A DNA stretch of 64,000 nt from Granulicella arctica. Its GTDB lineage: Bacteria > Acidobacteriota > Terriglobia > Terriglobales > Acidobacteriaceae. Where the stretch lies: contig NZ_JACCCW010000002.1 in assembly GCF_013410065.1 (NCBI RefSeq), positions 744,001-808,000 of the forward strand, given 5' to 3'. Shown piece after piece: positions 1 to 64,000 of the stretch (position 1 is its first letter; each line of letters begins with the position of its first letter). The notes beneath the pieces are model-generated. The model did not search any database, had not been told where the DNA came from, and saw nothing but the letters and a program-made list of their open reading frames with translations. The translations under genes were made by a program, and so were the position numbers.

Positions 1-32
1 AAGAGTCAAGCGAATGAGGGGTTGTTTGGCTG

Positions 33-965
33 TTAGCGGAGAAATGCTTCGTAGGTTTCGAGGATGCGGTTTCCGACCAGTGCGGTTATCAGACCACCGA
101 GACACAGAAAGCTGCCGAAGGCGAGGCGTGTGGTGGCTCCTGCCCGGCCTCGGATGAGCAGGATGACGGCATAGGAGCTGGCGAGAAGAACTCCAAGGAA
201 GAGGGAAAGCACAGCAGGCCAGAACCCGAGGAAGGCGGCGATCAGGGCGAGGAGCTTGACATCGCCGAGGCCCATGCCCTCGCGGTGCCGGATCGCTTTG
301 TAGAGCCAGCGGATGAGTAGAAGGATAGATGCCGCGCCGACGGTCGCGAACAGCCAGGAGTTGATCATGTTCTCCGGGCCGGTGAAGAAGACGTTGCCGT
401 GGTCGATGACGTTGCCGGGGCTGGCGAGGCGGATGTGGTGCGCGCCGAGGATGACCCGGTCCTCGGTAGGCCCGAGGAAGAAGGCCTGAACGCAGGTGAG
501 GAAGAAGCTGATGGCGATGCCGGTGAAGGTGAAGACGTCAGGGAGGAGCTGAGTCTGCCAGTCCATCACCATCAGGCCGATGAGGAGGAAGCCGAGGATG
601 ATGAAGAGGATCTGCGCGACTGTGGCGCTGGCAAGCTGGTTGAAGGCCGCGTCGCCGGGAATTGCATAGAGCCGCGCGAGGTGTGCTCCGGCGATAGAGA
701 ACCAGATGCCGGTGGCGAGCTCCACGAGTGGGTACTGCGAGGAGATTGCGGCTTTACACTCGCGGCATCGTCCACGCAGCAGCAGCCAGCTCAGGACGGG
801 GATGTTGTCGTGCCAGCGGATGCTTTTGCCGCAGTGGGGGCAGCGGGAGCGCGGTTTGACGATGGATTCACTGTGTGGAATGCGTGCGATGCAGACGTTC
901 AGAAAGCTGCCGAAGAGGAGTCCAAGGAGCAGGCCGATGATCTCGAAGAGCAGTTGCGTGGTCAC
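33..965 (-). CDS. pilD: Prepilin peptidase / N-methyltransferase (A24 family)
   Basis: Integral inner-membrane aspartic protease that cleaves the leader of type IV pilin or type II secretion pseudopilin precursors and usually methylates the new N-terminus. Visible: hydrophobic N-terminus with the family signature GSFLNVCIARIP; two CxxC pairs (CPHCG and CREC), as in the Zn-binding cytoplasmic loop of bifunctional enzymes; a first aspartate region MVMDWQTQLLPD; and the second catalytic motif GMGLGDVKLLA. About eight membrane segments. 310 aa is slightly long because of an extra loop around residues 160-205. The start is GTG with only a weak ribosome site. No pilus genes adjoin it here, so which secretion or pilus system it serves cannot be told. 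Confidence 0.93.
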   Translation of the reverse strand: MTTQLLFEIIGLLLGLLFGSFLNVCIARIPHSESIVKPRSRCPHCGKSIRWHDNIPVLSWLLLRGRCRECKAAISSQYPLVELATGIWFSIAGAHLARLYAIPGDAAFNQLASATVAQILFIILGFLLIGLMVMDWQTQLLPDVFTFTGIAISFFLTCVQAFFLGPTEDRVILGAHHIRLASPGNVIDHGNVFFTGPENMINSWLFATVGAASILLLIRWLYKAIRHREGMGLGDVKLLALIAAFLGFWPAVLSLFLGVLLASSYAVILLIRGRAGATTRLAFGSFLCLGGLITALVGNRILETYEAFLR

Positions 966-1180
966 CTTTGCAGTATAGGTCTGCGATTACGCCCCGGATG
1001 ACAGTGTTTGGGGTGGTTTGGACGAACTGCAGATTTACGGAATGACAACAGAAAACGATGCAACAGAGTGGGCTGTACCTTTCCTGGCTTATGCCCGGCT
1101 TGGGGTAGCTAAGCCGGCGCAGTCTAGAGGTAGTCCCAAAAAAATGCGTCCCGTGGAGCTCCTGTTGAGTCTTATTATAT

Positions 1181-1198
1181 ATACGTACCGGTACGTAT
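1181..1198. promoter_or_regulatory. 18-bp perfect palindrome, probable operator
   Basis: ATACGTACCGGTACGTAT is a perfect palindrome ending 11 bases before the ATG at 1210 and just before the AAGGAG ribosome site. Position and symmetry suit a repressor operator (TetR-type dimers often bind such sites), but no regulator gene is adjacent. Confidence 0.55.
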
Positions 1199-1209
1199 TA
1201 AGGAGTTTT

Positions 1210-2220
1210 ATGAGATTGTTATCTGGAACCTCGCTCTTTCTCGCCCTTCACGCCATTTTTCTTCTGCCACTCCCCTTGGTGGCTGCAAGCACGCAGTCGA
1301 ACGTCAACGATTCTTCTGCTCCTTCCATTCCCGCTGTCTGGCAGTCCACTAAAGCGGAGCATGTATATGGATTGCCCGACATTAAACACAACAAGAAGGG
1401 CACCCTTGTACTTAGTCCGGATTCACTGACATTCACAGGTAAATCGGGTAGCACCTCGATTCCTCGAACCTCGATCACGGCTGTAAGTGCGGGCAATCAG
1501 AGGGTCGAAATCGGTGGAGTCGGCCTTATGATCTTCCGCATGACGATTCCGGATGGCGGCGGTCTTGCGGCTGCTGCGGTATTGCATCACCGGCAGGATA
1601 TGCTGACCGTGGAGTTCAATGACAGCCGCGGTGGCAATCATGCCGCCGTCTTTTTTCTCCCAGCCACAGAAGCAGATCACGCTCTTCAAAGCTTTGCTCT
1701 GACCCCTCTGCCGCCACGGAAAGCTCAGGACACTTCTTGCCAGAGCGCCTTGATCGATCCGAAGAGTGTGCTTGTTGCCACTCCGAACTGGGATCAGGCG
1801 CAAGTGCCGGCTGCCTATCGAGCGCTCATATATGAACATCTGATCGATCGCCTTCGTAACACGAAAGAAGTTGCCCATGTATATCGTGTTGGCGAGGACA
1901 ACGGCGAAAAGGGATGCTCACAATACACCGTTCACATCGCGATCACAACCTTCAAGGAAGGTAGCTCCGTGAAGCGTGCGTTCCTTGGACCTGCTGGAAT
2001 GTTTATGGGAACCACACAGATGAAGTTCGATGTTACTTTCACGGACGCATCAGGAAAACTGAACACCAGTAAACAGATCGCAGCCACGATGCGGGGCGAA
2101 TCCGAGAGCACCAATGTTGCGGACCATGTTGCTAAGAACGTTGCCAAACAATATGCCAATATGCTGAAGGGTGCCGAGAAGAGCATCGCAGCAAATAAGC
2201 CAGCCAGCCCACTCGCATGA
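1210..2220 (+). CDS. Secreted protein of unknown function (DUF4410-like C-terminal half)
   Basis: The ATG at 1210 is chosen because AAGGAG lies 7 bases upstream and it begins a clear signal peptide (MRLLSGTSLFLALHAIFLLP...). Upstream in-frame codons would run through the palindromic operator. 336 aa. The first half looks like a beta-rich domain (residues ~50-160). The second half, from about residue 190 (ALIDPKSVLVATPNWD...), with a conserved Cys and a C-terminal helix ending in lysines, resembles DUF4410-type lipoprotein or export-associated domains. It is followed by an untranslated stretch, so it is probably monocistronic and controlled through the palindrome. Periplasmic location is inferred; the biochemical role is not recognised. 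Confidence 0.6.
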   Translation: MRLLSGTSLFLALHAIFLLPLPLVAASTQSNVNDSSAPSIPAVWQSTKAEHVYGLPDIKHNKKGTLVLSPDSLTFTGKSGSTSIPRTSITAVSAGNQRVEIGGVGLMIFRMTIPDGGGLAAAAVLHHRQDMLTVEFNDSRGGNHAAVFFLPATEADHALQSFALTPLPPRKAQDTSCQSALIDPKSVLVATPNWDQAQVPAAYRALIYEHLIDRLRNTKEVAHVYRVGEDNGEKGCSQYTVHIAITTFKEGSSVKRAFLGPAGMFMGTTQMKFDVTFTDASGKLNTSKQIAATMRGESESTNVADHVAKNVAKQYANMLKGAEKSIAANKPASPLA

Positions 2221-2661
2221 CGTGCTCGGGAGCGTCGTCCGTCACGGAGGCAGCTTGGCGGCGCTTTGCCCAGCAGTTTACGAAGCATGAATGCATTATG
2301 GTGAAAACAACTGTGTGTCCATAAGTCTCGGGCTGCAATTCAAGCAACGCAGCCCTGCTCTCGGCTCTTGCATTCGAGGCAAAGTTCGAGTGGCTCTTCT
2401 GGAAAAAGATGTCACCAGGCTGGTGATTGGCAAATGGTCAAGATTGAGAAAGAGGCTGTTACAAAGCTCTTTGGATGGGCGATAGAGCTACTTTGGGAGC
2501 TTATGACTTGCTGGCGATTTATTCCTATGACCAGGCCCATCGCTATTCGCGGGCAAGTGAAGAGTTTCATGGGAACAGTTTTTCGACCGCCCCGGTATCT
2601 CTTTCCTCAGATGTGCGCATCACGCAGCATCTGAGGAGGCTTCCGAGTAACGTGCATCGCT
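2221..2661. other. Gene-poor stretch
   Basis: 441 bases between two facing genes. Short open frames exist on both strands (for example from 2291 and 2475), but none has a good ribosome site or recognisable protein. I see no convincing terminator or repeat. Confidence 0.4.
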
Positions 2662-3801
2662 CTACGGCTGCTCTTGAAGGTGAGATGACGTCGTCAGATT
2701 CCCATTTGACGATATTGTCTCTTCCAGCAGGGATTTGCCATGCGCCCATGTCGGGGTTTTTATTTCGAGTACCGCAGTACGATCCAAGGCGTTGCCGGAG
2801 AGTACAAGAGTGCCACTGGCGAGGCTGGTCTTTTTGCCGACGATCAACTCCACTGTGCTGGTAGAGGTTGTCGGGCCGATCAGGGTTCCGAACTGCACGG
2901 TAACCGCATGCTTATCGCCATTTTTCACAGGCGAGTAGCGGACGCTGCCTACACTCCACGTGTCCGCAAGGCGCGTAGCGTCGAGGACGAACTGGATAGC
3001 AGGCTGTAAGCTATCGCTTCCGGAGATGATGTAGTGGTTGCCGTCGACATGCTCCACCTTCAGGGTGCGATGCGTGTCATGGTCGCCGCCTAGCTCCCAG
3101 GTGCTGCCAACGGCGAGAGAGGTTGGTGCGGAGAGGACGGTCCAGCTCTCCTTGCCTGCTCCAAACATTAACCTGTGCGCGCTTAGCGTGTATGCGCCGT
3201 GGTAAGCCACGAAGTAAGGAGGTTTGCTGATCTCCTTCCACACATCGGCAATGCTGACGATATCTCCGATCTGCAGCGCAGTGCCTTCGCCGGCGACCGC
3301 GGCCTGTTCTCGGTAGGCAAACACTGGTACGGGTACCTGCGGCAGCGCAGTCAGCCCGCTGCCTTGCTCAGAAATATCGGATCCCTGCACAAAACGCCAC
3401 TGCAACGGCTTGCCGTCGGCCAGCGTAAGGCGCAGGGTAGAGATGCTGCCAATGTTTGTGGTGTCGGCGGGTTCGAAGGCGATCTCAGTTTTATGCGCCT
3501 CGTTGCCTTGCGCTTTCGCTGCTGCGATGATCGCGTCACTGTTTGAATACTGGATGCGCCGAGTCGTCGCGCGTTCGGTGAGGACGACGTTGTAGAGCGG
3601 AGTCCCAGTGTCTCGATTCACGTCAAGCTCAAGCATAGAGTAGGGAAGCTCGGTCCCGACATACTGCACGAACTGCTCAGGCCAGTACTGGTAGCTGATG
3701 ATTAGTCCGGAGGTCGGCGGAGCGATTGTGGTTTGTGCCTCTGAGGCAAGGGGAAGAATTGTGGCGGAAATGAGCAGAAGGGAAGTGGCGATGCGTTGCA
3801 T
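2662..3801 (-). CDS. Secreted protein of unknown function, partner of TonB receptor
   Basis: The ATG at 3801 is chosen: CAGGAGCTC lies just upstream and the protein starts with a signal peptide (MQRIATSLLLISATILPLASEAQ). 379 aa. The mature part is rich in beta-strand-like, Thr/Ser-rich segments with no catalytic motif I can name. A motif-like stretch QIGDIVSIADVWKEI sits near the middle. It starts 59 bases after the stop of the TonB receptor at 3861-6563 on the same strand, so the two are probably one operon. A periplasmic or surface accessory of that receptor is plausible but unproven. No homologous family is recognised. Confidence 0.6.
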   Translation of the reverse strand: MQRIATSLLLISATILPLASEAQTTIAPPTSGLIISYQYWPEQFVQYVGTELPYSMLELDVNRDTGTPLYNVVLTERATTRRIQYSNSDAIIAAAKAQGNEAHKTEIAFEPADTTNIGSISTLRLTLADGKPLQWRFVQGSDISEQGSGLTALPQVPVPVFAYREQAAVAGEGTALQIGDIVSIADVWKEISKPPYFVAYHGAYTLSAHRLMFGAGKESWTVLSAPTSLAVGSTWELGGDHDTHRTLKVEHVDGNHYIISGSDSLQPAIQFVLDATRLADTWSVGSVRYSPVKNGDKHAVTVQFGTLIGPTTSTSTVELIVGKKTSLASGTLVLSGNALDRTAVLEIKTPTWAHGKSLLEETISSNGNLTTSSHLQEQP

Positions 3802-3860
3802 GAAGAGCTCCTGTGGTGTGAGTGCAGCGAGTATGGTTGGCGCGAAGGATGTTCGCGGAA

Positions 3861-6563
3861 TTAGAAGCTGTAGCGCAGACCTCCCTCGATGCGCCGGCCT
3901 GGACTGGCCGCATAGCCGAGGCCGAACAGTGGTGACCCCAGCACGCCGCCGACCGCAGTGACATTTGTATGGTTGATTGCGTTCGTGGAGCGCGCATTCA
4001 CCGCGAGCGTCTTCGCATCGCCTTGTGTGGAGTGCGTCAGGGCGAACGTGCGGCTGAGATTCATGTCCAGGTTGACGTTCCACGGCAGCGTGCCAGCGTT
4101 GCGGCCGATTGTGGAGCCTGTGCCGGTGGGCGAAAGCAGACCGAAGCGAGTCGAGTACACGGTTGAACTAGCAGCGGTGGCCAGGTAGGGACGATCGTTG
4201 AAGGTACCATCGCCGTTGTTATCGAAGCCGGTTGTAACGTTGTAGGGAAGGCCGCTTGCCGCGTCGAACTGCGCACTCAAGGAGACCTTACGCGGCAGAG
4301 TCAATGTGGAGAAGACGATCGCGTGATGGGTCGCCTGCCAGGATGGGCGGGCACTCTCCCCGACATCCGAGCTGCTGTTCTGCGGGAAGGAGGTCTCACT
4401 GTCGGCATCGGTCCGCAGGTCCATGCGAATGTAGCCTGCAAAGATCTGTAGGCGGCGCAGGCTGCGCTGATCGACCCCGAGAAACATGACGTTTCCGTGC
4501 AGGTGGCCAGTCTGCTGGAATTGATCCAGGTTCTCGTTTGGAGCTAGCGGTCGTACACCGATGGGTGAGCTGTCGAGTGGTGCGTTGATGTTGCGCGAAC
4601 GAAGCACATCCCACGCCTGGGCCAGATAGAGGTTCGCTTGCGCATGCCAGTGTCGTGGGAAGTCGTGCTCGACGCCAAGGTGAGACTGTAGGGATGGCGT
4701 CTGACTGAGGTCGCCGAGCGGTGAGCGCAGCGTGGTGATAGCTGGGTTGCCGGAGTTCAGCGGCTTTCCGTAGATGGGATTGTAGATGAGAGTCTGTCGC
4801 TGGTTCTCGCCATTCAGACGGCGTGCTTCGAGCGCGGTCTGCGCATCGACGGGGCCGAAAAAGAGTCCAGAGCGGAGATGAAAGACCCACTTCTGCGCAC
4901 GGTCGGGCGACCACGCCAGGCCAAGCCTCGGGCCAACGTTACCGACTGTTGCCGGAGCGCTCTGCATCGCCCAGCGGATTCCCAAAGACAACTGGAGACG
5001 GGGCCGTACCTTCCATTGGTCCTGCGCATAGAGCACGACGCGCAGTTGGTTAAGATCGACGACCGCATTGCCAGTCGTCACACTGTAGGTCGTTGGTGAT
5101 CCTCCGGGTAGTCCGAGGATTGCACGGCGGTACTGCTCCAGCCCACTGATGGTTGTTGTGCCGGCACCGCCGAGTACCGGGGCCGAGCCTCCACCGAAGA
5201 CATAGCTTCCATTGAAGTTCGTGGGCAGTGTATTGCGTAATGCAAGATCCAGCAGCTCGACGCCTGCCTTGAGGTTATGCTTGGCTCGTGTCGTTAGCAC
5301 GTCGTCGTCGATCTCGAGGTCTCGCTCATGGCTGTGCAGCGCCTGCGTTGCCGCGCCGCCGCCTGTGAAGGCTCCCGCAACTTGTAGGGAGGGCGCATTG
5401 GAGTCTGGTGTGTCGTCGCGGTAGCGCCATGTATAGCCCACGCGGGTTTCATGCATCGTCTGCGCAGAGATGGTCTGGAGGTTACTGAAACGCAGAGCAT
5501 GCTCGGACTGCATGCTGTTGTAGCCGGCTTCCGGAAGTGCCGTTCCGCCTACGCCGAGGTTATCGAGCGTGTTGACGTCGGCATTGTAGGTACCGCTGAG
5601 GTTGTTCTTCTTGTTGAGTATCAGGCCGAAGTGTGCGCTTCCTTGCCATAGTGTCTGCGGTGTAGCCGCGTTCACGATGGTGGAGGTGGCAGAGCCTGAG
5701 CTGTTCAACGTTACAGCATTTACAACGGCGAACTGGTCAATCTGGCGGTGCTCAAGCGCGATGGAAAAGTCACTGCGGTTGACCCTTATGGGACCGCTTA
5801 GTTCGAAGCCATAGCGCTGCCTGCCGATGGCGGCGCGGCTCAGTGCGAAGGGATCTTTTGCGTTGAAGAACTGGGTGCTCTGTGTGGTGAAGAGCGCACC
5901 GTGCACGTTTGATTGACCGGGCTTGGTGAAGATCTCCACTCGACCGCCTTTATAGGGTGGCCGCTCGTACTCCGCGGAGAATAGATCCGGATTGATGCGG
6001 ATGAATGCAATGGAGGACTTTGGAGGAATGCGCCCACCGTTCTGAAAGCCGTCGACCGCAATGATTGCCTGCCCGGGTGCGCCTCCCGCAGTGGCCGCCA
6101 GTACCTGCAACTGTCGGGCCAGCTCATCCGGGTCGTCGGCTAGTTGTTTGAGCTCTGCCTCGTGCAGTGTCTTTGAGCCTGCAATGTCGTCGCTCGAAAC
6201 TCCATCACTATCCACAGCCTCCACGACGGTCTCAACGAGGAGTGGTTTGAGGTGAACCAGGACTGGACGGCTCTCCGGCCCGACAGCTAACTTGAGCTGG
6301 ACCGGATTGAAACCATTGGCCGCAACGCTGATGATGTGATTGCCAGTGGCGAGGCAGATGGTGTCGAACCGCCCCTGCGCATCCATGCGAAGCCCGCTTG
6401 CGTGATCAACCTGTACGGAGGCGGATACGATCGCAGCTCCGGTCGTATCGAGTATTTGTCCGGTGATATGGTGCTGGCCGGGGTTGCACTCCTGTCCGGC
6501 ACATACGGCGGCAGCCGCTGTGAGGAGTATCCCGGTTACTCGTGCTTCGATTCTCATCATCAT
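3861..6563 (-). CDS. TonB-dependent receptor with carboxypeptidase-regulatory N-terminal domain
   Basis: 900-aa outer-membrane beta-barrel of the Oar-like group. Signal peptide (MMMRIEARVTGILLTAAAAVCAG), then a carboxypeptidase-regulatory-like beta-sandwich (residues ~30-110: ITGQILDTTGAAIVSASV...), a plug-like domain (~120-220, with VDGFQNGG and VEIFTKPG), then a long barrel ending in aromatic LRYSF, the normal barrel-assembly signal. Three consecutive ATGs open the gene; the first has GGAGAAG before it. It is divergent from a two-component system at 6739, with tandem inverted repeats between them that suggest control by that system. These receptors commonly import or export oligosaccharides or peptides; the substrate here is unknown. 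Confidence 0.85.
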   Translation of the reverse strand: MMMRIEARVTGILLTAAAAVCAGQECNPGQHHITGQILDTTGAAIVSASVQVDHASGLRMDAQGRFDTICLATGNHIISVAANGFNPVQLKLAVGPESRPVLVHLKPLLVETVVEAVDSDGVSSDDIAGSKTLHEAELKQLADDPDELARQLQVLAATAGGAPGQAIIAVDGFQNGGRIPPKSSIAFIRINPDLFSAEYERPPYKGGRVEIFTKPGQSNVHGALFTTQSTQFFNAKDPFALSRAAIGRQRYGFELSGPIRVNRSDFSIALEHRQIDQFAVVNAVTLNSSGSATSTIVNAATPQTLWQGSAHFGLILNKKNNLSGTYNADVNTLDNLGVGGTALPEAGYNSMQSEHALRFSNLQTISAQTMHETRVGYTWRYRDDTPDSNAPSLQVAGAFTGGGAATQALHSHERDLEIDDDVLTTRAKHNLKAGVELLDLALRNTLPTNFNGSYVFGGGSAPVLGGAGTTTISGLEQYRRAILGLPGGSPTTYSVTTGNAVVDLNQLRVVLYAQDQWKVRPRLQLSLGIRWAMQSAPATVGNVGPRLGLAWSPDRAQKWVFHLRSGLFFGPVDAQTALEARRLNGENQRQTLIYNPIYGKPLNSGNPAITTLRSPLGDLSQTPSLQSHLGVEHDFPRHWHAQANLYLAQAWDVLRSRNINAPLDSSPIGVRPLAPNENLDQFQQTGHLHGNVMFLGVDQRSLRRLQIFAGYIRMDLRTDADSETSFPQNSSSDVGESARPSWQATHHAIVFSTLTLPRKVSLSAQFDAASGLPYNVTTGFDNNGDGTFNDRPYLATAASSTVYSTRFGLLSPTGTGSTIGRNAGTLPWNVNLDMNLSRTFALTHSTQGDAKTLAVNARSTNAINHTNVTAVGGVLGSPLFGLGYAASPGRRIEGGLRYSF

Positions 6564-6650
6564 CTTCTCCGGCGCAAGTACTTGCGTGTCGATAGAAGAA
6601 GAGTGCGCCGATCGAAGTGGGCAAAACAGTGGAGGATGTCAGCAAAAGAA

Positions 6651-6702
6651 GATGACAGGTGTCATCATGACACTTGTCATATGTCCGGGATGACACCTGA
6701 AG
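6651..6702. promoter_or_regulatory. Tandem TGACA-NN-TGTCA operators
   Basis: GATGACA-GG-TGTCATC (6651-6666) abuts ATGACA-CT-TGTCAT (6667-6680). A third, half-degenerate copy starts at 6690 (ATGACA-CC-TGAAGG). They lie between the divergent TonB receptor and histidine kinase genes and probably bind the NarL-type regulator encoded at 7917. Confidence 0.6.
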
Positions 6703-6738
6703 GTATCCGGATTCACTCGACTGGTGGGATGATGAGTT

Positions 6739-7920
6739 ATGGGTGACTCAGAGCCAAAGTTTCGGAGTCAAGGTCTATTCGAGGTCGAGACGGACCTGTT
6801 CCACTCGCGGCAGGAGTTCGCTCGTGGCCGCACGATTCTTCGCTGGGTCGGGCTGATGTACTCCGCAGACTTCTTTATTTTTCCGTACTTCCGCCACTCG
6901 ATGTCTGTATGGATTGCATTTGCGCTCTTCTACGCAGCGTTTCTGGTTCTTTATTTTGTCGTTGTGGAGCTTAGGGGGCGCAGACAGCAGATTGCCTTCG
7001 CGCTCTTCTTTCTGCTCGGTTTCCTCTACTACCCATTCAACCGCCACGCCGCCGGAGCGTTTGTCTACCCATTCGCGATAATGGCTTTCTTCGTAAGGCG
7101 TCTGCGCACCTTGTTTCTTGTGCTGACGGTGCAGATGGTTGGCATTGTGTTGGAGACCTGGTATTTCGACCTATCTATGGAGAAGGCGGAGAGTGTTTTG
7201 TTCTTCTCCGTAGTCATTGGCCTATGTAACTTCGCTTACTCGCAGCAGGCGCGAGCCAACTTCCTTCTGGAACAGGCGAACGCTGAGATTGAGTATCTGT
7301 CGCAGGAGGCCGAGCGAGAGCGTATCGCGCGGGATCTGCACGATTTGCTCGGCCACACACTGACGGTCATCACCGTGAAGCTTGATCTTGCACGGAGGCT
7401 TCTGTCCCGCGATTCTGCACAGGCGCTGCATGAGATTATCGAATCGGAGCAGACGGCGCGAAAGGCTTTGGCGGACGTTCGCGAAGCGGTTGTCGGCTAC
7501 CGCGCCGAGGGCCTAACCGCGGAGATTGCTCGTGCGCGGCGCACGCTGCTCTCCGCTGACGTGCAACTCACTACGAGCATCGCCCCTGTAGCGCTATCTC
7601 CTGTACAGGTCAACGTACTCTGCCTCGCTTTGCGCGAGGCTGTGACGAACATCGTCCGGCACGCACATGCATCGGCTTGTCATATGGAGCTCTCCGAGGT
7701 CGACGCGCAGATCTACCTGACGGTCGGCGATAATGGCAACGGCGGCACTCTGCGCGAGGGAAACGGTCTGCTGGGTATGCGTGAACGGCTTCACGCGGTG
7801 TCGGGAACAGTCAAGCTCTCGAGCTCCACAAAAGACGGCACGAGGCTGGTGCTTGCGTTACCGATTTGCTTAGACGCTCGCCTGCGCCCACAGTCTATGA
7901 GAGAGGTGGAATCAGTGTGA
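6739..7920 (+). CDS. Sensor histidine kinase, HisKA_3 / LiaS-DesK type
   Basis: 393-aa membrane kinase. About six hydrophobic segments in residues ~35-170, with almost no extracytoplasmic domain, then a short coiled coil (LLEQANAEIEYLSQEAE). The dimerisation box RERIARDLHDLLGHTLTVI carries the phospho-accepting His201. The ATP-binding domain shows ALREAVTNIVRHAHA (N box) and VGDNGNGG...GNGLLGMRERL (G boxes). The DLHD box followed by LGH is typical of kinases paired with NarL/LuxR regulators, and the regulator gene overlaps its stop by 4 bases. A sensor with only membrane helices usually senses membrane or envelope state. It is divergent from a TonB receptor with operator-like repeats between them. 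Confidence 0.9.
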   Translation: MGDSEPKFRSQGLFEVETDLFHSRQEFARGRTILRWVGLMYSADFFIFPYFRHSMSVWIAFALFYAAFLVLYFVVVELRGRRQQIAFALFFLLGFLYYPFNRHAAGAFVYPFAIMAFFVRRLRTLFLVLTVQMVGIVLETWYFDLSMEKAESVLFFSVVIGLCNFAYSQQARANFLLEQANAEIEYLSQEAERERIARDLHDLLGHTLTVITVKLDLARRLLSRDSAQALHEIIESEQTARKALADVREAVVGYRAEGLTAEIARARRTLLSADVQLTTSIAPVALSPVQVNVLCLALREAVTNIVRHAHASACHMELSEVDAQIYLTVGDNGNGGTLREGNGLLGMRERLHAVSGTVKLSSSTKDGTRLVLALPICLDARLRPQSMREVESV

Positions 7921-8531
7921 CCGATAGAATTCGTGTCGTGCTGGCAGAAGACCAGAGCATGTTGCGGGGTGCGTTGGCCGCACTGCTGTCTATCGAACCG
8001 GACATCGAGGTCGTCGGGACCTTTCCAGACGGCGCACAGGCGCTTCAGGCCGTCGACAAGCAGCGCCCGAACGTTCTGGTGACCGACATCGAGATGGCGA
8101 AGATGACCGGGCTCGAGCTGACTACACGCACGCGAGAGCTCTACCCGGAGACGCGAGTTCTCATCCTCACAACCTTTGCGCGTCCCGGCTACCTGCGTCG
8201 TGCTCTCGAGGCAGGGGCGTATGGTTACCTGCTCAAGGACCGTCCTTCGGAGGAGCTTTCTGACGCCGTGCGCCGGGTAAGCCGTGGAATACGCGTCGTT
8301 GATCCGGACCTGGCGTCTGAGATCTGGAGCGCGGAGAAGGATCCGCTCACCGACCGCGAGCGCCAAATTCTTCGACGTGCAGGGGACGGCGAGAGTACGA
8401 CCGAGCTGGCACTCTCGCTTCGTCTCACCGAAGGAACCGTACGCAACTACCTCTCAGAGGCAATTTCGAAGTTGGGCGCGTCTAGCCGTTTTGAAGCGGC
8501 TCGGCTGGCCCGGAACAAGGGATGGCTCTAG
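7917..8531 (+). CDS. Response regulator, NarL/FixJ family
   Basis: 204-aa partner of the kinase. It is read from GTG at 7917, which overlaps the kinase stop (GTGA) and has GAGAGGTGG upstream; this start gives a receiver domain of normal length. Acidic pocket AEDQ near the N-terminus, phospho-accepting Asp57 in VLVTDIEM, conserved Thr in LTTFA and Lys in LLKDRP. The C-terminal LuxR helix-turn-helix is at ~140-204 (LTDRERQILRRAGDGESTTELALSLRLTEGTVRNYLSEAISKLGASSR). Translational coupling implies balanced synthesis with the kinase. Likely targets are the tandem inverted repeats at 6651-6702, meaning its own operon and the divergent TonB receptor. Confidence 0.93.
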   Translation: MTDRIRVVLAEDQSMLRGALAALLSIEPDIEVVGTFPDGAQALQAVDKQRPNVLVTDIEMAKMTGLELTTRTRELYPETRVLILTTFARPGYLRRALEAGAYGYLLKDRPSEELSDAVRRVSRGIRVVDPDLASEIWSAEKDPLTDRERQILRRAGDGESTTELALSLRLTEGTVRNYLSEAISKLGASSRFEAARLARNKGWL

Positions 8532-8579
8532 CCCAGACGCGACGTCACATAGAGTGATCACGCACGCTGCGCGAGTGGC

Positions 8580-9875
8580 TTATGCGGGATCTGCTCCGAG
8601 TAGATCGATGGCGGTCAGTGCCATGATCTTTGCTGCGCTGACGACGTCCTCTACGAGGCAATATTCATCTGGAAGATGAGCCTGATTGAGAATGCCTGGA
8701 CCGTAGGCGATACACTGAGCAACGCTTCCGATTCTGACGACATGCTTCTGGTCGTATGTGCCGGGGCTGGCCGTAAGCTTAGGTTTTTTGCCGAAGAGCT
8801 CCTCTACGTTTTTGCTGATTGTTGTGACCAGTTGGCAATTCTCGTCGGTATGCACTGGGTGAACGACCATCAAGTCTTCCACTTTGTATTGGAAGTCGGG
8901 GTTTTTGGCCTGCAACGATTCAAGCATGGCGTAGATTTCTCCACGCACTTCTTCGAAGGACTCTTCAGAGAGGAAGCGGCGATCAAAGATTGCCCCGGAA
9001 CGATCCGCGACGCAAGGGGTTTGGGTGCCTTCTTCGGGCTGTCCTCCGAAGACCGAGTTGATATTGATGCTGGCGAAGCGGGAGCCGGCGGGTTCGACCG
9101 GGACTGCTGTTTTGCGAGTAGCCAGGACGGGTTTGAGTCCGTGGGTGACATCGTGAAGGAAGTCAGCCATGTGGTCGATCGCACTGACACCGAAGTGGGG
9201 CATGGAGCCATGAGCGATGCGCCCATGCGTGGTGATCTTGAACCAGTAGACCCCGCGATGGCCGAGGCACACTCGATCGACATTCGTAGGCTCGGTGATG
9301 ATGACGTAGTCGGTCTTATCCTGGCCGATCCACCCCTGTTTTGCGAGGTAGGCGACACCAGCAAAGCCTCCACTTTCCTCATCGACACTTCCGCTCTGCT
9401 CTACGGTCCCATGCAGCTTGATTCCGGCCCTTCGAATTGCCTCGACCGCGAAGATTGAGGCGGCGATTCCAGCTTTCTGGTCGGAGACGCCTCGTCCATA
9501 GAGCTTGCCGTCACGGATGTGTGCGGCGAAGGGGTCCATGGTCCAGCCGTCGCCTGCGGGGACGACATCGAAGTGGCCGTTGAAATGAAGGCATGGGCGT
9601 GGCTTTGCGCCTTCGAGTCTGCCAAGGACGTTGATGCGTGGATGCTGAGGTGTGTTTTCAGCGAGTCCGTTCGCCGCGATGTAGTGGGTTTCGTAGCCAA
9701 ATTCATGCAGGGTTTTGCCAATGAACTCGGCGCCTGCTTTATAGTTCTCGCCTGGGGGATTGATGGTCGGAATGCGGACAAGATCCTGGAGGAAGGAGAT
9801 CATCTCTGCCTGGATCTCTTCGACGCTCCGGTAGACAGCGTCTTGATACTTTTGAGACAAGTGTTGAGCAACCAT
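8580..9875 (-). CDS. M20 family metallohydrolase (ArgE/DapE-like deacylase)
   Basis: 431-aa cytoplasmic dinuclear-zinc amidohydrolase. Metal ligands are recognisable: NGHFDVVP (His and Asp), GRGVSDQKAG (bridging Asp), SVDEESGG (Glu pair: base and ligand), and a C-terminal AHLPDEY (His). The dimerisation domain contains HGRIAHGSMPHFG. ArgE/DapE relatives remove acyl groups from N-acyl amino acids, or cleave dipeptides or carbamoyl amino acids; the sequence alone does not say which. Two GTATAC sites (10042, 10073) lie upstream of its start, the same motif seen before other genes of this island, so it is probably regulated with them. It may release free amino acid for the class III aminotransferase at 13863. 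Confidence 0.85.
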   Translation of the reverse strand: MVAQHLSQKYQDAVYRSVEEIQAEMISFLQDLVRIPTINPPGENYKAGAEFIGKTLHEFGYETHYIAANGLAENTPQHPRINVLGRLEGAKPRPCLHFNGHFDVVPAGDGWTMDPFAAHIRDGKLYGRGVSDQKAGIAASIFAVEAIRRAGIKLHGTVEQSGSVDEESGGFAGVAYLAKQGWIGQDKTDYVIITEPTNVDRVCLGHRGVYWFKITTHGRIAHGSMPHFGVSAIDHMADFLHDVTHGLKPVLATRKTAVPVEPAGSRFASININSVFGGQPEEGTQTPCVADRSGAIFDRRFLSEESFEEVRGEIYAMLESLQAKNPDFQYKVEDLMVVHPVHTDENCQLVTTISKNVEELFGKKPKLTASPGTYDQKHVVRIGSVAQCIAYGPGILNQAHLPDEYCLVEDVVSAAKIMALTAIDLLGADPA

Positions 9876-10037
9876 GGATTAACCTCGGCATGTTATGGAT
9901 GCATTATTCAGAATGATCCACACCGTGCGACACGAGAGTGTTGATCTGCCGTCGCGCGTGGGGTCCTCGATTGCAATAAGTAGATCTGGTGATATGGGGA
10001 TGTCACCGTATCCCTCGTCCAACCACCGCATATCGTA

Positions 10038-10082
10038 TCAAGTATACTGTAATTGAGTTTAGTCCAAATAAAGTATACAGGA
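10038..10082. promoter_or_regulatory. Paired GTATAC operator-like sites
   Basis: Two matches, AAGTATACTG (core 10042-10047) and AAGTATACAG (core 10073-10078), lie 31 bases apart (about three helical turns) upstream of the M20 gene. Spacing on one helical face fits cooperative binding by FCD-GntR dimers. Alternatively TATACT is simply a -10 element. Confidence 0.5.
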
Positions 10083-10334
10083 TGATTATATCGGTATATG
10101 AAAGCGATAAGACCGCGTGAATAGGAAAGTCGTGCAGAGTAGGGAAGCAGGGTTTTATGAGCTTTGGCCGACAAAGGGTTTTGCGTCTTTCTTGTGGCGA
10201 TTCGGAGAGCCTTATTTCAGGAAGTTCGATCGGCGGATTGCGGTGTATAGGGTCCCTTTTATCTATGTAGGAATCAAGGGACAGAGAGTCGCTGTATGCA
10301 GTTTCTCGGACCTTCACTTCGTGAGTAGGGTAGT

Positions 10335-10344
10335 TCGTATACAC
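10335..10344. promoter_or_regulatory. GTATAC site just upstream of first GntR gene
   Basis: TCGTATACAC, with core 10337-10342, ends 13 bases before the ATG at 10356. It would overlap a -10 box or the transcript start, as expected for autorepression. Confidence 0.45.
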
Positions 10345-10355
10345 TTGTTTGCGTC

Positions 10356-11129
10356 ATGCAAACTACCGTCGATCGCCTTTATCAAGAGATGCTGCAAGCA
10401 ATCGTGGAGTGCGAACTTTCTCCGGGTGCATCTTTTTCCGAGGCTGAACTTGGACGTCGGTACAGTGCATCGCGGACGCCGATTCGAGAGGCATGCCGGA
10501 GGCTGGAGAACGACGGACTCATTCGGATTGCTCCGTTCCGAGGCTATTCCATCGTGCCGTTGTCTGTGAAAGAGTTCCTGGAGCTTGAGGAGCTACAGTT
10601 AATCATTGAACCTGCAGCTGCTGCTCTTGCAGCCGTCAGGATCAGCGAAGAGCAGCTTGCTGCTCTAGAAGGCTGCGCCTTCTATGAGTATCAAAAGGGA
10701 GATCCGAAGAGCTACCGAGAGTTTATTCAGAGCAATTACAAATTTCATACTGTCATTGCGCAAGCCAGCCGCAACAAACAGCTTTGCAAGATGGTTGAAA
10801 ATGTGCAGATCCGCCTCATGAGGTTCTTTTACCTGGGACTGCCATTCGACTCCTGGGGAGAGCAGCTGGTGACGGAACATCGATCGCTGGTTGAGGCGAT
10901 TCGAAATCACAGACCTGAAGAAGCTCGTCGATTCGCTACGGTGCATCTACAGAATGCAATGCAGCGTAGTAATGTCGGCACGATGAACGCGATCCGTTTT
11001 GGGGAGATGATATTCGATCCCTCGTCTAGTGAGCCTGTGGTTTGGATGAGCAATAAGATGATGAGCAACGCGGCATTTCCGAGGAGCCGCACGCCACACA
11101 AAAAGCAGCACAGCAGCAGCAAACTCTAA
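10356..11129 (+). CDS. GntR family regulator, FCD subfamily (copy 1)
   Basis: 257-aa transcription factor. N-terminal winged helix (residues ~5-70; SEAELGRRYSASRTPIREACRRLENDGLI is the classic GntR recognition region), then an all-helical FCD ligand-binding domain (~80-220) with the usual metal-binding type residues (His in FHTVIA, TEHRSLVEAI and VHLQNAM). The tail after ~235 is basic, Ser-rich and low-complexity. No ribosome site precedes the ATG, and a GTATAC/-10-like element ends 13 bases before it, so the transcript may be nearly leaderless. It is strongly similar to the next gene, a tandem duplication. FCD regulators normally sense carboxylates or amino acids and repress catabolic genes; the surrounding island is the likely target. 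Confidence 0.92.
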   Translation: MQTTVDRLYQEMLQAIVECELSPGASFSEAELGRRYSASRTPIREACRRLENDGLIRIAPFRGYSIVPLSVKEFLELEELQLIIEPAAAALAAVRISEEQLAALEGCAFYEYQKGDPKSYREFIQSNYKFHTVIAQASRNKQLCKMVENVQIRLMRFFYLGLPFDSWGEQLVTEHRSLVEAIRNHRPEEARRFATVHLQNAMQRSNVGTMNAIRFGEMIFDPSSSEPVVWMSNKMMSNAAFPRSRTPHKKQHSSSKL

Positions 11130-11197
11130 AAGAGAGGGGCTGGATTGTTGTAGAAGCGGTGCTTCTTGTAAGGCCTAGCGTGGGTCTTCAAGTGCGA

Positions 11198-11208
11198 CTG
11201 TATACCAG
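11198..11208. promoter_or_regulatory. GTATAC site upstream of second GntR gene
   Basis: CTGTATACCAG, with core 11200-11205, is a near-perfect palindrome 86 bases before the ATG at 11292. It is the same motif as at the other island promoters. Confidence 0.45.
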
Positions 11209-11291
11209 ATGCGTACTTTATTCTGATAATGATACGGAGATACGCTTCTAATCCCGGTAGTAAAGAGACGCACATATAGAATTGGGTTCGA

Positions 11292-12056
11292 ATGCAGACT
11301 ACGGTCGAACGTGTTTATCAGAAACTTCGTCAAGCGATTGTCGAATGCGAGTTATCCCCTGGGACTTCGTTTTCAGAATCTGACTTGGTTCGTCGATACA
11401 AAGCATCCCGTACGCCAGTGCGTGAGGCTTGTCAGCGTTTGGAGCACGAGGGGTTAGTGCGCATCGTTCCATTTCGCGGATATTCGATTGCTCCTCTTTC
11501 TGTTGCAGAGTTTCTCGAGATGCAGGAGCTGCAACTCATTCTTGAACCGGCTGCTGCTGCGCTGGCTGCGGAACGGATCACTCCAGAGCAAGTTGCGGAG
11601 CTTGAAGAGTGTGCACTGTACGAGTACCGCGTCGGAGACGCGGAGAGCTATCGGGAGTTTGTAAGAAAGAATCATCAGCTACATACTGCGATCGCTTCGG
11701 CTTCGCGAAATCGCCAGCTGTTTGAGACCGTTAATAATATTCATGTGCGACTGATGCGCTTCTTCTTTCTCGGCCTGCCGTTTGAGTCGTGGGGAGAGAC
11801 GCTTGTTGAAGAGCATCGGAAGCTGCTGGGGGCGATTCGTAATCGTCAACCTGAAGAGGCCCGTCGATATGCCGCCGAACATATTCAGAACGCTATTCAG
11901 CGCAGCAGCAACGAGACTATGAATGCAATTCGTTTTGGTGAACTTATCTTTGATCCGAATAGCAGTAACGTCGCGACGAAGATGAATGCAGAGGAGACAC
12001 GGAAGAGTCTGCGGATGACGAAGAGAACGCGGAAATCCAGTAGGCCGAAAGAATAG
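11292..12056 (+). CDS. GntR family regulator, FCD subfamily (copy 2)
   Basis: 254-aa paralogue of the preceding gene. It shares the opening MQTTV, the DNA-binding helix (SESDLVRRYKASRTPVREACQRLEHEGLVRI) and the FCD core (HTAIASASRNRQL, FLGLPFESWGE, EEHRKLLGAIRN). The basic C-terminal tail differs (TKRTRKSSRPKE). The recognition helices are nearly identical (SRTPIREAC and SRTPVREAC), which predicts the same or very similar DNA sites, while divergence in the FCD half would allow different effectors or heterodimers. It has its own upstream GTATAC site, so the two copies may be expressed separately. Confidence 0.92.
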   Translation: MQTTVERVYQKLRQAIVECELSPGTSFSESDLVRRYKASRTPVREACQRLEHEGLVRIVPFRGYSIAPLSVAEFLEMQELQLILEPAAAALAAERITPEQVAELEECALYEYRVGDAESYREFVRKNHQLHTAIASASRNRQLFETVNNIHVRLMRFFFLGLPFESWGETLVEEHRKLLGAIRNRQPEEARRYAAEHIQNAIQRSSNETMNAIRFGELIFDPNSSNVATKMNAEETRKSLRMTKRTRKSSRPKE

Positions 12057-12104
12057 CTATCAGGATTTTTGTGAGTTGGCGGCTGCCGAGTTTGAAACGG
12101 GGTT

Positions 12105-13754
12105 TCAGAGGTTAGATAGGTGGAGTTCGATCGTGGAGTGGCTCCACGCAGCATCGAACTGGGACTTGACCAGTGCAGCATCTGCGCCTCGTTTCTGCAT
12201 CAGTAGGCTTTGCCAGAGACCGAAGAGCGAACGACCATTCCTTGGATTCAGTTCGAGATCGCGACGGAAAACAGCTTCTGCTTCGACGGGCTGGTTGTCG
12301 CGCAGGAGTGCGCCTCCAAGCGATTCACGGACGGGATAATACCAGTCAGAGGGTTCGTTGTAGGCAAATCTGTCGAGTGACTGTACGGCTTCTTTCCATA
12401 ACAGGATGGCTTTGGTTTTTTCGCCACGAGCTTCAAGAATTCGTGCGTCGAGCACGGTTAGCGCGAGAGCCAGTGCTGCGTGAGCGGAATTATTGAAGTC
12501 CGGCGGGACGTCTGGACGCAGATTCTGGATCGTACCAGCGAGATCTGCGCGTTCGATCGCTGCCTGCTCTGGCTTGTTGAGGGCGGTGAACGCCGACCCT
12601 CGAGCGTAATGCCACATTGCGTTTAGCATGGGCAGACTGGGTGGTGGAAGTGGCGTATGAAGGATGGTCTGCCACTGATCGAAGCGTACGAGCATCCAGG
12701 GCTGGGTGGGGAGATACCACTCCATGCCTCGGCTTTGAGGTACTTCGGGTGTGACGTGTTCGACGAGTTGAGCCGCCGCATTTTCGGCGCAGGTGCGATT
12801 GCCCTCCATGCTACAGGCCGAGGCGAGAAAGTGCATGTTGTGGGTGTAATACATGCTGTCGTACATATTTGCGACGTGTTGGAGGTGCTGGATGCGGAAG
12901 TAGGTACGATCGACCTGTACGGCGTGCTCGTTAGCGAGAGCTGAACCGTTGAAATCTCCTACACGCTGGTAGATGTGCGCCGGCATGTGTACAAGATGGC
13001 CAGCGGCAGGGGCCAGGGTCTCGAGCCGTATGGCACTCGGCAGGGCGATAGATGGATCTGGGGAGGCTTCGACGGCGTGAATGAGGAAGTGATTTGCGCC
13101 AACGTGGTCGGGATCTCGTAGGAGTACGCCCTGGAGCGTGGACACGATCTCCTGTGTATCTTCGGCAGGCTTACCGTCGGCCGACCAGAGTTGCCAAGGG
13201 TGCAGATCCATGAGGCTCTCAGCATAGAGAGTTGCGGCATCGAGGTCGTCGGGATGTCTGGCGACGAGATTGGCCATTGCTTTACTGTAGCGTTGGCCTT
13301 CGAGATGAAGGTCGTGGTTGGCATCCTGTGCGAAACGCGTGGCGAGTGCGTCGATGTAATCCTTTTCGAGGGCAGGTCCATCGGCTGCAAGCTGACGTGC
13401 TTTTGTGATCGCGACGAGTGACTGCTGCTCACGAGCGTGGCCAATATCAATGTCGTTGTAGTTCGGGCCGACGGCGAGTGCTATTCCCCAGAGTGGCATT
13501 GCTGCCTGCGGATCAATGTCGGCGGCCTTCTGAAAAGATCGGCGTGCCTCGTCATGGTTGAAGGCGAAGAGATAGTTCATGCCCTGATTGAAGTATCGCT
13601 GGGCTTCGGGTTTATTCGTGCGGATGGCGTGGTGCGAATTGCCGAGGCCACTCATAAGGGGGACTGGGCGTGAGTCGGGCGCGGGCATCTGCATCTGAGC
13701 GACGCAGAGGATGGAACTGAAGCATAACAATAGTAAGGAGGTGCAGGAGTTCAT
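12105..13754 (-). CDS. Secreted tetratricopeptide-repeat protein
   Basis: The ATG at 13754 is chosen: it has an AAAGG upstream and starts a signal peptide (MNSCTSLLLLCFSSILCVAQ). 549 aa. TPR-like helical pairs fill the chain: EAQRYFNQGMNYLFAFNHDEARRSFQKAADIDPQ near the N-terminus, and a final pair AEAVFRRDLELNPRNGRSLFGLWQSL. Between them are conserved His/Met-rich helices (HFLIHAVEASPDP, HLVHMPAHIYQRVGD, MYDSMYYTHNMHFLASAC) seen in a family of secreted TPR proteins annotated only as hypothetical. It sits inside the GTATAC island, between the second GntR and the aminotransferase. A periplasmic scaffold or binding role is possible but not shown. Confidence 0.75.
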   Translation of the reverse strand: MNSCTSLLLLCFSSILCVAQMQMPAPDSRPVPLMSGLGNSHHAIRTNKPEAQRYFNQGMNYLFAFNHDEARRSFQKAADIDPQAAMPLWGIALAVGPNYNDIDIGHAREQQSLVAITKARQLAADGPALEKDYIDALATRFAQDANHDLHLEGQRYSKAMANLVARHPDDLDAATLYAESLMDLHPWQLWSADGKPAEDTQEIVSTLQGVLLRDPDHVGANHFLIHAVEASPDPSIALPSAIRLETLAPAAGHLVHMPAHIYQRVGDFNGSALANEHAVQVDRTYFRIQHLQHVANMYDSMYYTHNMHFLASACSMEGNRTCAENAAAQLVEHVTPEVPQSRGMEWYLPTQPWMLVRFDQWQTILHTPLPPPSLPMLNAMWHYARGSAFTALNKPEQAAIERADLAGTIQNLRPDVPPDFNNSAHAALALALTVLDARILEARGEKTKAILLWKEAVQSLDRFAYNEPSDWYYPVRESLGGALLRDNQPVEAEAVFRRDLELNPRNGRSLFGLWQSLLMQKRGADAALVKSQFDAAWSHSTIELHLSNL

Positions 13755-13862
13755 GTTTAGCCTTTGTTTATCATGCGAGGAACTTCTGCGGGCAGTCTTG
13801 CCGCATAAGCGGGGCCGGCAACAGGCGAAATGAAGAGCGTGCTGCCAGCCCATCATGAGAGG

Positions 13863-15224
13863 TTAAATGAGGGCTGGTTCGGCCTCGAGGAGAGCGTCTG
13901 CGAGGATGAGGGCTTCATCGAGTGCGGCGACGGCTTCGTCGATCTGAGCTTTCTCGACAATGAGAGGCGGAGCGAGAACAAAGTGACTCATCCATGCCTG
14001 CATGACGACACCCTTGGAGAGCATGCGGGCGGCGATCTGCTCAACGAGTATCGGCTTGCCATCGAGTTTCTCCTGCCACGTATTGAAGGGCCGTTTGGCT
14101 TGTTGATCCTTGACGAGTTCTACTGCCCAGAAGAGACCGAGGCCGCGAACGTTGCCAATCGATGGATGCGAGGCCTTCAGCGCGTGGAGTTTTTCACCTA
14201 GGTAGGCTCCCATCTCGTTGGCTCGATCGATCAGGCCGAGACGCTGCATCTTGTGGATGGTGGCGATGGCTGGGGCGAGGGTCATGGGATGCGCTTCGTA
14301 GGTGTGGCCGTGGGCGAAGTAGTTCTCCTCGAAGAAGTCGGCGATCTTCTGGGTGGTCGCACAGAGGCCGAGCGGAACGTAGGCAGAGGTGATGCCCTTG
14401 GCTGTTGTTAAAATATCCGGTTGGACGCCCCAGTTATCGATGGCAAACCACTTGCCAGTTCTACCCCAGCCACTCATCACCTCGTCGGCGATGAGAAGTA
14501 CGCCGTGATCGTCGCAGATTTTACGCAGCTTTGGGAAGTACTCGGGCGGCGGGATGAGCACCCCATTGGTTCCGACCACGGGTTCGACCAGTACTGCTGC
14601 TACATCTCCCTCATTGGCGATCATATGCTCGAGGTAGTCCGCACAGGCGATACCGCACTGAGGATAGGTGTGGCGGATGGGACATTTGTAACAGTTGACC
14701 TCGGGCGAAAAGATGACGCCATGGCCCTTTCCTGAGGGCTCTATCGGCCAGCGTCGTGGATCTCCAGTAGCCGCGATTGAACTCGAGGTGGAACCATGGT
14801 ACGAGCGGTAGCGCGAGATGATTTTAGTTTTACCTGTATACATGCGAGCAATCTTGAATGCGGCTTCGTTGGCATCCGTGCCGGAGGTAGTGAAGAAGAA
14901 CTTGGTCATCCCAGGCGGGAGCACATCAAGAAGCAGCTTGCTGAGTTCAGCACGCGCAGTCGTAGCATAGAAGGGAGCGGCATATGCCAGTGTCGAGGCC
15001 TGATCCTGGATCGACTGAATGACTGCTGGGTTGTTGTGACCGAGATTCATGCACATGAGCTGCGACGAGAAATCGAGGAAGCGCTTGCCATCGCCGTCGG
15101 TGAAGTAGCATCCATCGGCGCTGAGAAGGTGAGAAGGATTCCAGTTTTTCTGTTTACGCCATGTGCCGTAGTTATGTTTTTTGGTAAGCGCGATGACTTC
15201 TAAGGATGAAAGCGGATTAGACAT
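13863..15224 (-). CDS. Class III (omega) aminotransferase, PLP-dependent
   Basis: 453-aa fold-type-I enzyme of the class III group, which move amino groups from non-alpha positions (omega-amino acids, beta-alanine, diamines, taurine) to pyruvate or 2-oxoglutarate. Seen: LMCMNLGHNNPAVIQSI (substrate-side loop), FFTTSGTDANEAAFKIAR (phosphate-binding), RYRSYHGSTSSS, LIADEVMSGWGRTGKW (the Asp contacting pyridine N), and TTAKGITSAYVPLG with the Schiff-base lysine at residue 276. A cysteine cluster (CYKCPIRHTYPQCGIAC) is typical of one subgroup. A GAGGAAA ribosome site precedes the ATG. It lies about 100 bases from the TPR gene and in the same island as the P1 hydrolase and M20 deacylase, fitting the removal of an amino group in a catabolic route. 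Confidence 0.9.
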   Translation of the reverse strand: MSNPLSSLEVIALTKKHNYGTWRKQKNWNPSHLLSADGCYFTDGDGKRFLDFSSQLMCMNLGHNNPAVIQSIQDQASTLAYAAPFYATTARAELSKLLLDVLPPGMTKFFFTTSGTDANEAAFKIARMYTGKTKIISRYRSYHGSTSSSIAATGDPRRWPIEPSGKGHGVIFSPEVNCYKCPIRHTYPQCGIACADYLEHMIANEGDVAAVLVEPVVGTNGVLIPPPEYFPKLRKICDDHGVLLIADEVMSGWGRTGKWFAIDNWGVQPDILTTAKGITSAYVPLGLCATTQKIADFFEENYFAHGHTYEAHPMTLAPAIATIHKMQRLGLIDRANEMGAYLGEKLHALKASHPSIGNVRGLGLFWAVELVKDQQAKRPFNTWQEKLDGKPILVEQIAARMLSKGVVMQAWMSHFVLAPPLIVEKAQIDEAVAALDEALILADALLEAEPALI

Positions 15225-15739
15225 GAAGTTTCCTCGGTGAAGCTATGTTTCGTCAGAACCTGTTTGTAGCGTGAGATTGGTATGTCGTCAAGCCGGATGG
15301 CGCTATCCACACGATGTGTGGATAGGCCGCGGAGTCTGATCAGTAAGCAGTGCAAGGCAGCCATGGTCTTCTTGTGCAGCCAGGAGCAGACAGTAATATC
15401 GCGTCTCGTCGCGCATTAGAATGCTCCTCCTTCGTGGCGTTCATGATGGCGAGCCTTAGCGAGAAAGAAAGAGGAGATAATCCGGTATGAGTTGAATACC
15501 ATTTGTGTTCAGAGCCGTCAATCGGTGAGTTTGCTCATGTCCACACTTCTTGTAAATGCTGTATTTATCTATGTGATCTTACTCGCTAATCTGTATACCG
15601 AATATTGACTGAGTATCGGTGGTGCGGTAAGGTCTACTCATTCCTGGCTGCCGGTAAGCCTCATTTTCAATCCGCAAATTTTAGAGTTGCGGTGTTTCTG
15701 CATCGTCTCTATTTCACAGGTGTTGAAAAGGATTACACC
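15225..15739. other. Divergent intergenic region of the island
   Basis: 515 bases between the aminotransferase (leftward) and the P1 hydrolase (rightward). It holds a GTATAC site at 15593 and an imperfect relative, GGTAT-7 bases-ATACC (15484-15500). No open frame here is convincing. Confidence 0.45.
15590..15601. promoter_or_regulatory. GTATAC site upstream of P1 hydrolase
   Basis: TCTGTATACCGA, with core 15593-15598, is 147 bases before the P1 start at 15740. Same motif as the other island promoters. Confidence 0.45.
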
Positions 15740-16831
15740 ATGCTTCGACGTCAGTTTGCACGCAATCTGCTAGGTCTTCCTTTTGCTACTGCCTTACCGC
15801 TTGCTGCTTTGTCTGCTACGGATTCCAGTTTGTCTTCCATGCCTGAAGGGGGCTCAATTACGGATGTCGGCGGGCTTCGGGTTGGGCACTACACCCATAC
15901 CGACCGCCCGACGGGTTGCACGGTGTTGATCTGTGAAGGAGGAGCGACAGCGGGGGTCGATGTCAGGGGATCGGCGCCTGGCACGCGCGAGACGGATCTG
16001 CTCTCTCCTACCAATGCGGTGCAGCAGGTGAATGCCATCATGCTGTCGGGCGGTAGCGCCTATGGTCTCGATGCTGCGAGCGGAGTTATGCGGTACCTGG
16101 AAGAGATGCATCTGGGCTTCAAGATCGGCAACCTGGGCGTTGTGCCCATCGTGCCGGCCGCCATTTTAATGGATCTTGGTGTTGGGAACTTCAAGATTCG
16201 TCCGAATGCAGAGTCGGGTTATAAGGCGTGTCTTGCTGCGGATACAGGACCGGTTCCGGAAGGCAACGTTGGCGCAGGCGCGGGAGCCACTATAGGGAAG
16301 ATGTTTGGGCCCCAGTATGCAATGAAGTCGGGTCTCGGGACTGCCAGCGTCAAGGTTGGAGATACCGGGATCGTAGTGGGCGCCCTGGTAGCAGTGAATG
16401 CCGCTGGCGACGTGGTGCGACCGGAATCAGCCAAGATCGTTGCCGGAGCGCGAACAGAGGATGGCAAAGGTTATCGCAACTCCATGGCTGCCGTGATGGA
16501 CGGATATCAAGTTGCTGTTCGACATGGTGCAAACACGACGATTGGCGTGGTCGCGACCAATGCGAAGTTCACGAAGGTACAGATGACGAAGATTGCGCAG
16601 ATGGCTCACGATGGCTATGCGCGGGCTATCAATCCGGTGCACACGATGTTCGATGGCGACACGATTTTTTCAATGTCAACGGGAACGTCGGAGGTTACGG
16701 CAGACGTGTCCGCGATTGGAGAGATCGCTGCAGTGGTGATGGCGCGAGCGATTGTGCGTGCGGCTATGCAGGCAACCAGCATTCCCGAGCTGGGATTGAT
16801 CGCCTACCGTGACTATCCGGGCCGCGGTTGA
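15740..16831 (+). CDS. P1 family N-terminal-nucleophile hydrolase (NylC/DmpA-like), exported
   Basis: The ATG at 15740 is chosen for the AAAGGA 7 bases upstream; it gives 363 aa. The N-terminus reads MLRRQFARNLLGLPFATALPLAAL, a twin-arginine-like signal, so the folded enzyme probably acts in the periplasm. The core matches the P1/DmpA superfamily: ITDVGGLRVGHYT, PTGCTVLICEGGATAGVDVRG, MLSGGSAYGLDAASGVMRYLEE, and NVGAGAGATIGK. The segment GANTTIGVVATNAKFTK places Asn265-Thr266 at the expected self-cleavage site, where the new N-terminal Thr becomes nucleophile. This is the NylC (6-aminohexanoate oligomer hydrolase) arrangement rather than the Gly-Ser of DmpA. P1 enzymes hydrolyse beta-peptides, D-amino acid amides or nylon oligomers; the substrate here is unknown. 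Neighbours suggest amide-linked omega- or beta-amino acids. Confidence 0.85.
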   Translation: MLRRQFARNLLGLPFATALPLAALSATDSSLSSMPEGGSITDVGGLRVGHYTHTDRPTGCTVLICEGGATAGVDVRGSAPGTRETDLLSPTNAVQQVNAIMLSGGSAYGLDAASGVMRYLEEMHLGFKIGNLGVVPIVPAAILMDLGVGNFKIRPNAESGYKACLAADTGPVPEGNVGAGAGATIGKMFGPQYAMKSGLGTASVKVGDTGIVVGALVAVNAAGDVVRPESAKIVAGARTEDGKGYRNSMAAVMDGYQVAVRHGANTTIGVVATNAKFTKVQMTKIAQMAHDGYARAINPVHTMFDGDTIFSMSTGTSEVTADVSAIGEIAAVVMARAIVRAAMQATSIPELGLIAYRDYPGRG

Positions 16832-16909
16832 AGATCGTTCCTGCGGTGCATGTAGTGTGGTCTGAACTACATCAGAGATAGGCATCGAACAGCGCGTCTG
16901 CGAATGTAC

Positions 16910-16921
16910 TCGGTATACTGC
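16910..16921. promoter_or_regulatory. GTATAC site (distal) before TonB receptor
   Basis: TCGGTATACTGC, with core 16913-16918, lies 80 bases after the P1 stop and about 300 before the receptor start. Confidence 0.4.
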
Positions 16922-17084
16922 ATTTTAGCTTTAGTTGTGAGGTTGGAAGGCTGGCGTTTCTGCGGTCGAGCAAGCTGATTGCTAGCAATTACCCCATATA
17001 AAGGTCGCAAGACAGGTATCAGATCAAGAGAGAATGAAAAAACTCTTGCACTGAAGCACGTTGAAAGCTATGCTGACTCCATCT

Positions 17085-17096
17085 TCAGTATACCAA
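17085..17096. promoter_or_regulatory. GTATAC site (proximal) before TonB receptor
   Basis: TCAGTATACCAA, with core 17088-17093, is about 120 bases before the receptor ATG. Confidence 0.4.
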
Positions 17097-17213
17097 TGTC
17101 CTTTATATTTATTAAATCAGAATACAGAATGCGTTTTCGACTTGTTCTGATAGGTTTCTGCACACTTTTGCCTCGTCCGCACGATTAACCGCGACTTTAC
17201 AAGGAGCACTTCC

Positions 17214-20200
17214 ATGCGAGATTTCTTGCCATTCAAAGTGTGTCTCAGTCTGGCCTTATGCTGCGTGTTTCATTTTTTGGGGAATCCTATTGCGTTTGGC
17301 CAGGCGACCGGACAGATATCCGGAGTTGTAAGTGATTCCTCCGGGAGTGTCGTTCCTAAGGCTGTTGTGACGATAACGAACAGTGAAACCAGCGAATCGC
17401 GCAATGTCCTGGCGGGCGCGGACGGGTTCTATGTTGCTCCATTGATGAATCCCGGTATTTATAAGATAGAGGCCGGTCTTGCAGGGTTCAAGACAACGGT
17501 ACGCGATGGAATTCAAGTGACCGTCAATGGAACGGCTCGCGTAGATTTTAGTCTTGCCGTCGGTGCAACGAGGGATCAGGTCACAGTAACCTCGGGTCAA
17601 TCTCTTATACAGACTGACGATTCGACGCTGGGGATTGTGGTCGATCATGCCAAGATCATCGATCTTCCTCTCAACGGCCGCAATTTTACGCAGTTAGGTA
17701 CGCTGATTCCTGGTGTGCTGGCTCCCCCGGCATCCTTGGGAGGGTCCGATGGCAACGCAACGGTAGGCGGGGCATCACCGAACACGACCGGGTTCAGTGT
17801 TAACGGCCAGCGTAACCAGTCAAACAGCTTTGAATTGGATGGCGCGGATAACAACGACACCTTCAACAGCGGGTTCGTCCTTCGTCCGCCGCCAGACGCC
17901 ATCCAGGAATTCAAGATTTTGACCCACTCCTATGCGGCGGAATATGGAAGAAACGCTGGATCGATTGTGAACGTTGTAACCAAAGAGGGCACAAATGAGT
18001 TTCACGGTGCTGCCTGGGAGTTCAACCGTAACAGTGTGATGCAGGCGAAGAATTATTTTGCTACACAAAAACCAGCTCTCAATCAGAACCAGTTTGGAGC
18101 GACCCTGGGGGCACCCGTTATCAAGGATCGGTTGTTCGCTTTTGGGTTCTACGAGGGGTTCCGTAATACTCAGGGCGAGACGCAGACCGTTCCGGTGCTT
18201 ACAGCTCTTGAGCGATCAGGCAATTTTGGCAGCAACACGATTATTGATCCGACGACAGGCGTTGCGTTTGCAAACAACACAATTCCTACGAGTCGGATTA
18301 ATACGATTGCAACCAATCTGCTGAACACATATATTCCGCTTCCGAATGCAGGTGGAACGAGCTACACGAAATCCCCGAGCACCCTCGACGATCGGGATCA
18401 ATTTGGTATTCGGCTCGATTACAACGTGAACAGCAAGCACACCTTATTGGGCCGTTATATGTATGGCCGTCAGAATGCGAGCGATCCATTGGCTCCATCG
18501 AACTTTGCTCCCGTCTCGAACCAGGCACACTTCCTCTTACAGGACAGTATGCTGTCAGACACCTGGATATTGCGGTCGAACATGGTTAACGTGGCGCGCA
18601 TGAATGACAACAGAATCTCTGGAACGCCGAACAGTATGAGTGGCATCAATGCCACGACGCTTGGGTTTCAGTATTCGGCCTCAAACCCGGTTGGCGCAGG
18701 TGTTCCGTTCATGACGGTTGCAGGATTCTTTACCGCTGGCGATAACCAGTTTGACTTTGCGCAACGTACCAATAATACGATCAGTATGACGGACGATTTC
18801 ACGTGGATTTTTGGCAAGCACTCGATCAAGATTGGCGGAGAGATCGATCACCAATCCATGGGAATTGCTTTCATCAATCGTCCGAACGGCGACTTCACAT
18901 TCACTGGCCAATATACGGGCAATGCAGCCGCCGACTTCCTGCTGGGTTTCCCTGCACAGTTTCGTCAGGCTTCTGGTGATCCGAACCTGAATGGTACCGC
19001 CTGGAGCTACGCGATCTATGCTCAGGACGAATTTCGCTTGACCTCGCGTCTGACGCTGAACTATGGACTTCGATATGAGGTGTCTCCTCCCTTTGTCGAT
19101 GCACTGAACCATCTCAACGCATTCCACACGGGACAGCAGTCCACTATCAATCCTGATGCTCCAACCGGGCTTGTGTTTCCCGGCGACAAGGGAGTTCCCA
19201 GAGGCACCTACTCTACGGATTATGGCAATGTTGCGCCCCGTCTGGCTGCCACGTGGGACCCGACAGGGAAGGGAACCACAAATATACGTGCCGCCTGGGG
19301 CATCTTCTACGACACGACGCCCGGCCAAGGCAACTTCTTTCAGAATGGAACGCTTGCGGCTCCATATCAGTACCTGACGCAGCTGGACCTGCCACTCGAT
19401 CAGCAGACATGACTGTTTGCGAATCCAGCGGCAGGAACGTCATCGAATAATGGGTTTCCTGCGGGATTGATCTTCATCGGATGGGGTGAGCAATACGCTA
19501 CACCAACCGTGCAGCAGTATAACGTTGGTGTCCAGCATCAAGTGGGCCACAGTTGGGGACTCGAGGCGGACTATGTCGGTTCGCGCGGCGAGCACATGCC
19601 GATGTTCATGGAGATCAATCCAACGACCGCAATTCTGACACCAACGCCCGAAGTTGGGCCGCGACTCATGTCGGCGTTCAGCCTTGTGCGTCCGACCTTC
19701 CCGGTGGCAAAGTCGTGGTATGACTCGCTACAGATGAGCGCGAAGTTGAATACGTGGCATAGCCTTAACCTGCTGGCTTCCTACACGCTTGGGCACTCGG
19801 AAGATCACACGTCCGGCTTGAATATCGGGACCGACAGTACGCCGCCTTATGCCGTAACGATAGGCGACGATGCCTCGATTCAGAAGGCGTTGAAATCGAT
19901 GAAAGGTTATTCCCTGTTCGACGCCCGCAACCGCTTTGTGATGAGTGTCGGTTATCAGTTGCCGACGTTTGCAACGCAGAGACGACTGGTAAACATGGTG
20001 TTGGGGAACTGGCAACTCAATGGCATTTTCCAAGTTCAGAGTGGGTTCCCATTCACTGTGAACGAGCCCGACAATGTGTCTCTGACCTCAGAGTCGCAGA
20101 GACCGAATTTGACCTGCGATCCTAACGCTGGTGCGCCGCACATTATCGGGGAGTGGTTCAATACGAGCTGTGTGCAGCGGCTCACGATTGCCGCTAACGC

Positions 20201-20450
20201 TGGCGAAGTTGGTGATGAGGGACGGAATGTGGTTCGTGGGCCTGGACTAGATAACACCGACTTCTCGCTGTTCAAGAACTTCAAGACGGTTGAGTCAGAG
20301 CAACTTCAGTTCCGCATTGAGACGTTCAACCTGTTCAATCACCCTTACTTCGGTCTGCCCGACAACACGCTGGGTTCACCAACGTTCGGTGCAATCACCA
20401 ATGCAGCAGATGGACGAATTGTTCAGCTTGCAGCGAAGTACATGTTCTAG
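17214..20450 (+). pseudogene. TonB-dependent receptor interrupted by one in-frame TGA
   Basis: Oar-like outer-membrane receptor. An AAGGAG site precedes the ATG and a signal peptide follows. The carboxypeptidase-regulatory domain begins ATGQISGVVSDSSGSVVPKAV; the plug has LPLNGRNFTQL, SVNGQRNQSNSFELDGADNND and EYGRNAGSIVNVVTKEGTNEFHG; the long barrel ends in LAAKYMF. Codon 733 (19410-19412) is TGA, and the same frame continues without a break for 345 more codons that still look like normal barrel sequence (TVQQYNVGVQHQVGHSWGLEADYVGSRGEHMP). The total of 1078 residues is normal for the family. One CGA-to-TGA change, a sequencing error or stop read-through would each explain it. Without read-through the barrel loses its last third. 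It lies in the GTATAC island upstream of the symporter. Confidence 0.8.
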
Positions 20451-20773
20451 GCATCTGCTAGAGCGAAGGCAGCGGTGAGTCGGATATCGTCGATGGACCG
20501 TTGAATGCTGGAGTCCGGCCTGTGGTGGTGGACTCCAAATCTTTTCGCAGTCCGGTATGCTGGGCAATAAAATTTGCCGTGATAAGGTATACCGAAGTTC
20601 CTAAGCTATCTCCACTCTTAGAAGCAGTTCAAAATATGTCAGAGGTCATTCATGGGTGCGGAACATTTTTCGGAACGGTTTCGAATCACGTTTACACGTT
20701 GTAAGGAGGTTTGTGCTGAGGTTGGCACCATAGCGTGTTGTAGAAAGGCTGTGACGCTCTGTAGGCAGGTTGC
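20451..20773. other. Intergenic region before symporter
   Basis: 323 bases with a GTATAC site at 20587 and a near match CCGGTATGCTGG (20552-20563). No gene is seen. Confidence 0.45.
20584..20595. promoter_or_regulatory. GTATAC site upstream of symporter
   Basis: AAGGTATACCGA, with perfect palindromic core GGTATACC (20586-20593), about 180 bases before the symporter ATG. Confidence 0.45.
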
Positions 20774-22231
20774 ATGATGAATCTTTACTCTGCCTCGCTG
20801 CTCTTCTACTCGATCTTTCTGATGGCTCTCGGACTGTTTATTAGTCGCAGGGTAAAGAACTCCTCGGACTTCCTGGTCGCGGGTAGAAGTCTAGGGGCAG
20901 GCCGTATCTTCGCAACCTTGCTCGCTGCCAATATCGGTGCTGGATCGACAGTGGGTGCGGCGGGTCTTGGATATAGGTTTGGGCTCTCGGCATGGTGGTG
21001 GGTGGGTTCGGCGAGTATTGGGACATTTCTACTCTCACAGTGTCTCGGACCAAGGCTTTGGGTCGTAGCTAAGAAGCATAATTTGGCGACCCTCCCTGAT
21101 TTTCTTGAGTTTCGTTATGGGAAGTCGGTGAAGGCTCTCATCGCTGTGATTTTCTGGTTTGGGGCGCTTGCGATCCTGGCCGCCCAACTTATTGCGATCT
21201 CCTGGATTCTCAATACGGTTGCGGGTACCCCCAAATGGGAGGGGTGTGTTCTTGGTGGAGTGGCGGCGATTGTGTATTGCACCGCTGGCGGGTTGATGTC
21301 GACGGCCTTTGTGAATATGTTCGAGTTGGCGGTAACCATGTCCGGCTTGCTGCTTGCGATTCCATTTGCGATTCATAGGCTCGGAGGATGGACGAATCTG
21401 AATGCCTTAATTCTCGTTCAGAAGCATAATGTGGTGGCTGCGCACTCGATGTTCAGCATGATGGGAGCGGGGCCGAAACAGATACTGGTGTGGCTGACGA
21501 TCCTGGTGCCTTCTTTTATGATTTCGCCGGGTCTGGTACAGAAGGTATATGGTGCCCGAGACGTCAAGAGCGTTCGATTGGGCGTGGGGCTCAACTCGCT
21601 GGGGCAGGCGATCTTCGCTTTTGTGCCTCCAATTCTGGGCCTATGCGCTTTTGCTGCCATCCCTCATCTGGCAAATCCGGAGCTTGCGCTACCCGAAGCG
21701 ATGAAGATTCTGCTGCCGAAATGGCTCGGTGTGTGGACGCTGGCTTCCATCTTCTCGGCTGAGTTGAGTGCGACCGATGCTATTTTGTTTATGCTTTCGA
21801 CGTCGCTTGCGGTGGACCTCTATAAGACGTTTCTCAACCCTAGGATCTCGCAGAAGCATTTGCTGGTTGCGAGCCGCGCGGCTTCAGTTTGCGCAGGGGT
21901 GCTTGGGATACTGCTTGCGACCGTCTTGCCTTCGATCATCGCCGCGGTCAGCATCTTCTATGGGTTGCTCGCGGTATCGCTTTTCGTTCCTGTCATTGCA
22001 GGGCTCTATTCGCGGCGAGTGCTCTCTATAGCAGCGCTGAGTTCCATCATTGGAGCCGTAGTTGCCACGCTGGGGACAATTCGTTTAACACAAGGACACG
22101 GATTTTGGCTTTTTTCGCCCCAGGCTATAGGCATCGCAACTGCCACACTCATCATGATTGCCTTCCGCATCTTTTGGCCAGGCCACGCAACGGATAATTT
22201 ATCCTTCGCTGGTGGAACGGATACGAAATAA
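20774..22231 (+). CDS. Sodium:solute symporter family transporter
   Basis: 485-aa inner-membrane protein with about 13 hydrophobic helices. The SSS signature is clear: SSDFLVAGRSLGAG after helix 1, AANIGAGSTVGAAGLGYRFGLSAWWWVGSASIG in helices 2-3, and LPDFLEFRYGKSVKALIA before helix 4. Helix 8-9 shows SAELSATDAILFMLSTSLAVDLYK. SSS members use sodium to import sugars, amino acids, nucleosides or carboxylates; the pattern resembles PutP/PanF-like members more than sugar carriers, but the substrate is not assignable. Position directly after the TonB receptor, with a GTATAC site in front, makes it the likely inner-membrane importer of the island. Start is the first of two adjacent ATGs; the ribosome site (AGGCAGG) is modest. 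Confidence 0.88.
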   Translation: MMNLYSASLLFYSIFLMALGLFISRRVKNSSDFLVAGRSLGAGRIFATLLAANIGAGSTVGAAGLGYRFGLSAWWWVGSASIGTFLLSQCLGPRLWVVAKKHNLATLPDFLEFRYGKSVKALIAVIFWFGALAILAAQLIAISWILNTVAGTPKWEGCVLGGVAAIVYCTAGGLMSTAFVNMFELAVTMSGLLLAIPFAIHRLGGWTNLNALILVQKHNVVAAHSMFSMMGAGPKQILVWLTILVPSFMISPGLVQKVYGARDVKSVRLGVGLNSLGQAIFAFVPPILGLCAFAAIPHLANPELALPEAMKILLPKWLGVWTLASIFSAELSATDAILFMLSTSLAVDLYKTFLNPRISQKHLLVASRAASVCAGVLGILLATVLPSIIAAVSIFYGLLAVSLFVPVIAGLYSRRVLSIAALSSIIGAVVATLGTIRLTQGHGFWLFSPQAIGIATATLIMIAFRIFWPGHATDNLSFAGGTDTK

Positions 22232-22361
22232 CCCTCGCCTATATATCGTATCGCCCCTGGAAGGGGTCGCATAAGATTCTGGCGTCTACTGCAAATTCTG
22301 CTGAATCACCTTTGGCGCGGCTCACTTGCAGAGTTTGCGGTGGAACCAAAGATGGCCCAGA

Positions 22362-23060
22362 TTATGAGGGAGGGATGCTTCGTTTGGAGAAGAGCGCGGG
22401 GCGTGCCAGATAGTATCCCTGGAAAAGCTGGAATCCATCTGCGACTGCTGCTTCAAATTCTTCCTGTGTTTCGATTTTTTCCGCGATGAGCAGTATGGGT
22501 TTGCCTCGCAGATAGCTGAGAATTTCACTTCGTTCTTCCTGGCTAGAAAGCCTAAAGTCGACCTTCACATAGTCTGCCAGTTCGATCAAACCCTCCATCT
22601 CTTCACAAAGCTGAAAGTCATCGAGCGCGATCTGGTGACCCAACGCTTTCAGTCTGCGGCAGGCAGCGATAACCTCTTCATCAGCCTCAACCGTTTCGAG
22701 TACCTCAAGCACTGTCGGAGCTGGAAGCAATGTTAACAAGCCCCCGACTAAATCTTCGCGAGCACAATTCAGGAAGATGGCGGATTCTCCTGTGAGCCTG
22801 TTGGGAGTATCCAGCATCCAGTCCCCAATCATTATCTGTGTTGCGGATTGAAGGTCGTCAGTGAACTGGTTATCCCATCCGGAGCGGGACAGCGCTTCGT
22901 AGCCGAAGATTTTTCTGTGACGATTGAATATGGGCTGGAGAGCAATAAAAAGGTGACTACAAAAGTCAGATGGTATCCAGGAAGCTTCCTTCTGCTCTGT
23001 AAAACTATTACCCGTCTTTGGAGTCCTATATTGCAACCGCGATGTAATTAAGTTCTTCAA
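22362..23060 (-). CDS. EAL-domain protein, EAL-only relative of YuxH family
   Basis: 232 aa from a TTG start at 23060, chosen because a full AAGGAGG lies 4 bases upstream and no ATG in frame does better. The chain FIALQPIFNRHRKIFGYEALSRS opens an EAL fold. Later motifs are ALDDFQ (for the usual DDFG), YVKVDFRL (Lys kept) and AEKIET, QGYYLARP. The EAL triad and DD pair remain but the intervening LExTE-type motif is altered (LEVLETVE), so phosphodiesterase activity is uncertain. YuxH-like proteins normally carry a C-terminal HDOD domain; here the gene stops right after the EAL fold. It may therefore be a c-di-GMP-binding or protein-binding module. Monocistronic. Confidence 0.8.
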   Translation of the reverse strand: MKNLITSRLQYRTPKTGNSFTEQKEASWIPSDFCSHLFIALQPIFNRHRKIFGYEALSRSGWDNQFTDDLQSATQIMIGDWMLDTPNRLTGESAIFLNCAREDLVGGLLTLLPAPTVLEVLETVEADEEVIAACRRLKALGHQIALDDFQLCEEMEGLIELADYVKVDFRLSSQEERSEILSYLRGKPILLIAEKIETQEEFEAAVADGFQLFQGYYLARPALFSKRSIPPS

Positions 23061-23220
23061 TAAACCTCCTTAATAACCTAAGCGCGGTGCGAGAACGAGA
23101 ATGAACGAGTTCCTCAATATTTTCTGTAACGATTTCTTTTGAAATCTGCGGCAATGTCTGTCATGCCTGAAATGAACGATCCTAACGGCGGTCTTAAAAG
23201 AATCGTCCCCCCTTGATCAG

Positions 23221-23264
23221 GAGATAAGCAGTTGGTGCGTGGTTACGTTCCAGCTGCTTATCTC
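23221..23264. repeat. 11-bp perfect inverted repeat, 22-base loop
   Basis: GAGATAAGCAG (23221-23231) pairs with CTGCTTATCTC (23254-23264). There is no T-run, so it is unlikely to be a terminator; it could be an operator or RNA hairpin. Confidence 0.5.
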
Positions 23265-23578
23265 TCTGCAATCCGAAGAGCTCGGGAGCTGCTATTCGGA
23301 GAAGCGGGACCGCCGCACAGTTATTGCGAAGGAGCGCCCCGGGGGGAACGAGGAGAAATATTGTGGAGACCCATTCGACTGGTTCCTTGATCGTTCCGCT
23401 TTCGTAGTACACGAATTGCTCATGATATACATGGACTCATCGCCGAGCGTTGATCAAATAGAATAGTCTGCCCTCATGAAAACACCTGTTTCATCTTTGT
23501 GGAATGTTCGGAACAGTTTGTTGGGTTCCATATAGGTAAAGCTTTTATTATCAGTCGGCTGCTTGGGCGTCATGGACT

Positions 23579-23607
23579 GTTTGCTCTCCAGCAAACGTCT
23601 GTTTGCT
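23579..23607. promoter_or_regulatory. Three alternating 7-bp half-sites (GTTTGCT/AGCAAAC)
   Basis: GTTTGCT (23579-23585), 4 bases, AGCAAAC (23590-23596), 4 bases, GTTTGCT (23601-23607). Regular 11-base spacing puts all three on one face of the helix, as for an oligomerising regulator. It lies directly before the TolB/TPR gene. Confidence 0.55.
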
Positions 23608-23615
23608 GTGTGATA

Positions 23616-25592
23616 ATGTCACTCAAGCGGAAACTCAAGAGAAGCATGCCTACGATTGATCCATTCTCGAAGCCGGGCGAACTAGATCCGGAACGGATCG
23701 AATTGATTCGGGGGCACCTCAAAGACGTGATTTCCAGCCCCGCCTTTGCAGGGAGCAGGCGAGCCCAGGACTTTCTTCAGCTGATCGTGGAGCATGCGCT
23801 TGCGGGCAGATTCGATAGCCTGCGAGAGCGCATGATTGGGGCCGAGATGTTCGGACGCCCGATCGGTTATGACACCGCGAACGACGCCGTGGTCCGGGTT
23901 AAGGCCACGGAGGTTCGAAAGAAGCTGGCACAGTATTATCAGGAATCAGTAAAACCGCTCGGCATTCGCATCGAACTTCCGATTGGGTCGTATGTGCCGA
24001 GATTTCACGTGGAGTCCTGGGAGAAGCTATCCGGTCTGCCCTCGGAATCTCCCCCTGTAGCTTCCGGTCAGCAAGGGACCATAGGAGAGGAAGAGCCATC
24101 CTATGCAGCGGGGGAGTCGGCGCGACGTACCTTGCGTGGATCGGTTGGCATCGTGGCCGGCATGGTTCTTATTGTGGCAATTGGCTTTATCGGCTTCAAG
24201 GTATGGTCGAAGAAGGCGAGTGCAAAGCCCGAAGTTCATGCCATCGCGATTCTGCCTCTACAAAATCTCTCTGGAGACCCACGGCAGGAATATTTTGCCG
24301 ATGGCATGACGGAAGAATTGATTGCGGATTTGGGGCAGGTCTCTTTGTTACGTGTCATCTCCCGGACCTCGGTGATGAGCTATAAGGGGACAAAGAAGAC
24401 GCTGCCCGAGATCGGCCGCGAATTGGGTGTGGATGCTATTGTGGAAGGGTCTGTGCTGCGTGAGGGCAACGAAGTGCGTATCACTGCTCAGTTGATCGAT
24501 GCCAAGACCGATCAACATATCTGGGCACGTAGCTACGTGCGTGACCTGACCAGTGTGTTGGCATTGCAGGGCGAGGTGGCGCAGACGATTGCCGATGAGA
24601 TCAGCATTAATGTGACGCCGCAGGAACAGGCGCGTCTGACGCGTCCGCGCCCGGTTAGCGAGGAGGCCCAGGATCTATATCTCTTGGGGATTCACTTGTT
24701 GAATTCGGGAGACCCTCGTAGGGCTTCCAATTATCTACAGGAGGCAATCGACAAAGACCCCAACTATGCGCCCGCGCACGCTGCATTGGCGAATGCCTAT
24801 GGTTGGTTGGGTGAAGCCGGTTGGCTCCCTTATGCCGCGGCTTTTCCCAGGCAGAAGGCAGAGGCGACCAAAGCTATCGAAATAGATGATGCTCTTCCTG
24901 AAGGTCACATCGAGCTTGCGAATGCCGTCATGGACCTAAGCTGGGACTGGACCACCTGCGAAAGAGAGCTCAAGCGAACGCTCGAACTCAATCCGAACTC
25001 GGCATCGACGCATTCGACGTATTCCAGTTATCTGTTGCGAGTGGGGCGGCTGCATGAGGCGATTGAAGAGACAAAACGAGATCTTGAGCTCGATCCTGTT
25101 TCCAGTCGCTCATTTATGCGTGCGGGATTCATCTACTACTATGCCCGTCAGTATGACGAGGCGGAAGCCCAACTTCAAAGGTCAACTGCTTTGGAACCTA
25201 GTCCGGCCGAGGTCCTTTTCCCTTTAGCTGTTATTCACGAAGAGAAAGGGATGTATCAAGAAGCTATAGACGGGTTTCAAAAGTTAGGCGACCAACCACA
25301 CGCCTTAGGCCATATGGGCAATGCCTATGCTCGAGCGGGACGAGTCGCCGAAGCGCACGATATGATTTCAAAGTTGCAAGGACACGTGGAGAAAGACGGC
25401 GTAGGAAGATACGAGATCGCGCTGGTTTATGCTGGGCTGGGCGACAAGGATGGTGCCTTCGGATGGTTGGAAAAGGCGTTTGCAGCGCATGACAAGGGGC
25501 TTACCTATCTCAAAATAGATCCTTGCATGGATCCGCTGCGTTCAGATCCTCGCTTCCAGGATCTTGTCAGACGTGTTGGCTTCCCGTCATAG
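23616..25592 (+). CDS. TolB/TPR membrane protein with N-terminal DNA-binding-like domain (CadC-shaped)
   Basis: About 658 aa if read from ATG 23616; ATG 23646 is as likely, and neither has a strong ribosome site. Domain order: an acidobacterial N-terminal domain (residues ~15-130: FLQLIVEHALAGRFDSLRERMIGAEMFGRPIGYDTANDAVVRVKATEVRKKLAQYYQ), thought to resemble a winged helix; one membrane span near residues 176-198 (GIVAGMVLIVAIGFIGFKVW); a TolB-like fold (AILPLQNLSGDPRQEYFADGMTEELIADLGQ...VEGSVLREGNEVRITAQLIDAKTDQHIWARSY); then about eight TPRs to the C-terminus. Topology copies CadC/ToxR-like one-component regulators, with cytoplasmic DNA-binding head and periplasmic sensor. The three-half-site repeat just upstream would suit autoregulation. 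Targets are unknown. Confidence 0.8.
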   Translation: MSLKRKLKRSMPTIDPFSKPGELDPERIELIRGHLKDVISSPAFAGSRRAQDFLQLIVEHALAGRFDSLRERMIGAEMFGRPIGYDTANDAVVRVKATEVRKKLAQYYQESVKPLGIRIELPIGSYVPRFHVESWEKLSGLPSESPPVASGQQGTIGEEEPSYAAGESARRTLRGSVGIVAGMVLIVAIGFIGFKVWSKKASAKPEVHAIAILPLQNLSGDPRQEYFADGMTEELIADLGQVSLLRVISRTSVMSYKGTKKTLPEIGRELGVDAIVEGSVLREGNEVRITAQLIDAKTDQHIWARSYVRDLTSVLALQGEVAQTIADEISINVTPQEQARLTRPRPVSEEAQDLYLLGIHLLNSGDPRRASNYLQEAIDKDPNYAPAHAALANAYGWLGEAGWLPYAAAFPRQKAEATKAIEIDDALPEGHIELANAVMDLSWDWTTCERELKRTLELNPNSASTHSTYSSYLLRVGRLHEAIEETKRDLELDPVSSRSFMRAGFIYYYARQYDEAEAQLQRSTALEPSPAEVLFPLAVIHEEKGMYQEAIDGFQKLGDQPHALGHMGNAYARAGRVAEAHDMISKLQGHVEKDGVGRYEIALVYAGLGDKDGAFGWLEKAFAAHDKGLTYLKIDPCMDPLRSDPRFQDLVRRVGFPS

Positions 25593-25722
25593 GTTCGAGC
25601 CTCTACATAGGAGACGGCATATCAATGCTGGTGTTATGCTCATGGCCCGCATTGGCCCGACAACGAGTGGCCTGATGCTATATAACCTACCTGTCATGCG
25701 TTAGCCCTTTGGAGATTCCTGG

Positions 25723-25848
25723 ATGTTGATGTCAGCTTTGTCCCGTACGCTACTTTGTCTGTCTTTGACCTCCTCTTCTTTGCTCGCTCAAGAGATTGAG
25801 CATCATCAAAGCTTTGGCAGACAAGCCGTTGGCAGAGAAGTGGCGTAA
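25723..25848 (+). CDS. Possible 41-aa secreted peptide
   Basis: Small frame with GGAG 8 bases before the ATG. It starts with a signal-peptide-like run (MLMSALSRTLLCLSLTSSSLLAQE), then a short polar tail rich in His, Gln, Arg and Gly (HHQSFGRQAVGREVA). If cleaved after Leu-Ala-Gln the mature peptide is under 20 residues. No family is recognised. The ribosome site and hydrophobic start are the only support, so it may be chance or a decayed gene. Confidence 0.3.
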   Translation: MLMSALSRTLLCLSLTSSSLLAQEIEHHQSFGRQAVGREVA

Positions 25849-25899
25849 CAAGAGCATGATGAAGTGAGCTTGCCAGACGTTGTGCTTTGCACACAACCT

Positions 25900-28338
25900 C
25901 TACGCCATCTGTGCAGGGAGAACGTCATAGGCGTGCCAAAGGAACTCGGTCGCTGCCGCTGGTGAAAGCGCCTCGCTGAAGAGAAAGCCTTGTACCCGAT
26001 CGCACTCCAGTTGCTTGAGTCGCGCCAACTGCTCTTCGTTTTCGACTCCCTCCGCGACGACCTTCATTCCAAGGCTATGCGCAAGCGAGATGATCGCCTG
26101 AACAATCGGATATGTTCCTTTGTATTCGGCAATGTGTTGGATGAAGGAGCAATCGATCTTCAGTGATTCGACAGGAAGTTGATGCAAGCGCCCGAGCGAG
26201 GAATAACCTGTGCCAAAATCATCGATAGAAAGCCGAATTCCCATTTGAGCAAGCAAGCTGATCTGATAGGATGCGTGTCCCTTATCCGGCATGACTGTCG
26301 ATTCGGTCACTTCAAGCTCCAGGAGATTTGGGCTTAAATTGTATCGGGCCATCGCGTCCTTCACCTTGGCAGAAAAATCGAAGCGAGTAAGTTGCAGGGG
26401 AGACACGTTGACGGCAATGCGGATGGCGGGGAGCCCCTGATCCATCCATGCCCGACTCTGACGGCAAACCTCTTCCAGAACCCAATTGCCCAAAGGGACA
26501 ATCAGGCCGCTCTCTTCGGCGATGGAGATGTATCGTGCAGGAGCGATCTTCTCGAGGACTGAGTGCCGCGATCGTACTAGCGCTTCGAGCCCGTAGAGCC
26601 GGCCATCGAGGGTGAGTTGCGGCTGATAATGGACTTCGAAGCTGTCTGTTTTCAGCGCCTGCCGCAGGCACACTTCTACCTCATTGGCCTCGATTGTCGA
26701 GGCACTGATATCTTTTGAGACGTACTCATATTGCGCTCCGCCTGCTTGTTTTGCGCGATACATCGCTGTATCTGCGTCCCGCCATAGGCCCGCCGCATTT
26801 TCTCCATGATCGGGATAGACTGCTATCCCGATGCTCGCCGCCAGTTCGATCTCGAACCGGTCGATCTGTATCGGAGCTTTGAATGCGTTCAGTACATCCT
26901 TGGCGATATGCTCGACTTCTGCACAGTCGCTAATTTCGTGGAGCAAGAGGGCGAACTCTTCGCCGCCAACTCGTGCGACAGTATCTCCACTGCGGACCGG
27001 TAGTTCTAACCTGCGTGCGATCTCTTTGAGACAATGATCTCCTGCTGCATGACCATAGGTATCGTTAATCTGTTTGAATCGATCTATGTCCAGACAGAGC
27101 AATGCTGCTTTGTGTCCATATTGGCTCGCATGTGTCAGCGTTTGTTTCATGCGTTCTTCGAAGAGTGTCCGGTTCGGTAGTCCGGTCAACATATCGTGAT
27201 GTGCTTGCAGGACAAGTTGTTCGTGCAGGCGCAGGCGATCTGTTACATCCTGCATCAATGCAAAGGTTACATCCTTGCCCTCATGAACCAGTAGATGACT
27301 TGCGATATCCATCTGCATGATCGAGTTATCGTGACGCTTGTGAGCCCATGGGCCCGATAGCTGCTTTGATTCCTTTGTCCGGAGCTCGTGTGCTGTCTTC
27401 TCATTGTTCCAATCAGGTTGCACATCGAGCAGAGTCATCTGCTTGAACTCTTGCTGGGTATAGCCGTAGTGGGCCACGGCAGCATCGTTTACTTGCAGAA
27501 AGGCGAGCGTATTGCGGTCGTACATCCACATCGGATGCGGATTTCCCGCAAACAGCAGACGATACTGCTCGCTCGCTGTTTCGGCTGAGCGGATCTCTTC
27601 CTCTAGTAGGACGAGAATCATGCCTGCGGCGACAAAGTACTTGGGAAGATTCCATAACTCGGGATTGACCGTGAACCCCGGTACTAAGCGCTCTACTAGA
27701 GTGCTCAGTACCCAGACGGAGCCCCATGCGTAAAGTGCCAACCCTACCGTTGCTGTACCGGCTGTCAGCCGGCGCTGCTCAAAACTAAACAGCACGGCAT
27801 TCAGGCTGAAACACTGGGTGAGGATAACGCTCAAAACGCCGTCGACGTTTCCATGTCGCAGAGAAACGATCAGCCATGCGCTGCAAACGACGGTTAAGAG
27901 CATGAGAGTCAGCAGCAATTTTCGCCTGGCACGAAAAAAGATTAGGGCCAGCACCAGGGTTCCCACTTGGCTAAGACAGGCAAATATCGACAATCCTATA
28001 TTTGCCGATGCGGGGAGCACGACAAGGGTGACAGAGCCTAGCCAGGGAATTCCAACTAAGCAGAAAACGGCGACCCATCGGTGGCTGTTTTCGCAAAACT
28101 CCTCAAGAGACAGAACGAGGCAAAGGCCACATGCCGTCAGCGTCCAAAGTGTGGCTATATCGTGTATCGTTTGGCCGGCGCGGGAGGTTGGATGAAACAG
28201 CAAGGCTGCAAAATGGAGCAGAACGAAAGACCAGCCGACCAGCCAAAAAAAAACACGTCGCGTTGGCCTCTTTCGATAGATTGAAGAAAAGAGGAGACTT
28301 ACAAACCCAACGATCAAGAAGTCCACGATTTCATTCAT
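25900..28338 (-). CDS. Membrane PAS-GGDEF-EAL protein (c-di-GMP turnover)
   Basis: 812 aa. The N-terminal ~250 residues form about eight membrane helices of a MASE-like sensor. PAS domain at ~255-375 (YRLLFAGNPHPMWMYDRNTLAFLQVNDAAVAHYGYTQQEF). The GGDEF domain at ~385-545 has HHDMLTGLPNRTLF, DIDRFKQINDTYGHAAGD and active site GGEEF, preceded at the canonical five-residue distance by RSGD, a product-inhibition (I) site. EAL domain at ~560-800: LEALVRSR, AVNVSPLQL, LELEVTEST, SIDDFGTGYSSLG, LKIDCSFI, AEGVENEEQ, QGFLFSEAL. All key residues of both enzymes appear intact, so it could both make and degrade c-di-GMP. Monocistronic, not obviously linked to its neighbours. Confidence 0.93.
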   Translation of the reverse strand: MNEIVDFLIVGFVSLLFSSIYRKRPTRRVFFWLVGWSFVLLHFAALLFHPTSRAGQTIHDIATLWTLTACGLCLVLSLEEFCENSHRWVAVFCLVGIPWLGSVTLVVLPASANIGLSIFACLSQVGTLVLALIFFRARRKLLLTLMLLTVVCSAWLIVSLRHGNVDGVLSVILTQCFSLNAVLFSFEQRRLTAGTATVGLALYAWGSVWVLSTLVERLVPGFTVNPELWNLPKYFVAAGMILVLLEEEIRSAETASEQYRLLFAGNPHPMWMYDRNTLAFLQVNDAAVAHYGYTQQEFKQMTLLDVQPDWNNEKTAHELRTKESKQLSGPWAHKRHDNSIMQMDIASHLLVHEGKDVTFALMQDVTDRLRLHEQLVLQAHHDMLTGLPNRTLFEERMKQTLTHASQYGHKAALLCLDIDRFKQINDTYGHAAGDHCLKEIARRLELPVRSGDTVARVGGEEFALLLHEISDCAEVEHIAKDVLNAFKAPIQIDRFEIELAASIGIAVYPDHGENAAGLWRDADTAMYRAKQAGGAQYEYVSKDISASTIEANEVEVCLRQALKTDSFEVHYQPQLTLDGRLYGLEALVRSRHSVLEKIAPARYISIAEESGLIVPLGNWVLEEVCRQSRAWMDQGLPAIRIAVNVSPLQLTRFDFSAKVKDAMARYNLSPNLLELEVTESTVMPDKGHASYQISLLAQMGIRLSIDDFGTGYSSLGRLHQLPVESLKIDCSFIQHIAEYKGTYPIVQAIISLAHSLGMKVVAEGVENEEQLARLKQLECDRVQGFLFSEALSPAAATEFLWHAYDVLPAQMA

Positions 28339-28666
28339 ATACGCACATAGACTCTTTTGTTGGATGTTGCCTTATACGAGGAAATACATTATACCGCGAA
28401 AGCTGGATGTCACAACATTATGATTATGATAGTTCGGGGTAGCAGGCAGCTCGACTTACTTCTCCTATCGGATGCCGATATGCAATGGAATAGGTGACGA
28501 ATGAAATTCGCATTCCGTAGTTGAAAATATGATTCTGCGAGCGCAGGAGGTATTACCTTGCCAAGGGCAGCCAGCCTGACAAGGCAATGAGCGGACCATA
28601 CTATGGCATGGCGATTTGCAATTCCGGTGGAAGCTGGGCATACGGTGCTTTCCCCTGTCCCTTGAT
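28339..28666. other. Intergenic stretch, nothing recognised
   Basis: 328 bases between a leftward gene start and another leftward gene end. I see only short imperfect inverted repeats and no gene or clear terminator. Confidence 0.35.
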
Positions 28667-31600
28667 TTACGGACAGATGTTATTGCCGATATTGCTCTTT
28701 GCAAAAGGTGCCATAATGACTCCTACGGATTGAAGCTGGCCATTCTTCATGACGCATTGGACCCGGGCGGCATCGTCGATGTTCTTGAGGGGATCGCCGG
28801 AGACGATGATGAGATCGGCCAGGTGACCAGGGTCAAGCGTGCCAAGATCCTTTGTAAGTCCGTAGGCCTTCGCTGGCAGAACGGTGACGGTCTCGAGGGC
28901 CTGCCACGGCGCAAGCCCGTACTTCACCTGGGCTCGAAGGTTGAGATGAAGGCTCGTAGCCGGAAGGTCGAGCGGCGAATCTGTTCCTGCGAGAAGAAGA
29001 CCCCCATCGCGGATTACTCCTGAGACGACAGACTCTTCTTCCTTGAGATGCTGGAGCGCGGAGGTTTGATCGGTCTTTGTCGCACCGGATACAGAAACCT
29101 TGAGGCGGGCGTTCTCCCACGGAGGGGCGATGGCCTGACGCGGATCGGTAGCCATGCCAGGGTCTTCGGCATACAGGGATTGGCTGAAGGTTGTGGAGAT
29201 CGTCCACATACCGGACTGACTAAGAAGTTTGCTGACATCCGAGTAGCTCGAGCCAGTAAGTGATCGAGAGTAGGCCCATCCAGTGCGGGCAGTGGCGGAG
29301 ACATGGCTCATGCCGTCTTCTCCAAGCGATACGGCGGGGAGAAGATAATGAGAGGCGGTTTCGACGCCCATCCGGGTGTGCGCATACTGAATCCCTTGCT
29401 CGGCCCAGCTATAGGGGAGGCGGACATATAGCTTGATGAAGTCGAAGTCCAGCGCCTTCAGCCGGTCGAACTCGCGGTGAAGTTGGGCTTCGGAGGTGGT
29501 GGGAATCATCATGGGGTAATAGACTCGCTCGCCATCGACAGCTTCTCCGGTGGTGAAGAGACGTGGGCCGATGGCGGTGCCGGAGTCGTAGGATTCGCGA
29601 TGTTCGAGTGCGCGATAGGCATTGTCGGCGATGGCTCGGATCTCGGTGACGCCGTAGCTGAGCCAGAGGCGTCCCATGCGGCTCCCATAGTAGATGGAGT
29701 TGTCGGAGTCAGTGTGAGCGTGGTTCTCCCACATGCCGGGCATGACGGTTGAGTCGCCTGCCTCAATGGTGCGGGTAATTCCTGGAGGCGGTGTCGCGCT
29801 GTGCGGTGTAACGCTGGTGACGCGATTGTCGGTGATGAGAATGTCTACATCCATCTGCTCGCCGGGTCCGGATCCTTTCCAGAAGCGGGCTGCGTGGATG
29901 AGCAGTTTCTGCTCTGGTTTTGAGCGAGTGAAGGTTAGCTCAACCGGAACCAGTGTGATGACCTTGCTGCTGACATCCAGGAGCTTGAGTGTCCCGTTGT
30001 TCAGATAGAGAATCTTGCGGGAGTCACCGGACCACGTGGGGGCGTCAGTGGTCTCGTCGTTGAGTTTGCTCGCAGGTCCACTGGGATGTCCATCGGCGTC
30101 GACAGGCATTGTGTAGAGAAGGTCATCCATCACAAACGCGATCTCTTTACCGTTCGGTGCATAGATAGGACCATCTTCGGTACGTGTCGTGATGGATTCG
30201 AACTTCGCCGGGGAGAAGAACTCGGTCTTGCCGGTGGCTACATCCACGGTAAGGATGGAGCTGGTGCCTTCGCGGAAGCGTTTGGTGTAGGGCTTGATGG
30301 TCGCGATCGCTACGGTCTTTCCGTTTGTGGAGAAGGAAGGGCGCCCAGGGAAGAAGGTCAGCGGGGCTAGAGACTTTACTGCTCCGGTCGTGACATCAGT
30401 GAGAAGGGTCGCTCCCGTCTGATCCTGAAAGGCGATCAGCCTTCCATCGGGTGACCAGGCTGGCATGATCTGCGCGGACTGGCTTGGGGATACGCGCCTA
30501 TCCGCTGAGTCATCCAAAGCCGCCAGATCATGAAGATAGATGTTTTCGATCCCGTCGCGATCGGACACATAAGCGAGCCTCTTTCCGTCGGGTGACCACG
30601 CTGGCCCCTGCTTGTAAAAGGTATCGTGTGTGAGCGCGACAGGAGCGCTTCCGATAGTCATGAGGTATAGCTGATTGAGCGCGACGAAGGCGGCCTGTTT
30701 GCCGTCAGGCGAGAGAGCTGGTGCATAGATGCCTTTCACCGGATGGGCGGCTGTGCTGTCGAAGTCATACACCTTATGCGCGTACTGCGGGCGTGTAGAT
30801 TCGATGACCGCGGTAAAGGGGATCGACGACTCGGTTTTTGCTGAGAGATTAGTGTGTAAAATATGCCCATTCCCGGTGTAGATAAGCTCTGTCTTCGAGA
30901 GCCATGTTGCTGGGAAGGGAAAGGCGTCGGTAGCTTTGCCGATATACGTCGGTGCGGAATCTCCACTCGCATTGGCGACGATAAGGCTTGCCGTGTTCAT
31001 GAACAGGCCGACTCCGGAGAAGCGCACATAGGCGATCTGTGCGCCGTCGGGTGAGAACGATGGAGCTTCGAGCCGGCCGATAGTGCTGTCGATCGATGCC
31101 ACGGTGTGCTGATGGCCGCTTGCAAGGTTGATGGCCTCGATAGATTTTCCAGTGATGCTGGAGCCGCTGACAAAGGCGAGAGACGAGCCATCTGGAGACC
31201 ATGCGGGCTCGAACTCATCAGCTTCGCTGCTGGTGATCTGCTTGAGAACGCCGCTGGCGACATCTACGGTCCAGATGTCATAGCTGCCTTTGAAGGAGCG
31301 GTCGGAGGCGAAGGCGATGGTCTTGCTGTCGGGGGAGATGCGCGGCTCGCGGTCGTCGCCATGGCCGTTGGTGATCTGCTTCAGGTCAGTACCGTCCGGA
31401 TGCATCGTCCAGATATGGAATGTTCCTCCGGCATAGGACTGGATTGCGACGAAGTTTCCGTTTGGTGACCAGTCCGGATGCGAAGCCTCCTGCTCGGGAG
31501 TCGTGATTTGCTTGGATGCGCCTCCGGCGAATGGCATGGTGAAGAGAAGCCCCTGCACATCCATAAGAATGGTCTTGTGGTTTGGGGAGACCGTCACTGC

Positions 31601-31714
31601 CATGTCTGTGCCTTCGGATACGGCAATAGTCTTTGTGATCGGCGTTGCGGCGAATGCGGACGACGCAGCGATCATCAAGGCAAGAGCGGAGAGGCGGGGT
31701 GAGACGAAGTGCAT
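28667..31714 (-). CDS. Secreted beta-propeller (TolB/PD40) amidohydrolase
   Basis: The ATG at 31714 has GGGAGAA upstream and opens a signal peptide (MHFVSPRLSALALMIAASSAFA). 1015 aa. Residues ~20-600 hold TolB/PD40 propeller blades, each with a WSPDG or SPDGK motif (EPAWSPDGSSLAFVS, APSFSPDGAQIAYV, GPAWSPDGKRLAYVSDRDG). The C-terminal ~400 residues are an amidohydrolase of the imidazolonepropionase/prolidase-like group: MWENHAHTDSDN (metal His pair), FIKLYVRL (Lys), His in YLLPAV-loop MSHVS, and GTDSPLDLP (Asp). Such propeller fusions are thought to cleave peptides or cyclic amides outside the cytoplasm. Its TonB receptor ends 84 bases upstream on the same strand, so the pair is likely an operon, with a divergent LysR beyond. 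Confidence 0.88.
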   Translation of the reverse strand: MHFVSPRLSALALMIAASSAFAATPITKTIAVSEGTDMAVTVSPNHKTILMDVQGLLFTMPFAGGASKQITTPEQEASHPDWSPNGNFVAIQSYAGGTFHIWTMHPDGTDLKQITNGHGDDREPRISPDSKTIAFASDRSFKGSYDIWTVDVASGVLKQITSSEADEFEPAWSPDGSSLAFVSGSSITGKSIEAINLASGHQHTVASIDSTIGRLEAPSFSPDGAQIAYVRFSGVGLFMNTASLIVANASGDSAPTYIGKATDAFPFPATWLSKTELIYTGNGHILHTNLSAKTESSIPFTAVIESTRPQYAHKVYDFDSTAAHPVKGIYAPALSPDGKQAAFVALNQLYLMTIGSAPVALTHDTFYKQGPAWSPDGKRLAYVSDRDGIENIYLHDLAALDDSADRRVSPSQSAQIMPAWSPDGRLIAFQDQTGATLLTDVTTGAVKSLAPLTFFPGRPSFSTNGKTVAIATIKPYTKRFREGTSSILTVDVATGKTEFFSPAKFESITTRTEDGPIYAPNGKEIAFVMDDLLYTMPVDADGHPSGPASKLNDETTDAPTWSGDSRKILYLNNGTLKLLDVSSKVITLVPVELTFTRSKPEQKLLIHAARFWKGSGPGEQMDVDILITDNRVTSVTPHSATPPPGITRTIEAGDSTVMPGMWENHAHTDSDNSIYYGSRMGRLWLSYGVTEIRAIADNAYRALEHRESYDSGTAIGPRLFTTGEAVDGERVYYPMMIPTTSEAQLHREFDRLKALDFDFIKLYVRLPYSWAEQGIQYAHTRMGVETASHYLLPAVSLGEDGMSHVSATARTGWAYSRSLTGSSYSDVSKLLSQSGMWTISTTFSQSLYAEDPGMATDPRQAIAPPWENARLKVSVSGATKTDQTSALQHLKEEESVVSGVIRDGGLLLAGTDSPLDLPATSLHLNLRAQVKYGLAPWQALETVTVLPAKAYGLTKDLGTLDPGHLADLIIVSGDPLKNIDDAARVQCVMKNGQLQSVGVIMAPFAKSNIGNNICP

Positions 31715-31797
31715 TGATTCTCCCTCGATAGATCGCGCAGCACCCAAAGGGCACTGCGCATCCTGATGGTAGATGAAGCATTCAGGTTACATCTGGA

Positions 31798-34700
31798 CTA
31801 GAACTCGAAGCGGCCAAGAAACTGTAGCGAACGGGGACGCCACTCAACAGGAATGCCAGTGGCTGCGGATGTCGTAGCTTGCGGCAAGCCGTAACTGGAT
31901 GAGGTCACAATGCCGTTGTAGGTGCCATAGTTGGAGTGATTGAAGAGATTGAATGCCTCTACCGCAAGGACGGCACGAAACCGACCGCCGAACTTGTGTG
32001 TTTCCTGCAACCTCGAATCGACCCGATACACGTTACGTCCATAGAGAGCATCGCGCTTGGTCAGATAGTAGCCTGTTGCCGTGTCGAGATAGTTGTTCGC
32101 CATCTTGTTGTAGACCGTGATACAGGTGCTTCCCGTGGGGCAGGTTGCGCCTGCGGCAATAGGCACTGTATTGGCTGCGAAGGTGCGGTTGTAGCTGGGA
32201 GCGTATCCCGTTGGCTGTGTCGTTCCTACAGAAGTTGGAAAGGCGTTTCCAGAACCATAGTGGAAGAGTGACGAGAGCGACAGGCCATACTTGATGGCAT
32301 AATCGCCTGTTACGGTGAGGGTATGGCGCTGATCGTCCTGACCATTGGCCCACTCGTCGTGGATTCCATTTACAAACGGCTTGTTCGGATAGTAAAAGGG
32401 AGATTCGCTGGAGTCCTTCAACCGGGAATAGGTGTAGGCCACTGCTCCAGTGAAGCCGCTTTGCAGTGAATGACGAAGGCCAAGTTGCAGGGCATCGTAG
32501 ATCGATCCCGACTCATTTGGTGTGAAGAACTGGTTGATGTTAGTGAATGCCTGCGCGCAGACATTGAAGGCCCCCTGCGTCGCGTCCGGCGTTACTCCGC
32601 CTGTCGGACAGGAGACGGTGGTACCTGCAACATACTTGCTGCTTGGCTTGAGATTGAACTGCGGGTTGTTGGGATCTTGCAGCAGGTTCGAGTTGAGGCG
32701 AATCCAGTCATGATACACGCGCGTGTGAACGTAATCCGCCGTCAAAATACTGTGGAAGGGAAGCTCTCGCTGGACGCCGCCAGAGATCTGAAGCGAGTAA
32801 GGAGTGACGACGTTCGGCCCTAGTGGCTGCACTGCTTGACGCGGTGCAGCGGTGGGGTTGGCGAAGGGCGATTGCAGATTGAGGGGAGCTGTCGCGGAGC
32901 CGGTGATGGACTCCTGAAGTGAGGTGACACCATTGAAGATCTGTCCGTCGATCGTCTGATTGGCGGCGACGTCTGCAAAGAACATGCCCGCTCCGCCACG
33001 GATGACGGTCTTTCCATCGCCAGCTATGTCGTAGACGAAGCCGATGCGCGGGGCGAACTCATGATTGTCATTGCTCTTTGGAGTCAGCAGTCCATTGGTG
33101 AGTTTGAGGCCGGTATTGAAGATGCCGAGATCGTTGTCATAGCGTAGGCCAAGGTTGAGTGTCACACGGGTGATCACCTTGTAGTCGTCCTGCGCCCAGA
33201 AGGCGAGCTGGCTGCGCGGAATATTGACATGAAAGTTGCCCGAGCCCTGAACGAAGGTGCCCAACGCACACAGGGAGTTGATGCTCGTCTGTGTTGTGTC
33301 GTTGGTATTGGTGTAGTTCCACGAGGACGGATTGGTGGTGCCGTCAGGAAAGAGATCCGCCGCTACTTGCGCTGCGCTATAGGTAATGCCATTGACGGTT
33401 TTAGCAACAATGGAGGCGCAGGCGCTTGCGGTGCCATTCAGGTTTTGCTGAAAGAGACCGGTGTTGGCGCTGTAGAGATATTCGCCGCCCAGCTTGAAGC
33501 TGTGCTTGCCCATCAGGTAGTACAGGTCGTCGCGGTACTCCTGTACATTCTGCACGAAAATCTGTGGGTAGTTGTAAGGAGCTCCAACGGTGACAGCTCC
33601 AAAGGTGATCGCCTGTGAGGTGATGAGGGGAAGATTCTGCCATTCAAAGTGGTTGTAGCTTCCGTGCACGTCGTTGACGATTCTCGAGCTGACGGTGCGA
33701 TTCCAATCGCCGAGGAAGGTGTAATTGGTGCGGGTGGCGTAGTAGGCAGCGCTTGGATCAGCAGAGCCGGACGCGAGCGTCTGGTTATTTTTGAACGTGA
33801 AGCCGTTCCCCCGAACGAAGATGTGATCTTTGCCACTGGCCTGGTAGTCCATTCGGCCAAGGTACTCGTTGACCGTGATGACTTGAGGAAAGACGAGATT
33901 GCTGGCGGCACCTGGGAGAAGCGATGAATCGGTAATTCCGCTGGACTGATGCTCGCCCTCGTACGACCCAAAGTACCAGAGCTTATCTTTGCGGATTGGT
34001 CCGCCAAAGGTGCCTCCAAACTGTTGGTCGGAGAGCGGAGTCACTGCTCGGGCGATAGGGTCTGCGGCGCTAAAAGCATCGTTGCGGAAGTAGCCGAAGA
34101 CTGAGCCGTGAACCTGATTTGCGCCGGTCTTGGATTGCACATTGACCGCAATGCCGGATGAGCGTCCGACGGTTGCGTCAAAGCGGTTTGTGATGATCTG
34201 AAACTGACTGATTGCATCGGGAGAAAAGCGAGGCTGGCCGAAGCTGGGATCGGCTGTGTTCTGCGTTACTTGGAGGCCGTCTAGATTGATCTGGAATTTG
34301 CCGGAGTTCGACCCGCCCAGCGGCGTGTCGTTGGTGATCGCATTCACCCGAACGCCCGGCACCAGCGTCGCAAGCTCCATGTAGTTGCGTCCGTTGATCG
34401 GAAGATTCTTGACATCGTCTGGCGTAATGTTGCCTGCGACGGTGGAGGATGTCGTGTCCACGGCGACCGCGTCGCTGCGGACGATAACCGCATCGCTTGT
34501 GCCGCCGATCGGAAGTACCGTGTCAACGGCAGGCGTCTGGCCGACGAGCATCGTCACCTTCGTCTTGACTGTCGTGAATCCATCGGCAGTAACGGTAACG
34601 ATGTAGTCACCCGCTGTGAGAGAGGGGATGAGGTAGCTGCCTTCGCTGTTGGTCTTCGTTGTGAAGGCTGCTCCGCCTACCTGCTTGACCTCGACGGTCG

Positions 34701-34818
34701 CGTTTGCAATGGCTGCGCCTTGCGTATCGGCGACGCGACCGGAGATGCCAGTTTGTTGCGCATAGCTTGCGGAGACCAAAAGAAGGGAAATAAGCAGAAC
34801 GCCATAAAACGTCTTCAT
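31798..34818 (-). CDS. TonB-dependent receptor with carboxypeptidase-regulatory domain
   Basis: Read from ATG 34818, which begins a signal peptide (MKTFYGVLLISLLLVSASYAQ); GAGG lies 12 bases upstream. 1006 aa. Regulatory beta-sandwich at ~25-105 (TGISGRVADTQGAAIANATVEV), plug with LPINGRNYMELATLVPGVR, FQINLDGLQVTQNTADPSFG and RSSGIAVNVQSKTGANQVHGSVFGYFRND, then a barrel with FGGPIRKDKLWYFGSYEGE and a C-terminal FLGRFEF ending in Phe. It lies upstream of the propeller-amidohydrolase in the same direction, so receptor and hydrolase probably handle the same peptide-like substrate. The 461-base divergent region to the LysR gene suggests control by that regulator. Confidence 0.88.
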   Translation of the reverse strand: MKTFYGVLLISLLLVSASYAQQTGISGRVADTQGAAIANATVEVKQVGGAAFTTKTNSEGSYLIPSLTAGDYIVTVTADGFTTVKTKVTMLVGQTPAVDTVLPIGGTSDAVIVRSDAVAVDTTSSTVAGNITPDDVKNLPINGRNYMELATLVPGVRVNAITNDTPLGGSNSGKFQINLDGLQVTQNTADPSFGQPRFSPDAISQFQIITNRFDATVGRSSGIAVNVQSKTGANQVHGSVFGYFRNDAFSAADPIARAVTPLSDQQFGGTFGGPIRKDKLWYFGSYEGEHQSSGITDSSLLPGAASNLVFPQVITVNEYLGRMDYQASGKDHIFVRGNGFTFKNNQTLASGSADPSAAYYATRTNYTFLGDWNRTVSSRIVNDVHGSYNHFEWQNLPLITSQAITFGAVTVGAPYNYPQIFVQNVQEYRDDLYYLMGKHSFKLGGEYLYSANTGLFQQNLNGTASACASIVAKTVNGITYSAAQVAADLFPDGTTNPSSWNYTNTNDTTQTSINSLCALGTFVQGSGNFHVNIPRSQLAFWAQDDYKVITRVTLNLGLRYDNDLGIFNTGLKLTNGLLTPKSNDNHEFAPRIGFVYDIAGDGKTVIRGGAGMFFADVAANQTIDGQIFNGVTSLQESITGSATAPLNLQSPFANPTAAPRQAVQPLGPNVVTPYSLQISGGVQRELPFHSILTADYVHTRVYHDWIRLNSNLLQDPNNPQFNLKPSSKYVAGTTVSCPTGGVTPDATQGAFNVCAQAFTNINQFFTPNESGSIYDALQLGLRHSLQSGFTGAVAYTYSRLKDSSESPFYYPNKPFVNGIHDEWANGQDDQRHTLTVTGDYAIKYGLSLSSLFHYGSGNAFPTSVGTTQPTGYAPSYNRTFAANTVPIAAGATCPTGSTCITVYNKMANNYLDTATGYYLTKRDALYGRNVYRVDSRLQETHKFGGRFRAVLAVEAFNLFNHSNYGTYNGIVTSSSYGLPQATTSAATGIPVEWRPRSLQFLGRFEF

Positions 34819-35279
34819 CAAAAGAGATACCTCGCAACGCGGAATCGAATGTGCCGTGCTTGGAATGGAAGAACTGAACGGGCAGAAGGGAAGTTGCTGT
34901 TTGGCGTTGAAGCGCAATTCAACAATTGCAGGAAGATGGGGCAACGAAACAAAAAAAGCGCTGCCCATGACATGCGTTCAGAGAGCTGCTGATCCTGTCT
35001 TTAGAATCACGAAACTTTTTGGTCGAGTAACTGGAGCGTAGAGGCTTTCGGACGGTCTGTCCAATCGAAAGATTTTTGCGCGTGATAGAAAACGTCGTGA
35101 AAGATCGTCGATAAGCGCGCAGTCAATTCTTGACAAAAAAACAATAGCATTTGAATATCGAGTAACACTCACGTCAATTTCCACTTCAAACAAAACTGTT
35201 TCTCCAGCGTAGCCTCAGTCGTCTTTTCTGTCTCAGCAGCTCTCTGCCGCACCCAGTCTATTGAGATCGAGGGAAATAC
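34819..35279. other. Divergent promoter region (TonB receptor / LysR)
   Basis: 461 bases, AT-rich from about 35080 to 35220. No strong palindrome was found by eye. It is expected to hold both promoters and LysR-type sites. Confidence 0.35.
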
Positions 35280-36251
35280 TTGGACTTCAGAATCAGGCAG
35301 CTACAGTGTTTCCTGACGCTATCGGACCTGCTGAACTATGGGAAGACGGCGCGTGCCCTGTACATGAGCCAACCGACCATCAGCTTTCAGATCAAGTCTC
35401 TCGAAGAAGCCTTCAATATCAAGTTATTTGAACGGGATCGCCAACAGGTGCGTTTAACCGATGCGGGCTATGCCTTTCGTGAGTATGCACAAAACATCAT
35501 GGACACCGTAGATGCAGCGCAGGAGTGCCTTACCGGCCTGCACACTCGTCTGCGATTGCGCGCCAGCTTTGGGCCTGTTGGTCAGTTTGTACTTTTGCCA
35601 GCAGTGATTCGCATGTTAGCGGCTCAGTATCCGAACTTCGAATTGGATGTAGCGGAGCTAACGACAGAGCAACAGATGGCGCGCATTGCAGAGGGGAAGA
35701 TCGATGCATTGTTGATGGTGGGAGCAATGCCGGTGACGGGTCTTCGCTTTGATCCTATTTGTACGGAACCATTGATCGCGTTCGTCTCATGCCAGAGTCA
35801 TCTGGCGTCGCAACGAAGCATCTCCGTACAGGAACTTCGCAACGTTAGCATCATCGCGTCGCGGGAGAAGGACTGCCGTTTTCACAAGCCCTTTCTGCAC
35901 AATCTGCTGGCACCATTCGGCATTACTCCGCGTATTGTTGAATCGCCGCAGTCGTGTGCCGTGCAGTTTGCGTATGCCGCGTCAGGGGAGGGAATTGCCA
36001 TCACTACAAGCTCGATGGCAGCATGCACCTTTCCCGGCGTCGTTGCGGTGCCGTTCAAGGAGTCTCTGCCGCCGATGCAACTCGGACTCGCTTCTATGCA
36101 GGCGAACGAGACACGAGCGATGACCATCTTTCGCAAAGTCGTTATGGAGTGTGCAGAAGCAGCCCTGGAGCGATCTGTGCAGGCAACCTCCCGTCCACAG
36201 CACGGTCCAGAGGCAGTGAAACACTTTCCCAATCATCGCGAGGCAAGCTAA
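35280..36251 (+). CDS. LysR family transcriptional regulator
   Basis: 323 aa from a TTG start with GAGGGA 5 bases before it; the start is fixed because the HTH begins at once (MDFRIRQLQCFLTLSDLLNYGKTARALYMSQPTISFQIKSLEEAFNIKLFERDRQQVRLTDAGYAF). The effector-binding domain (residues ~95-300) shows the usual two-lobed pattern, with LMVGAMPVTGLRF and SGEGIAITTSSMA. The closest general type is the CynR/CbbR group. It is divergent from the TonB receptor/amidohydrolase pair, the classical arrangement for a LysR activator and its target. The effector is unknown. Confidence 0.9.
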   Translation: MDFRIRQLQCFLTLSDLLNYGKTARALYMSQPTISFQIKSLEEAFNIKLFERDRQQVRLTDAGYAFREYAQNIMDTVDAAQECLTGLHTRLRLRASFGPVGQFVLLPAVIRMLAAQYPNFELDVAELTTEQQMARIAEGKIDALLMVGAMPVTGLRFDPICTEPLIAFVSCQSHLASQRSISVQELRNVSIIASREKDCRFHKPFLHNLLAPFGITPRIVESPQSCAVQFAYAASGEGIAITTSSMAACTFPGVVAVPFKESLPPMQLGLASMQANETRAMTIFRKVVMECAEAALERSVQATSRPQHGPEAVKHFPNHREAS

Positions 36252-36330
36252 AGGCTTTCGGCAACGTGAAGCGCGTTACTTGCCAATCACCCACCCACAG
36301 AGCTAAAGTTTCGCAGCGGTTACAAAAGCG

Positions 36331-36379
36331 AAAAACCGCTCGCCACTCGGTACACTCTACCTAAGGCGAGCGGCTTTTT
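36331..36379 (+). terminator. Terminator-like hairpin before glpK
   Basis: AAAAACCGCTCGCC (36331-36344) and GGCGAGCGG then CTTTTT (36365-36379) form a 9-bp GC-rich stem with a 20-base loop and a T-run. It ends 80 bases after nothing but LysR's tail region and only 40 bases before the glpK ATG, so it either terminates lysR or attenuates glpKFD. Confidence 0.65.
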
Positions 36380-36419
36380 ATGCCTGCTTTTGTTTGCCGA
36401 GTCGCAGGGAGGAAAGTGC

Positions 36420-37922
<1,503 letters not shown>

Positions 37923-37950
37923 CGCAGTAGAGAACTGAAAGGCTCCATCC

Positions 37951-38760
37951 ATGAAGAAAGCGTTTCTCGGAGAGTTGATCGCGGAAGCGGTCGCCATGTT
38001 CATCATCATCGCCATCGGTGACTCGGTCGCCGCGATGTACACCCTCTACGATCCCAGCCCCTACCAGACTGCCTACTGGGGTGTCTGCATCACCTGGGGC
38101 CTCGCGGTGACCATCGCCATTTACACGACTGCCTCGATCAGCGGCTGCCACGCAAACCCTGCCGTCACGCTTGCTCTCGCATTCTTTCGCAAGTTCTCCT
38201 GGAGCAAGGTTGTCCCCTACTGCCTCGCCCAAGTGGCTGGAGGCTTCCTGGGAGCAGCGACGGTCTATGCACTCTTCTCTCCCGTCATCGATCGCTTCAA
38301 CGCGCTGCACCATCTCACTCGCGCCTCGGGTGGAGCGGCAGGCGTCTTCTTTACACACCCCAGCCTCGCCATCACTCCTATGCATGCCTTTACCGACCAG
38401 ATCATCCTCACCGGGATACTAGTCTTCGGGATCTTCGCTATCACCGAGCAGTACAACGAGCAGGCTCCCGGAGCGAACTCCGGCGCGCTCATCATTGGTT
38501 TTCTCGTCGCCGCTATTGGAGCTTCCATGGGCTATCTCGAGGCATGGGCGATCAATCCCGCTCGCGACTTCGGTCCTCGACTCTTTTGCTTCCTCACTGG
38601 CTGGGGCAGTTCGGCCCTACCCTCGCCTGACAATTATTGGTGGATCCCCATTGTCGCCCCATTGATCGGAGGCGTAGTCGGCGGCGGAGCCTACCAGTTG
38701 CTGATCCACCAGTTCCTGCCTACTCGAAACCGGGCAATTACAGCGCAGATGAATCCATAG
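37951..38760 (+). CDS. glpF: Glycerol facilitator, MIP/aquaporin family
   Basis: 269-aa six-helix channel admitting glycerol down its gradient. Both pore half-helix signatures are present: SGCHANPAVTLALA and AWAINPARDFGPRLF; the Asp after the second NPAR is the residue typical of glycerol-conducting members. The N-terminus MKKAFLGELIAEAVAMFIIIAIGDSVAA is characteristic. It follows glpK by 28 bases. The order kinase-then-channel is reversed compared with E. coli glpFK, but the grouping leaves little doubt about the substrate. Confidence 0.95.
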   Translation: MKKAFLGELIAEAVAMFIIIAIGDSVAAMYTLYDPSPYQTAYWGVCITWGLAVTIAIYTTASISGCHANPAVTLALAFFRKFSWSKVVPYCLAQVAGGFLGAATVYALFSPVIDRFNALHHLTRASGGAAGVFFTHPSLAITPMHAFTDQIILTGILVFGIFAITEQYNEQAPGANSGALIIGFLVAAIGASMGYLEAWAINPARDFGPRLFCFLTGWGSSALPSPDNYWWIPIVAPLIGGVVGGGAYQLLIHQFLPTRNRAITAQMNP

Positions 38761-38883
38761 GTTGGCGACCTCATCCTTGCGGCAGTCTATCGTTGCTCAG
38801 GTAGGCATTGCGCGTAACTTGCTCTGCCGATATCTTTGGTATCTTTCAACGAGACCAGCATCCAATTCCATCAGAGGACATGC

Positions 38884-40440
38884 ATGACCCGTACTGCCAC
38901 GATCGCCGCGCTCGACAACGACTTTGACGTTCTTATCATCGGCGGCGGAGCCACCGGCCTCGGTATCGCCGTGGACGCCGTCACACGTGGCTTCAATACC
39001 GCTCTTGTCGAGGCAGGCGACTTCGCCCAGGCAACCTCCAGCCGCGCCACCAAGCTCGTCCATGGAGGCGTCCGCTACCTCGCCAGCGGTCAGATTCATC
39101 TCGTGTATGAAGCTCTGCACGAGCGTGCTGTCATGGTCCGCAACGCTCCGCATCTTGTCCATCCGCTCCCCTTCATCATCCCCGCGAACCACCTCTACGA
39201 GCTGCCGTACTATGGCGCTGGACTCACGCTCTACGATTTTCTCTCGGGCAAATCCACGCTCGGTCCGACGAAGATCCTCGGTAAAGAAGCCACCCTCGCG
39301 CGCATCCCCGGCCTAAAACCTGACCACCTCAGTGGCGGCGTCCTCTACCACGACGGCCAATTCAACGACGCCCGCCTTGCGCTAGCTCTGGCCCGCACCG
39401 CTGCCGATCACAGGGCCGTCATCGCCAACTACACCCGCTGTGTTCGCCTCATCCATAGCGGCAAGAAGCTGACCGGAGCCGTAGTCCGCGACCTTGAGAC
39501 CGGTGCCGAAGTCTCGATCCGCGCCAAGGTCGTTATCAACGCCACGGGCATCTTCGTCGATGAGATTCGCCGCATGGATGAGCCGGAGATCCCCACGCTC
39601 CTCTCAGTCAGTCGCGGCACTCATATTGTCGTCCCAGCCGATGTCCTTGGAGGCGACAACGCCATCATGGTTCCCAAGACCGATGATGGTCGCGTAATCT
39701 TCGCGATCCCCTGGCAGGGCCGCGTCGTTATCGGTACCACCGACATCCCTGCACACGCGTCCGTCATGGAGCCCGGCCATACTGAGGCCGAGATCGATTA
39801 TCTCCTCGAGCTCGCCAACCTCTATCTAGCCCGTCCCATCGACCGAAGCGACATCCTCGCCGTCTTCTCGGGCCTGCGCCCGCTCGTCACTGGTAAGAGC
39901 GCCACCACTTCGAAGCTCTCTCGTGAGCACCATATCGACACCTCTGCTAACGGCCTCATCACTGTCGCTGGAGGCAAGTGGACGACCTACCGCCGCATGG
40001 CCGAGGACACCCTCAACTTCGCCATCAAGCAGGGAAGTATCCCCGATCGAAAGTGCGTCTCCGCCACTGTAGCCCTCCGCGGAGCCACCACCAGTCACAT
40101 TGCCAGCGACCGCTACCTCCGCGAGTATGGCACCGACGCCTCTACAGTTCTCACCCTGATGGCGCACGATCTGGATCTCGCCGAGTCCATCGACTCAGAG
40201 CTCCCCTACACCTTCGCACAGGTCCTCTATGCCGTCCGCGAGGAGATGGCCCGAACCGTCGAAGATGTACTCTCTCGTCGGACGCGCTCCATCCTTCTCG
40301 ACGCTAAAGCCGCTATGCGAGCTGCTCCTCAGGTCGCCGCCCTCATGGCAAAGGAGCTCGGACAAACCTCCGAATGGCAACAATCGCAGGTAGCCGCCTT
40401 CAACCAACTGGCCCAGACCGACTATCTACTCCATACCTGA
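38884..40440 (+). CDS. glpD: Glycerol-3-phosphate dehydrogenase, FAD-dependent
   Basis: 518 aa. Membrane-associated flavoenzyme that oxidises sn-glycerol 3-phosphate to dihydroxyacetone phosphate, passing electrons to quinone. The ATG at 38884 has AGAGGACA upstream. FAD-binding signature FDVLIIGGGATGLGIAVDAVTRGFNTALVEAGDFAQATSSRATKLVHGGVRYL, then GVLYHDGQFNDARL, VVINATGIFVDEIR, IPWQGRVVIGTTD, and FSGLRPLVTGKSATTSKLSREHHI, all family-typical. The C-terminal helical domain is present. It follows glpF by 123 bases in the same direction, so it probably belongs to the glp transcription unit, perhaps with its own promoter. Confidence 0.95.
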   Translation: MTRTATIAALDNDFDVLIIGGGATGLGIAVDAVTRGFNTALVEAGDFAQATSSRATKLVHGGVRYLASGQIHLVYEALHERAVMVRNAPHLVHPLPFIIPANHLYELPYYGAGLTLYDFLSGKSTLGPTKILGKEATLARIPGLKPDHLSGGVLYHDGQFNDARLALALARTAADHRAVIANYTRCVRLIHSGKKLTGAVVRDLETGAEVSIRAKVVINATGIFVDEIRRMDEPEIPTLLSVSRGTHIVVPADVLGGDNAIMVPKTDDGRVIFAIPWQGRVVIGTTDIPAHASVMEPGHTEAEIDYLLELANLYLARPIDRSDILAVFSGLRPLVTGKSATTSKLSREHHIDTSANGLITVAGGKWTTYRRMAEDTLNFAIKQGSIPDRKCVSATVALRGATTSHIASDRYLREYGTDASTVLTLMAHDLDLAESIDSELPYTFAQVLYAVREEMARTVEDVLSRRTRSILLDAKAAMRAAPQVAALMAKELGQTSEWQQSQVAAFNQLAQTDYLLHT

Positions 40441-40466
40441 TGCGGATCTATATTCTGGAGGGACTG

Positions 40467-42047
40467 CTAACTCTCCAGGCATTCCTTGCGAATGGCCCTC
40501 AGTTCGGGAAGAATTCGACCAAGCGGCACAGCCTCCGCATCGGCGCTACCCAGGGCAAAGTACGCACTCCGGAAGAGCGGGTATAGCCGGTTGTAGCGCT
40601 GCACCTGCTCCGGCTGCGGCTCGAAGATCTTGAACGGTGGGCAGAGCGCATCCTGCGCCGTCTTGATCGAATCGAAATCGCCCGCAGCAAGGAACGCGAA
40701 GATCACTGAGCCAAGACTCGTTACATCTCCATCCGGAACCAGCACTGGCTTGTTCAGAGCATTCGCATAGATCTGATTCAACGTCGCATTCCGCTTCGGG
40801 ATACCGCCGCCGTTGATGACCCGGTTGATCGGCGCGCCGTTCTCTTCCATTCGCTCGAAGATCACTCGCGTATGCAGAGCCGTTCCTTCGACCGCAGCGA
40901 ACAGCTCATCCGCTGCCGTGTGATACAGATTCCAGCCGAAGGTGACACCGCCGAGCTCCGGATTGACCAGCACTGTCCGGTCGCCGTTATCCCACGTCAG
41001 CCGCAGCAAGCCTGTCTGTCCTGCTTGGTACTGCGCGGTCTCCGCCGAAAGCTCCGCGACGGTCTTTCCCGCTCTCTTCGCAATCGCCGCAAAAATGTCG
41101 CCTACAGCCGACATGCCCGCCTCGATGCCGACCTCGTTCGGGTACACCGAACCCGGAACGACGCCGCAGACTCCCGGAACCAGCGTCTGTTTGTCGCTCA
41201 TCCCGATGATGCAGGTCGAGGTCCCGATCACATTCACCACATCGCCCAGACGGATATTCGCTCCTACTGCATCCCAATGCGCGTCGAAGGCTCCGGTTGG
41301 GATCGGAATTCCCGCTTCAAGCCCCAACTTCTCTGCCCACTCCGCGCTCAGATGTCCCGCTAGCTTTTCGGAGGTCTGGAATTTGCCGGTGATCTTCTCG
41401 CGTACGCCGGCAAGCAGGGGATCGACGCCGACGAGGAACTCTTCCGGCGGCAAGCCTCCCCAGCGCGGATTCCACATCCACTTGTGCCCCATCGCGCAGA
41501 TGCTGCGGGGGATTTTGTTCGGGTCGGTGATGCCGCAGAGGGTGGCGGCGACCATGTCGCAGTGTTCTAGGGCGGTGACAAGCTTTGGGCGTAGGGTGGG
41601 GTTGTGGCGTAGCCAATGCAGCAGCTTCGACCAACCCCATTCGGAGGAGTAGACGCCGCCGCACCACTCGATGCCTTCGAATCCGGTGCGGTGGGCGGCT
41701 TCGGTGATCTCGGCGGCTTCGCCCGCGGCGCGGTGGTCGGCCCAGAGATAATACTCGCCTAGCGGGACCAGACCCTCGCCGACCATGATGACGCTCGAGC
41801 CGGTTGTGTCTAGAGCTATCGACCGTATCTGATTGCCTTCTATGCCACTTACCTTGACCGCCTCGTGCATGGCGAGAGTCAGCGCAGTCATCTGATCGTC
41901 GTGGCTCTGGGTGGCGAGATTGGGATCGGTGGCCGAGCGGTGAAGCGGGTATTCGGCGGTGGCCATGCCCAGTTTGCCGCGCTCTTTGTCGAAGATGGAG
42001 ATGCGAACGCTCAGCGTTCCGAAGTCGACTCCTGCCACAATGCTCAT
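40467..42047 (-). CDS. araB: Ribulokinase (FGGY family)
   Basis: 526 aa. Phosphorylates L-ribulose (and related ribuloses) with ATP. The opening GVDFGTLSVRISIFDKERGKLGMATAEYPLHR and DPNLATQSHDDQM are distinctive for ribulokinase within FGGY. Later: IALDTTGSSVIMV, YYLWADHRAAGEA, GGVYSSEWGWSKLLHWLR, TGAFDAHWDAVGANI, VIGTSTCIIGM and INGGGIPKRNATLNQIYANAL. An AAGGATC site precedes the ATG. It converges on glpD with 26 bases between stops. No araA, araD or pentose transporter is present in the window, so it is an isolated arabinose-pathway gene here. Confidence 0.93.
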   Translation of the reverse strand: MSIVAGVDFGTLSVRISIFDKERGKLGMATAEYPLHRSATDPNLATQSHDDQMTALTLAMHEAVKVSGIEGNQIRSIALDTTGSSVIMVGEGLVPLGEYYLWADHRAAGEAAEITEAAHRTGFEGIEWCGGVYSSEWGWSKLLHWLRHNPTLRPKLVTALEHCDMVAATLCGITDPNKIPRSICAMGHKWMWNPRWGGLPPEEFLVGVDPLLAGVREKITGKFQTSEKLAGHLSAEWAEKLGLEAGIPIPTGAFDAHWDAVGANIRLGDVVNVIGTSTCIIGMSDKQTLVPGVCGVVPGSVYPNEVGIEAGMSAVGDIFAAIAKRAGKTVAELSAETAQYQAGQTGLLRLTWDNGDRTVLVNPELGGVTFGWNLYHTAADELFAAVEGTALHTRVIFERMEENGAPINRVINGGGIPKRNATLNQIYANALNKPVLVPDGDVTSLGSVIFAFLAAGDFDSIKTAQDALCPPFKIFEPQPEQVQRYNRLYPLFRSAYFALGSADAEAVPLGRILPELRAIRKECLES

Positions 42048-42156
42048 AAAAGATCCTTTTGAGTAACCGTTTTCTCGTTGCCTAGGAGAGTGTAACGCAG
42101 AGTGAAAACTTGACAGAATGGCTGTGCAGAAACCGTGCTTTTTCGTCCGAAAGCAG

Positions 42157-42198
42157 AGTGTAACTACAAAAGCGGAGTTACGGTTTTGTAGTTACACT
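42157..42198. repeat. 15-bp perfect inverted repeat, 12-base loop
   Basis: The arms AGTGTAACTACAAAA (42157-42171) and its exact complement (42184-42198) flank a 12-base loop. It lies just after the stop of the leftward VOC gene, so on the minus strand it could stabilise or end that transcript, though no T-run follows. It is also upstream of araB. Confidence 0.6.
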
Positions 42199-42203
42199 TT
42201 TGG

Positions 42204-42623
42204 TCATTTGGCGAAGAGCTGACCGAGGTCGGCGAAGGCTTTAAACTCAAGGGCGTTTCCGGCGGGGTCGAGGAAGAACATAGTGGCCTGCTCGCCTACC
42301 TCACCCTTGAAACGGATGTAGGGTTCGATCACAAATTTGGTGCCTGCCGTGCGCAGACGGTCGGCAAGTACCTCCCATTGATCCATCGTGAGGACGACGC
42401 CGAAGTGCGGAACCGGGACGTCGTGGCCATCGACGGGGTTGTGATGAGCCTTTTCGATGGTGGATGCCGGTTTCAGATGGGTGACGATCTGGTGGCCGAA
42501 GAGGTCGAAGTCGATCCACTGGTTCGAGCTGCGTCCTTCAGGACAGCCGAGGGTGGTGCCGTAGAAGTGGCGCGCTGCATCGAGGTCGTCGACAGGAAAG
42601 GCGAGGTGGAACGGGGTGAGCAT
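42204..42623 (-). CDS. VOC-superfamily protein (glyoxalase/dioxygenase fold)
   Basis: 139 aa from ATG 42623, chosen because CAGGAGA lies upstream and the fold begins at once ([30 protein letters not shown]). Paired beta-alpha-beta-beta-beta modules. Candidate metal ligands are His in FHLAF, His in VPHFGVVL, and Glu in [32 protein letters not shown] and [14 protein letters not shown] match the common VOC family form. Members include glyoxalase I, fosfomycin-resistance enzymes and extradiol dioxygenases; this subfamily is uncharacterised. Probably monocistronic. Its loose ribosome spacing is unremarkable. Confidence 0.85.
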
Positions 42624-42763
42624 GAATGTCTCCTGTTCCGCATCATATCGCGAGCCCAGATCTATAAGAGGAGCAAGATCATGCTGTGCATTCGCCAATT
42701 CCCATGATGATTTTTGTCGAAAGGTCTAGTGCCGTATCTGTAAGACACATATACTCAACTTGA

Positions 42764-44323
42764 ATGCCTGCTAACCAACTTTTCTACGGCGACAACCTCG
42801 ATGTCCTTCGCAAGCACATCCGCGACGAATCGGTCGATCTTTGTTACATCGATCCGCCTTTCAACTCTAAGCGTACCTACAACCAGATCTATAACAATAT
42901 AGGTATTGAAGATGCTGCCCAAGCTCAGGCTTTTATAGATACATGGTTATGGAATGACCAAGCAGCGGCAGGGCTGGATGAAATACTTGCGAATGAGCAA
43001 GGCAGATTCCAACCTCAAACTGTTGAATTGATAAAGGGGCTTCACGCTGTTTTGGGCAAGGGAAGCCTTCTCGCATACCTCATTAGCATTACCTTGCGTG
43101 TGACAGAAATTCAAAGAATATTGAAGCCTACTGGCAGTTTTTATTTGCATTGCGATCCGACCGCTAGCCATTATCTCAAATTGGTGCTCGACGGAGTGTT
43201 TTGTTCTCGTGGCGGGGAATATGTAAACGAAATTACGTGGTGCTATGAGTTGGGTGGGCGAATCTCTCGCAAGGCGTTTGGAAGAAGACACGATGTTTTG
43301 CTTTTCTACACGAAAAGTGAAGACTACAACTTTTATTGGGACGATGTTCTTGAGCCATGGTCTGATGAAGGTGTTGCGAAATTTCGTCATGAAGACGAAA
43401 AAGGAAGATATCGACTAATCGGTCGTTTTATCAAAGGAAGTCCGATAAAGGGTCACAGGGACATCAGCCCCGAATGGGAGAAGACCAATCCTGAACTTGT
43501 TCAGCGGTATTATCTCAAGCCAGGGAAAATGCAGGTTGATTTCTGGAATATTTCGCCGATTAATCAGGTAGCAAAAGAACGCTTGGGATATCCAACCCAA
43601 AAGCCGGAAGCTCTCTTAGAGCGTGTGATTAGCGCAAGCAGTAAAGAGGGTGATTTAGTTCTTGATGCTTATTGCGGCTGTGGGACAACCGTTGCTGTAG
43701 CCGAACGTCTGAACCGTCGGTGGATTGGTGTAGACATCACCTATCAGTCCATTTCATTGATTATGAAGCGACTATCGGATACTTATGGGGCTCAAGTCGA
43801 GAATGAAATTTCATTGAACGGCATACCTCGTGATATGGCATCCGCAAGAGCCTTGGCACATAAAAAAGATGATCGGCTCCGCAAAGAATTCGAAAAGTGG
43901 GCTATTCTCACCTACGCTACTAATCGCGCAATCATCAATGATAAAAAAGGTGCTGACGGTGGGATTGATGGAGTCGCTTATTTCAAGACTGGCAAAACTG
44001 ATAATGCGAAGTTAATTTTCCAAGCAAAATCTGGAGCAGTCAAACGTAGTGATATTGCCACCCTACGTGGAGATATGGAAAAGTCTGCAGCGGCCATGGC
44101 TTGCCTTATAACTCTAGAAGAGCCTTCCAAGCCGATGATTGCAGAAGCTCGTGAAGCTGGGAAATATCTCCATGCTGAGATGGGGAGAAGCTACGACAAG
44201 ATTAGTATTGTTACTGTTCGTGAAATTGTTGAAGATGGCAAGCGCCTCGATATTCCAATGAGTGTAGAGGTTCTGAAAGCAGCTCAACGTAATCTCAATG
44301 AAGAGCAATTGCGGTTGCTCTAA
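42764..44323 (+). CDS. DNA methyltransferase fused to Mrr-like nuclease domain
   Basis: 519 aa, possibly a one-protein restriction-modification enzyme. Residues 1-~345 are a beta-class N4-cytosine/N6-adenine methyltransferase: motif IV Asp30-Pro-Pro-Phe comes first, and the AdoMet-binding motif DAYCGCGTT (from 301) comes after the central recognition region, followed by RRWIGVDI. YPTQKPEALLERVI is the typical pre-motif-I element. Residues ~375-519 look like a PD-(D/E)xK domain of Mrr type: GADGGIDG (Asp398, Asp402) and FQAKSG (Gln420, Lys422). Base composition is visibly more AT-rich than every neighbour, with short strings of A/T and different codon choice, so recent transfer is likely. No separate restriction or specificity gene adjoins. 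Recognition sequence unknown. Confidence 0.85.
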   Translation: MPANQLFYGDNLDVLRKHIRDESVDLCYIDPPFNSKRTYNQIYNNIGIEDAAQAQAFIDTWLWNDQAAAGLDEILANEQGRFQPQTVELIKGLHAVLGKGSLLAYLISITLRVTEIQRILKPTGSFYLHCDPTASHYLKLVLDGVFCSRGGEYVNEITWCYELGGRISRKAFGRRHDVLLFYTKSEDYNFYWDDVLEPWSDEGVAKFRHEDEKGRYRLIGRFIKGSPIKGHRDISPEWEKTNPELVQRYYLKPGKMQVDFWNISPINQVAKERLGYPTQKPEALLERVISASSKEGDLVLDAYCGCGTTVAVAERLNRRWIGVDITYQSISLIMKRLSDTYGAQVENEISLNGIPRDMASARALAHKKDDRLRKEFEKWAILTYATNRAIINDKKGADGGIDGVAYFKTGKTDNAKLIFQAKSGAVKRSDIATLRGDMEKSAAAMACLITLEEPSKPMIAEAREAGKYLHAEMGRSYDKISIVTVREIVEDGKRLDIPMSVEVLKAAQRNLNEEQLRLL

Positions 44324-44351
44324 TTTTCGTAACTTGTACCAGAGCCACGGC

Positions 44352-45326
44352 CTACCAGCCGCGGGTCTGCATGAGGTCACGCTCTTCGATGGCGGCGGCG
44401 GCGAGGCCCTTCATAGTGCCGGTGACGGCTTCTGAGGCTTCGGCGACGATTTTGGGATCGTTGAAGTGGGCGGTGGCTAGGACGATAGCCCGGGCGCGGG
44501 AGACGGCCTCTTCGCGTTCCTTCGGGTTGTTCTCGACGTCGAGCGGGGTGGCACGCTCCTTCATGAAGATGCCGGAGCCGACGAAGACGGTCTCGGCGCC
44601 TAGCTGCATCATGAGAGCGGCGTCGGCCGGGGTGGCGATGCCGCCGGCGGAGAAGTTGGGGACGGGGAGCTTGCCGGCCTTCGCGACCATTCTGCAAAGC
44701 TCGTAGGGCGCGCCGTGGATCTTGGCGGCGTTGTAGAGCTCTTCGTCGCCGAGGACGGTGAGGGCTTTGATCTCGCGGACGATCTGACGCATGTGCTGGA
44801 CGGCGTGGACGACATCGCCGGTGCCGGGCTCGCCCTTGGTGCGGATCATGGCTGCGCCTTCAGCGATGCGACGAAGGGCTTCGCCGAGGTTGCGTGCACC
44901 GCAGACGAAGGGGGTGGTGAAGGCGTGCTTGTCGATGTGGTAGACCTCATCGGCTGGGGTGAGGACCTCGGACTCGTCGATGAAGTCGACGCCGAGATGT
45001 TCGAGAACCTGGGCCTCGGCGAAGTGGCCGATGCGGGCCTTGGCCATGACCGGGATGGAGACGGCGGCCATGATCTCTTTGATGAGCTTGGGGTTAGCCA
45101 TGCGGGCGACGCCGCCTTCGGCACGGATCATGGCGGGGACGCGCTCGAGCGCCATGACGGAGATAGCTCCAGCCTCTTCGGCGATGCGGGCCTGCTCGAC
45201 GTTCATGACGTCCATGATGACGCCGCCCTTGAGCATCTCGGCGAGACCGACCTTGAGACGGAGGCCCTGGGCCGTGGTGTTGGTCGATCCGTAGTTTCCG
45301 TTGCCGTTTGAGGTGTGATCTGCCAT
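44352..45326 (-). CDS. pdxS: Pyridoxal 5'-phosphate synthase lyase subunit
   Basis: 324 aa. TIM-barrel subunit that builds PLP from ribose 5-phosphate, glyceraldehyde 3-phosphate and ammonia delivered by the PdxT glutaminase. Very strongly conserved: [95 protein letters not shown] and [35 protein letters not shown]. The active-site lysines (in MAKARIGH and NLGEAL/RTKGE regions) are present. AAGGAG precedes the ATG. Usually pdxT follows directly; here the next gene on this strand is a VOC protein, with the AT-rich methyltransferase between them, 28 bases from the pdxS stop. Confidence 0.97.
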
Positions 45327-45545
45327 GGGTTCTCCTTGTGCCGCGGGAGGCTTCTGGGGCCTGCTTGTCGTATGACCGCGTGAATTCTAAGGATAGCAGT
45401 TTTTAGGGGTGAGCTTCAGAGAGTAATGCCTGTGGTTCGCGGGTGGCGGATTTTGCTGAAAATTCAAGGAAGATTTATATGGAGGGGCGAAGAAGTGGCC
45501 CATGCTGGCGGAAGGGCGGTCGTGCCGCCGCGTGAGGAGATGCCG

Positions 45546-46274
45546 ATGGTAGTGGAGAGCGTCGCGGAACTGACGATTGTGATTCCGGCGAAGGATGAGA
45601 TAGAGATGCTGCCGAAGTTGTTAGGGTCTCTGTGCAGGCAGGACTATGCGCTGATGCGCAAGACGCGTGTGCTGGTGGCGGATGCGGGGTCGACCGATGG
45701 AACGGTGGCAGCGGCGTTAGGGTTTCGGGACAGGCTGGCGATCGAGGTGGTTCCGGGGGGGCTGCCGTCGGTGGGGCGGAACGCCGGTGCTCGACTGGCC
45801 GATACGAAGTATGTGCTGTTTCTGGATGCGGATGTGGAGCTGGCAGAGCCGACGCTGCTGCGGCGGGCCATGGGTGCGATGAAGCGGCGGGATCTGCACC
45901 TGGCGACGACAAATATTGCGTGCCGGCATGGTGGGTTCTTCGATGATCTGCTGTATGCGGGGAACAACTTCATGCAGCACGTGGGATCGAAGCTGAAGCC
46001 GTTTGCGACGGGGATGTTCATGCTGTTCGAGCGGGAGGCATTCTGGGCGCTGGGTGGGTTCAACGAAGAGGCGCTGTTCGCGGAGGACTATCTGTTGTCG
46101 AAGGGCGTGGCTCGGCAGCGGTTCCGGATCGTGAAGGGGAAGGTGCTGACGACGAATCGGCGCTTCCGCAAGCTGGGGCATGGGCGGATGGTGTTTATGT
46201 TCTTCCAGACGATGATGCATAGCTGGGATGAGGAGTACTTCTTGCGGGACCGGGGGTATTGGGGAGCTAGCTAG
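45546..46274 (+). CDS. Family 2 glycosyltransferase
   Basis: 242 aa from ATG 45546, chosen for GAGGAG at 45534-45539 with 6-base spacing; the GT-A fold then begins directly (ELTIVIPAKDEIEMLPKLLGSL). Nucleotide-sugar motifs: VLVADAGSTDGTV, LPSVGRNAGARLADTKYVLFLDADVEL (DxD-like LDADV). The acceptor region has GGFNEEALFAEDYLLSKGV (ED motif). There are few hydrophobic helices, so it is probably soluble or peripheral. It resembles SpsA-like enzymes working on glycolipids or capsule. It overlaps the convergent thioesterase gene by 4 bases at the stops. The acceptor and sugar are unknown. Confidence 0.88.
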   Translation: MVVESVAELTIVIPAKDEIEMLPKLLGSLCRQDYALMRKTRVLVADAGSTDGTVAAALGFRDRLAIEVVPGGLPSVGRNAGARLADTKYVLFLDADVELAEPTLLRRAMGAMKRRDLHLATTNIACRHGGFFDDLLYAGNNFMQHVGSKLKPFATGMFMLFEREAFWALGGFNEEALFAEDYLLSKGVARQRFRIVKGKVLTTNRRFRKLGHGRMVFMFFQTMMHSWDEEYFLRDRGYWGAS

Positions 46275-46753
46275 AGTCGCTTGAGGACGGCGGGGTCAAC
46301 GACGAGGAAGAGGCCGGTGGCCTGGGCGAGGATGGTGCCTTCGGCGGTGGTGAGTTCAGCCTGGTGGTAGAGCTTGCGGCCTTCGCGACGAAGGTGGCGT
46401 CCGATGAGGGTGAGGGGCTGGTTGAGTGGCGATGGGCGGAGATAGTCGACCTGCATGTTGCGGGTGACGGCGAGGACTTCGAGTGGGCGGTTGAGCTTGC
46501 TCATGGCCTCGTCGAGGAGTGTGGCGATGATGCCGCCGTGGATGTAGCCGGGTGGGCCCTCGTGCAGTCGCGTGAGATTGACTGGCGCGGTGGCGGTGAG
46601 GTCTGCGGCGTCGATGACGAACTTGAGATGCAGGCCCTGGGGGTTGGTGGGGCCGCAGCCGAAGCAGTTGGTGCCCCGCTTGGCGGCCTCGGGGGATTGC
46701 ATGGCGTCGTCCATGGAGGCGGGGAGGTGGCGGGCTTCTTCGGGGATGGGCAT
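46271..46753 (-). CDS. Hotdog-fold thioesterase, PaaI-like
   Basis: 160-aa cytoplasmic acyl-CoA thioesterase-type protein. The N-terminal element NCFGCGPTNPQGLHLKF is typical of one PaaI subgroup. The hotdog core contains GPPGYIHGGIIATLLDEAMSKL, with HGGIIATLLDE as the active-site signature, and VTRNMQVDYLRPSPLNQPL. It starts 5 bases after the recQ stop on the same strand, so it is very likely cotranscribed with recQ. No functional link to helicase is evident. The acyl substrate is unknown. Confidence 0.9.
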   Translation of the reverse strand: MPIPEEARHLPASMDDAMQSPEAAKRGTNCFGCGPTNPQGLHLKFVIDAADLTATAPVNLTRLHEGPPGYIHGGIIATLLDEAMSKLNRPLEVLAVTRNMQVDYLRPSPLNQPLTLIGRHLRREGRKLYHQAELTTAEGTILAQATGLFLVVDPAVLKRL

Positions 46754-46758
46754 GGTGG

Positions 46759-49197
<2,439 letters not shown>

Positions 49198-49260
49198 GCG
49201 GCTGGTTCAGTTTCGCATGTTCTTCGTGTGTGCGTGGTTGACGGTGTTACTGCCTTGGGT

Positions 49261-50856
49261 TCATTTGGAGAGGGTGCAGGTAAAGCTGGCGGCTGTGTTG
49301 GGGTCGCCGGTACCGTTGTACTTCGCGAATTTCGGGTAGGGGCAGAGGGGGCGAGTCATGGTGATTTTGGGCGTGGTGGGAGTGCCTTCATCATGGGAGG
49401 CGGTGATGACATCGGGTGCGATGCCTTTTTCGACCCAAAGTTCGAGGGAGAGACTGATGTTGTGCTGGGGATCGTCGGCTCCCTGGGAGGCATGCTCGCC
49501 GAACTGACCAAAGGAGGTGGCGCCGGGTCCTCCATCGCAGTGCTGCATGCCTGGGACCATGTAGAGGCGTGAAGAGGCGGAGGCGTTCGGAGTCGCCACG
49601 GTCATCTTCTCGTAGTAATGGACGGTGGCGAGTGCGGAGATGGCGGGGTCGTTCCAGCCGTGGTAGAGGATGAGCTTGCCGCCGCGGGTAAAGAAAGGAC
49701 TGAGGTTGGGATTCGTGGCGTTGAGGCTGGCTGAGGTTTCCTGATTGGCCTTTGCATAGGCTTCATCGAGATTGACGGAGTGAATGGTCCATGTCGGGTC
49801 GCTGTAGACCATGTTGCTGAAGTACTGCTGCCCGAAGGCGAAGAGGAGGCTCTGACCAGGGGTGAAGCCGGTGATCCACGGGGTCCAGCCACCGTCGCCG
49901 ACTTCGGAGCCAGGGAGGAAGCCGGGGAAGATGAGCGCGCCATCAGCGGAATGGAAGCCGGCGTAGAGAGCTTGCAGGGTTTTGAATTGGGGTTCGGTGA
50001 GGCAGGTGTCCGCGTCGCCTTGTTTGCAGAGGAGGGCCTCTGAGGGAACGTGACAGGTGCGGGGATCGTTGAGGATGCCGTCTTTGAGGCCGTCCTTTGC
50101 GTCACAGGCGGCGAGGACAGCGGCGCTGATCGCTTGAAGCTTGGTGGGTGGGATGTAGCTGGCGGGTGTGAGTGCGAGGGACTGTGCGTTTGAGATGGCG
50201 TTGGTGAGGAGCGCGGTCCAGTTGTAGGCCGGGGCTCCGGCGATGATGCCGTCATAGTCAGCGGGGAAGCGCTGGGCCTCCATGAGAGCCTCGCGGCCTC
50301 CGTCGGAGCAGGCGGCGAAGAAGGAATGTTTGGCGGGCGTGCCGTAGAACGAGCGAAGGATGGCCTGGGCGGTGACGGTCATCTCGTGGATGCCGCGGTA
50401 GCCGAAGTCGGCGATCTTTTCGGGGTGATGAAGGGCCCATGTGGCGTCGACGGCGGTGGTGCTGCCGATGTGACCGGTATCCGTTGCGGCAGTGGCATAG
50501 CCCTGAGCGACGTTGCGACTCATTCCGGGGCGATCGATGGTTCCGGCAAAGCCTCCGTTGCCCTGGCCGCGGAAGAGGCCGTTCCACCTCTCAGGGAGCC
50601 AAAGCTCGATGCGGATGTCGGAGTCGGATGTAGGTGTGAGTTGGGCGGTGACGCGGCAGAAGGGTGGGAGGGATTTTACGGTTTCGTCTAGATCAGGTGG
50701 CAGCTTCGCGGCGTCGGAGGGGCTGATCGGGTCGGCGGTGAGAATCTTTGTATTCGGAAGGGTGAGAGCTGTGAGAGAGGTGCAGTGAGTCGAATGCTGG
50801 GCATAGGCTGCTGTTGCTAGAAGCGTTGTGGCAACAATGGAGGCTAGCTTGTTCAC
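49261..50856 (-). CDS. Secreted tannase / feruloyl esterase family hydrolase
   Basis: 531 aa from a GTG start with GGGAGAC upstream and a signal peptide (MNKLASIVATTLLATAAYAQ). Alpha/beta-hydrolase of the tannase family, which cleave ester bonds in plant phenolics such as galloyl or feruloyl esters. Visible: FCRVTAQLTPTSDSDIRIELWLPERWNGLFRGQGNGGFAG, nucleophile motif FFAACSDGGREALMEAQRFPADYDGIIAGAPAYNWT (Ser next to Cys), ILNDPRTC, GGKLILYHGWNDPAI (Asp) and MVPGMQHCDGG (His next to Cys). The paired cysteines beside Ser and His form the CS-D-HC disulphide motif of this family. Monocistronic. Suits degradation of plant litter in soil. Confidence 0.9.
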   Translation of the reverse strand: MNKLASIVATTLLATAAYAQHSTHCTSLTALTLPNTKILTADPISPSDAAKLPPDLDETVKSLPPFCRVTAQLTPTSDSDIRIELWLPERWNGLFRGQGNGGFAGTIDRPGMSRNVAQGYATAATDTGHIGSTTAVDATWALHHPEKIADFGYRGIHEMTVTAQAILRSFYGTPAKHSFFAACSDGGREALMEAQRFPADYDGIIAGAPAYNWTALLTNAISNAQSLALTPASYIPPTKLQAISAAVLAACDAKDGLKDGILNDPRTCHVPSEALLCKQGDADTCLTEPQFKTLQALYAGFHSADGALIFPGFLPGSEVGDGGWTPWITGFTPGQSLLFAFGQQYFSNMVYSDPTWTIHSVNLDEAYAKANQETSASLNATNPNLSPFFTRGGKLILYHGWNDPAISALATVHYYEKMTVATPNASASSRLYMVPGMQHCDGGPGATSFGQFGEHASQGADDPQHNISLSLELWVEKGIAPDVITASHDEGTPTTPKITMTRPLCPYPKFAKYNGTGDPNTAASFTCTLSK

Positions 50857-50910
50857 GATGGGTCTCCCGTGTTCGGGATTATTAGAACACCGGACTGCTC
50901 AGGGCGCTGC

Positions 50911-51000
50911 GTTATGATGAGGCGAAATTATTTCTCCTGACAATTTTTGATCGGAATCGGAGTGGGCATGGGCTTGTCTTTGCGACGGGATGGGACGCGA
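50911..51000. repeat. Diverged duplicate of the S10 gene's 5' end
   Basis: TTATGATGA...TTTGATCGG...GGAGTGGGCATGGGCTTGTC... here repeats the sequence at 52682-52758 with small gaps. The copy keeps the ribosome site and ATG (50968) and would encode MGLSLRRDG then stop, so it is a remnant. Confidence 0.7.
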
Positions 51001-52563
51001 CTAGTTTACGAGTGAGGCACCTGCGGCCTTTGCTTCCGGCATTGTGAGCAGAAGCAGTGTGCAAGTAGGGGCGATGCCAGTGGAACAGGTGACGCGGCCA
51101 CGGCGCAACACCTTCTCGGGTCCTTCGTCCGGCAGACTTGCTCGCAGGGTGCTTTGGATGGCGGCAGCGGCGGAGTCTTTCAGTGTCGGCGATCCTGAGC
51201 GAAAGAGAACGACCGGCGGGTCGCTATGAGAGAGAAGGATATCGAAGACTGCATCACCCGCTGGCTCATTTGTCTTGGCGGTGAGGGATGGTAAAGGAGT
51301 CGGTCTAGCGAAAGGGAGGGGCTCCGCGTTAATCATGCTGAGACTGACCAGACGGCTGTGGATCTGATCCTGCTGTTTGGCCGATGCTCGAGCACTGAGT
51401 GCCATGCGATAGGCGTTGATCGCGTCGGGAATGCGATGTTGCATCTCGTAGATACGGCCGAGGTGGCTGCCGAGATACCCTTGCGGATCAAGTTCCCAGG
51501 CAGCGCGAGTGTAGAGCTCTGCTTTGGCGAGGTCGCCCTGCTGGAAGTAGATCCAGCCGAGGGCGGTCCAAGCGCGACATAGGTTCGTCATCTGGGAGAA
51601 GTTGTCGGCGGTGATGTTTTTGAGATCAAGGTCGATCGTCTGCTGCTCTTCCAGTTGAATCCCTTTCTCTGCAAGAGATCTCGCATCGGAGAGAGCGACC
51701 TTATCCATGGCGAGCTCATAGGCTACGTCGATCTTGACTTCGGGGTTTGGGTCTTTGCTGGCGTCTGCTATCTGTTGGAGGATAGCGCTTGAAACAGGTG
51801 CAGGGGGACGAGGTACAGGGGGAACCATTCCTAACGCTATTGGGAGATTTGACTGCTCCTTCACCGTGTAGCCTGCCGGGAGTTCAAAGAGTGCAGCGTC
51901 GGGCTCTTTACGGACGATGTTGGTGAGTTCGAACATACGGTTGCCGGTGCGAGGATCCTGCTCGACCTCGTTGACGATCAGCTTAAGTTCCGGAGAGACC
52001 CAGACGTCCGTGGTGACCTCGATAGGCTGCTCGTTGCCGATCTTGCCGGTGGGAATGGTGCCGGTCACTCGCTTGCCGACGAGGTGAAGCTTGTCCCGCG
52101 TCTGATGGCCGAGGTCCGTCGTCATGAGATTCTCGGGTTGGTTCGGGTGCCCGCCTGGCGTGCGCGGCACGGGAAGGTACTTAACCATGACTGCCGAATT
52201 TTCCGGAATTGCAGTACGCATCGCGGTCGTGCTGTTTGTGTTCCAACTGAGCGCGCTATGTTGGGCGGGGTCGATGATCCAGTTCAGCGTTGCCGGTTTA
52301 GGCTGTGTCGGGTCGGTTGCAACCAGCGTTCCTTCGAAGCGAAGTCGTCCATTGGTAGAGCGATAGACATGACCCTTCATTTCGTTGGTGAGGGTGATGC
52401 CGTTGAGTTGTTGGACGGTGCGAACGCTCTGATCGGCGGTGAAGGGCAGGCCAATGACCGGTGACTCTGATTTGCCGTGAGTGATCGAGAGTGAAGCCTG
52501 GCCGAGCGCGGCGCAGGCAGAGAGGGAGAGAGCAGCGATCACCACCGATAGGCCAGATTTCAT
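51001..52563 (-). CDS. Secreted TPR-containing protein of unknown function
   Basis: 520 aa from ATG 52563, which follows GAGGACA and starts a signal peptide (MKSGLSVVIAALSLSACAALGQ; the Cys gives a possible lipobox-like ALSACA). Residues ~30-240 form a beta-rich region with VTGTIPTGKIGNEQPIEVTTDVWVSPELKLIV, a form common in acidobacterial outer-surface proteins. A helical/TPR region follows at ~290-410 (AWTALGWIYFQQGDLAKAELYTRAAWELDPQGYLGSHLGRIYEMQHRIPDAINAYRMAL). The C-terminal ~90 residues resemble an energy-transducer-like tail. Divergent from the S10 carboxypeptidase with 166 bases between. Function not recognised. Confidence 0.7.
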   Translation of the reverse strand: MKSGLSVVIAALSLSACAALGQASLSITHGKSESPVIGLPFTADQSVRTVQQLNGITLTNEMKGHVYRSTNGRLRFEGTLVATDPTQPKPATLNWIIDPAQHSALSWNTNSTTAMRTAIPENSAVMVKYLPVPRTPGGHPNQPENLMTTDLGHQTRDKLHLVGKRVTGTIPTGKIGNEQPIEVTTDVWVSPELKLIVNEVEQDPRTGNRMFELTNIVRKEPDAALFELPAGYTVKEQSNLPIALGMVPPVPRPPAPVSSAILQQIADASKDPNPEVKIDVAYELAMDKVALSDARSLAEKGIQLEEQQTIDLDLKNITADNFSQMTNLCRAWTALGWIYFQQGDLAKAELYTRAAWELDPQGYLGSHLGRIYEMQHRIPDAINAYRMALSARASAKQQDQIHSRLVSLSMINAEPLPFARPTPLPSLTAKTNEPAGDAVFDILLSHSDPPVVLFRSGSPTLKDSAAAAIQSTLRASLPDEGPEKVLRRGRVTCSTGIAPTCTLLLLTMPEAKAAGASLVN

Positions 52564-52729
52564 GATGAAATGTCCTCGGATATGTGCGACGAAGCGATTA
52601 TAGCTGGGCCATAGAGGGAGGACTACTCTTTTTGCGAGGCAGCACAAGGTGTAACGGTGGCAGAGCGGACGAGAGCTCCGGGTTATGATGATCGAAACTA
52701 TTTTCTTGCGACGTTTGATCGGAGTGGGC

Positions 52730-54292
52730 ATGGGCTTGTCTTTACGGCGGGGTGGGGCGGGGTTGGCGATGTTGCTGTGTGTCGCTTCGGGTTGGGGGCA
52801 GGAGCGTGGGTCGCGTGCGGAGGCTCCGAAGGGTGGGGAGACTGCTCCCAAGGAGGAGGCGATTCCGGTTCCGCCGGAGACGAGCTCAGTGACCAAGCAC
52901 GACACGACGATTGGCGGAAAGGTGATTCATTACACGGCGACGGCGGGGAATCTGCTGATTCGCGATGCAAAAGATGAGCCGAACGGGAGCATCTTTTACA
53001 CGGCCTACACGGAGGATGGCGTGGAGGCGAAGAATCGCCCGGTGACCTTCTTCTACAACGGTGGCCCTGGGGCGGCGACGATCTGGTTGCACATGGGATC
53101 GTTCGGGCCGGTGCGTGTGATTACGCAGAGCCCGGAGGCGACGCAGCCTGCACCGTATGAGGTAGTTGCGAACGAGTACAGCCTGCTCGACCAGAGCGAC
53201 CTGGTGTTTATCGACGCGCCGTTGTGCGGGTTCTCGCGGGCAGTGGGCAACGGGACGGTGAAGGATTTTGCCGGGACGGATCAGGACATCCAGGCGTTTG
53301 AGAATTTTATTGCGCGGTATCTGACAGCGAATCAGCGGTGGAATTCGCCGAAGTTTTTGTTTGGCGAGTCGTATGGGACGACGCGCTCGGCGGGGTTGGT
53401 GGATGCGTTGCAGAACCACGGGATCGAGTTCAATGGAGTGGTGCTGCTATCGTCGATTTTGAACTATAACCGGCGTGCTCCCGGGCTCGACTACGAGACG
53501 ATCGGATACATGCCTTCGTTCGCGGCGATTGCGTATCACTACAAGAAGGTGAAGACGACACTGAGCCTTGCAGATTGGGTACAGCAGGCGCGGGAGTTTG
53601 CACGTGGGCCATACGCGGAGGCGATTGAGCAGGGGGATCGGCTGCCACGAGCGGAGTTTGACGCGATGGCGGAGAAGGTGGCGGCGTTTACCGGGCTGAG
53701 CGTGCCGTATGTAAAGGAGACGAAGCTGCGGATCTCGGCGATACGGTTTCGCAAGGAGCTGCTACGCGACGACGATCGTACGCTGGGGCGGTACGATGCG
53801 CGGTTCATGGGGTGGGATATAGATGCGGCGGGCGAAGACCCGAGCTATGACCCGTCGGATAGCGGCATCAGTGGAGTGTATGTCGGGGCGTTCCATGACT
53901 ACATGCAGCGGCAGTTGAAGTACATGAGTCAGGAGCCGTATTACCTTTCGGGACCGGGTGTGAGCCAGGCGTGGGACTTCAAGCACCATCCTTCGAACGA
54001 GCGCGGTTCGGCGGCGGACCAGAAGGAGCCGGATGTGGCGCTGGACCTGTCCGATGCGATACGGAAGAATCCGAAGTTGCGCGTGTTTTCGGCGAATGGA
54101 TATTTTGATCTGGCGACGCCGTTCTTTGCTACGGAGTTCGACCTGAGTCATATGGAGCTGCCGACGAGGCTGGTGAATAACGTGGAGTTTGGGTACTACC
54201 CGGCTGGGCATATGGTGTATCTGAACGTGGACGCGCTGAAGCAGATGAAGGCGGATGTGGACCGCTTCTATAGCGAGACGCTGCACAATTAG
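52730..54292 (+). CDS. S10 family serine carboxypeptidase-like hydrolase, secreted
   Basis: 520 aa from ATG 52730, preferred because GGAG sits 6 bases upstream and a signal peptide begins there (MGLSLRRGGAGLAMLLCVASGWGQ); ATG 52685 is the alternative. Family signatures: FFYNGGPGAATIWLHMGSFGP (oxyanion), DAPLCGFSR, FLFGESYGTTRSAGL (nucleophile Ser), NGYFDLATPFF (Asp) and YYPAGHMVYLN (His). S10 enzymes remove C-terminal residues from peptides at acidic pH, fitting an acid-soil bacterium. A diverged duplicate of its 5' end lies at 50911-51000, on the other side of the divergent TPR gene. Confidence 0.92.
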   Translation: MGLSLRRGGAGLAMLLCVASGWGQERGSRAEAPKGGETAPKEEAIPVPPETSSVTKHDTTIGGKVIHYTATAGNLLIRDAKDEPNGSIFYTAYTEDGVEAKNRPVTFFYNGGPGAATIWLHMGSFGPVRVITQSPEATQPAPYEVVANEYSLLDQSDLVFIDAPLCGFSRAVGNGTVKDFAGTDQDIQAFENFIARYLTANQRWNSPKFLFGESYGTTRSAGLVDALQNHGIEFNGVVLLSSILNYNRRAPGLDYETIGYMPSFAAIAYHYKKVKTTLSLADWVQQAREFARGPYAEAIEQGDRLPRAEFDAMAEKVAAFTGLSVPYVKETKLRISAIRFRKELLRDDDRTLGRYDARFMGWDIDAAGEDPSYDPSDSGISGVYVGAFHDYMQRQLKYMSQEPYYLSGPGVSQAWDFKHHPSNERGSAADQKEPDVALDLSDAIRKNPKLRVFSANGYFDLATPFFATEFDLSHMELPTRLVNNVEFGYYPAGHMVYLNVDALKQMKADVDRFYSETLHN

Positions 54293-54296
54293 TTGT

Positions 54297-54992
54297 TTAT
54301 GCGGGCTGTACTGCTCGGCGCAGTGCGGCTCGTGCGAGTAGGCGCGTGGAGTCGAGCGTTGGCAGCGGCGAATTTGCGTCGTTCATGAGCAGCGGGATCT
54401 CGGTGCAGCCGAGCACGACGGCATCGCAGCCCTCGTCTTTCATACGCTCGATGACTTGCTGGAAGTATGTAACTGCCTCGGGTCTAAATACGCCGTAGAC
54501 TAACTCTTCCATGATGATGCGGCTAATCTCTTCGCGTTCGGCGGGGCTGGGGCGAAGGTATTCGAGATTGTGCGCGGTGAGCTTTTGCGGGTAGACATCG
54601 CTCTCGACGAGCCAACGGGTTCCGGTGAGTCCGATGCGGTGGAAGCCGCGCTCGACGACTTGTGCAGCGACGACCTCGGCGATGTGCAGCCAGGGGAGCG
54701 GAGATCGTGGCTCCACATATGGCAGAGCCTGGTGGATAGTGTTGTCGGGACAGATGAGGAAGTCGGCGCCGATGGCCGCGAGTTTGCTTGCGGAGGAGAG
54801 CATGAGGTTGCCTACGCCCTGCCAGTCGTTGCGGTCGATGCATTGCATGTAGTCGGAGAGGGAGTGGGTGTGCATCGATATCTCGGGATGCGCGTGCGGG
54901 CCGAGAAGCTGTGCGCCTTCGATGCAGATGGTGCGATAGCAGAGAGCTGCGCCCTCGGCGGAGCAAGCGACGATACCTATGTGCTGGGGCAT
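54297..54992 (-). CDS. Aspartate/glutamate racemase family protein
   Basis: 231-aa cofactor-independent racemase-fold enzyme. N-terminal GIVACSAEGAALCY takes the place of the usual GGMSWEST strand-loop. The two catalytic cysteines appear in LICPDNTIH (usually CNTxH) and VLGCTEIPLL. LTGTRWLVES is the usual mid-chain element. The first loop, with a Pro-Asp insertion relative to CNT, and the atypical N-terminus make the exact substrate uncertain (Asp, Glu or hydantoin-like). Its stop lies 4 bases from the stop of the convergent S10 gene. Start has only a weak ribosome site. Confidence 0.85.
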   Translation of the reverse strand: MPQHIGIVACSAEGAALCYRTICIEGAQLLGPHAHPEISMHTHSLSDYMQCIDRNDWQGVGNLMLSSASKLAAIGADFLICPDNTIHQALPYVEPRSPLPWLHIAEVVAAQVVERGFHRIGLTGTRWLVESDVYPQKLTAHNLEYLRPSPAEREEISRIIMEELVYGVFRPEAVTYFQQVIERMKDEGCDAVVLGCTEIPLLMNDANSPLPTLDSTRLLARAALRRAVQPA

Positions 54993-55155
54993 GTGCTTAT
55001 TTTATAAGGCCGCGCTCCCTCCTAAGCCTCCTGGCGATGGCAGCAACCGTGGGCCGAACAGCAGGGAATGACAGTCTCCTTCCTACAAAGGATCTCCTTC
55101 ACAAAGTCTATGCAGATAGTCTCCAGATTCTGGACACTGTCTGCGGTCGTAACCC

Positions 55156-55185
55156 TTGTCGAATAAGGGCTGTATGGCCTATACT
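55156..55185 (+). promoter_or_regulatory. Sigma-70-like promoter
   Basis: TTGTCG (55156-55161), 18 bases, TATACT (55180-55185), about 70 bases before the small protein gene at 55259. Confidence 0.4.
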
Positions 55186-55258
55186 GATATTTGTGGCCGA
55201 AATGCATTCTTTTTCATGCGCTAGGGCTCACAAGTTTATTGGCGAGGGATAGAAAAGA

Positions 55259-55486
55259 ATGGCGAAGCGTCGTGGAAATCCGAATTGGGGCAAACCGGAG
55301 CCGATTGGCCCGGTAGTGCCGACCGTTACATCGTTCGAGATGGTCGTGAAGGAGTTCAAGCTGACCCCGGACCAGTACATCCGTTCGACGCGTCTGCGTG
55401 AGTGGGCCCGGCGGAACAAGAACTCGAAGTACATCCCAGAGGCGCTGCTTGAGGCGTGGGGATTTGAGATCGAGTCGACGCTGTAA
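55259..55486 (+). CDS. Small conserved basic protein of unknown function
   Basis: 75 aa. AGGGAT precedes the ATG by about 10 bases and a sigma-70-like promoter lies 70 bases further up; a strong hairpin terminator follows, so it looks like a complete, single-gene unit. The chain opens with a basic, Pro/Gly/Trp-rich segment ([19 protein letters not shown]) followed by a helical region ([48 protein letters not shown]). No catalytic motif. It could bind nucleic acid or a ribosomal partner, but this is only suggested by charge. Regular codon use supports a real gene. Confidence 0.7.
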
Positions 55487-55511
55487 GGCATCGAATCATT
55501 GCAAGGAAGAA

Positions 55512-55541
55512 TGCCGTCCTTCGGGACGGCGTTTCTGTTTC
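55512..55541 (+). terminator. Intrinsic terminator with UUCG loop
   Basis: GCCGTCC-TTCG-GGACGGC (55513-55530), followed by GTTTCTGTTTC. A compact 7-bp GC stem with a UUCG tetraloop, ending the small gene at 55486 before ribBA. Confidence 0.75.
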
Positions 55542-55576
55542 TGCGGAAGATTATGATGGATTGCGAGGATATACCC

Positions 55577-56728
55577 ATGTTTGCAGAGGTAGACGCGGCA
55601 GTTGCGGAGATACGGGCGGGGCGAATGGTCGTCGTGGTGGACGACGAGGATCGTGAGAACGAGGGGGATCTTACGCTTGCTGCCGAGTTTGTGACGCCGG
55701 AGGCGATCAACTTCATGGCGAAGTTTGGGCGCGGCCTGATCTGCCTGACGCTGACCGAGGAGCGGGCGGACTATCTGCGGCTGGGGCCGATGACGCAGGA
55801 GAATACGTCACGGTTTGGGACGGCGTTTACTGAGAGCATCGAAGCGCGCGAAGGCGTGACGACAGGGATCTCGGCGGCGGATCGGGCGCATACGATTCGG
55901 GTGGCGATCGATCCGGGTTCGACGGCGCGGGATTTGGCGCGACCGGGGCACGTGTTCCCGCTGCGGGCGCGCAAGGGTGGAGTGCTGGTGCGGGCGGGAC
56001 AGACGGAGGCTTCGGTCGATCTGGCGCGGATGGCGGGACTGGTCTCGGCGGGAGTGATCTGCGAGATCATGAACGAGGACGGAACGATGGCGCGGGTTCC
56101 GGACCTGGTAAAGTTCTGCGAAGAGCATGGGCTTCTGATGGTGACGGTGGCGGATCTGATTCGCTATCGGCTACAGCATGAGCGATACATCCATCGCGTG
56201 GCGGAGTCGCTGATGCCGACAGAGCACGGTGAGTTCCGCATGATTGCGTACGAGAGCGAGGTGGAGGGAGACGAGTCGCACGTCGCGCTGGTGTATGGAG
56301 ATGTGACGGGCAAGGACGATGTGGTGCCGGTGCGGGTACATACGCACTGTCTGGCGGGCGATGTCTTTGGAACGACGCTGTGTGACTGCCGCGCGGTGGT
56401 GGAGAATTCGCTGCGGATGATCGCCGAGGCTGGACGCGGGGCACTGGTGTATCTGCACAATGGGACGAAGGGGTTCGGCATCGATGGGACAGTGACGCCG
56501 GGGCGTGTGGTGCTGCATCGGGAGGCGCGAGGTAAGGATCGTGCGGACGATCGTAGCCAGCGGACGCTGCGGCAGGTGGGACTTGGTGGCCAGATTCTGT
56601 CGGACCTGGGGATTCATCGGATCAAGTTATTGACGAATACGCCGACGCATGTGCCTGCGCTACAAGGTTTTGGGATTGAGATCGTGGAGCAGGTTGCGGT
56701 TCCGATGGCGGTGAACCGGATGGTTTAG
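55577..56728 (+). CDS. ribBA: RibBA-like protein: DHBP synthase with degenerate GTP cyclohydrolase II domain
   Basis: 383 aa from ATG 55577 (GAGGAT upstream; an earlier start would begin before the terminator). Residues 1-~205 are an intact DHBP synthase, making 3,4-dihydroxy-2-butanone 4-phosphate for riboflavin: [83 protein letters not shown]. Residues ~215-383 resemble GTP cyclohydrolase II: the zinc cysteines are kept (Cys258, 269, 271 with E. coli spacing), but the EGRGIGL active-site segment reads NGTKGFG and the DxR motif reads TLR. The second activity is therefore doubtful, as in RibBX proteins. Another ribA elsewhere would be expected. Confidence 0.9.
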
Positions 56729-59700
56729 TTTGGGGCATTAACGGTCAGGTTGAGTGTAACGGTCTGGGTGAGCGGGGTGCCGGTGGTTACGCTACCTGTG
56801 ACTGTGTACTGATACGTGCCGGATGGTGTGATTCGAAGACTGGCGTCGATACTGTTGCTGCCGCAACCGCTGGCGAGCAGCATGAGCGCGGTGCAGAGTA
56901 ACGCCATGAACAGCGAGGTCGGCCACGTGCCGAGGACCTTACGGATGCTCCAGAGAAAAAGGGCGGCGGGCGCGAGGATGCAAAGGGCGGTGGTCTCGCT
57001 GAGCCGATGAGGGGTGGGCAGGTTCAGTTCTGCGGACGTGAGGGTGTTGAGGGTGACCGTGGCTGTCTGAGCGGAGCCATTGAGTGCGACGCTTGAGGGA
57101 ACGATTGAACAGGTGGCGTTTGGTGCGACGACAATGGCGTTGCAGTTCAGGACGACGGTTCCGATGAAGCTGTTCAGTGGGGTGACGGTGAGGGTGTAGG
57201 TGGCGGGGTGTGTCTGATCGACGCTTTGTGTGGCTGAGGCTGCGCCGCCGACGGTGAGGGTGAAGGATCCGCTGTTGATGCTGGTGGAGGTGCCGTTACC
57301 GGTAAGGGCTACAGTGCCGGGGGAGGTGGGGTCGGAGCTGGCTATGGTGAGGATGCCGGTCCGTGTGCCAGTCGCGGCGGGGGCGAAGGCAATCGTAACC
57401 GAGCAGCTTGCGCCGGCGGAGAGCGTAGCGAAGAAGCACGGCCCAGTGACGGCATAGTCGCCGCTGATCTTCAAACTGATACCGGTGATGGCTGCGGTGC
57501 CGGTGTTGGCGAGCGTGAGGGAGAGGCTGGTGGAGGCACCAACTGCAACGTTGCCGAAGCTGAGAGCGGTGGGGTTGATGCTCAGGTGTGATTGGACGCC
57601 GACGCCGGTGAGTTGGGCGATGAGTGCGGAGGTCGAGACGGAGCTGGATACGCTGAGCGATCCGGCGCGCACTCCTGTTGCAGTAGGCGTGAAGCCGACC
57701 TGGATGGTGCAGGTGGCGTTCGGTGCGAGGGAGCTGCCGGTGGCGGGGCAGTTGCCGGTAGCGGCATAGTCTCCGGTAGTGGTGATGCCGTTGAAGACGG
57801 CTGCGGCGGTGCCGTCGTTGGTGATCTGAATGGGGAGGGTAGCGGTGCTGCCGACGAGTTGGGTGCCGAAGTTGAGCGAGTCCGGCTGGAAGACGAGGGT
57901 GGAGGGGCTGGCGGTGCCGATAAGGCTGAGGAAGTCGAGCGAGGTGCCAGAGTCGGAGGAGATTTCGACGGTGCCGATGCGTGTGCTGACAGATTGATTC
58001 GACTGACTGGAGAGTTGGGGGGTGAAGGTGATGGTGAGCAGGCAGCTTGCGCCGGGGACGAGGACAGGGCAGCTTCCGGCGACGGAAAAATCGGTGGACC
58101 CAGTGAGACTGGCGATGTGGAGAACGGTGTTGCCGGTGTTGGCGAGGGTGACGGTCTGCGGTGCGGAACTGAAGCCGATGGCAGTGGTGTCGAAGGTGAG
58201 CGAGTTTTGAGAGGCGACGAAGCTGACCAGCGGTGCTGCGTTGCTTGGAGCGGAGACGGCTGTCGCGGAGGAAGTTCCGGTGAGGTTGATTGCGTCAGGT
58301 CCGCTTACGGCGTCGCTCTCGACGATGAGGGCTCCGCTGTCGGTGGTAGATGGGGGAGAGGCTGTCCCTGTGGCGACCTGGTTGAGTGGGGTGTAGGTGA
58401 CGGTGACGGTGCAGCTTTGGCCGATGGCCAGGGTCGTGCCGCAGGTGGTGGTGGAGAGGAAGGGCCACTGGCTGGTGATGCGGCGGACGGTGACGGTGCT
58501 GTCGGTGGTAGAGACGGAAGCGCTTGAGGTATTGGTGAGAGTAAGGATCTGCTGGATGGATTGGCCGGAGGGGACCTGTCCGAAGTCGAGGAGGCGTCCG
58601 GGAGAGAGGTTCCCGGTAATCGTGAGCGAGTTGGTTCCGGTGCCATAGCCTTGAACATAGCCGAGGCCGTCGAGCGTGGCGCTGCCATCGGTGGGGGTGG
58701 CCTGGGCGAAGAGCGTCCCGGTGATGCTGCCGTTGGTGAGGGGAAGGAAGCTGACGGAGAAGGTACAGTTCGCATTGGGTGCGAGACCGGCGCAGGCAGC
58801 TCCGCTGAGAACAAACTGACGCGGGAGAGTGAGATTGAGGGTGAGCGATTTGGCGGTGAGGTTGTTGATGGTGTACTGCCGCGTGCCTCCGATGGCGTTG
58901 ACGGAGGAGGGGCCGTAGTCGAGGTTGCCGGGGACGATCTGGATGCCTGCACTCTCAGAGGTGTAGGTGGCGGAGAGCGGGATAGTGTAGGTCGTGAGTA
59001 CGGGGCTGCCGCCCACAGTCGCTGTAACCGGGAGTTGGAGCGTGTCGGTGACGGTAGCCGTGGCCGGAGTGTAGGTGACGGTGAGGGCGCAGGTCGCACC
59101 GGGAGAGAGACTGGCGCAGGTGGTGGTGCTCTGGAAGGCGGTGTTGGCGTTTGCAGGTGTGCCGATCTGGAGGGTTACGTTGCCGGTGTTCGAGACGGTG
59201 ATGCTTTGCTGAGTCGCGGTGATGCCAGAGACGTTGTTGAAGATGAGGGCGCTGGGATTGAAGGCGATGCCGGGGTCAGATGAACCGAATCCTGTGAGGG
59301 GCACAGAGACGGACCCGGCGCTGGTCTGGAGGGTGAGGGTGCCGGTATGTTGCCCGGCTGTTGTCGGGGCGAAGAGAACTTCGACGAGACAGGAGGCATT
59401 CTGGGCAAGCGAGCCGGAGCAGGATGCACCACCGCTGGCGGCGGTGCTGAGGCTGAAGTCGTCGGTGAACACGGGGGCGGTGACGGTGATGTCCCCAACG
59501 GTGGAGTTGGTGAGGGTGAAGAGCATCGGTGCGCTGGAGCTGTTGACGGCAATGCTGCCGAAGTCCTGGCTGATGGGAGTGAGGATGAGATTTGAGGTGG
59601 TGAGGCCGTTGCCGGTGAGGGTGAGGAGGTAGGGATTTCCTGCGAGCGACGAGGCGAGTGTGAGCGCAGCGGTCTGTGGGCCGGTTGCGGTGGGGGTGAA

Positions 59701-62676
59701 CTGCACGCCTAGCCAGCAGTTGAGGCAGGAGCCGGTGGTTGCCCCGAGGAAGGACGAGGAGGAAGGCTGGCCGTGGCCGTAGCCGATGTCTTCGACGAGA
59801 AGGACCTCGAAGGCGGGGCTGCTGGCGGCGGCTGTGAGCGTGGTGAAGGGTTGCGAGACCTTGTACCATTGGACGGTCGGCTGGCCGATGGGGACATCGC
59901 CGAAGTTGAGGGTGCCGTTATTGCTGGGGAGGATAGCGGTTCCGGCCCCGGTGATGTTGACATAGGAAGGAGTGGTTCCGCTGCCCGCGGTGATGCTGAG
60001 CAATCCCTGACGCGCTCCGGGTTGCGAGGGAGCGAAGGTGAGGACGACGCTGCAACTGCTTCCGGCGCTGAGGCTGGCGGTGCAGTCGGTCTGGTCGGTG
60101 AAGTCGCCGGTGAGCGAGAGCGACAGAGTAAAGGCCGAGGCTCCTGTGTTTTGGACAGTGACGGTTTCGGTGTTGCTCGAGATGCCCGTGACGACGACCG
60201 CGTTGGTGAAGCTGACGGCAGTGGGGCTGACGGTGAGGCTTGGGTTGGAGGTGGTACCGGTGGTGCCGGGCTGCGGGATGGTCTTGCCGGTGACGAGGAC
60301 GGAGAGGCCCTGATCGAGTGAGAGGGTGACGGAATCGGTTGAGGTAGAGTCAGAGGCCGCGTAGCCGAATTGGATCTGACAGACCGTTTGTGGCGGGAGT
60401 TCGGAGGGGCAGCGGTCTGTAATAGTGAAAGCCGAGCTGGACGGAAGCGCGACGGGGGTATGGGTGATAGGTGTGGTGGAATTGTTCGAGAGGTAGAGAT
60501 AACGGGCGGAGGCGAGGCCATTGAAGAACTGCGTGCCGAAGTCGATGGTGGTGGCGGAGAGGCTAAGTGCGGCGGCCTGAGCGAACCCAGTGAGGAGCAC
60601 GTTGCCGCTGCCGATGCTCCAGTTCGCCTGCGCGGGACCATCCTTGGTGGAGTCGCTGGAGGCGGTGAAGCCGAGGACCATTTGGCAGGTGGCACCGGCC
60701 GCGAGTTGGAAGGTATTGCTTGTACCAGAGGCGGCGCAGTTCGTTGACTGCTGGGCAAAGGTGAAAGGAGTGACGCCGACGCTGCCGTTGAGGGCGGAGA
60801 TAAAGGTCTGGGGTAACGCGGCGAGGTTGGTAATGTTGATGGTGCGGGTCAAGATGGGGCTGGTCGAGCTTTGGATGCCGAAGTCGAGTTCCTTTGGGGA
60901 GACAACGAGGGGGTTGACGGTGCTGGTGGAGGCGATGGCTGGGAGAGCTGCGGTCTGCGTGGTGGCGTTCGCGGACTGGACGGTGAGGCTTCCGGGACCG
61001 GTGCCGGTGAGCAGGATGGCACACTCGTCTCCGACAGCGAGAGCGGAGCCGCAGTTGGTGGTCGTGGCGAAGCCGGTCGCGGTGATCTGTATGCCGGTGG
61101 CTTGTGTGGAGCCGAGGTTGCGGAGGATGAGGTTCGGCGAGGCGTCGGTGGAGAGTGCGAGCGATGGAGCGGCGGTGGGGGTGATCTGAGCGAGATAGGC
61201 TGCAGTCCCGGCGCAGAGGCTTCCGTTGCAGGAGCCGGGGGCGAGGACGGCATCGTGTATGGCAGAGGGGAGCGCAGTGGTTGGCGAATTTGTGAGTGGG
61301 AGGTCGAAGGTCTGGGTTGTCAGCAGAGCAGCGCTTGCGGTGGGCGCGACGCTGCCTGCGACGATGGGGGAACCGGTGGAGTCGACGGCGAGCGAGGTGA
61401 GGGTGAGGGGAAGGCTGGCGTAGTTGGGATTCGCTGCGGCAAGACCGCCGAAGCGTGCGGTCTGGTCGACGATGGTTGCTCCGCTGGTACCGTTTGGCGC
61501 GACGCGAACTGCGAAGCCGGTGCCAATGTTCGAGATGGACGTGAGTGGAAGGAGCGGCGTGGAGAGCGTTCCATCGACCCATGCCGTGCCCGCTGTAGAA
61601 GGCGTGACGAAGGACTGCGTGCCAGGAGCGAGCAGGGTGGAAGAGAGGACAGCGCTGCCATCGAGCGGCATGCGCAGCAGCACTTGATAGGTGGTGTTGT
61701 TGACGAGTGGTGTCGTGACGCTGGCGACAGGGAACTGACCGAGCGCGATCGAACCGGAGAGCAGGAGATTATTGGCTATGGGGTCGATCGCAAGCGAGCT
61801 GACGCCTGGGCCGGGGATGAAAGTGGAGAAGGTGATGCCGTCGCCCGCAGGGGTGAGTTTGATGAGGAAGCCGGAGGTCGCGTCGGGGATTCGTGGGACG
61901 AGAGCGGCGACGGTAGGGAAGCCGGTGGTGGTGGTGAAGCCGCCGATGTAGGCGTTGTCAGAGGTGTCGGCGACGATGGCGGTAGGGGAGGTGTCGCCGT
62001 TCTGGCCGCTGAGGTAGGTGGCGTAGAGAAGAGAGCTTCCGTTGGAGGAGAAGGTTTCTACGAAGCCGTTCTGCGCGCTGCCATAGGCGGGGGCTTGCAC
62101 AATGGCGGAGGGCGTAACGGGTAAGCCGCTACCGCCGGCGGCGGTGTAGATGAGGCCGGTGATGAAGACCGCGTCTGCGGTGGCGGCGATGGCGGCGGGC
62201 GCGGTGCGGCTGCTGCCGCCGAAGGTGACGAAGTCGAGGTTGAGGCTGGGGTCGAACTTGGCGACGAAGGCGTTGACGGTGGTGTCTGTCCGGGCAGGGA
62301 AGACCGAGCCTGAGGTTCCGGTGAGAGCGCCGGAGGTACTGGTTCCGGTGACGTAGACGTTGCCGGAGGGGTCGAGCGCCATGGCGAGGCCGACGTCACC
62401 CGCAGCCCCGAACTGTGCCTGCGCGAGAACGTTGGTGGCGGTGGCGTCGGTCTTGAGCAGGCGGACGCCGTCCTTCTGGTCGAGCAGAAGATAGAGATTG
62501 CCGGAGGTATCGACACGGACAGCGTTGAACTGGCCCTCGTGGGCTGCGGAGCGCAACCCTGCGAAGCTAAGTTGCTGTGGACCAGTGGGCTGCGCCGAAA
62601 GCACAGGGGAGAGTGCGGCGATCAGACCCAGAATAAGGGCGACAAACGAGGTGCGAACATAAGATTTTTTCATCAT
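56725..62676 (-). CDS. Giant secreted choice-of-anchor-D repeat protein
   Basis: About 1983 aa, read from ATG 62676 or 62673, which begins a signal peptide (MMKKSYVRTSFVALILGLIAALSPVLSAQ); the ribosome site is weak. Residues ~30-500 form an SBBP-like beta-propeller (VDTSGNLYLLLD, LDPSGNVYVTGTSTSG, DTSDNAYIGGFTTTTGFPTV). Then about 11 Ig-like choice-of-anchor-D repeats of ~110 aa, each starting like LDFG or LSFGNVAVG and containing CxxxLxxGxSCxVxIxFxPxxxGxRxGxL. Near the C-terminus two hydrophobic helices end in LLASGCGSN, then a Thr-rich beta module (TPSGTYQYTVTGSVTTGTPLTQTVTLNLTVN). Probably a cell-surface or exported structural or adhesive protein. Overlaps the ribBA stop by 4 bases, convergently. 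Confidence 0.85.
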   Translation of the reverse strand: MMKKSYVRTSFVALILGLIAALSPVLSAQPTGPQQLSFAGLRSAAHEGQFNAVRVDTSGNLYLLLDQKDGVRLLKTDATATNVLAQAQFGAAGDVGLAMALDPSGNVYVTGTSTSGALTGTSGSVFPARTDTTVNAFVAKFDPSLNLDFVTFGGSSRTAPAAIAATADAVFITGLIYTAAGGSGLPVTPSAIVQAPAYGSAQNGFVETFSSNGSSLLYATYLSGQNGDTSPTAIVADTSDNAYIGGFTTTTGFPTVAALVPRIPDATSGFLIKLTPAGDGITFSTFIPGPGVSSLAIDPIANNLLLSGSIALGQFPVASVTTPLVNNTTYQVLLRMPLDGSAVLSSTLLAPGTQSFVTPSTAGTAWVDGTLSTPLLPLTSISNIGTGFAVRVAPNGTSGATIVDQTARFGGLAAANPNYASLPLTLTSLAVDSTGSPIVAGSVAPTASAALLTTQTFDLPLTNSPTTALPSAIHDAVLAPGSCNGSLCAGTAAYLAQITPTAAPSLALSTDASPNLILRNLGSTQATGIQITATGFATTTNCGSALAVGDECAILLTGTGPGSLTVQSANATTQTAALPAIASTSTVNPLVVSPKELDFGIQSSTSPILTRTINITNLAALPQTFISALNGSVGVTPFTFAQQSTNCAASGTSNTFQLAAGATCQMVLGFTASSDSTKDGPAQANWSIGSGNVLLTGFAQAAALSLSATTIDFGTQFFNGLASARYLYLSNNSTTPITHTPVALPSSSAFTITDRCPSELPPQTVCQIQFGYAASDSTSTDSVTLSLDQGLSVLVTGKTIPQPGTTGTTSNPSLTVSPTAVSFTNAVVVTGISSNTETVTVQNTGASAFTLSLSLTGDFTDQTDCTASLSAGSSCSVVLTFAPSQPGARQGLLSITAGSGTTPSYVNITGAGTAILPSNNGTLNFGDVPIGQPTVQWYKVSQPFTTLTAAASSPAFEVLLVEDIGYGHGQPSSSSFLGATTGSCLNCWLGVQFTPTATGPQTAALTLASSLAGNPYLLTLTGNGLTTSNLILTPISQDFGSIAVNSSSAPMLFTLTNSTVGDITVTAPVFTDDFSLSTAASGGASCSGSLAQNASCLVEVLFAPTTAGQHTGTLTLQTSAGSVSVPLTGFGSSDPGIAFNPSALIFNNVSGITATQQSITVSNTGNVTLQIGTPANANTAFQSTTTCASLSPGATCALTVTYTPATATVTDTLQLPVTATVGGSPVLTTYTIPLSATYTSESAGIQIVPGNLDYGPSSVNAIGGTRQYTINNLTAKSLTLNLTLPRQFVLSGAACAGLAPNANCTFSVSFLPLTNGSITGTLFAQATPTDGSATLDGLGYVQGYGTGTNSLTITGNLSPGRLLDFGQVPSGQSIQQILTLTNTSSASVSTTDSTVTVRRITSQWPFLSTTTCGTTLAIGQSCTVTVTYTPLNQVATGTASPPSTTDSGALIVESDAVSGPDAINLTGTSSATAVSAPSNAAPLVSFVASQNSLTFDTTAIGFSSAPQTVTLANTGNTVLHIASLTGSTDFSVAGSCPVLVPGASCLLTITFTPQLSSQSNQSVSTRIGTVEISSDSGTSLDFLSLIGTASPSTLVFQPDSLNFGTQLVGSTATLPIQITNDGTAAAVFNGITTTGDYAATGNCPATGSSLAPNATCTIQVGFTPTATGVRAGSLSVSSSVSTSALIAQLTGVGVQSHLSINPTALSFGNVAVGASTSLSLTLANTGTAAITGISLKISGDYAVTGPCFFATLSAGASCSVTIAFAPAATGTRTGILTIASSDPTSPGTVALTGNGTSTSINSGSFTLTVGGAASATQSVDQTHPATYTLTVTPLNSFIGTVVLNCNAIVVAPNATCSIVPSSVALNGSAQTATVTLNTLTSAELNLPTPHRLSETTALCILAPAALFLWSIRKVLGTWPTSLFMALLCTALMLLASGCGSNSIDASLRITPSGTYQYTVTGSVTTGTPLTQTVTLNLTVNAPN

Positions 62677-62809
62677 GGGTAGTGGCCGCGGTGACTGCAC
62701 AGGTTGCGGCCTGACCTTCAATATCCATGGAACTGCTGCTACTTAGTTGTCTTGATTTGAGACAGTGGTTGAGAAGTACTATATGTCCTGATTTAGGAAT
62801 TTCAATAGA

Positions 62810-63472
62810 TTACTTTTGTGGTGCAGTTGGTTCGGGATGCAGCAATGAACCGAAGCCTCGAGCATACATCTCTTCGACAAACTGGGCGTGATCGGCATAC
62901 TGGATAGCCTGCATGCCGAAGTTACGGGCGGCTTCGATGTTATCGGCACGGTCGTCGATGAAGAGAATTTTGTCCGGGGCGGTGGCGAGGCACTCGGCGG
63001 CGTGGAGATAGATTTCGGGCTCAGGTTTGGCGAGTTTGAGGGTATGGGACCAGGTGCTGTGGTGGAAGTTGGCGAGCCAGGCGAACTTCGCGAGGAGGCC
63101 AGAGGCCATTGCGTCGCCGATGTTCGAAAGGATGCCGGTGCGGATGCCGGCGCGCTGGAGTTGCTGTGCCCATTCGACCATGGGCAGGTTCAGGTCTCCC
63201 CATAGATCGACGTCGGCGGCGATGAGACCGGCGATCTGCGCGGCATCGAAGGTGGTGCCGTTGCCGCCGGCGATGAGTTGCCAGTAGGCTTCGCCGGTGT
63301 GCGTGCCGCGATCGTAAGGATGGCGATGCTTCCAATATTCGCGGTGCAGGCCATCTTCGTCGAAGCCGGTGATGGAGAGGATGCGTTCCCAGGCGGCGGC
63401 GTTTGGCGGGCCGGAGAGGACCATACCGTAGTCGAAGAGGACAGCTTCAATCTGCGTAGTGTTCTGTGTCAT
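62810..63472 (-). CDS. HAD-like hydrolase (subfamily IA)
   Basis: 220 aa. Phosphatase or dehalogenase fold: motif I FDYGMVLS (nucleophile Asp; the second acidic residue is replaced by Gly, as in some dehalogenase-like and epoxide-hydrolase N-terminal members), helical cap at ~20-95, motif II GILSNIG (Ser/Asn), Lys in LKLAKPEPEIY (motif III), and FIDDRADNIEAARNFGM (motif IV). The first motif lacking DxD makes ordinary phosphatase activity less certain. Short N-terminus and no signal peptide, so cytoplasmic. It is divergent from the aminotransferase at 63519 with 46 bases between. Substrate unknown. Confidence 0.88.
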   Translation of the reverse strand: MTQNTTQIEAVLFDYGMVLSGPPNAAAWERILSITGFDEDGLHREYWKHRHPYDRGTHTGEAYWQLIAGGNGTTFDAAQIAGLIAADVDLWGDLNLPMVEWAQQLQRAGIRTGILSNIGDAMASGLLAKFAWLANFHHSTWSHTLKLAKPEPEIYLHAAECLATAPDKILFIDDRADNIEAARNFGMQAIQYADHAQFVEEMYARGFGSLLHPEPTAPQK

Positions 63473-63518
63473 TTGGATCGATTGTAAGGGAGCGATGCGC
63501 GGCGGGTAGCATGAAGGA

Positions 63519-64000
63519 ATGAAGAATCGATTTTCATCGCGAACGGGATGGGATGTAACGGAGAGCGCGTTCGCGGCGGTGGTGCGCGGGGCGCGGGCGT
63601 CTGGAAGGCTACTGGTGGACCTGACCGTCTCGAACCCTACGGCCTGCGGATTTGCGTATGACGCTGAGGCGATTCTGGCTCCGCTGTCTTCTTCGCCAGG
63701 AGCGATGCTCTATGATCCGGACCCGCGTGGGATACGCTCGGCTCGGGAGGCGGTGGCGGGGTACTACGCGGACCACGGTGCCGAGGTTGATCCGGATGCG
63801 TTGGTGCTTACGACGAGCACGAGCGAGGCGTATGGATACCTCTTCCGGCTGCTCTGCGATGCAGGGGATGAGGTACTGGTGGCGCAGCCGAGCTATCCGC
63901 TCTTCGACTTTCTGGCGGATCTCGAGGATGTGCGGCTAAGGGCCTATCCGTTGTTCTACGACTTCGGCTGGTGGATCGACTTTGCCGAGTTGGAGAGGCG
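63519..64000 (+). CDS. Class I/II aminotransferase, N-terminal part (runs off window)
   Basis: 160 codons are open from ATG 63519 to the window edge. The protein MKNRFSSRTGWDVTESAFAAVV continues with LVDLTVSNPTACGF, MLYDPDPRGIRSAREAVAGYYADHGAEVDPDALVLTTSTSEAYGYLFRLLCDAGDEVLVAQPSYPLFDFLADLEDVRLRAYPL, the standard N-terminal half of fold-type-I aspartate-aminotransferase-like enzymes: TSTSEAYGY is the PLP phosphate-binding region and QPSYPLFDFLADL the substrate loop. The Schiff-base lysine lies beyond the window. An AAGGA lies too close to the ATG to be a good ribosome site, so the true start may differ slightly. Substrate unknown. Confidence 0.85.
   Translation, partial: MKNRFSSRTGWDVTESAFAAVVRGARASGRLLVDLTVSNPTACGFAYDAEAILAPLSSSPGAMLYDPDPRGIRSAREAVAGYYADHGAEVDPDALVLTTSTSEAYGYLFRLLCDAGDEVLVAQPSYPLFDFLADLEDVRLRAYPLFYDFGWWIDFAELER

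Follow-up and report, generated by a model that had tools for sequence, protein, structure and literature searches.

Comparison with related genomes gives good support to the original prediction that the genes listed in Table 1 form a single regulon, marked by the hexamer GTATAC, for taking up and degrading an amide compound. They lie in the window, i.e., the whole 64-kb stretch of DNA of the soil acidobacterium Granulicella arctica that was analysed. The substrate is probably pantothenate (vitamin B5) or pantetheine, or other relatives of the vitamin linked to coenzyme A, and we consider it likely that the cluster is a single-purpose catabolic regulon, controlled by GntR proteins, that takes up and dismantles pantothenate and pantetheine.

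Table 1. Genes and predicted operators of the cluster, in window coordinates
Feature	Position	Strand	Basis or remarks
M20 deacylase, NF009558/PRK13013; candidate pantothenate amidohydrolase (pantothenase)	8580..9875	-	NF009558 score; neighbours in other taxa
GTATAC predicted operator 1	10042..10047	.	M20/gntR-A spacer
GTATAC predicted operator 2	10073..10078	.	M20/gntR-A spacer
GTATAC predicted operator 3	10337..10342	.	19 bp before gntR-A start codon
FCD-GntR regulator A	10356..11129	+	PF00392 + PF07729
GTATAC predicted operator 4	11200..11205	.	92 bp before gntR-B
FCD-GntR regulator B	11292..12056	+	PF00392 + PF07729
TPR protein, signal-like N-terminus	12105..13856	-	TPR models; N-terminus by eye; linked to aminotransferase in relatives
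Class-III aminotransferase, candidate beta-alanine aminotransferase	13863..15224	-	PF00202
GTATAC predicted operator 5	15593..15598	.	Spacer between aminotransferase gene and S58 gene; TTGACT follows after 6 bp
S58/P1 hydrolase, twin-arginine-like N-terminus; candidate pantetheine amide hydrolase	15740..16831	+	PF03576; PDB 9cxr, ThnT; PanT/CoaX neighbours of relatives
GTATAC predicted operator 6	16913..16918	.	Before TonB receptor
GTATAC predicted operator 7	17088..17093	.	Before TonB receptor
Oar-like TonB receptor	17214..20450	+	Interrupted by in-frame TGA at 19410-19412
GTATAC predicted operator 8	20587..20592	.	Before symporter
Sodium:solute symporter (SSF)	20774..22231	+	PF00474; family models give no substrate

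The eight GTATAC positions listed beforehand are all exact and, as claimed, all intergenic; they hit each of the five spacers longer than 100 bp. A single further copy was rightly assigned to the aminotransferase gene, although it lies at 14836 (388 bp into the gene) and not at about 14816. A copy in the orthologous gene at locus L065 (9147) likewise lies 388 bp into the gene; the hexamer reads there as Met-Tyr-Thr codons, so that it is probably a coding coincidence. All nine copies fall within 10.6 kb and there is none elsewhere in the 64 kb. None of 100 shuffles of the window reached nine copies (mean 3.47), and nine of the 358 copies in the genome fell within any 10,551-bp stretch in 7 of 20,000 uniform simulations. 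The intergenic bases of positions 8580-22231 amount to 1,916, where 0.16 copies were expected at the genome rate and eight were observed. Shuffling of the five spacers (1,000 trials) produced a mean of 0.35 copies and hits in at most three of the five. GTATAC is the commonest hexamer of these spacers, the next palindrome having two copies. The genome as a whole is not enriched (358 copies in 4.31 Mb versus 369 of the reversed hexamer used as control); the bare hexamer therefore proves nothing, and clustering and conservation were used instead. The flank consensus proposed earlier, AGTATACYG, is weak in the window, and orthologous sites favour CNGTATACNG instead, which only two of the eight window sites (15593 and 16913) match in full. 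Nor is this longer motif over-represented in the genome of the window (37 copies versus 36 of the control). Two of the 37 are the window sites just named; another, located 1 kb before an mmsA copy (G000 C2:606231), was dropped, being inside a paralogous aminotransferase gene.

Conservation of the motif was analysed in relatives. All 21 gntR genes of this FCD-GntR clade that were read have GTATAC upstream, no more than 160 bp from the homologous start (expectation, 0.054 per 300 bp), and the next-best palindrome occurs in 4 of the 21. The relatives have one site for the divergon composed of gntR and receptor–M20–symporter–S58, located 6 bp before a TTGAC box, and a second conserved site ahead of the genes for a phosphodiesterase (PDE) and MmsA. 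This 6-bp gap recurs in 12 of the 13 gntR spacers that were aligned and at all six PDE sites, and the hexamer keeps its place next to the promoters of the receptor and of PDE–MmsA. In one genome (G405) the PDE–MmsA half-cluster is on a separate contig and retains its GTATAC sites. Among nine cluster-bearing genomes GTATAC-N6-TTGAC has 16 matches, 14 of which are cluster promoters. Thus, the objection that GTATAC might be equally common elsewhere, for example by being a simple -10 box, is valid for the bare hexamer and the longer motif but fails when promoter context is taken into account. That the sites are AT-rich promoter sequence clustered by chance and have no role in regulation, as the control-level genome counts would allow, is extremely improbable, as it is already contradicted by the cross-species conservation of presence, spacing and position. 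In the window the TTGAC spacing is kept at only one of the eight sites; compared to relatives, gntR has been duplicated and the operon split, with a separate GTATAC site for every unit.

The occurrence of two FCD-GntR paralogues was borne out: GntR-A is 69% identical to GntR-B, the two are sisters in the tree (support 100/97), and they would have arisen by a lineage-specific tandem duplication. Both contain the GntR HTH and FCD domains above cut-off, and GTATAC (GT-AT-AC, at the 21 clade genes) agrees with the palindromic GT-N2/3-AC operator consensus given for the FadR subfamily in PMC4494728. The NCBIfam models that match them best (PhnR-type, NanR) score well short of cut-off, and the two proteins were therefore placed in no named group. 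GTATAC can be proposed as the operator of this clade, fitting the GT-N2-AC form. The FadR-subfamily regulators with a 2-nt operator spacer (GntR, HpxS, UxuR, PrpR, MdcY, HypR; PMC4494728) share with the cluster the HTH and FCD domains, the palindrome, the divergent arrangement of regulator and target, and a site upstream of the regulator's own gene; here, however, the predicted operator lies at a fixed spacing by the -35 box in relatives and was apparently multiplied as the operon broke up in the window. E. coli NanR is also an FCD-GntR protein and its operator, (GGTATA)3, has related core letters; it consists of direct repeats bound cooperatively (PMC8012715), in contrast to the single palindrome found here. 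Dimers of GntR-A and GntR-B would bind the GTATAC-centred palindrome in all promoter regions of the cluster; their occupancy of the DNA beside the -35 box or the start site, until an inducer binds, would probably control transcription.

The enzymes were assigned by family. The M20 protein, of the ArgE/DapE type, scores 579 bits against NF009558; the curated cut-off of 428 was exceeded in none of 14 control genomes. The S58 protein belongs to Peptidase_S58 (PF03576), and the residues NTTIG are present in six of seven aligned proteins, including that of the window, and TTIG in all seven; the conserved N-T-T is the autoprocessing site of S58/P1 (DmpA) hydrolases. Its twin-arginine-like signal makes a gene start at 15740 more likely than one at 15605. 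The best solved relative of the aminotransferase is taurine:2-oxoglutarate aminotransferase (6jix). The symporter scores 95 bits against the PanF model TIGR02119, below its cut-off of 328, and PRK10484 scores above panF.

Because relatives of the cluster genes adjoin pantothenate genes in other microbes, the cluster probably degrades vitamin B5 or relatives of the vitamin linked to coenzyme A. Other genera than that of the window include 39 M20-positive genomes, and 18 of these supplied neighbourhoods. Three of the loci obtained (L198, L202 and L204) end near M20, and stretches L119-L124 and loci L075-L089 were left out of the analysis. Plasmid records examined were 14 of 28 for M20 and seven of eight for S58 (H16, H29 and H31 carry no annotation). 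A PanT-like S component occurs once per genome in all five Chloroflexota genomes with M20 and is absent from three Acidobacteriota genomes searched. For such components of Chloroflexota and Clostridia the structures 4rfs and 6zg3, both ECF-PanT, rank far ahead of RibU, ThiT and BioY, and they are the only credible solved relatives of the Chloroflexota component. PanE is found near M20 at locus L147, and a type I pantothenate kinase directly follows M20-SDR at one of 50 loci scanned (L190, Acidobacteriota). In Roseobacter litoralis M20 adjoins panC-panB, M20 and panC being convergent and not one operon. Two Clostridia have a single string of P1 peptidase, ECF S component (matching PanT) and type III pantothenate kinase, and a third has ECF S–P1; a Selenomonas P1 lacks the PanT/CoaX link. 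Four of six haloarchaeal plasmids examined carry SDR-M20 with aldehyde dehydrogenase, class-III aminotransferase and MmsA. No annotated pan gene was seen near M20 in Ideonella, two Azospirillum, one Paracoccus plasmid or R. ponti, and no SDR at L144. S58 is near M20 in 22 of 25 named loci, setting aside the five most distant (L150-L154, 27-35% identity), which have no partner genes.

The same regulon could act on carnosine-like peptides of beta-alanine or another omega-amino acid, with S58 as beta-aminopeptidase, M20 as dipeptidase, and the aminotransferase and MmsA using beta-alanine. Chemistry of this kind is known from S58/DmpA-type enzymes and from M20 carnosinases, the weak matches of M20 include a beta-Ala-His dipeptidase, and in Rhodobacterales the ABC transporters of dipeptide type located near M20/P1 would suit a peptide. 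We regard this as quite unlikely, as it leaves unexplained the PanT, PanE, CoaA, CoaX and panC-panB neighbours and the SDR/IMDH pair. Degradation of nylon-like polyamide oligomers, or of other synthetic amides, is suggested by the best-scoring solved relative of S58, a nylon-66 (poly(hexamethylene adipamide)) hydrolase, and by a match to NylC; it is very improbable considering the vitamin B5 gene neighbours, the presence of M20 in 44 of 396 genomes of the phylum, and the module in Chloroflexota and haloarchaea. Nylon and carnosine were both ranked below pantothenate and pantetheine. Within the same regulon the roles could be exchanged, S58 being the pantothenase and M20 acting at another step or on another acyl-amino acid. 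The Pseudomonas pantothenase reportedly has an acyl-enzyme mechanism, and S58 is near M20 in 14 of 18 Acidobacteriota loci; nonetheless, this is unlikely, since in Clostridia S58 relatives stand beside PanT and pantothenate kinase, a setting in which there would be no point in destroying pantothenate, and M20-SDR occurs with no S58 detected at L190 and L191.

For pantothenate and pantetheine, the observed motif conservation, gene linkage and family membership suggest a scheme in which the binding described above, the inducer, the enzyme activities and the substrate are predictions. An exported S58 would hydrolyse pantetheine, giving pantothenate and cysteamine; pantothenate would enter through the symporter and be split by the cytosolic M20 into pantoate and beta-alanine; the aminotransferase and MmsA would take beta-alanine to acetyl-CoA. 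In relatives an SDR, an aldehyde dehydrogenase and an isopropylmalate-dehydrogenase-like (IMDH-like) enzyme would oxidise pantoate, and coenzyme A is perhaps a substrate too. Pantothenate degradation in Pseudomonas fluorescens involves pantothenase (EC 3.5.1.22) and the pantoate and dimethylmalate dehydrogenases. The steps predicted here (amide hydrolysis, pantoate oxidation by SDR, aldehyde dehydrogenase and IMDH-like enzyme, and use of beta-alanine) match that pathway, the candidate enzymes being predicted from gene context. Relatives carry candidates for most steps, whereas a close SDR (best match, 38%), a PHP orthologue and a PDE orthologue (only a partial 30% match) were not found in the window genome. 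With the interrupted receptor gene, this indicates that the pathway here may be incomplete or in decay. A broader reading, to which we give about even weight, is that the cluster and its relatives encode a full catabolic route for vitamin B5 and coenzyme A in bacteria and haloarchaea (S58 pantetheinase, M20 NF009558 pantothenase, the three pantoate-oxidising enzymes, beta-alanine aminotransferase and MmsA), under a dedicated GTATAC-binding GntR in Acidobacteriaceae, and that in the window lineage a single-operator divergon was split, with an operator for each new unit and duplication of the regulator. If so, operon break-up paralleled by operator multiplication would be a natural experiment in regulon rewiring.

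ThnT, which degrades a pantetheinyl group (PMC6097109), matches the S58 sequence at 185.9 bits. The CoA dismantling in thienamycin biosynthesis described there shares an S58-family hydrolase and the pantetheine amide bond, and in relatives the phosphodiesterase could feed S58; the cluster differs in its catabolic setting, its predicted exported enzyme and its other partner genes. Pantothenate-degrading activity has been known since the 1960s, and the identity of the pantothenase protein was stated to be unknown in 2023 (PMC10393543). In titles and abstract openings among the open PMC matches listed, a scope largely outside the subscription literature, the gene set and operator are undescribed, and the main texts of PMC12570885 and PMC6593275 have no word beginning with "peptidase". 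The M20 NF009558 proteins (pantothenate) and S58 proteins (pantetheine) make short gene lists for a simple enzyme assay, and a predicted operator is now available for a GntR clade. The P1 peptidase of the clostridial PanT/CoaX strings is 48% identical to the window S58; those strings serve vitamin B5 salvage to CoA and not catabolism, with no annotated M20 or SDR in the 11-13-kb stretches examined. The location of P1 peptidases of gut Clostridia beside PanT-type transporters and pantothenate kinase has a bearing on the use of dietary coenzyme A.

The island holds nine copies of GTATAC, and no further copy was found elsewhere in the 64-kb window. Eight are intergenic, at the positions named in the original prediction, which took them to mark one catabolic regulon for an amide-type compound. 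The one further copy it had noticed was indeed inside the aminotransferase gene, but at 14836 rather than about 14816. This ninth copy is likely a coding coincidence, since a copy in another genome's locus (L065, position 9147) lies equally far from the gene start, where it reads Met-Tyr-Thr. A genome-wide count had been proposed as a check. In the 4.31-Mb genome (where the window is C2:744001-808000), the bare hexamer was found 358 times versus 369 for the hexamer read backwards, and is thus not commoner than its control; yet its clustering is beyond chance, since just 7 of 20,000 simulations placed nine copies inside any stretch of 10,551 bp, and the eight intergenic copies compare with 0.16 expected at the genome rate. 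All five spacers longer than 100 bp contain at least one copy; spacer shuffling (1,000 shuffles) reached a maximum of three of five.

Features of the island and its flank, in window positions
Feature	Position	Strand	Remarks
Histidine kinase/response regulator pair	6739-8531		named by eye from translations; directly adjoins island; GTATAC absent
Island	8580-22231
M20 deacylase	8580-9875	-	exceeds NF009558 cut-off
gntR-A	10356-11129	+	FCD-GntR
gntR-B	11292-12056	+	FCD-GntR
TPR protein	12105-13856		signal-like N-terminus; accompanies aminotransferase in relatives
Class-III aminotransferase			nearest solved structure, taurine:2-oxoglutarate aminotransferase 6jix
S58 hydrolase	15740-16831	+	matches among solved structures: nylon-66 hydrolase, ThnT, NylC
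Oar-like TonB receptor	17214-20450		in-frame TGA, 19410-19412
SSF symporter
GTATAC, intergenic	10042, 10073, 10337, 11200, 15593, 16913, 17088, 20587		spacers M20/gntR-A, gntR-A/gntR-B, aminotransferase/S58, S58/receptor, receptor/symporter
GTATAC, coding	14836-14841		in aminotransferase gene

GntR-B was used as query against 200 genomes of the family and 299 of the class (overlapping sets), which yielded a clade of 21 further genes with 43-63% identity; 15-20 kb were fetched around each. In all 21, GTATAC lies upstream of the homologous start at a distance of at most 160 bp, where 0.054 copies would be expected per 300 bp. No other hexamer is common to all; the second, TGTCAA (the reverse complement of TTGACA), was found in 19, and the next-commonest palindrome in 4. 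Among more distant GntR genes (29-37% identity), 10 of 34 have a copy within 300 bp, a difference that marks the predicted operator as a feature of the GntR-B clade that fades outside it. Flanks at orthologous sites lean to CNGTATACNG and those at paralogous clade members to GTATACA, a hint that their specificities differ. Seven loci (L035, L036, L037, L039, L040, L073 and L074) carry paralogous GntR genes whose sites are of the GTATACA type; six of them also have a TonB receptor match, and together they suggest sister regulons with a shifted flank specificity.

The gene order in relatives, read as the ancestral one, is TPR-aminotransferase-gntR, a divergent spacer with one GTATAC, and receptor-M20-symporter-S58, as read in genomes G034, G130, G294, G335 and G394 and in the Granulicella and Edaphobacter records L126, L127, L130 and L135. 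G405 shares the right half of this order. In the variants G035 and G117 gntR has no adjoining aminotransferase, and G117 also lacks M20, while in Granulicella sp. L60 (L128) gntR is divergently paired with S58 itself. That locus has a degenerate site, GTATTC, before the receptor operon (6360-6400), at the same 6-bp distance to TTGACA. Relatives also carry an SDR, a CehA/McbA-type PHP protein, a type I phosphodiesterase (PDE) and MmsA (over the TIGR01722 cut-off). In 12 of 13 aligned gntR spacers, G117 being the exception, 6 bp separate GTATAC from the TTGAC that follows it, and a second copy with the same spacing was located ahead of PDE-MmsA in 6/6 same-genus genomes where found (L032, L033, L066, L110, L111 and L112). 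In G405 the PDE-MmsA half-cluster is on a separate contig with its sites retained. The pattern GTATAC-N6-TTGAC, whose counts measure specificity and not discovery because it was derived from these very sites, had 18 matches across 13 genomes versus 5 for the reversed control. Nine cluster-bearing genomes accounted for 16, of which 14 were at cluster promoters, the other two being one in G335 and the sole match in G117. The window's genome has a single match, at the window S58 promoter; seven of its eight intergenic window sites do not have this spacing.

The presence of the site upstream of every clade gntR gene and the concentration of spaced matches at cluster promoters support the claim of a single regulon, which we consider very probable, with operator binding predicted. 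The location just upstream of the -35 box would suit repression or activation alike. Regulator and operator form a new group within a known kind, FCD-GntR, and the open-access literature searched yielded no account of these catabolic genes as a set.

The two regulators, correctly described as paralogues, share 69% identity and are sisters among 20 proteins compared (support 100/97), which indicates a duplication within the window lineage. Here the receptor-M20-symporter-S58 operon is split into separate units, each with its own GTATAC. In the window's genome PHP had no match, PDE only a partial one (30%), the best SDR match was only 38% identical, and the nearest MmsA copies (57-59%) are located elsewhere. 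The receptor gene is interrupted by a stop codon, whereas all five orthologues are open; it may have become a pseudogene, or the stop may be a sequencing error. Taken together, these findings indicate that the island has either been reduced or is partly decaying.

M20 deacylases use N-acyl amino acids of the type to which pantothenate belongs, N-pantoyl-beta-alanine whose carboxylate is free; pantetheine is the cysteamine amide of pantothenate. In the classical pathway three oxidations take pantoate to 2-oxoisovalerate. M20 is present in 44 of 396 phylum genomes (E up to 1e-80). Near it, 18 Acidobacteriota loci outside the genus have SDR (16), S58 (14), SSF (10), a class-III aminotransferase (6; 29-44% identity) and an isopropylmalate-dehydrogenase-like gene (5). 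Many top database relatives of the window aminotransferase are also named taurine:2-oxoglutarate aminotransferase, the nearest named ones being from Granulicella. In Chloroflexota, M20 and S58 accompany a complete ECF vitamin transporter, with SDR (L147, L149) or without it (L144), and L147 also has a PanE-type reductase that exceeds its cut-off. The S component occurs once in each of five such genomes, in two of them on a different contig from M20, beside SDR and ECF genes; this type was found in none of three Acidobacteriota genomes. Among solved structures, the only credible relatives of this S component are 4rfs and 6zg3, described as ECF-PanT structures in a passage of PMC11521937. A type I pantothenate kinase directly follows M20-SDR in one of 50 loci (L190; 493 bits, cut-off 235), and in Roseobacter litoralis M20 is convergent with panC-panB, with SDR-cupin-P1 peptidase about 5 kb on. 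Six haloarchaeal plasmids (L235, L236, L237, L240, L241 and L242) all carry SDR-M20 together with genes for an aldehyde dehydrogenase and a class-III aminotransferase (two cut by the stretch end), plus a second M20 and variously MmsA (four of the six), a C45 peptidase or a sodium symporter, and are likely an archaeal version of the same pathway.

Taken as raw counts, these gene neighbours make pantothenate/pantetheine the probable substrate of the cluster. Against this reading, the symporter failed the PanF cut-off, and no annotated pan gene was found near M20 on four Proteobacteria plasmids or in R. ponti. Beta-alanyl peptides are a possible alternative substrate, as some M20/P1 neighbours are dipeptide-type ABC transporters; the Qingshengfaniella row has M20, such a transporter, aldehyde dehydrogenase, SDR and P1 peptidase. 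For pantothenate/pantetheine, PDE and PHP, read as exported in relatives from their signal-like N-termini (by eye), could trim coenzyme A to pantetheine, the weakest step of the scheme. S58 would cleave pantetheine to pantothenate and cysteamine, and M20 would act on pantothenate. S58 was assigned to pantetheine and M20 to pantothenate because a hydrolase in a PanT/CoaX salvage string would be expected to yield pantothenate rather than consume it. The three oxidations of pantoate fit SDR, aldehyde dehydrogenase and the isopropylmalate-dehydrogenase-like enzyme, and beta-alanine would pass via the aminotransferase and then MmsA to acetyl-CoA. A passage of PMC6097109 states that ThnT, an S58 protein, degrades the pantetheinyl group to cysteamine, and one in a 2023 paper that the pantothenase protein was unknown (PMC10393543); on balance, we favor M20 as the candidate pantothenase.

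In Clostridioides difficile and Anaerotruncus a single string joins a P1 peptidase to an ECF S component and a type III pantothenate kinase, and the S components of both match PanT; Eubacterium eligens has ECF S-P1. For the Selenomonas P1, a PanT/pantothenate kinase link was not seen. At the three Clostridia loci with this linkage (L247, L248 and L249), the S component beside the P1 family peptidase is PanT-type in L247 and L249 by sequence match to solved structures, and two of the loci include the kinase; these peptidases are candidate pantetheine-to-pantothenate salvage enzymes in gut bacteria.
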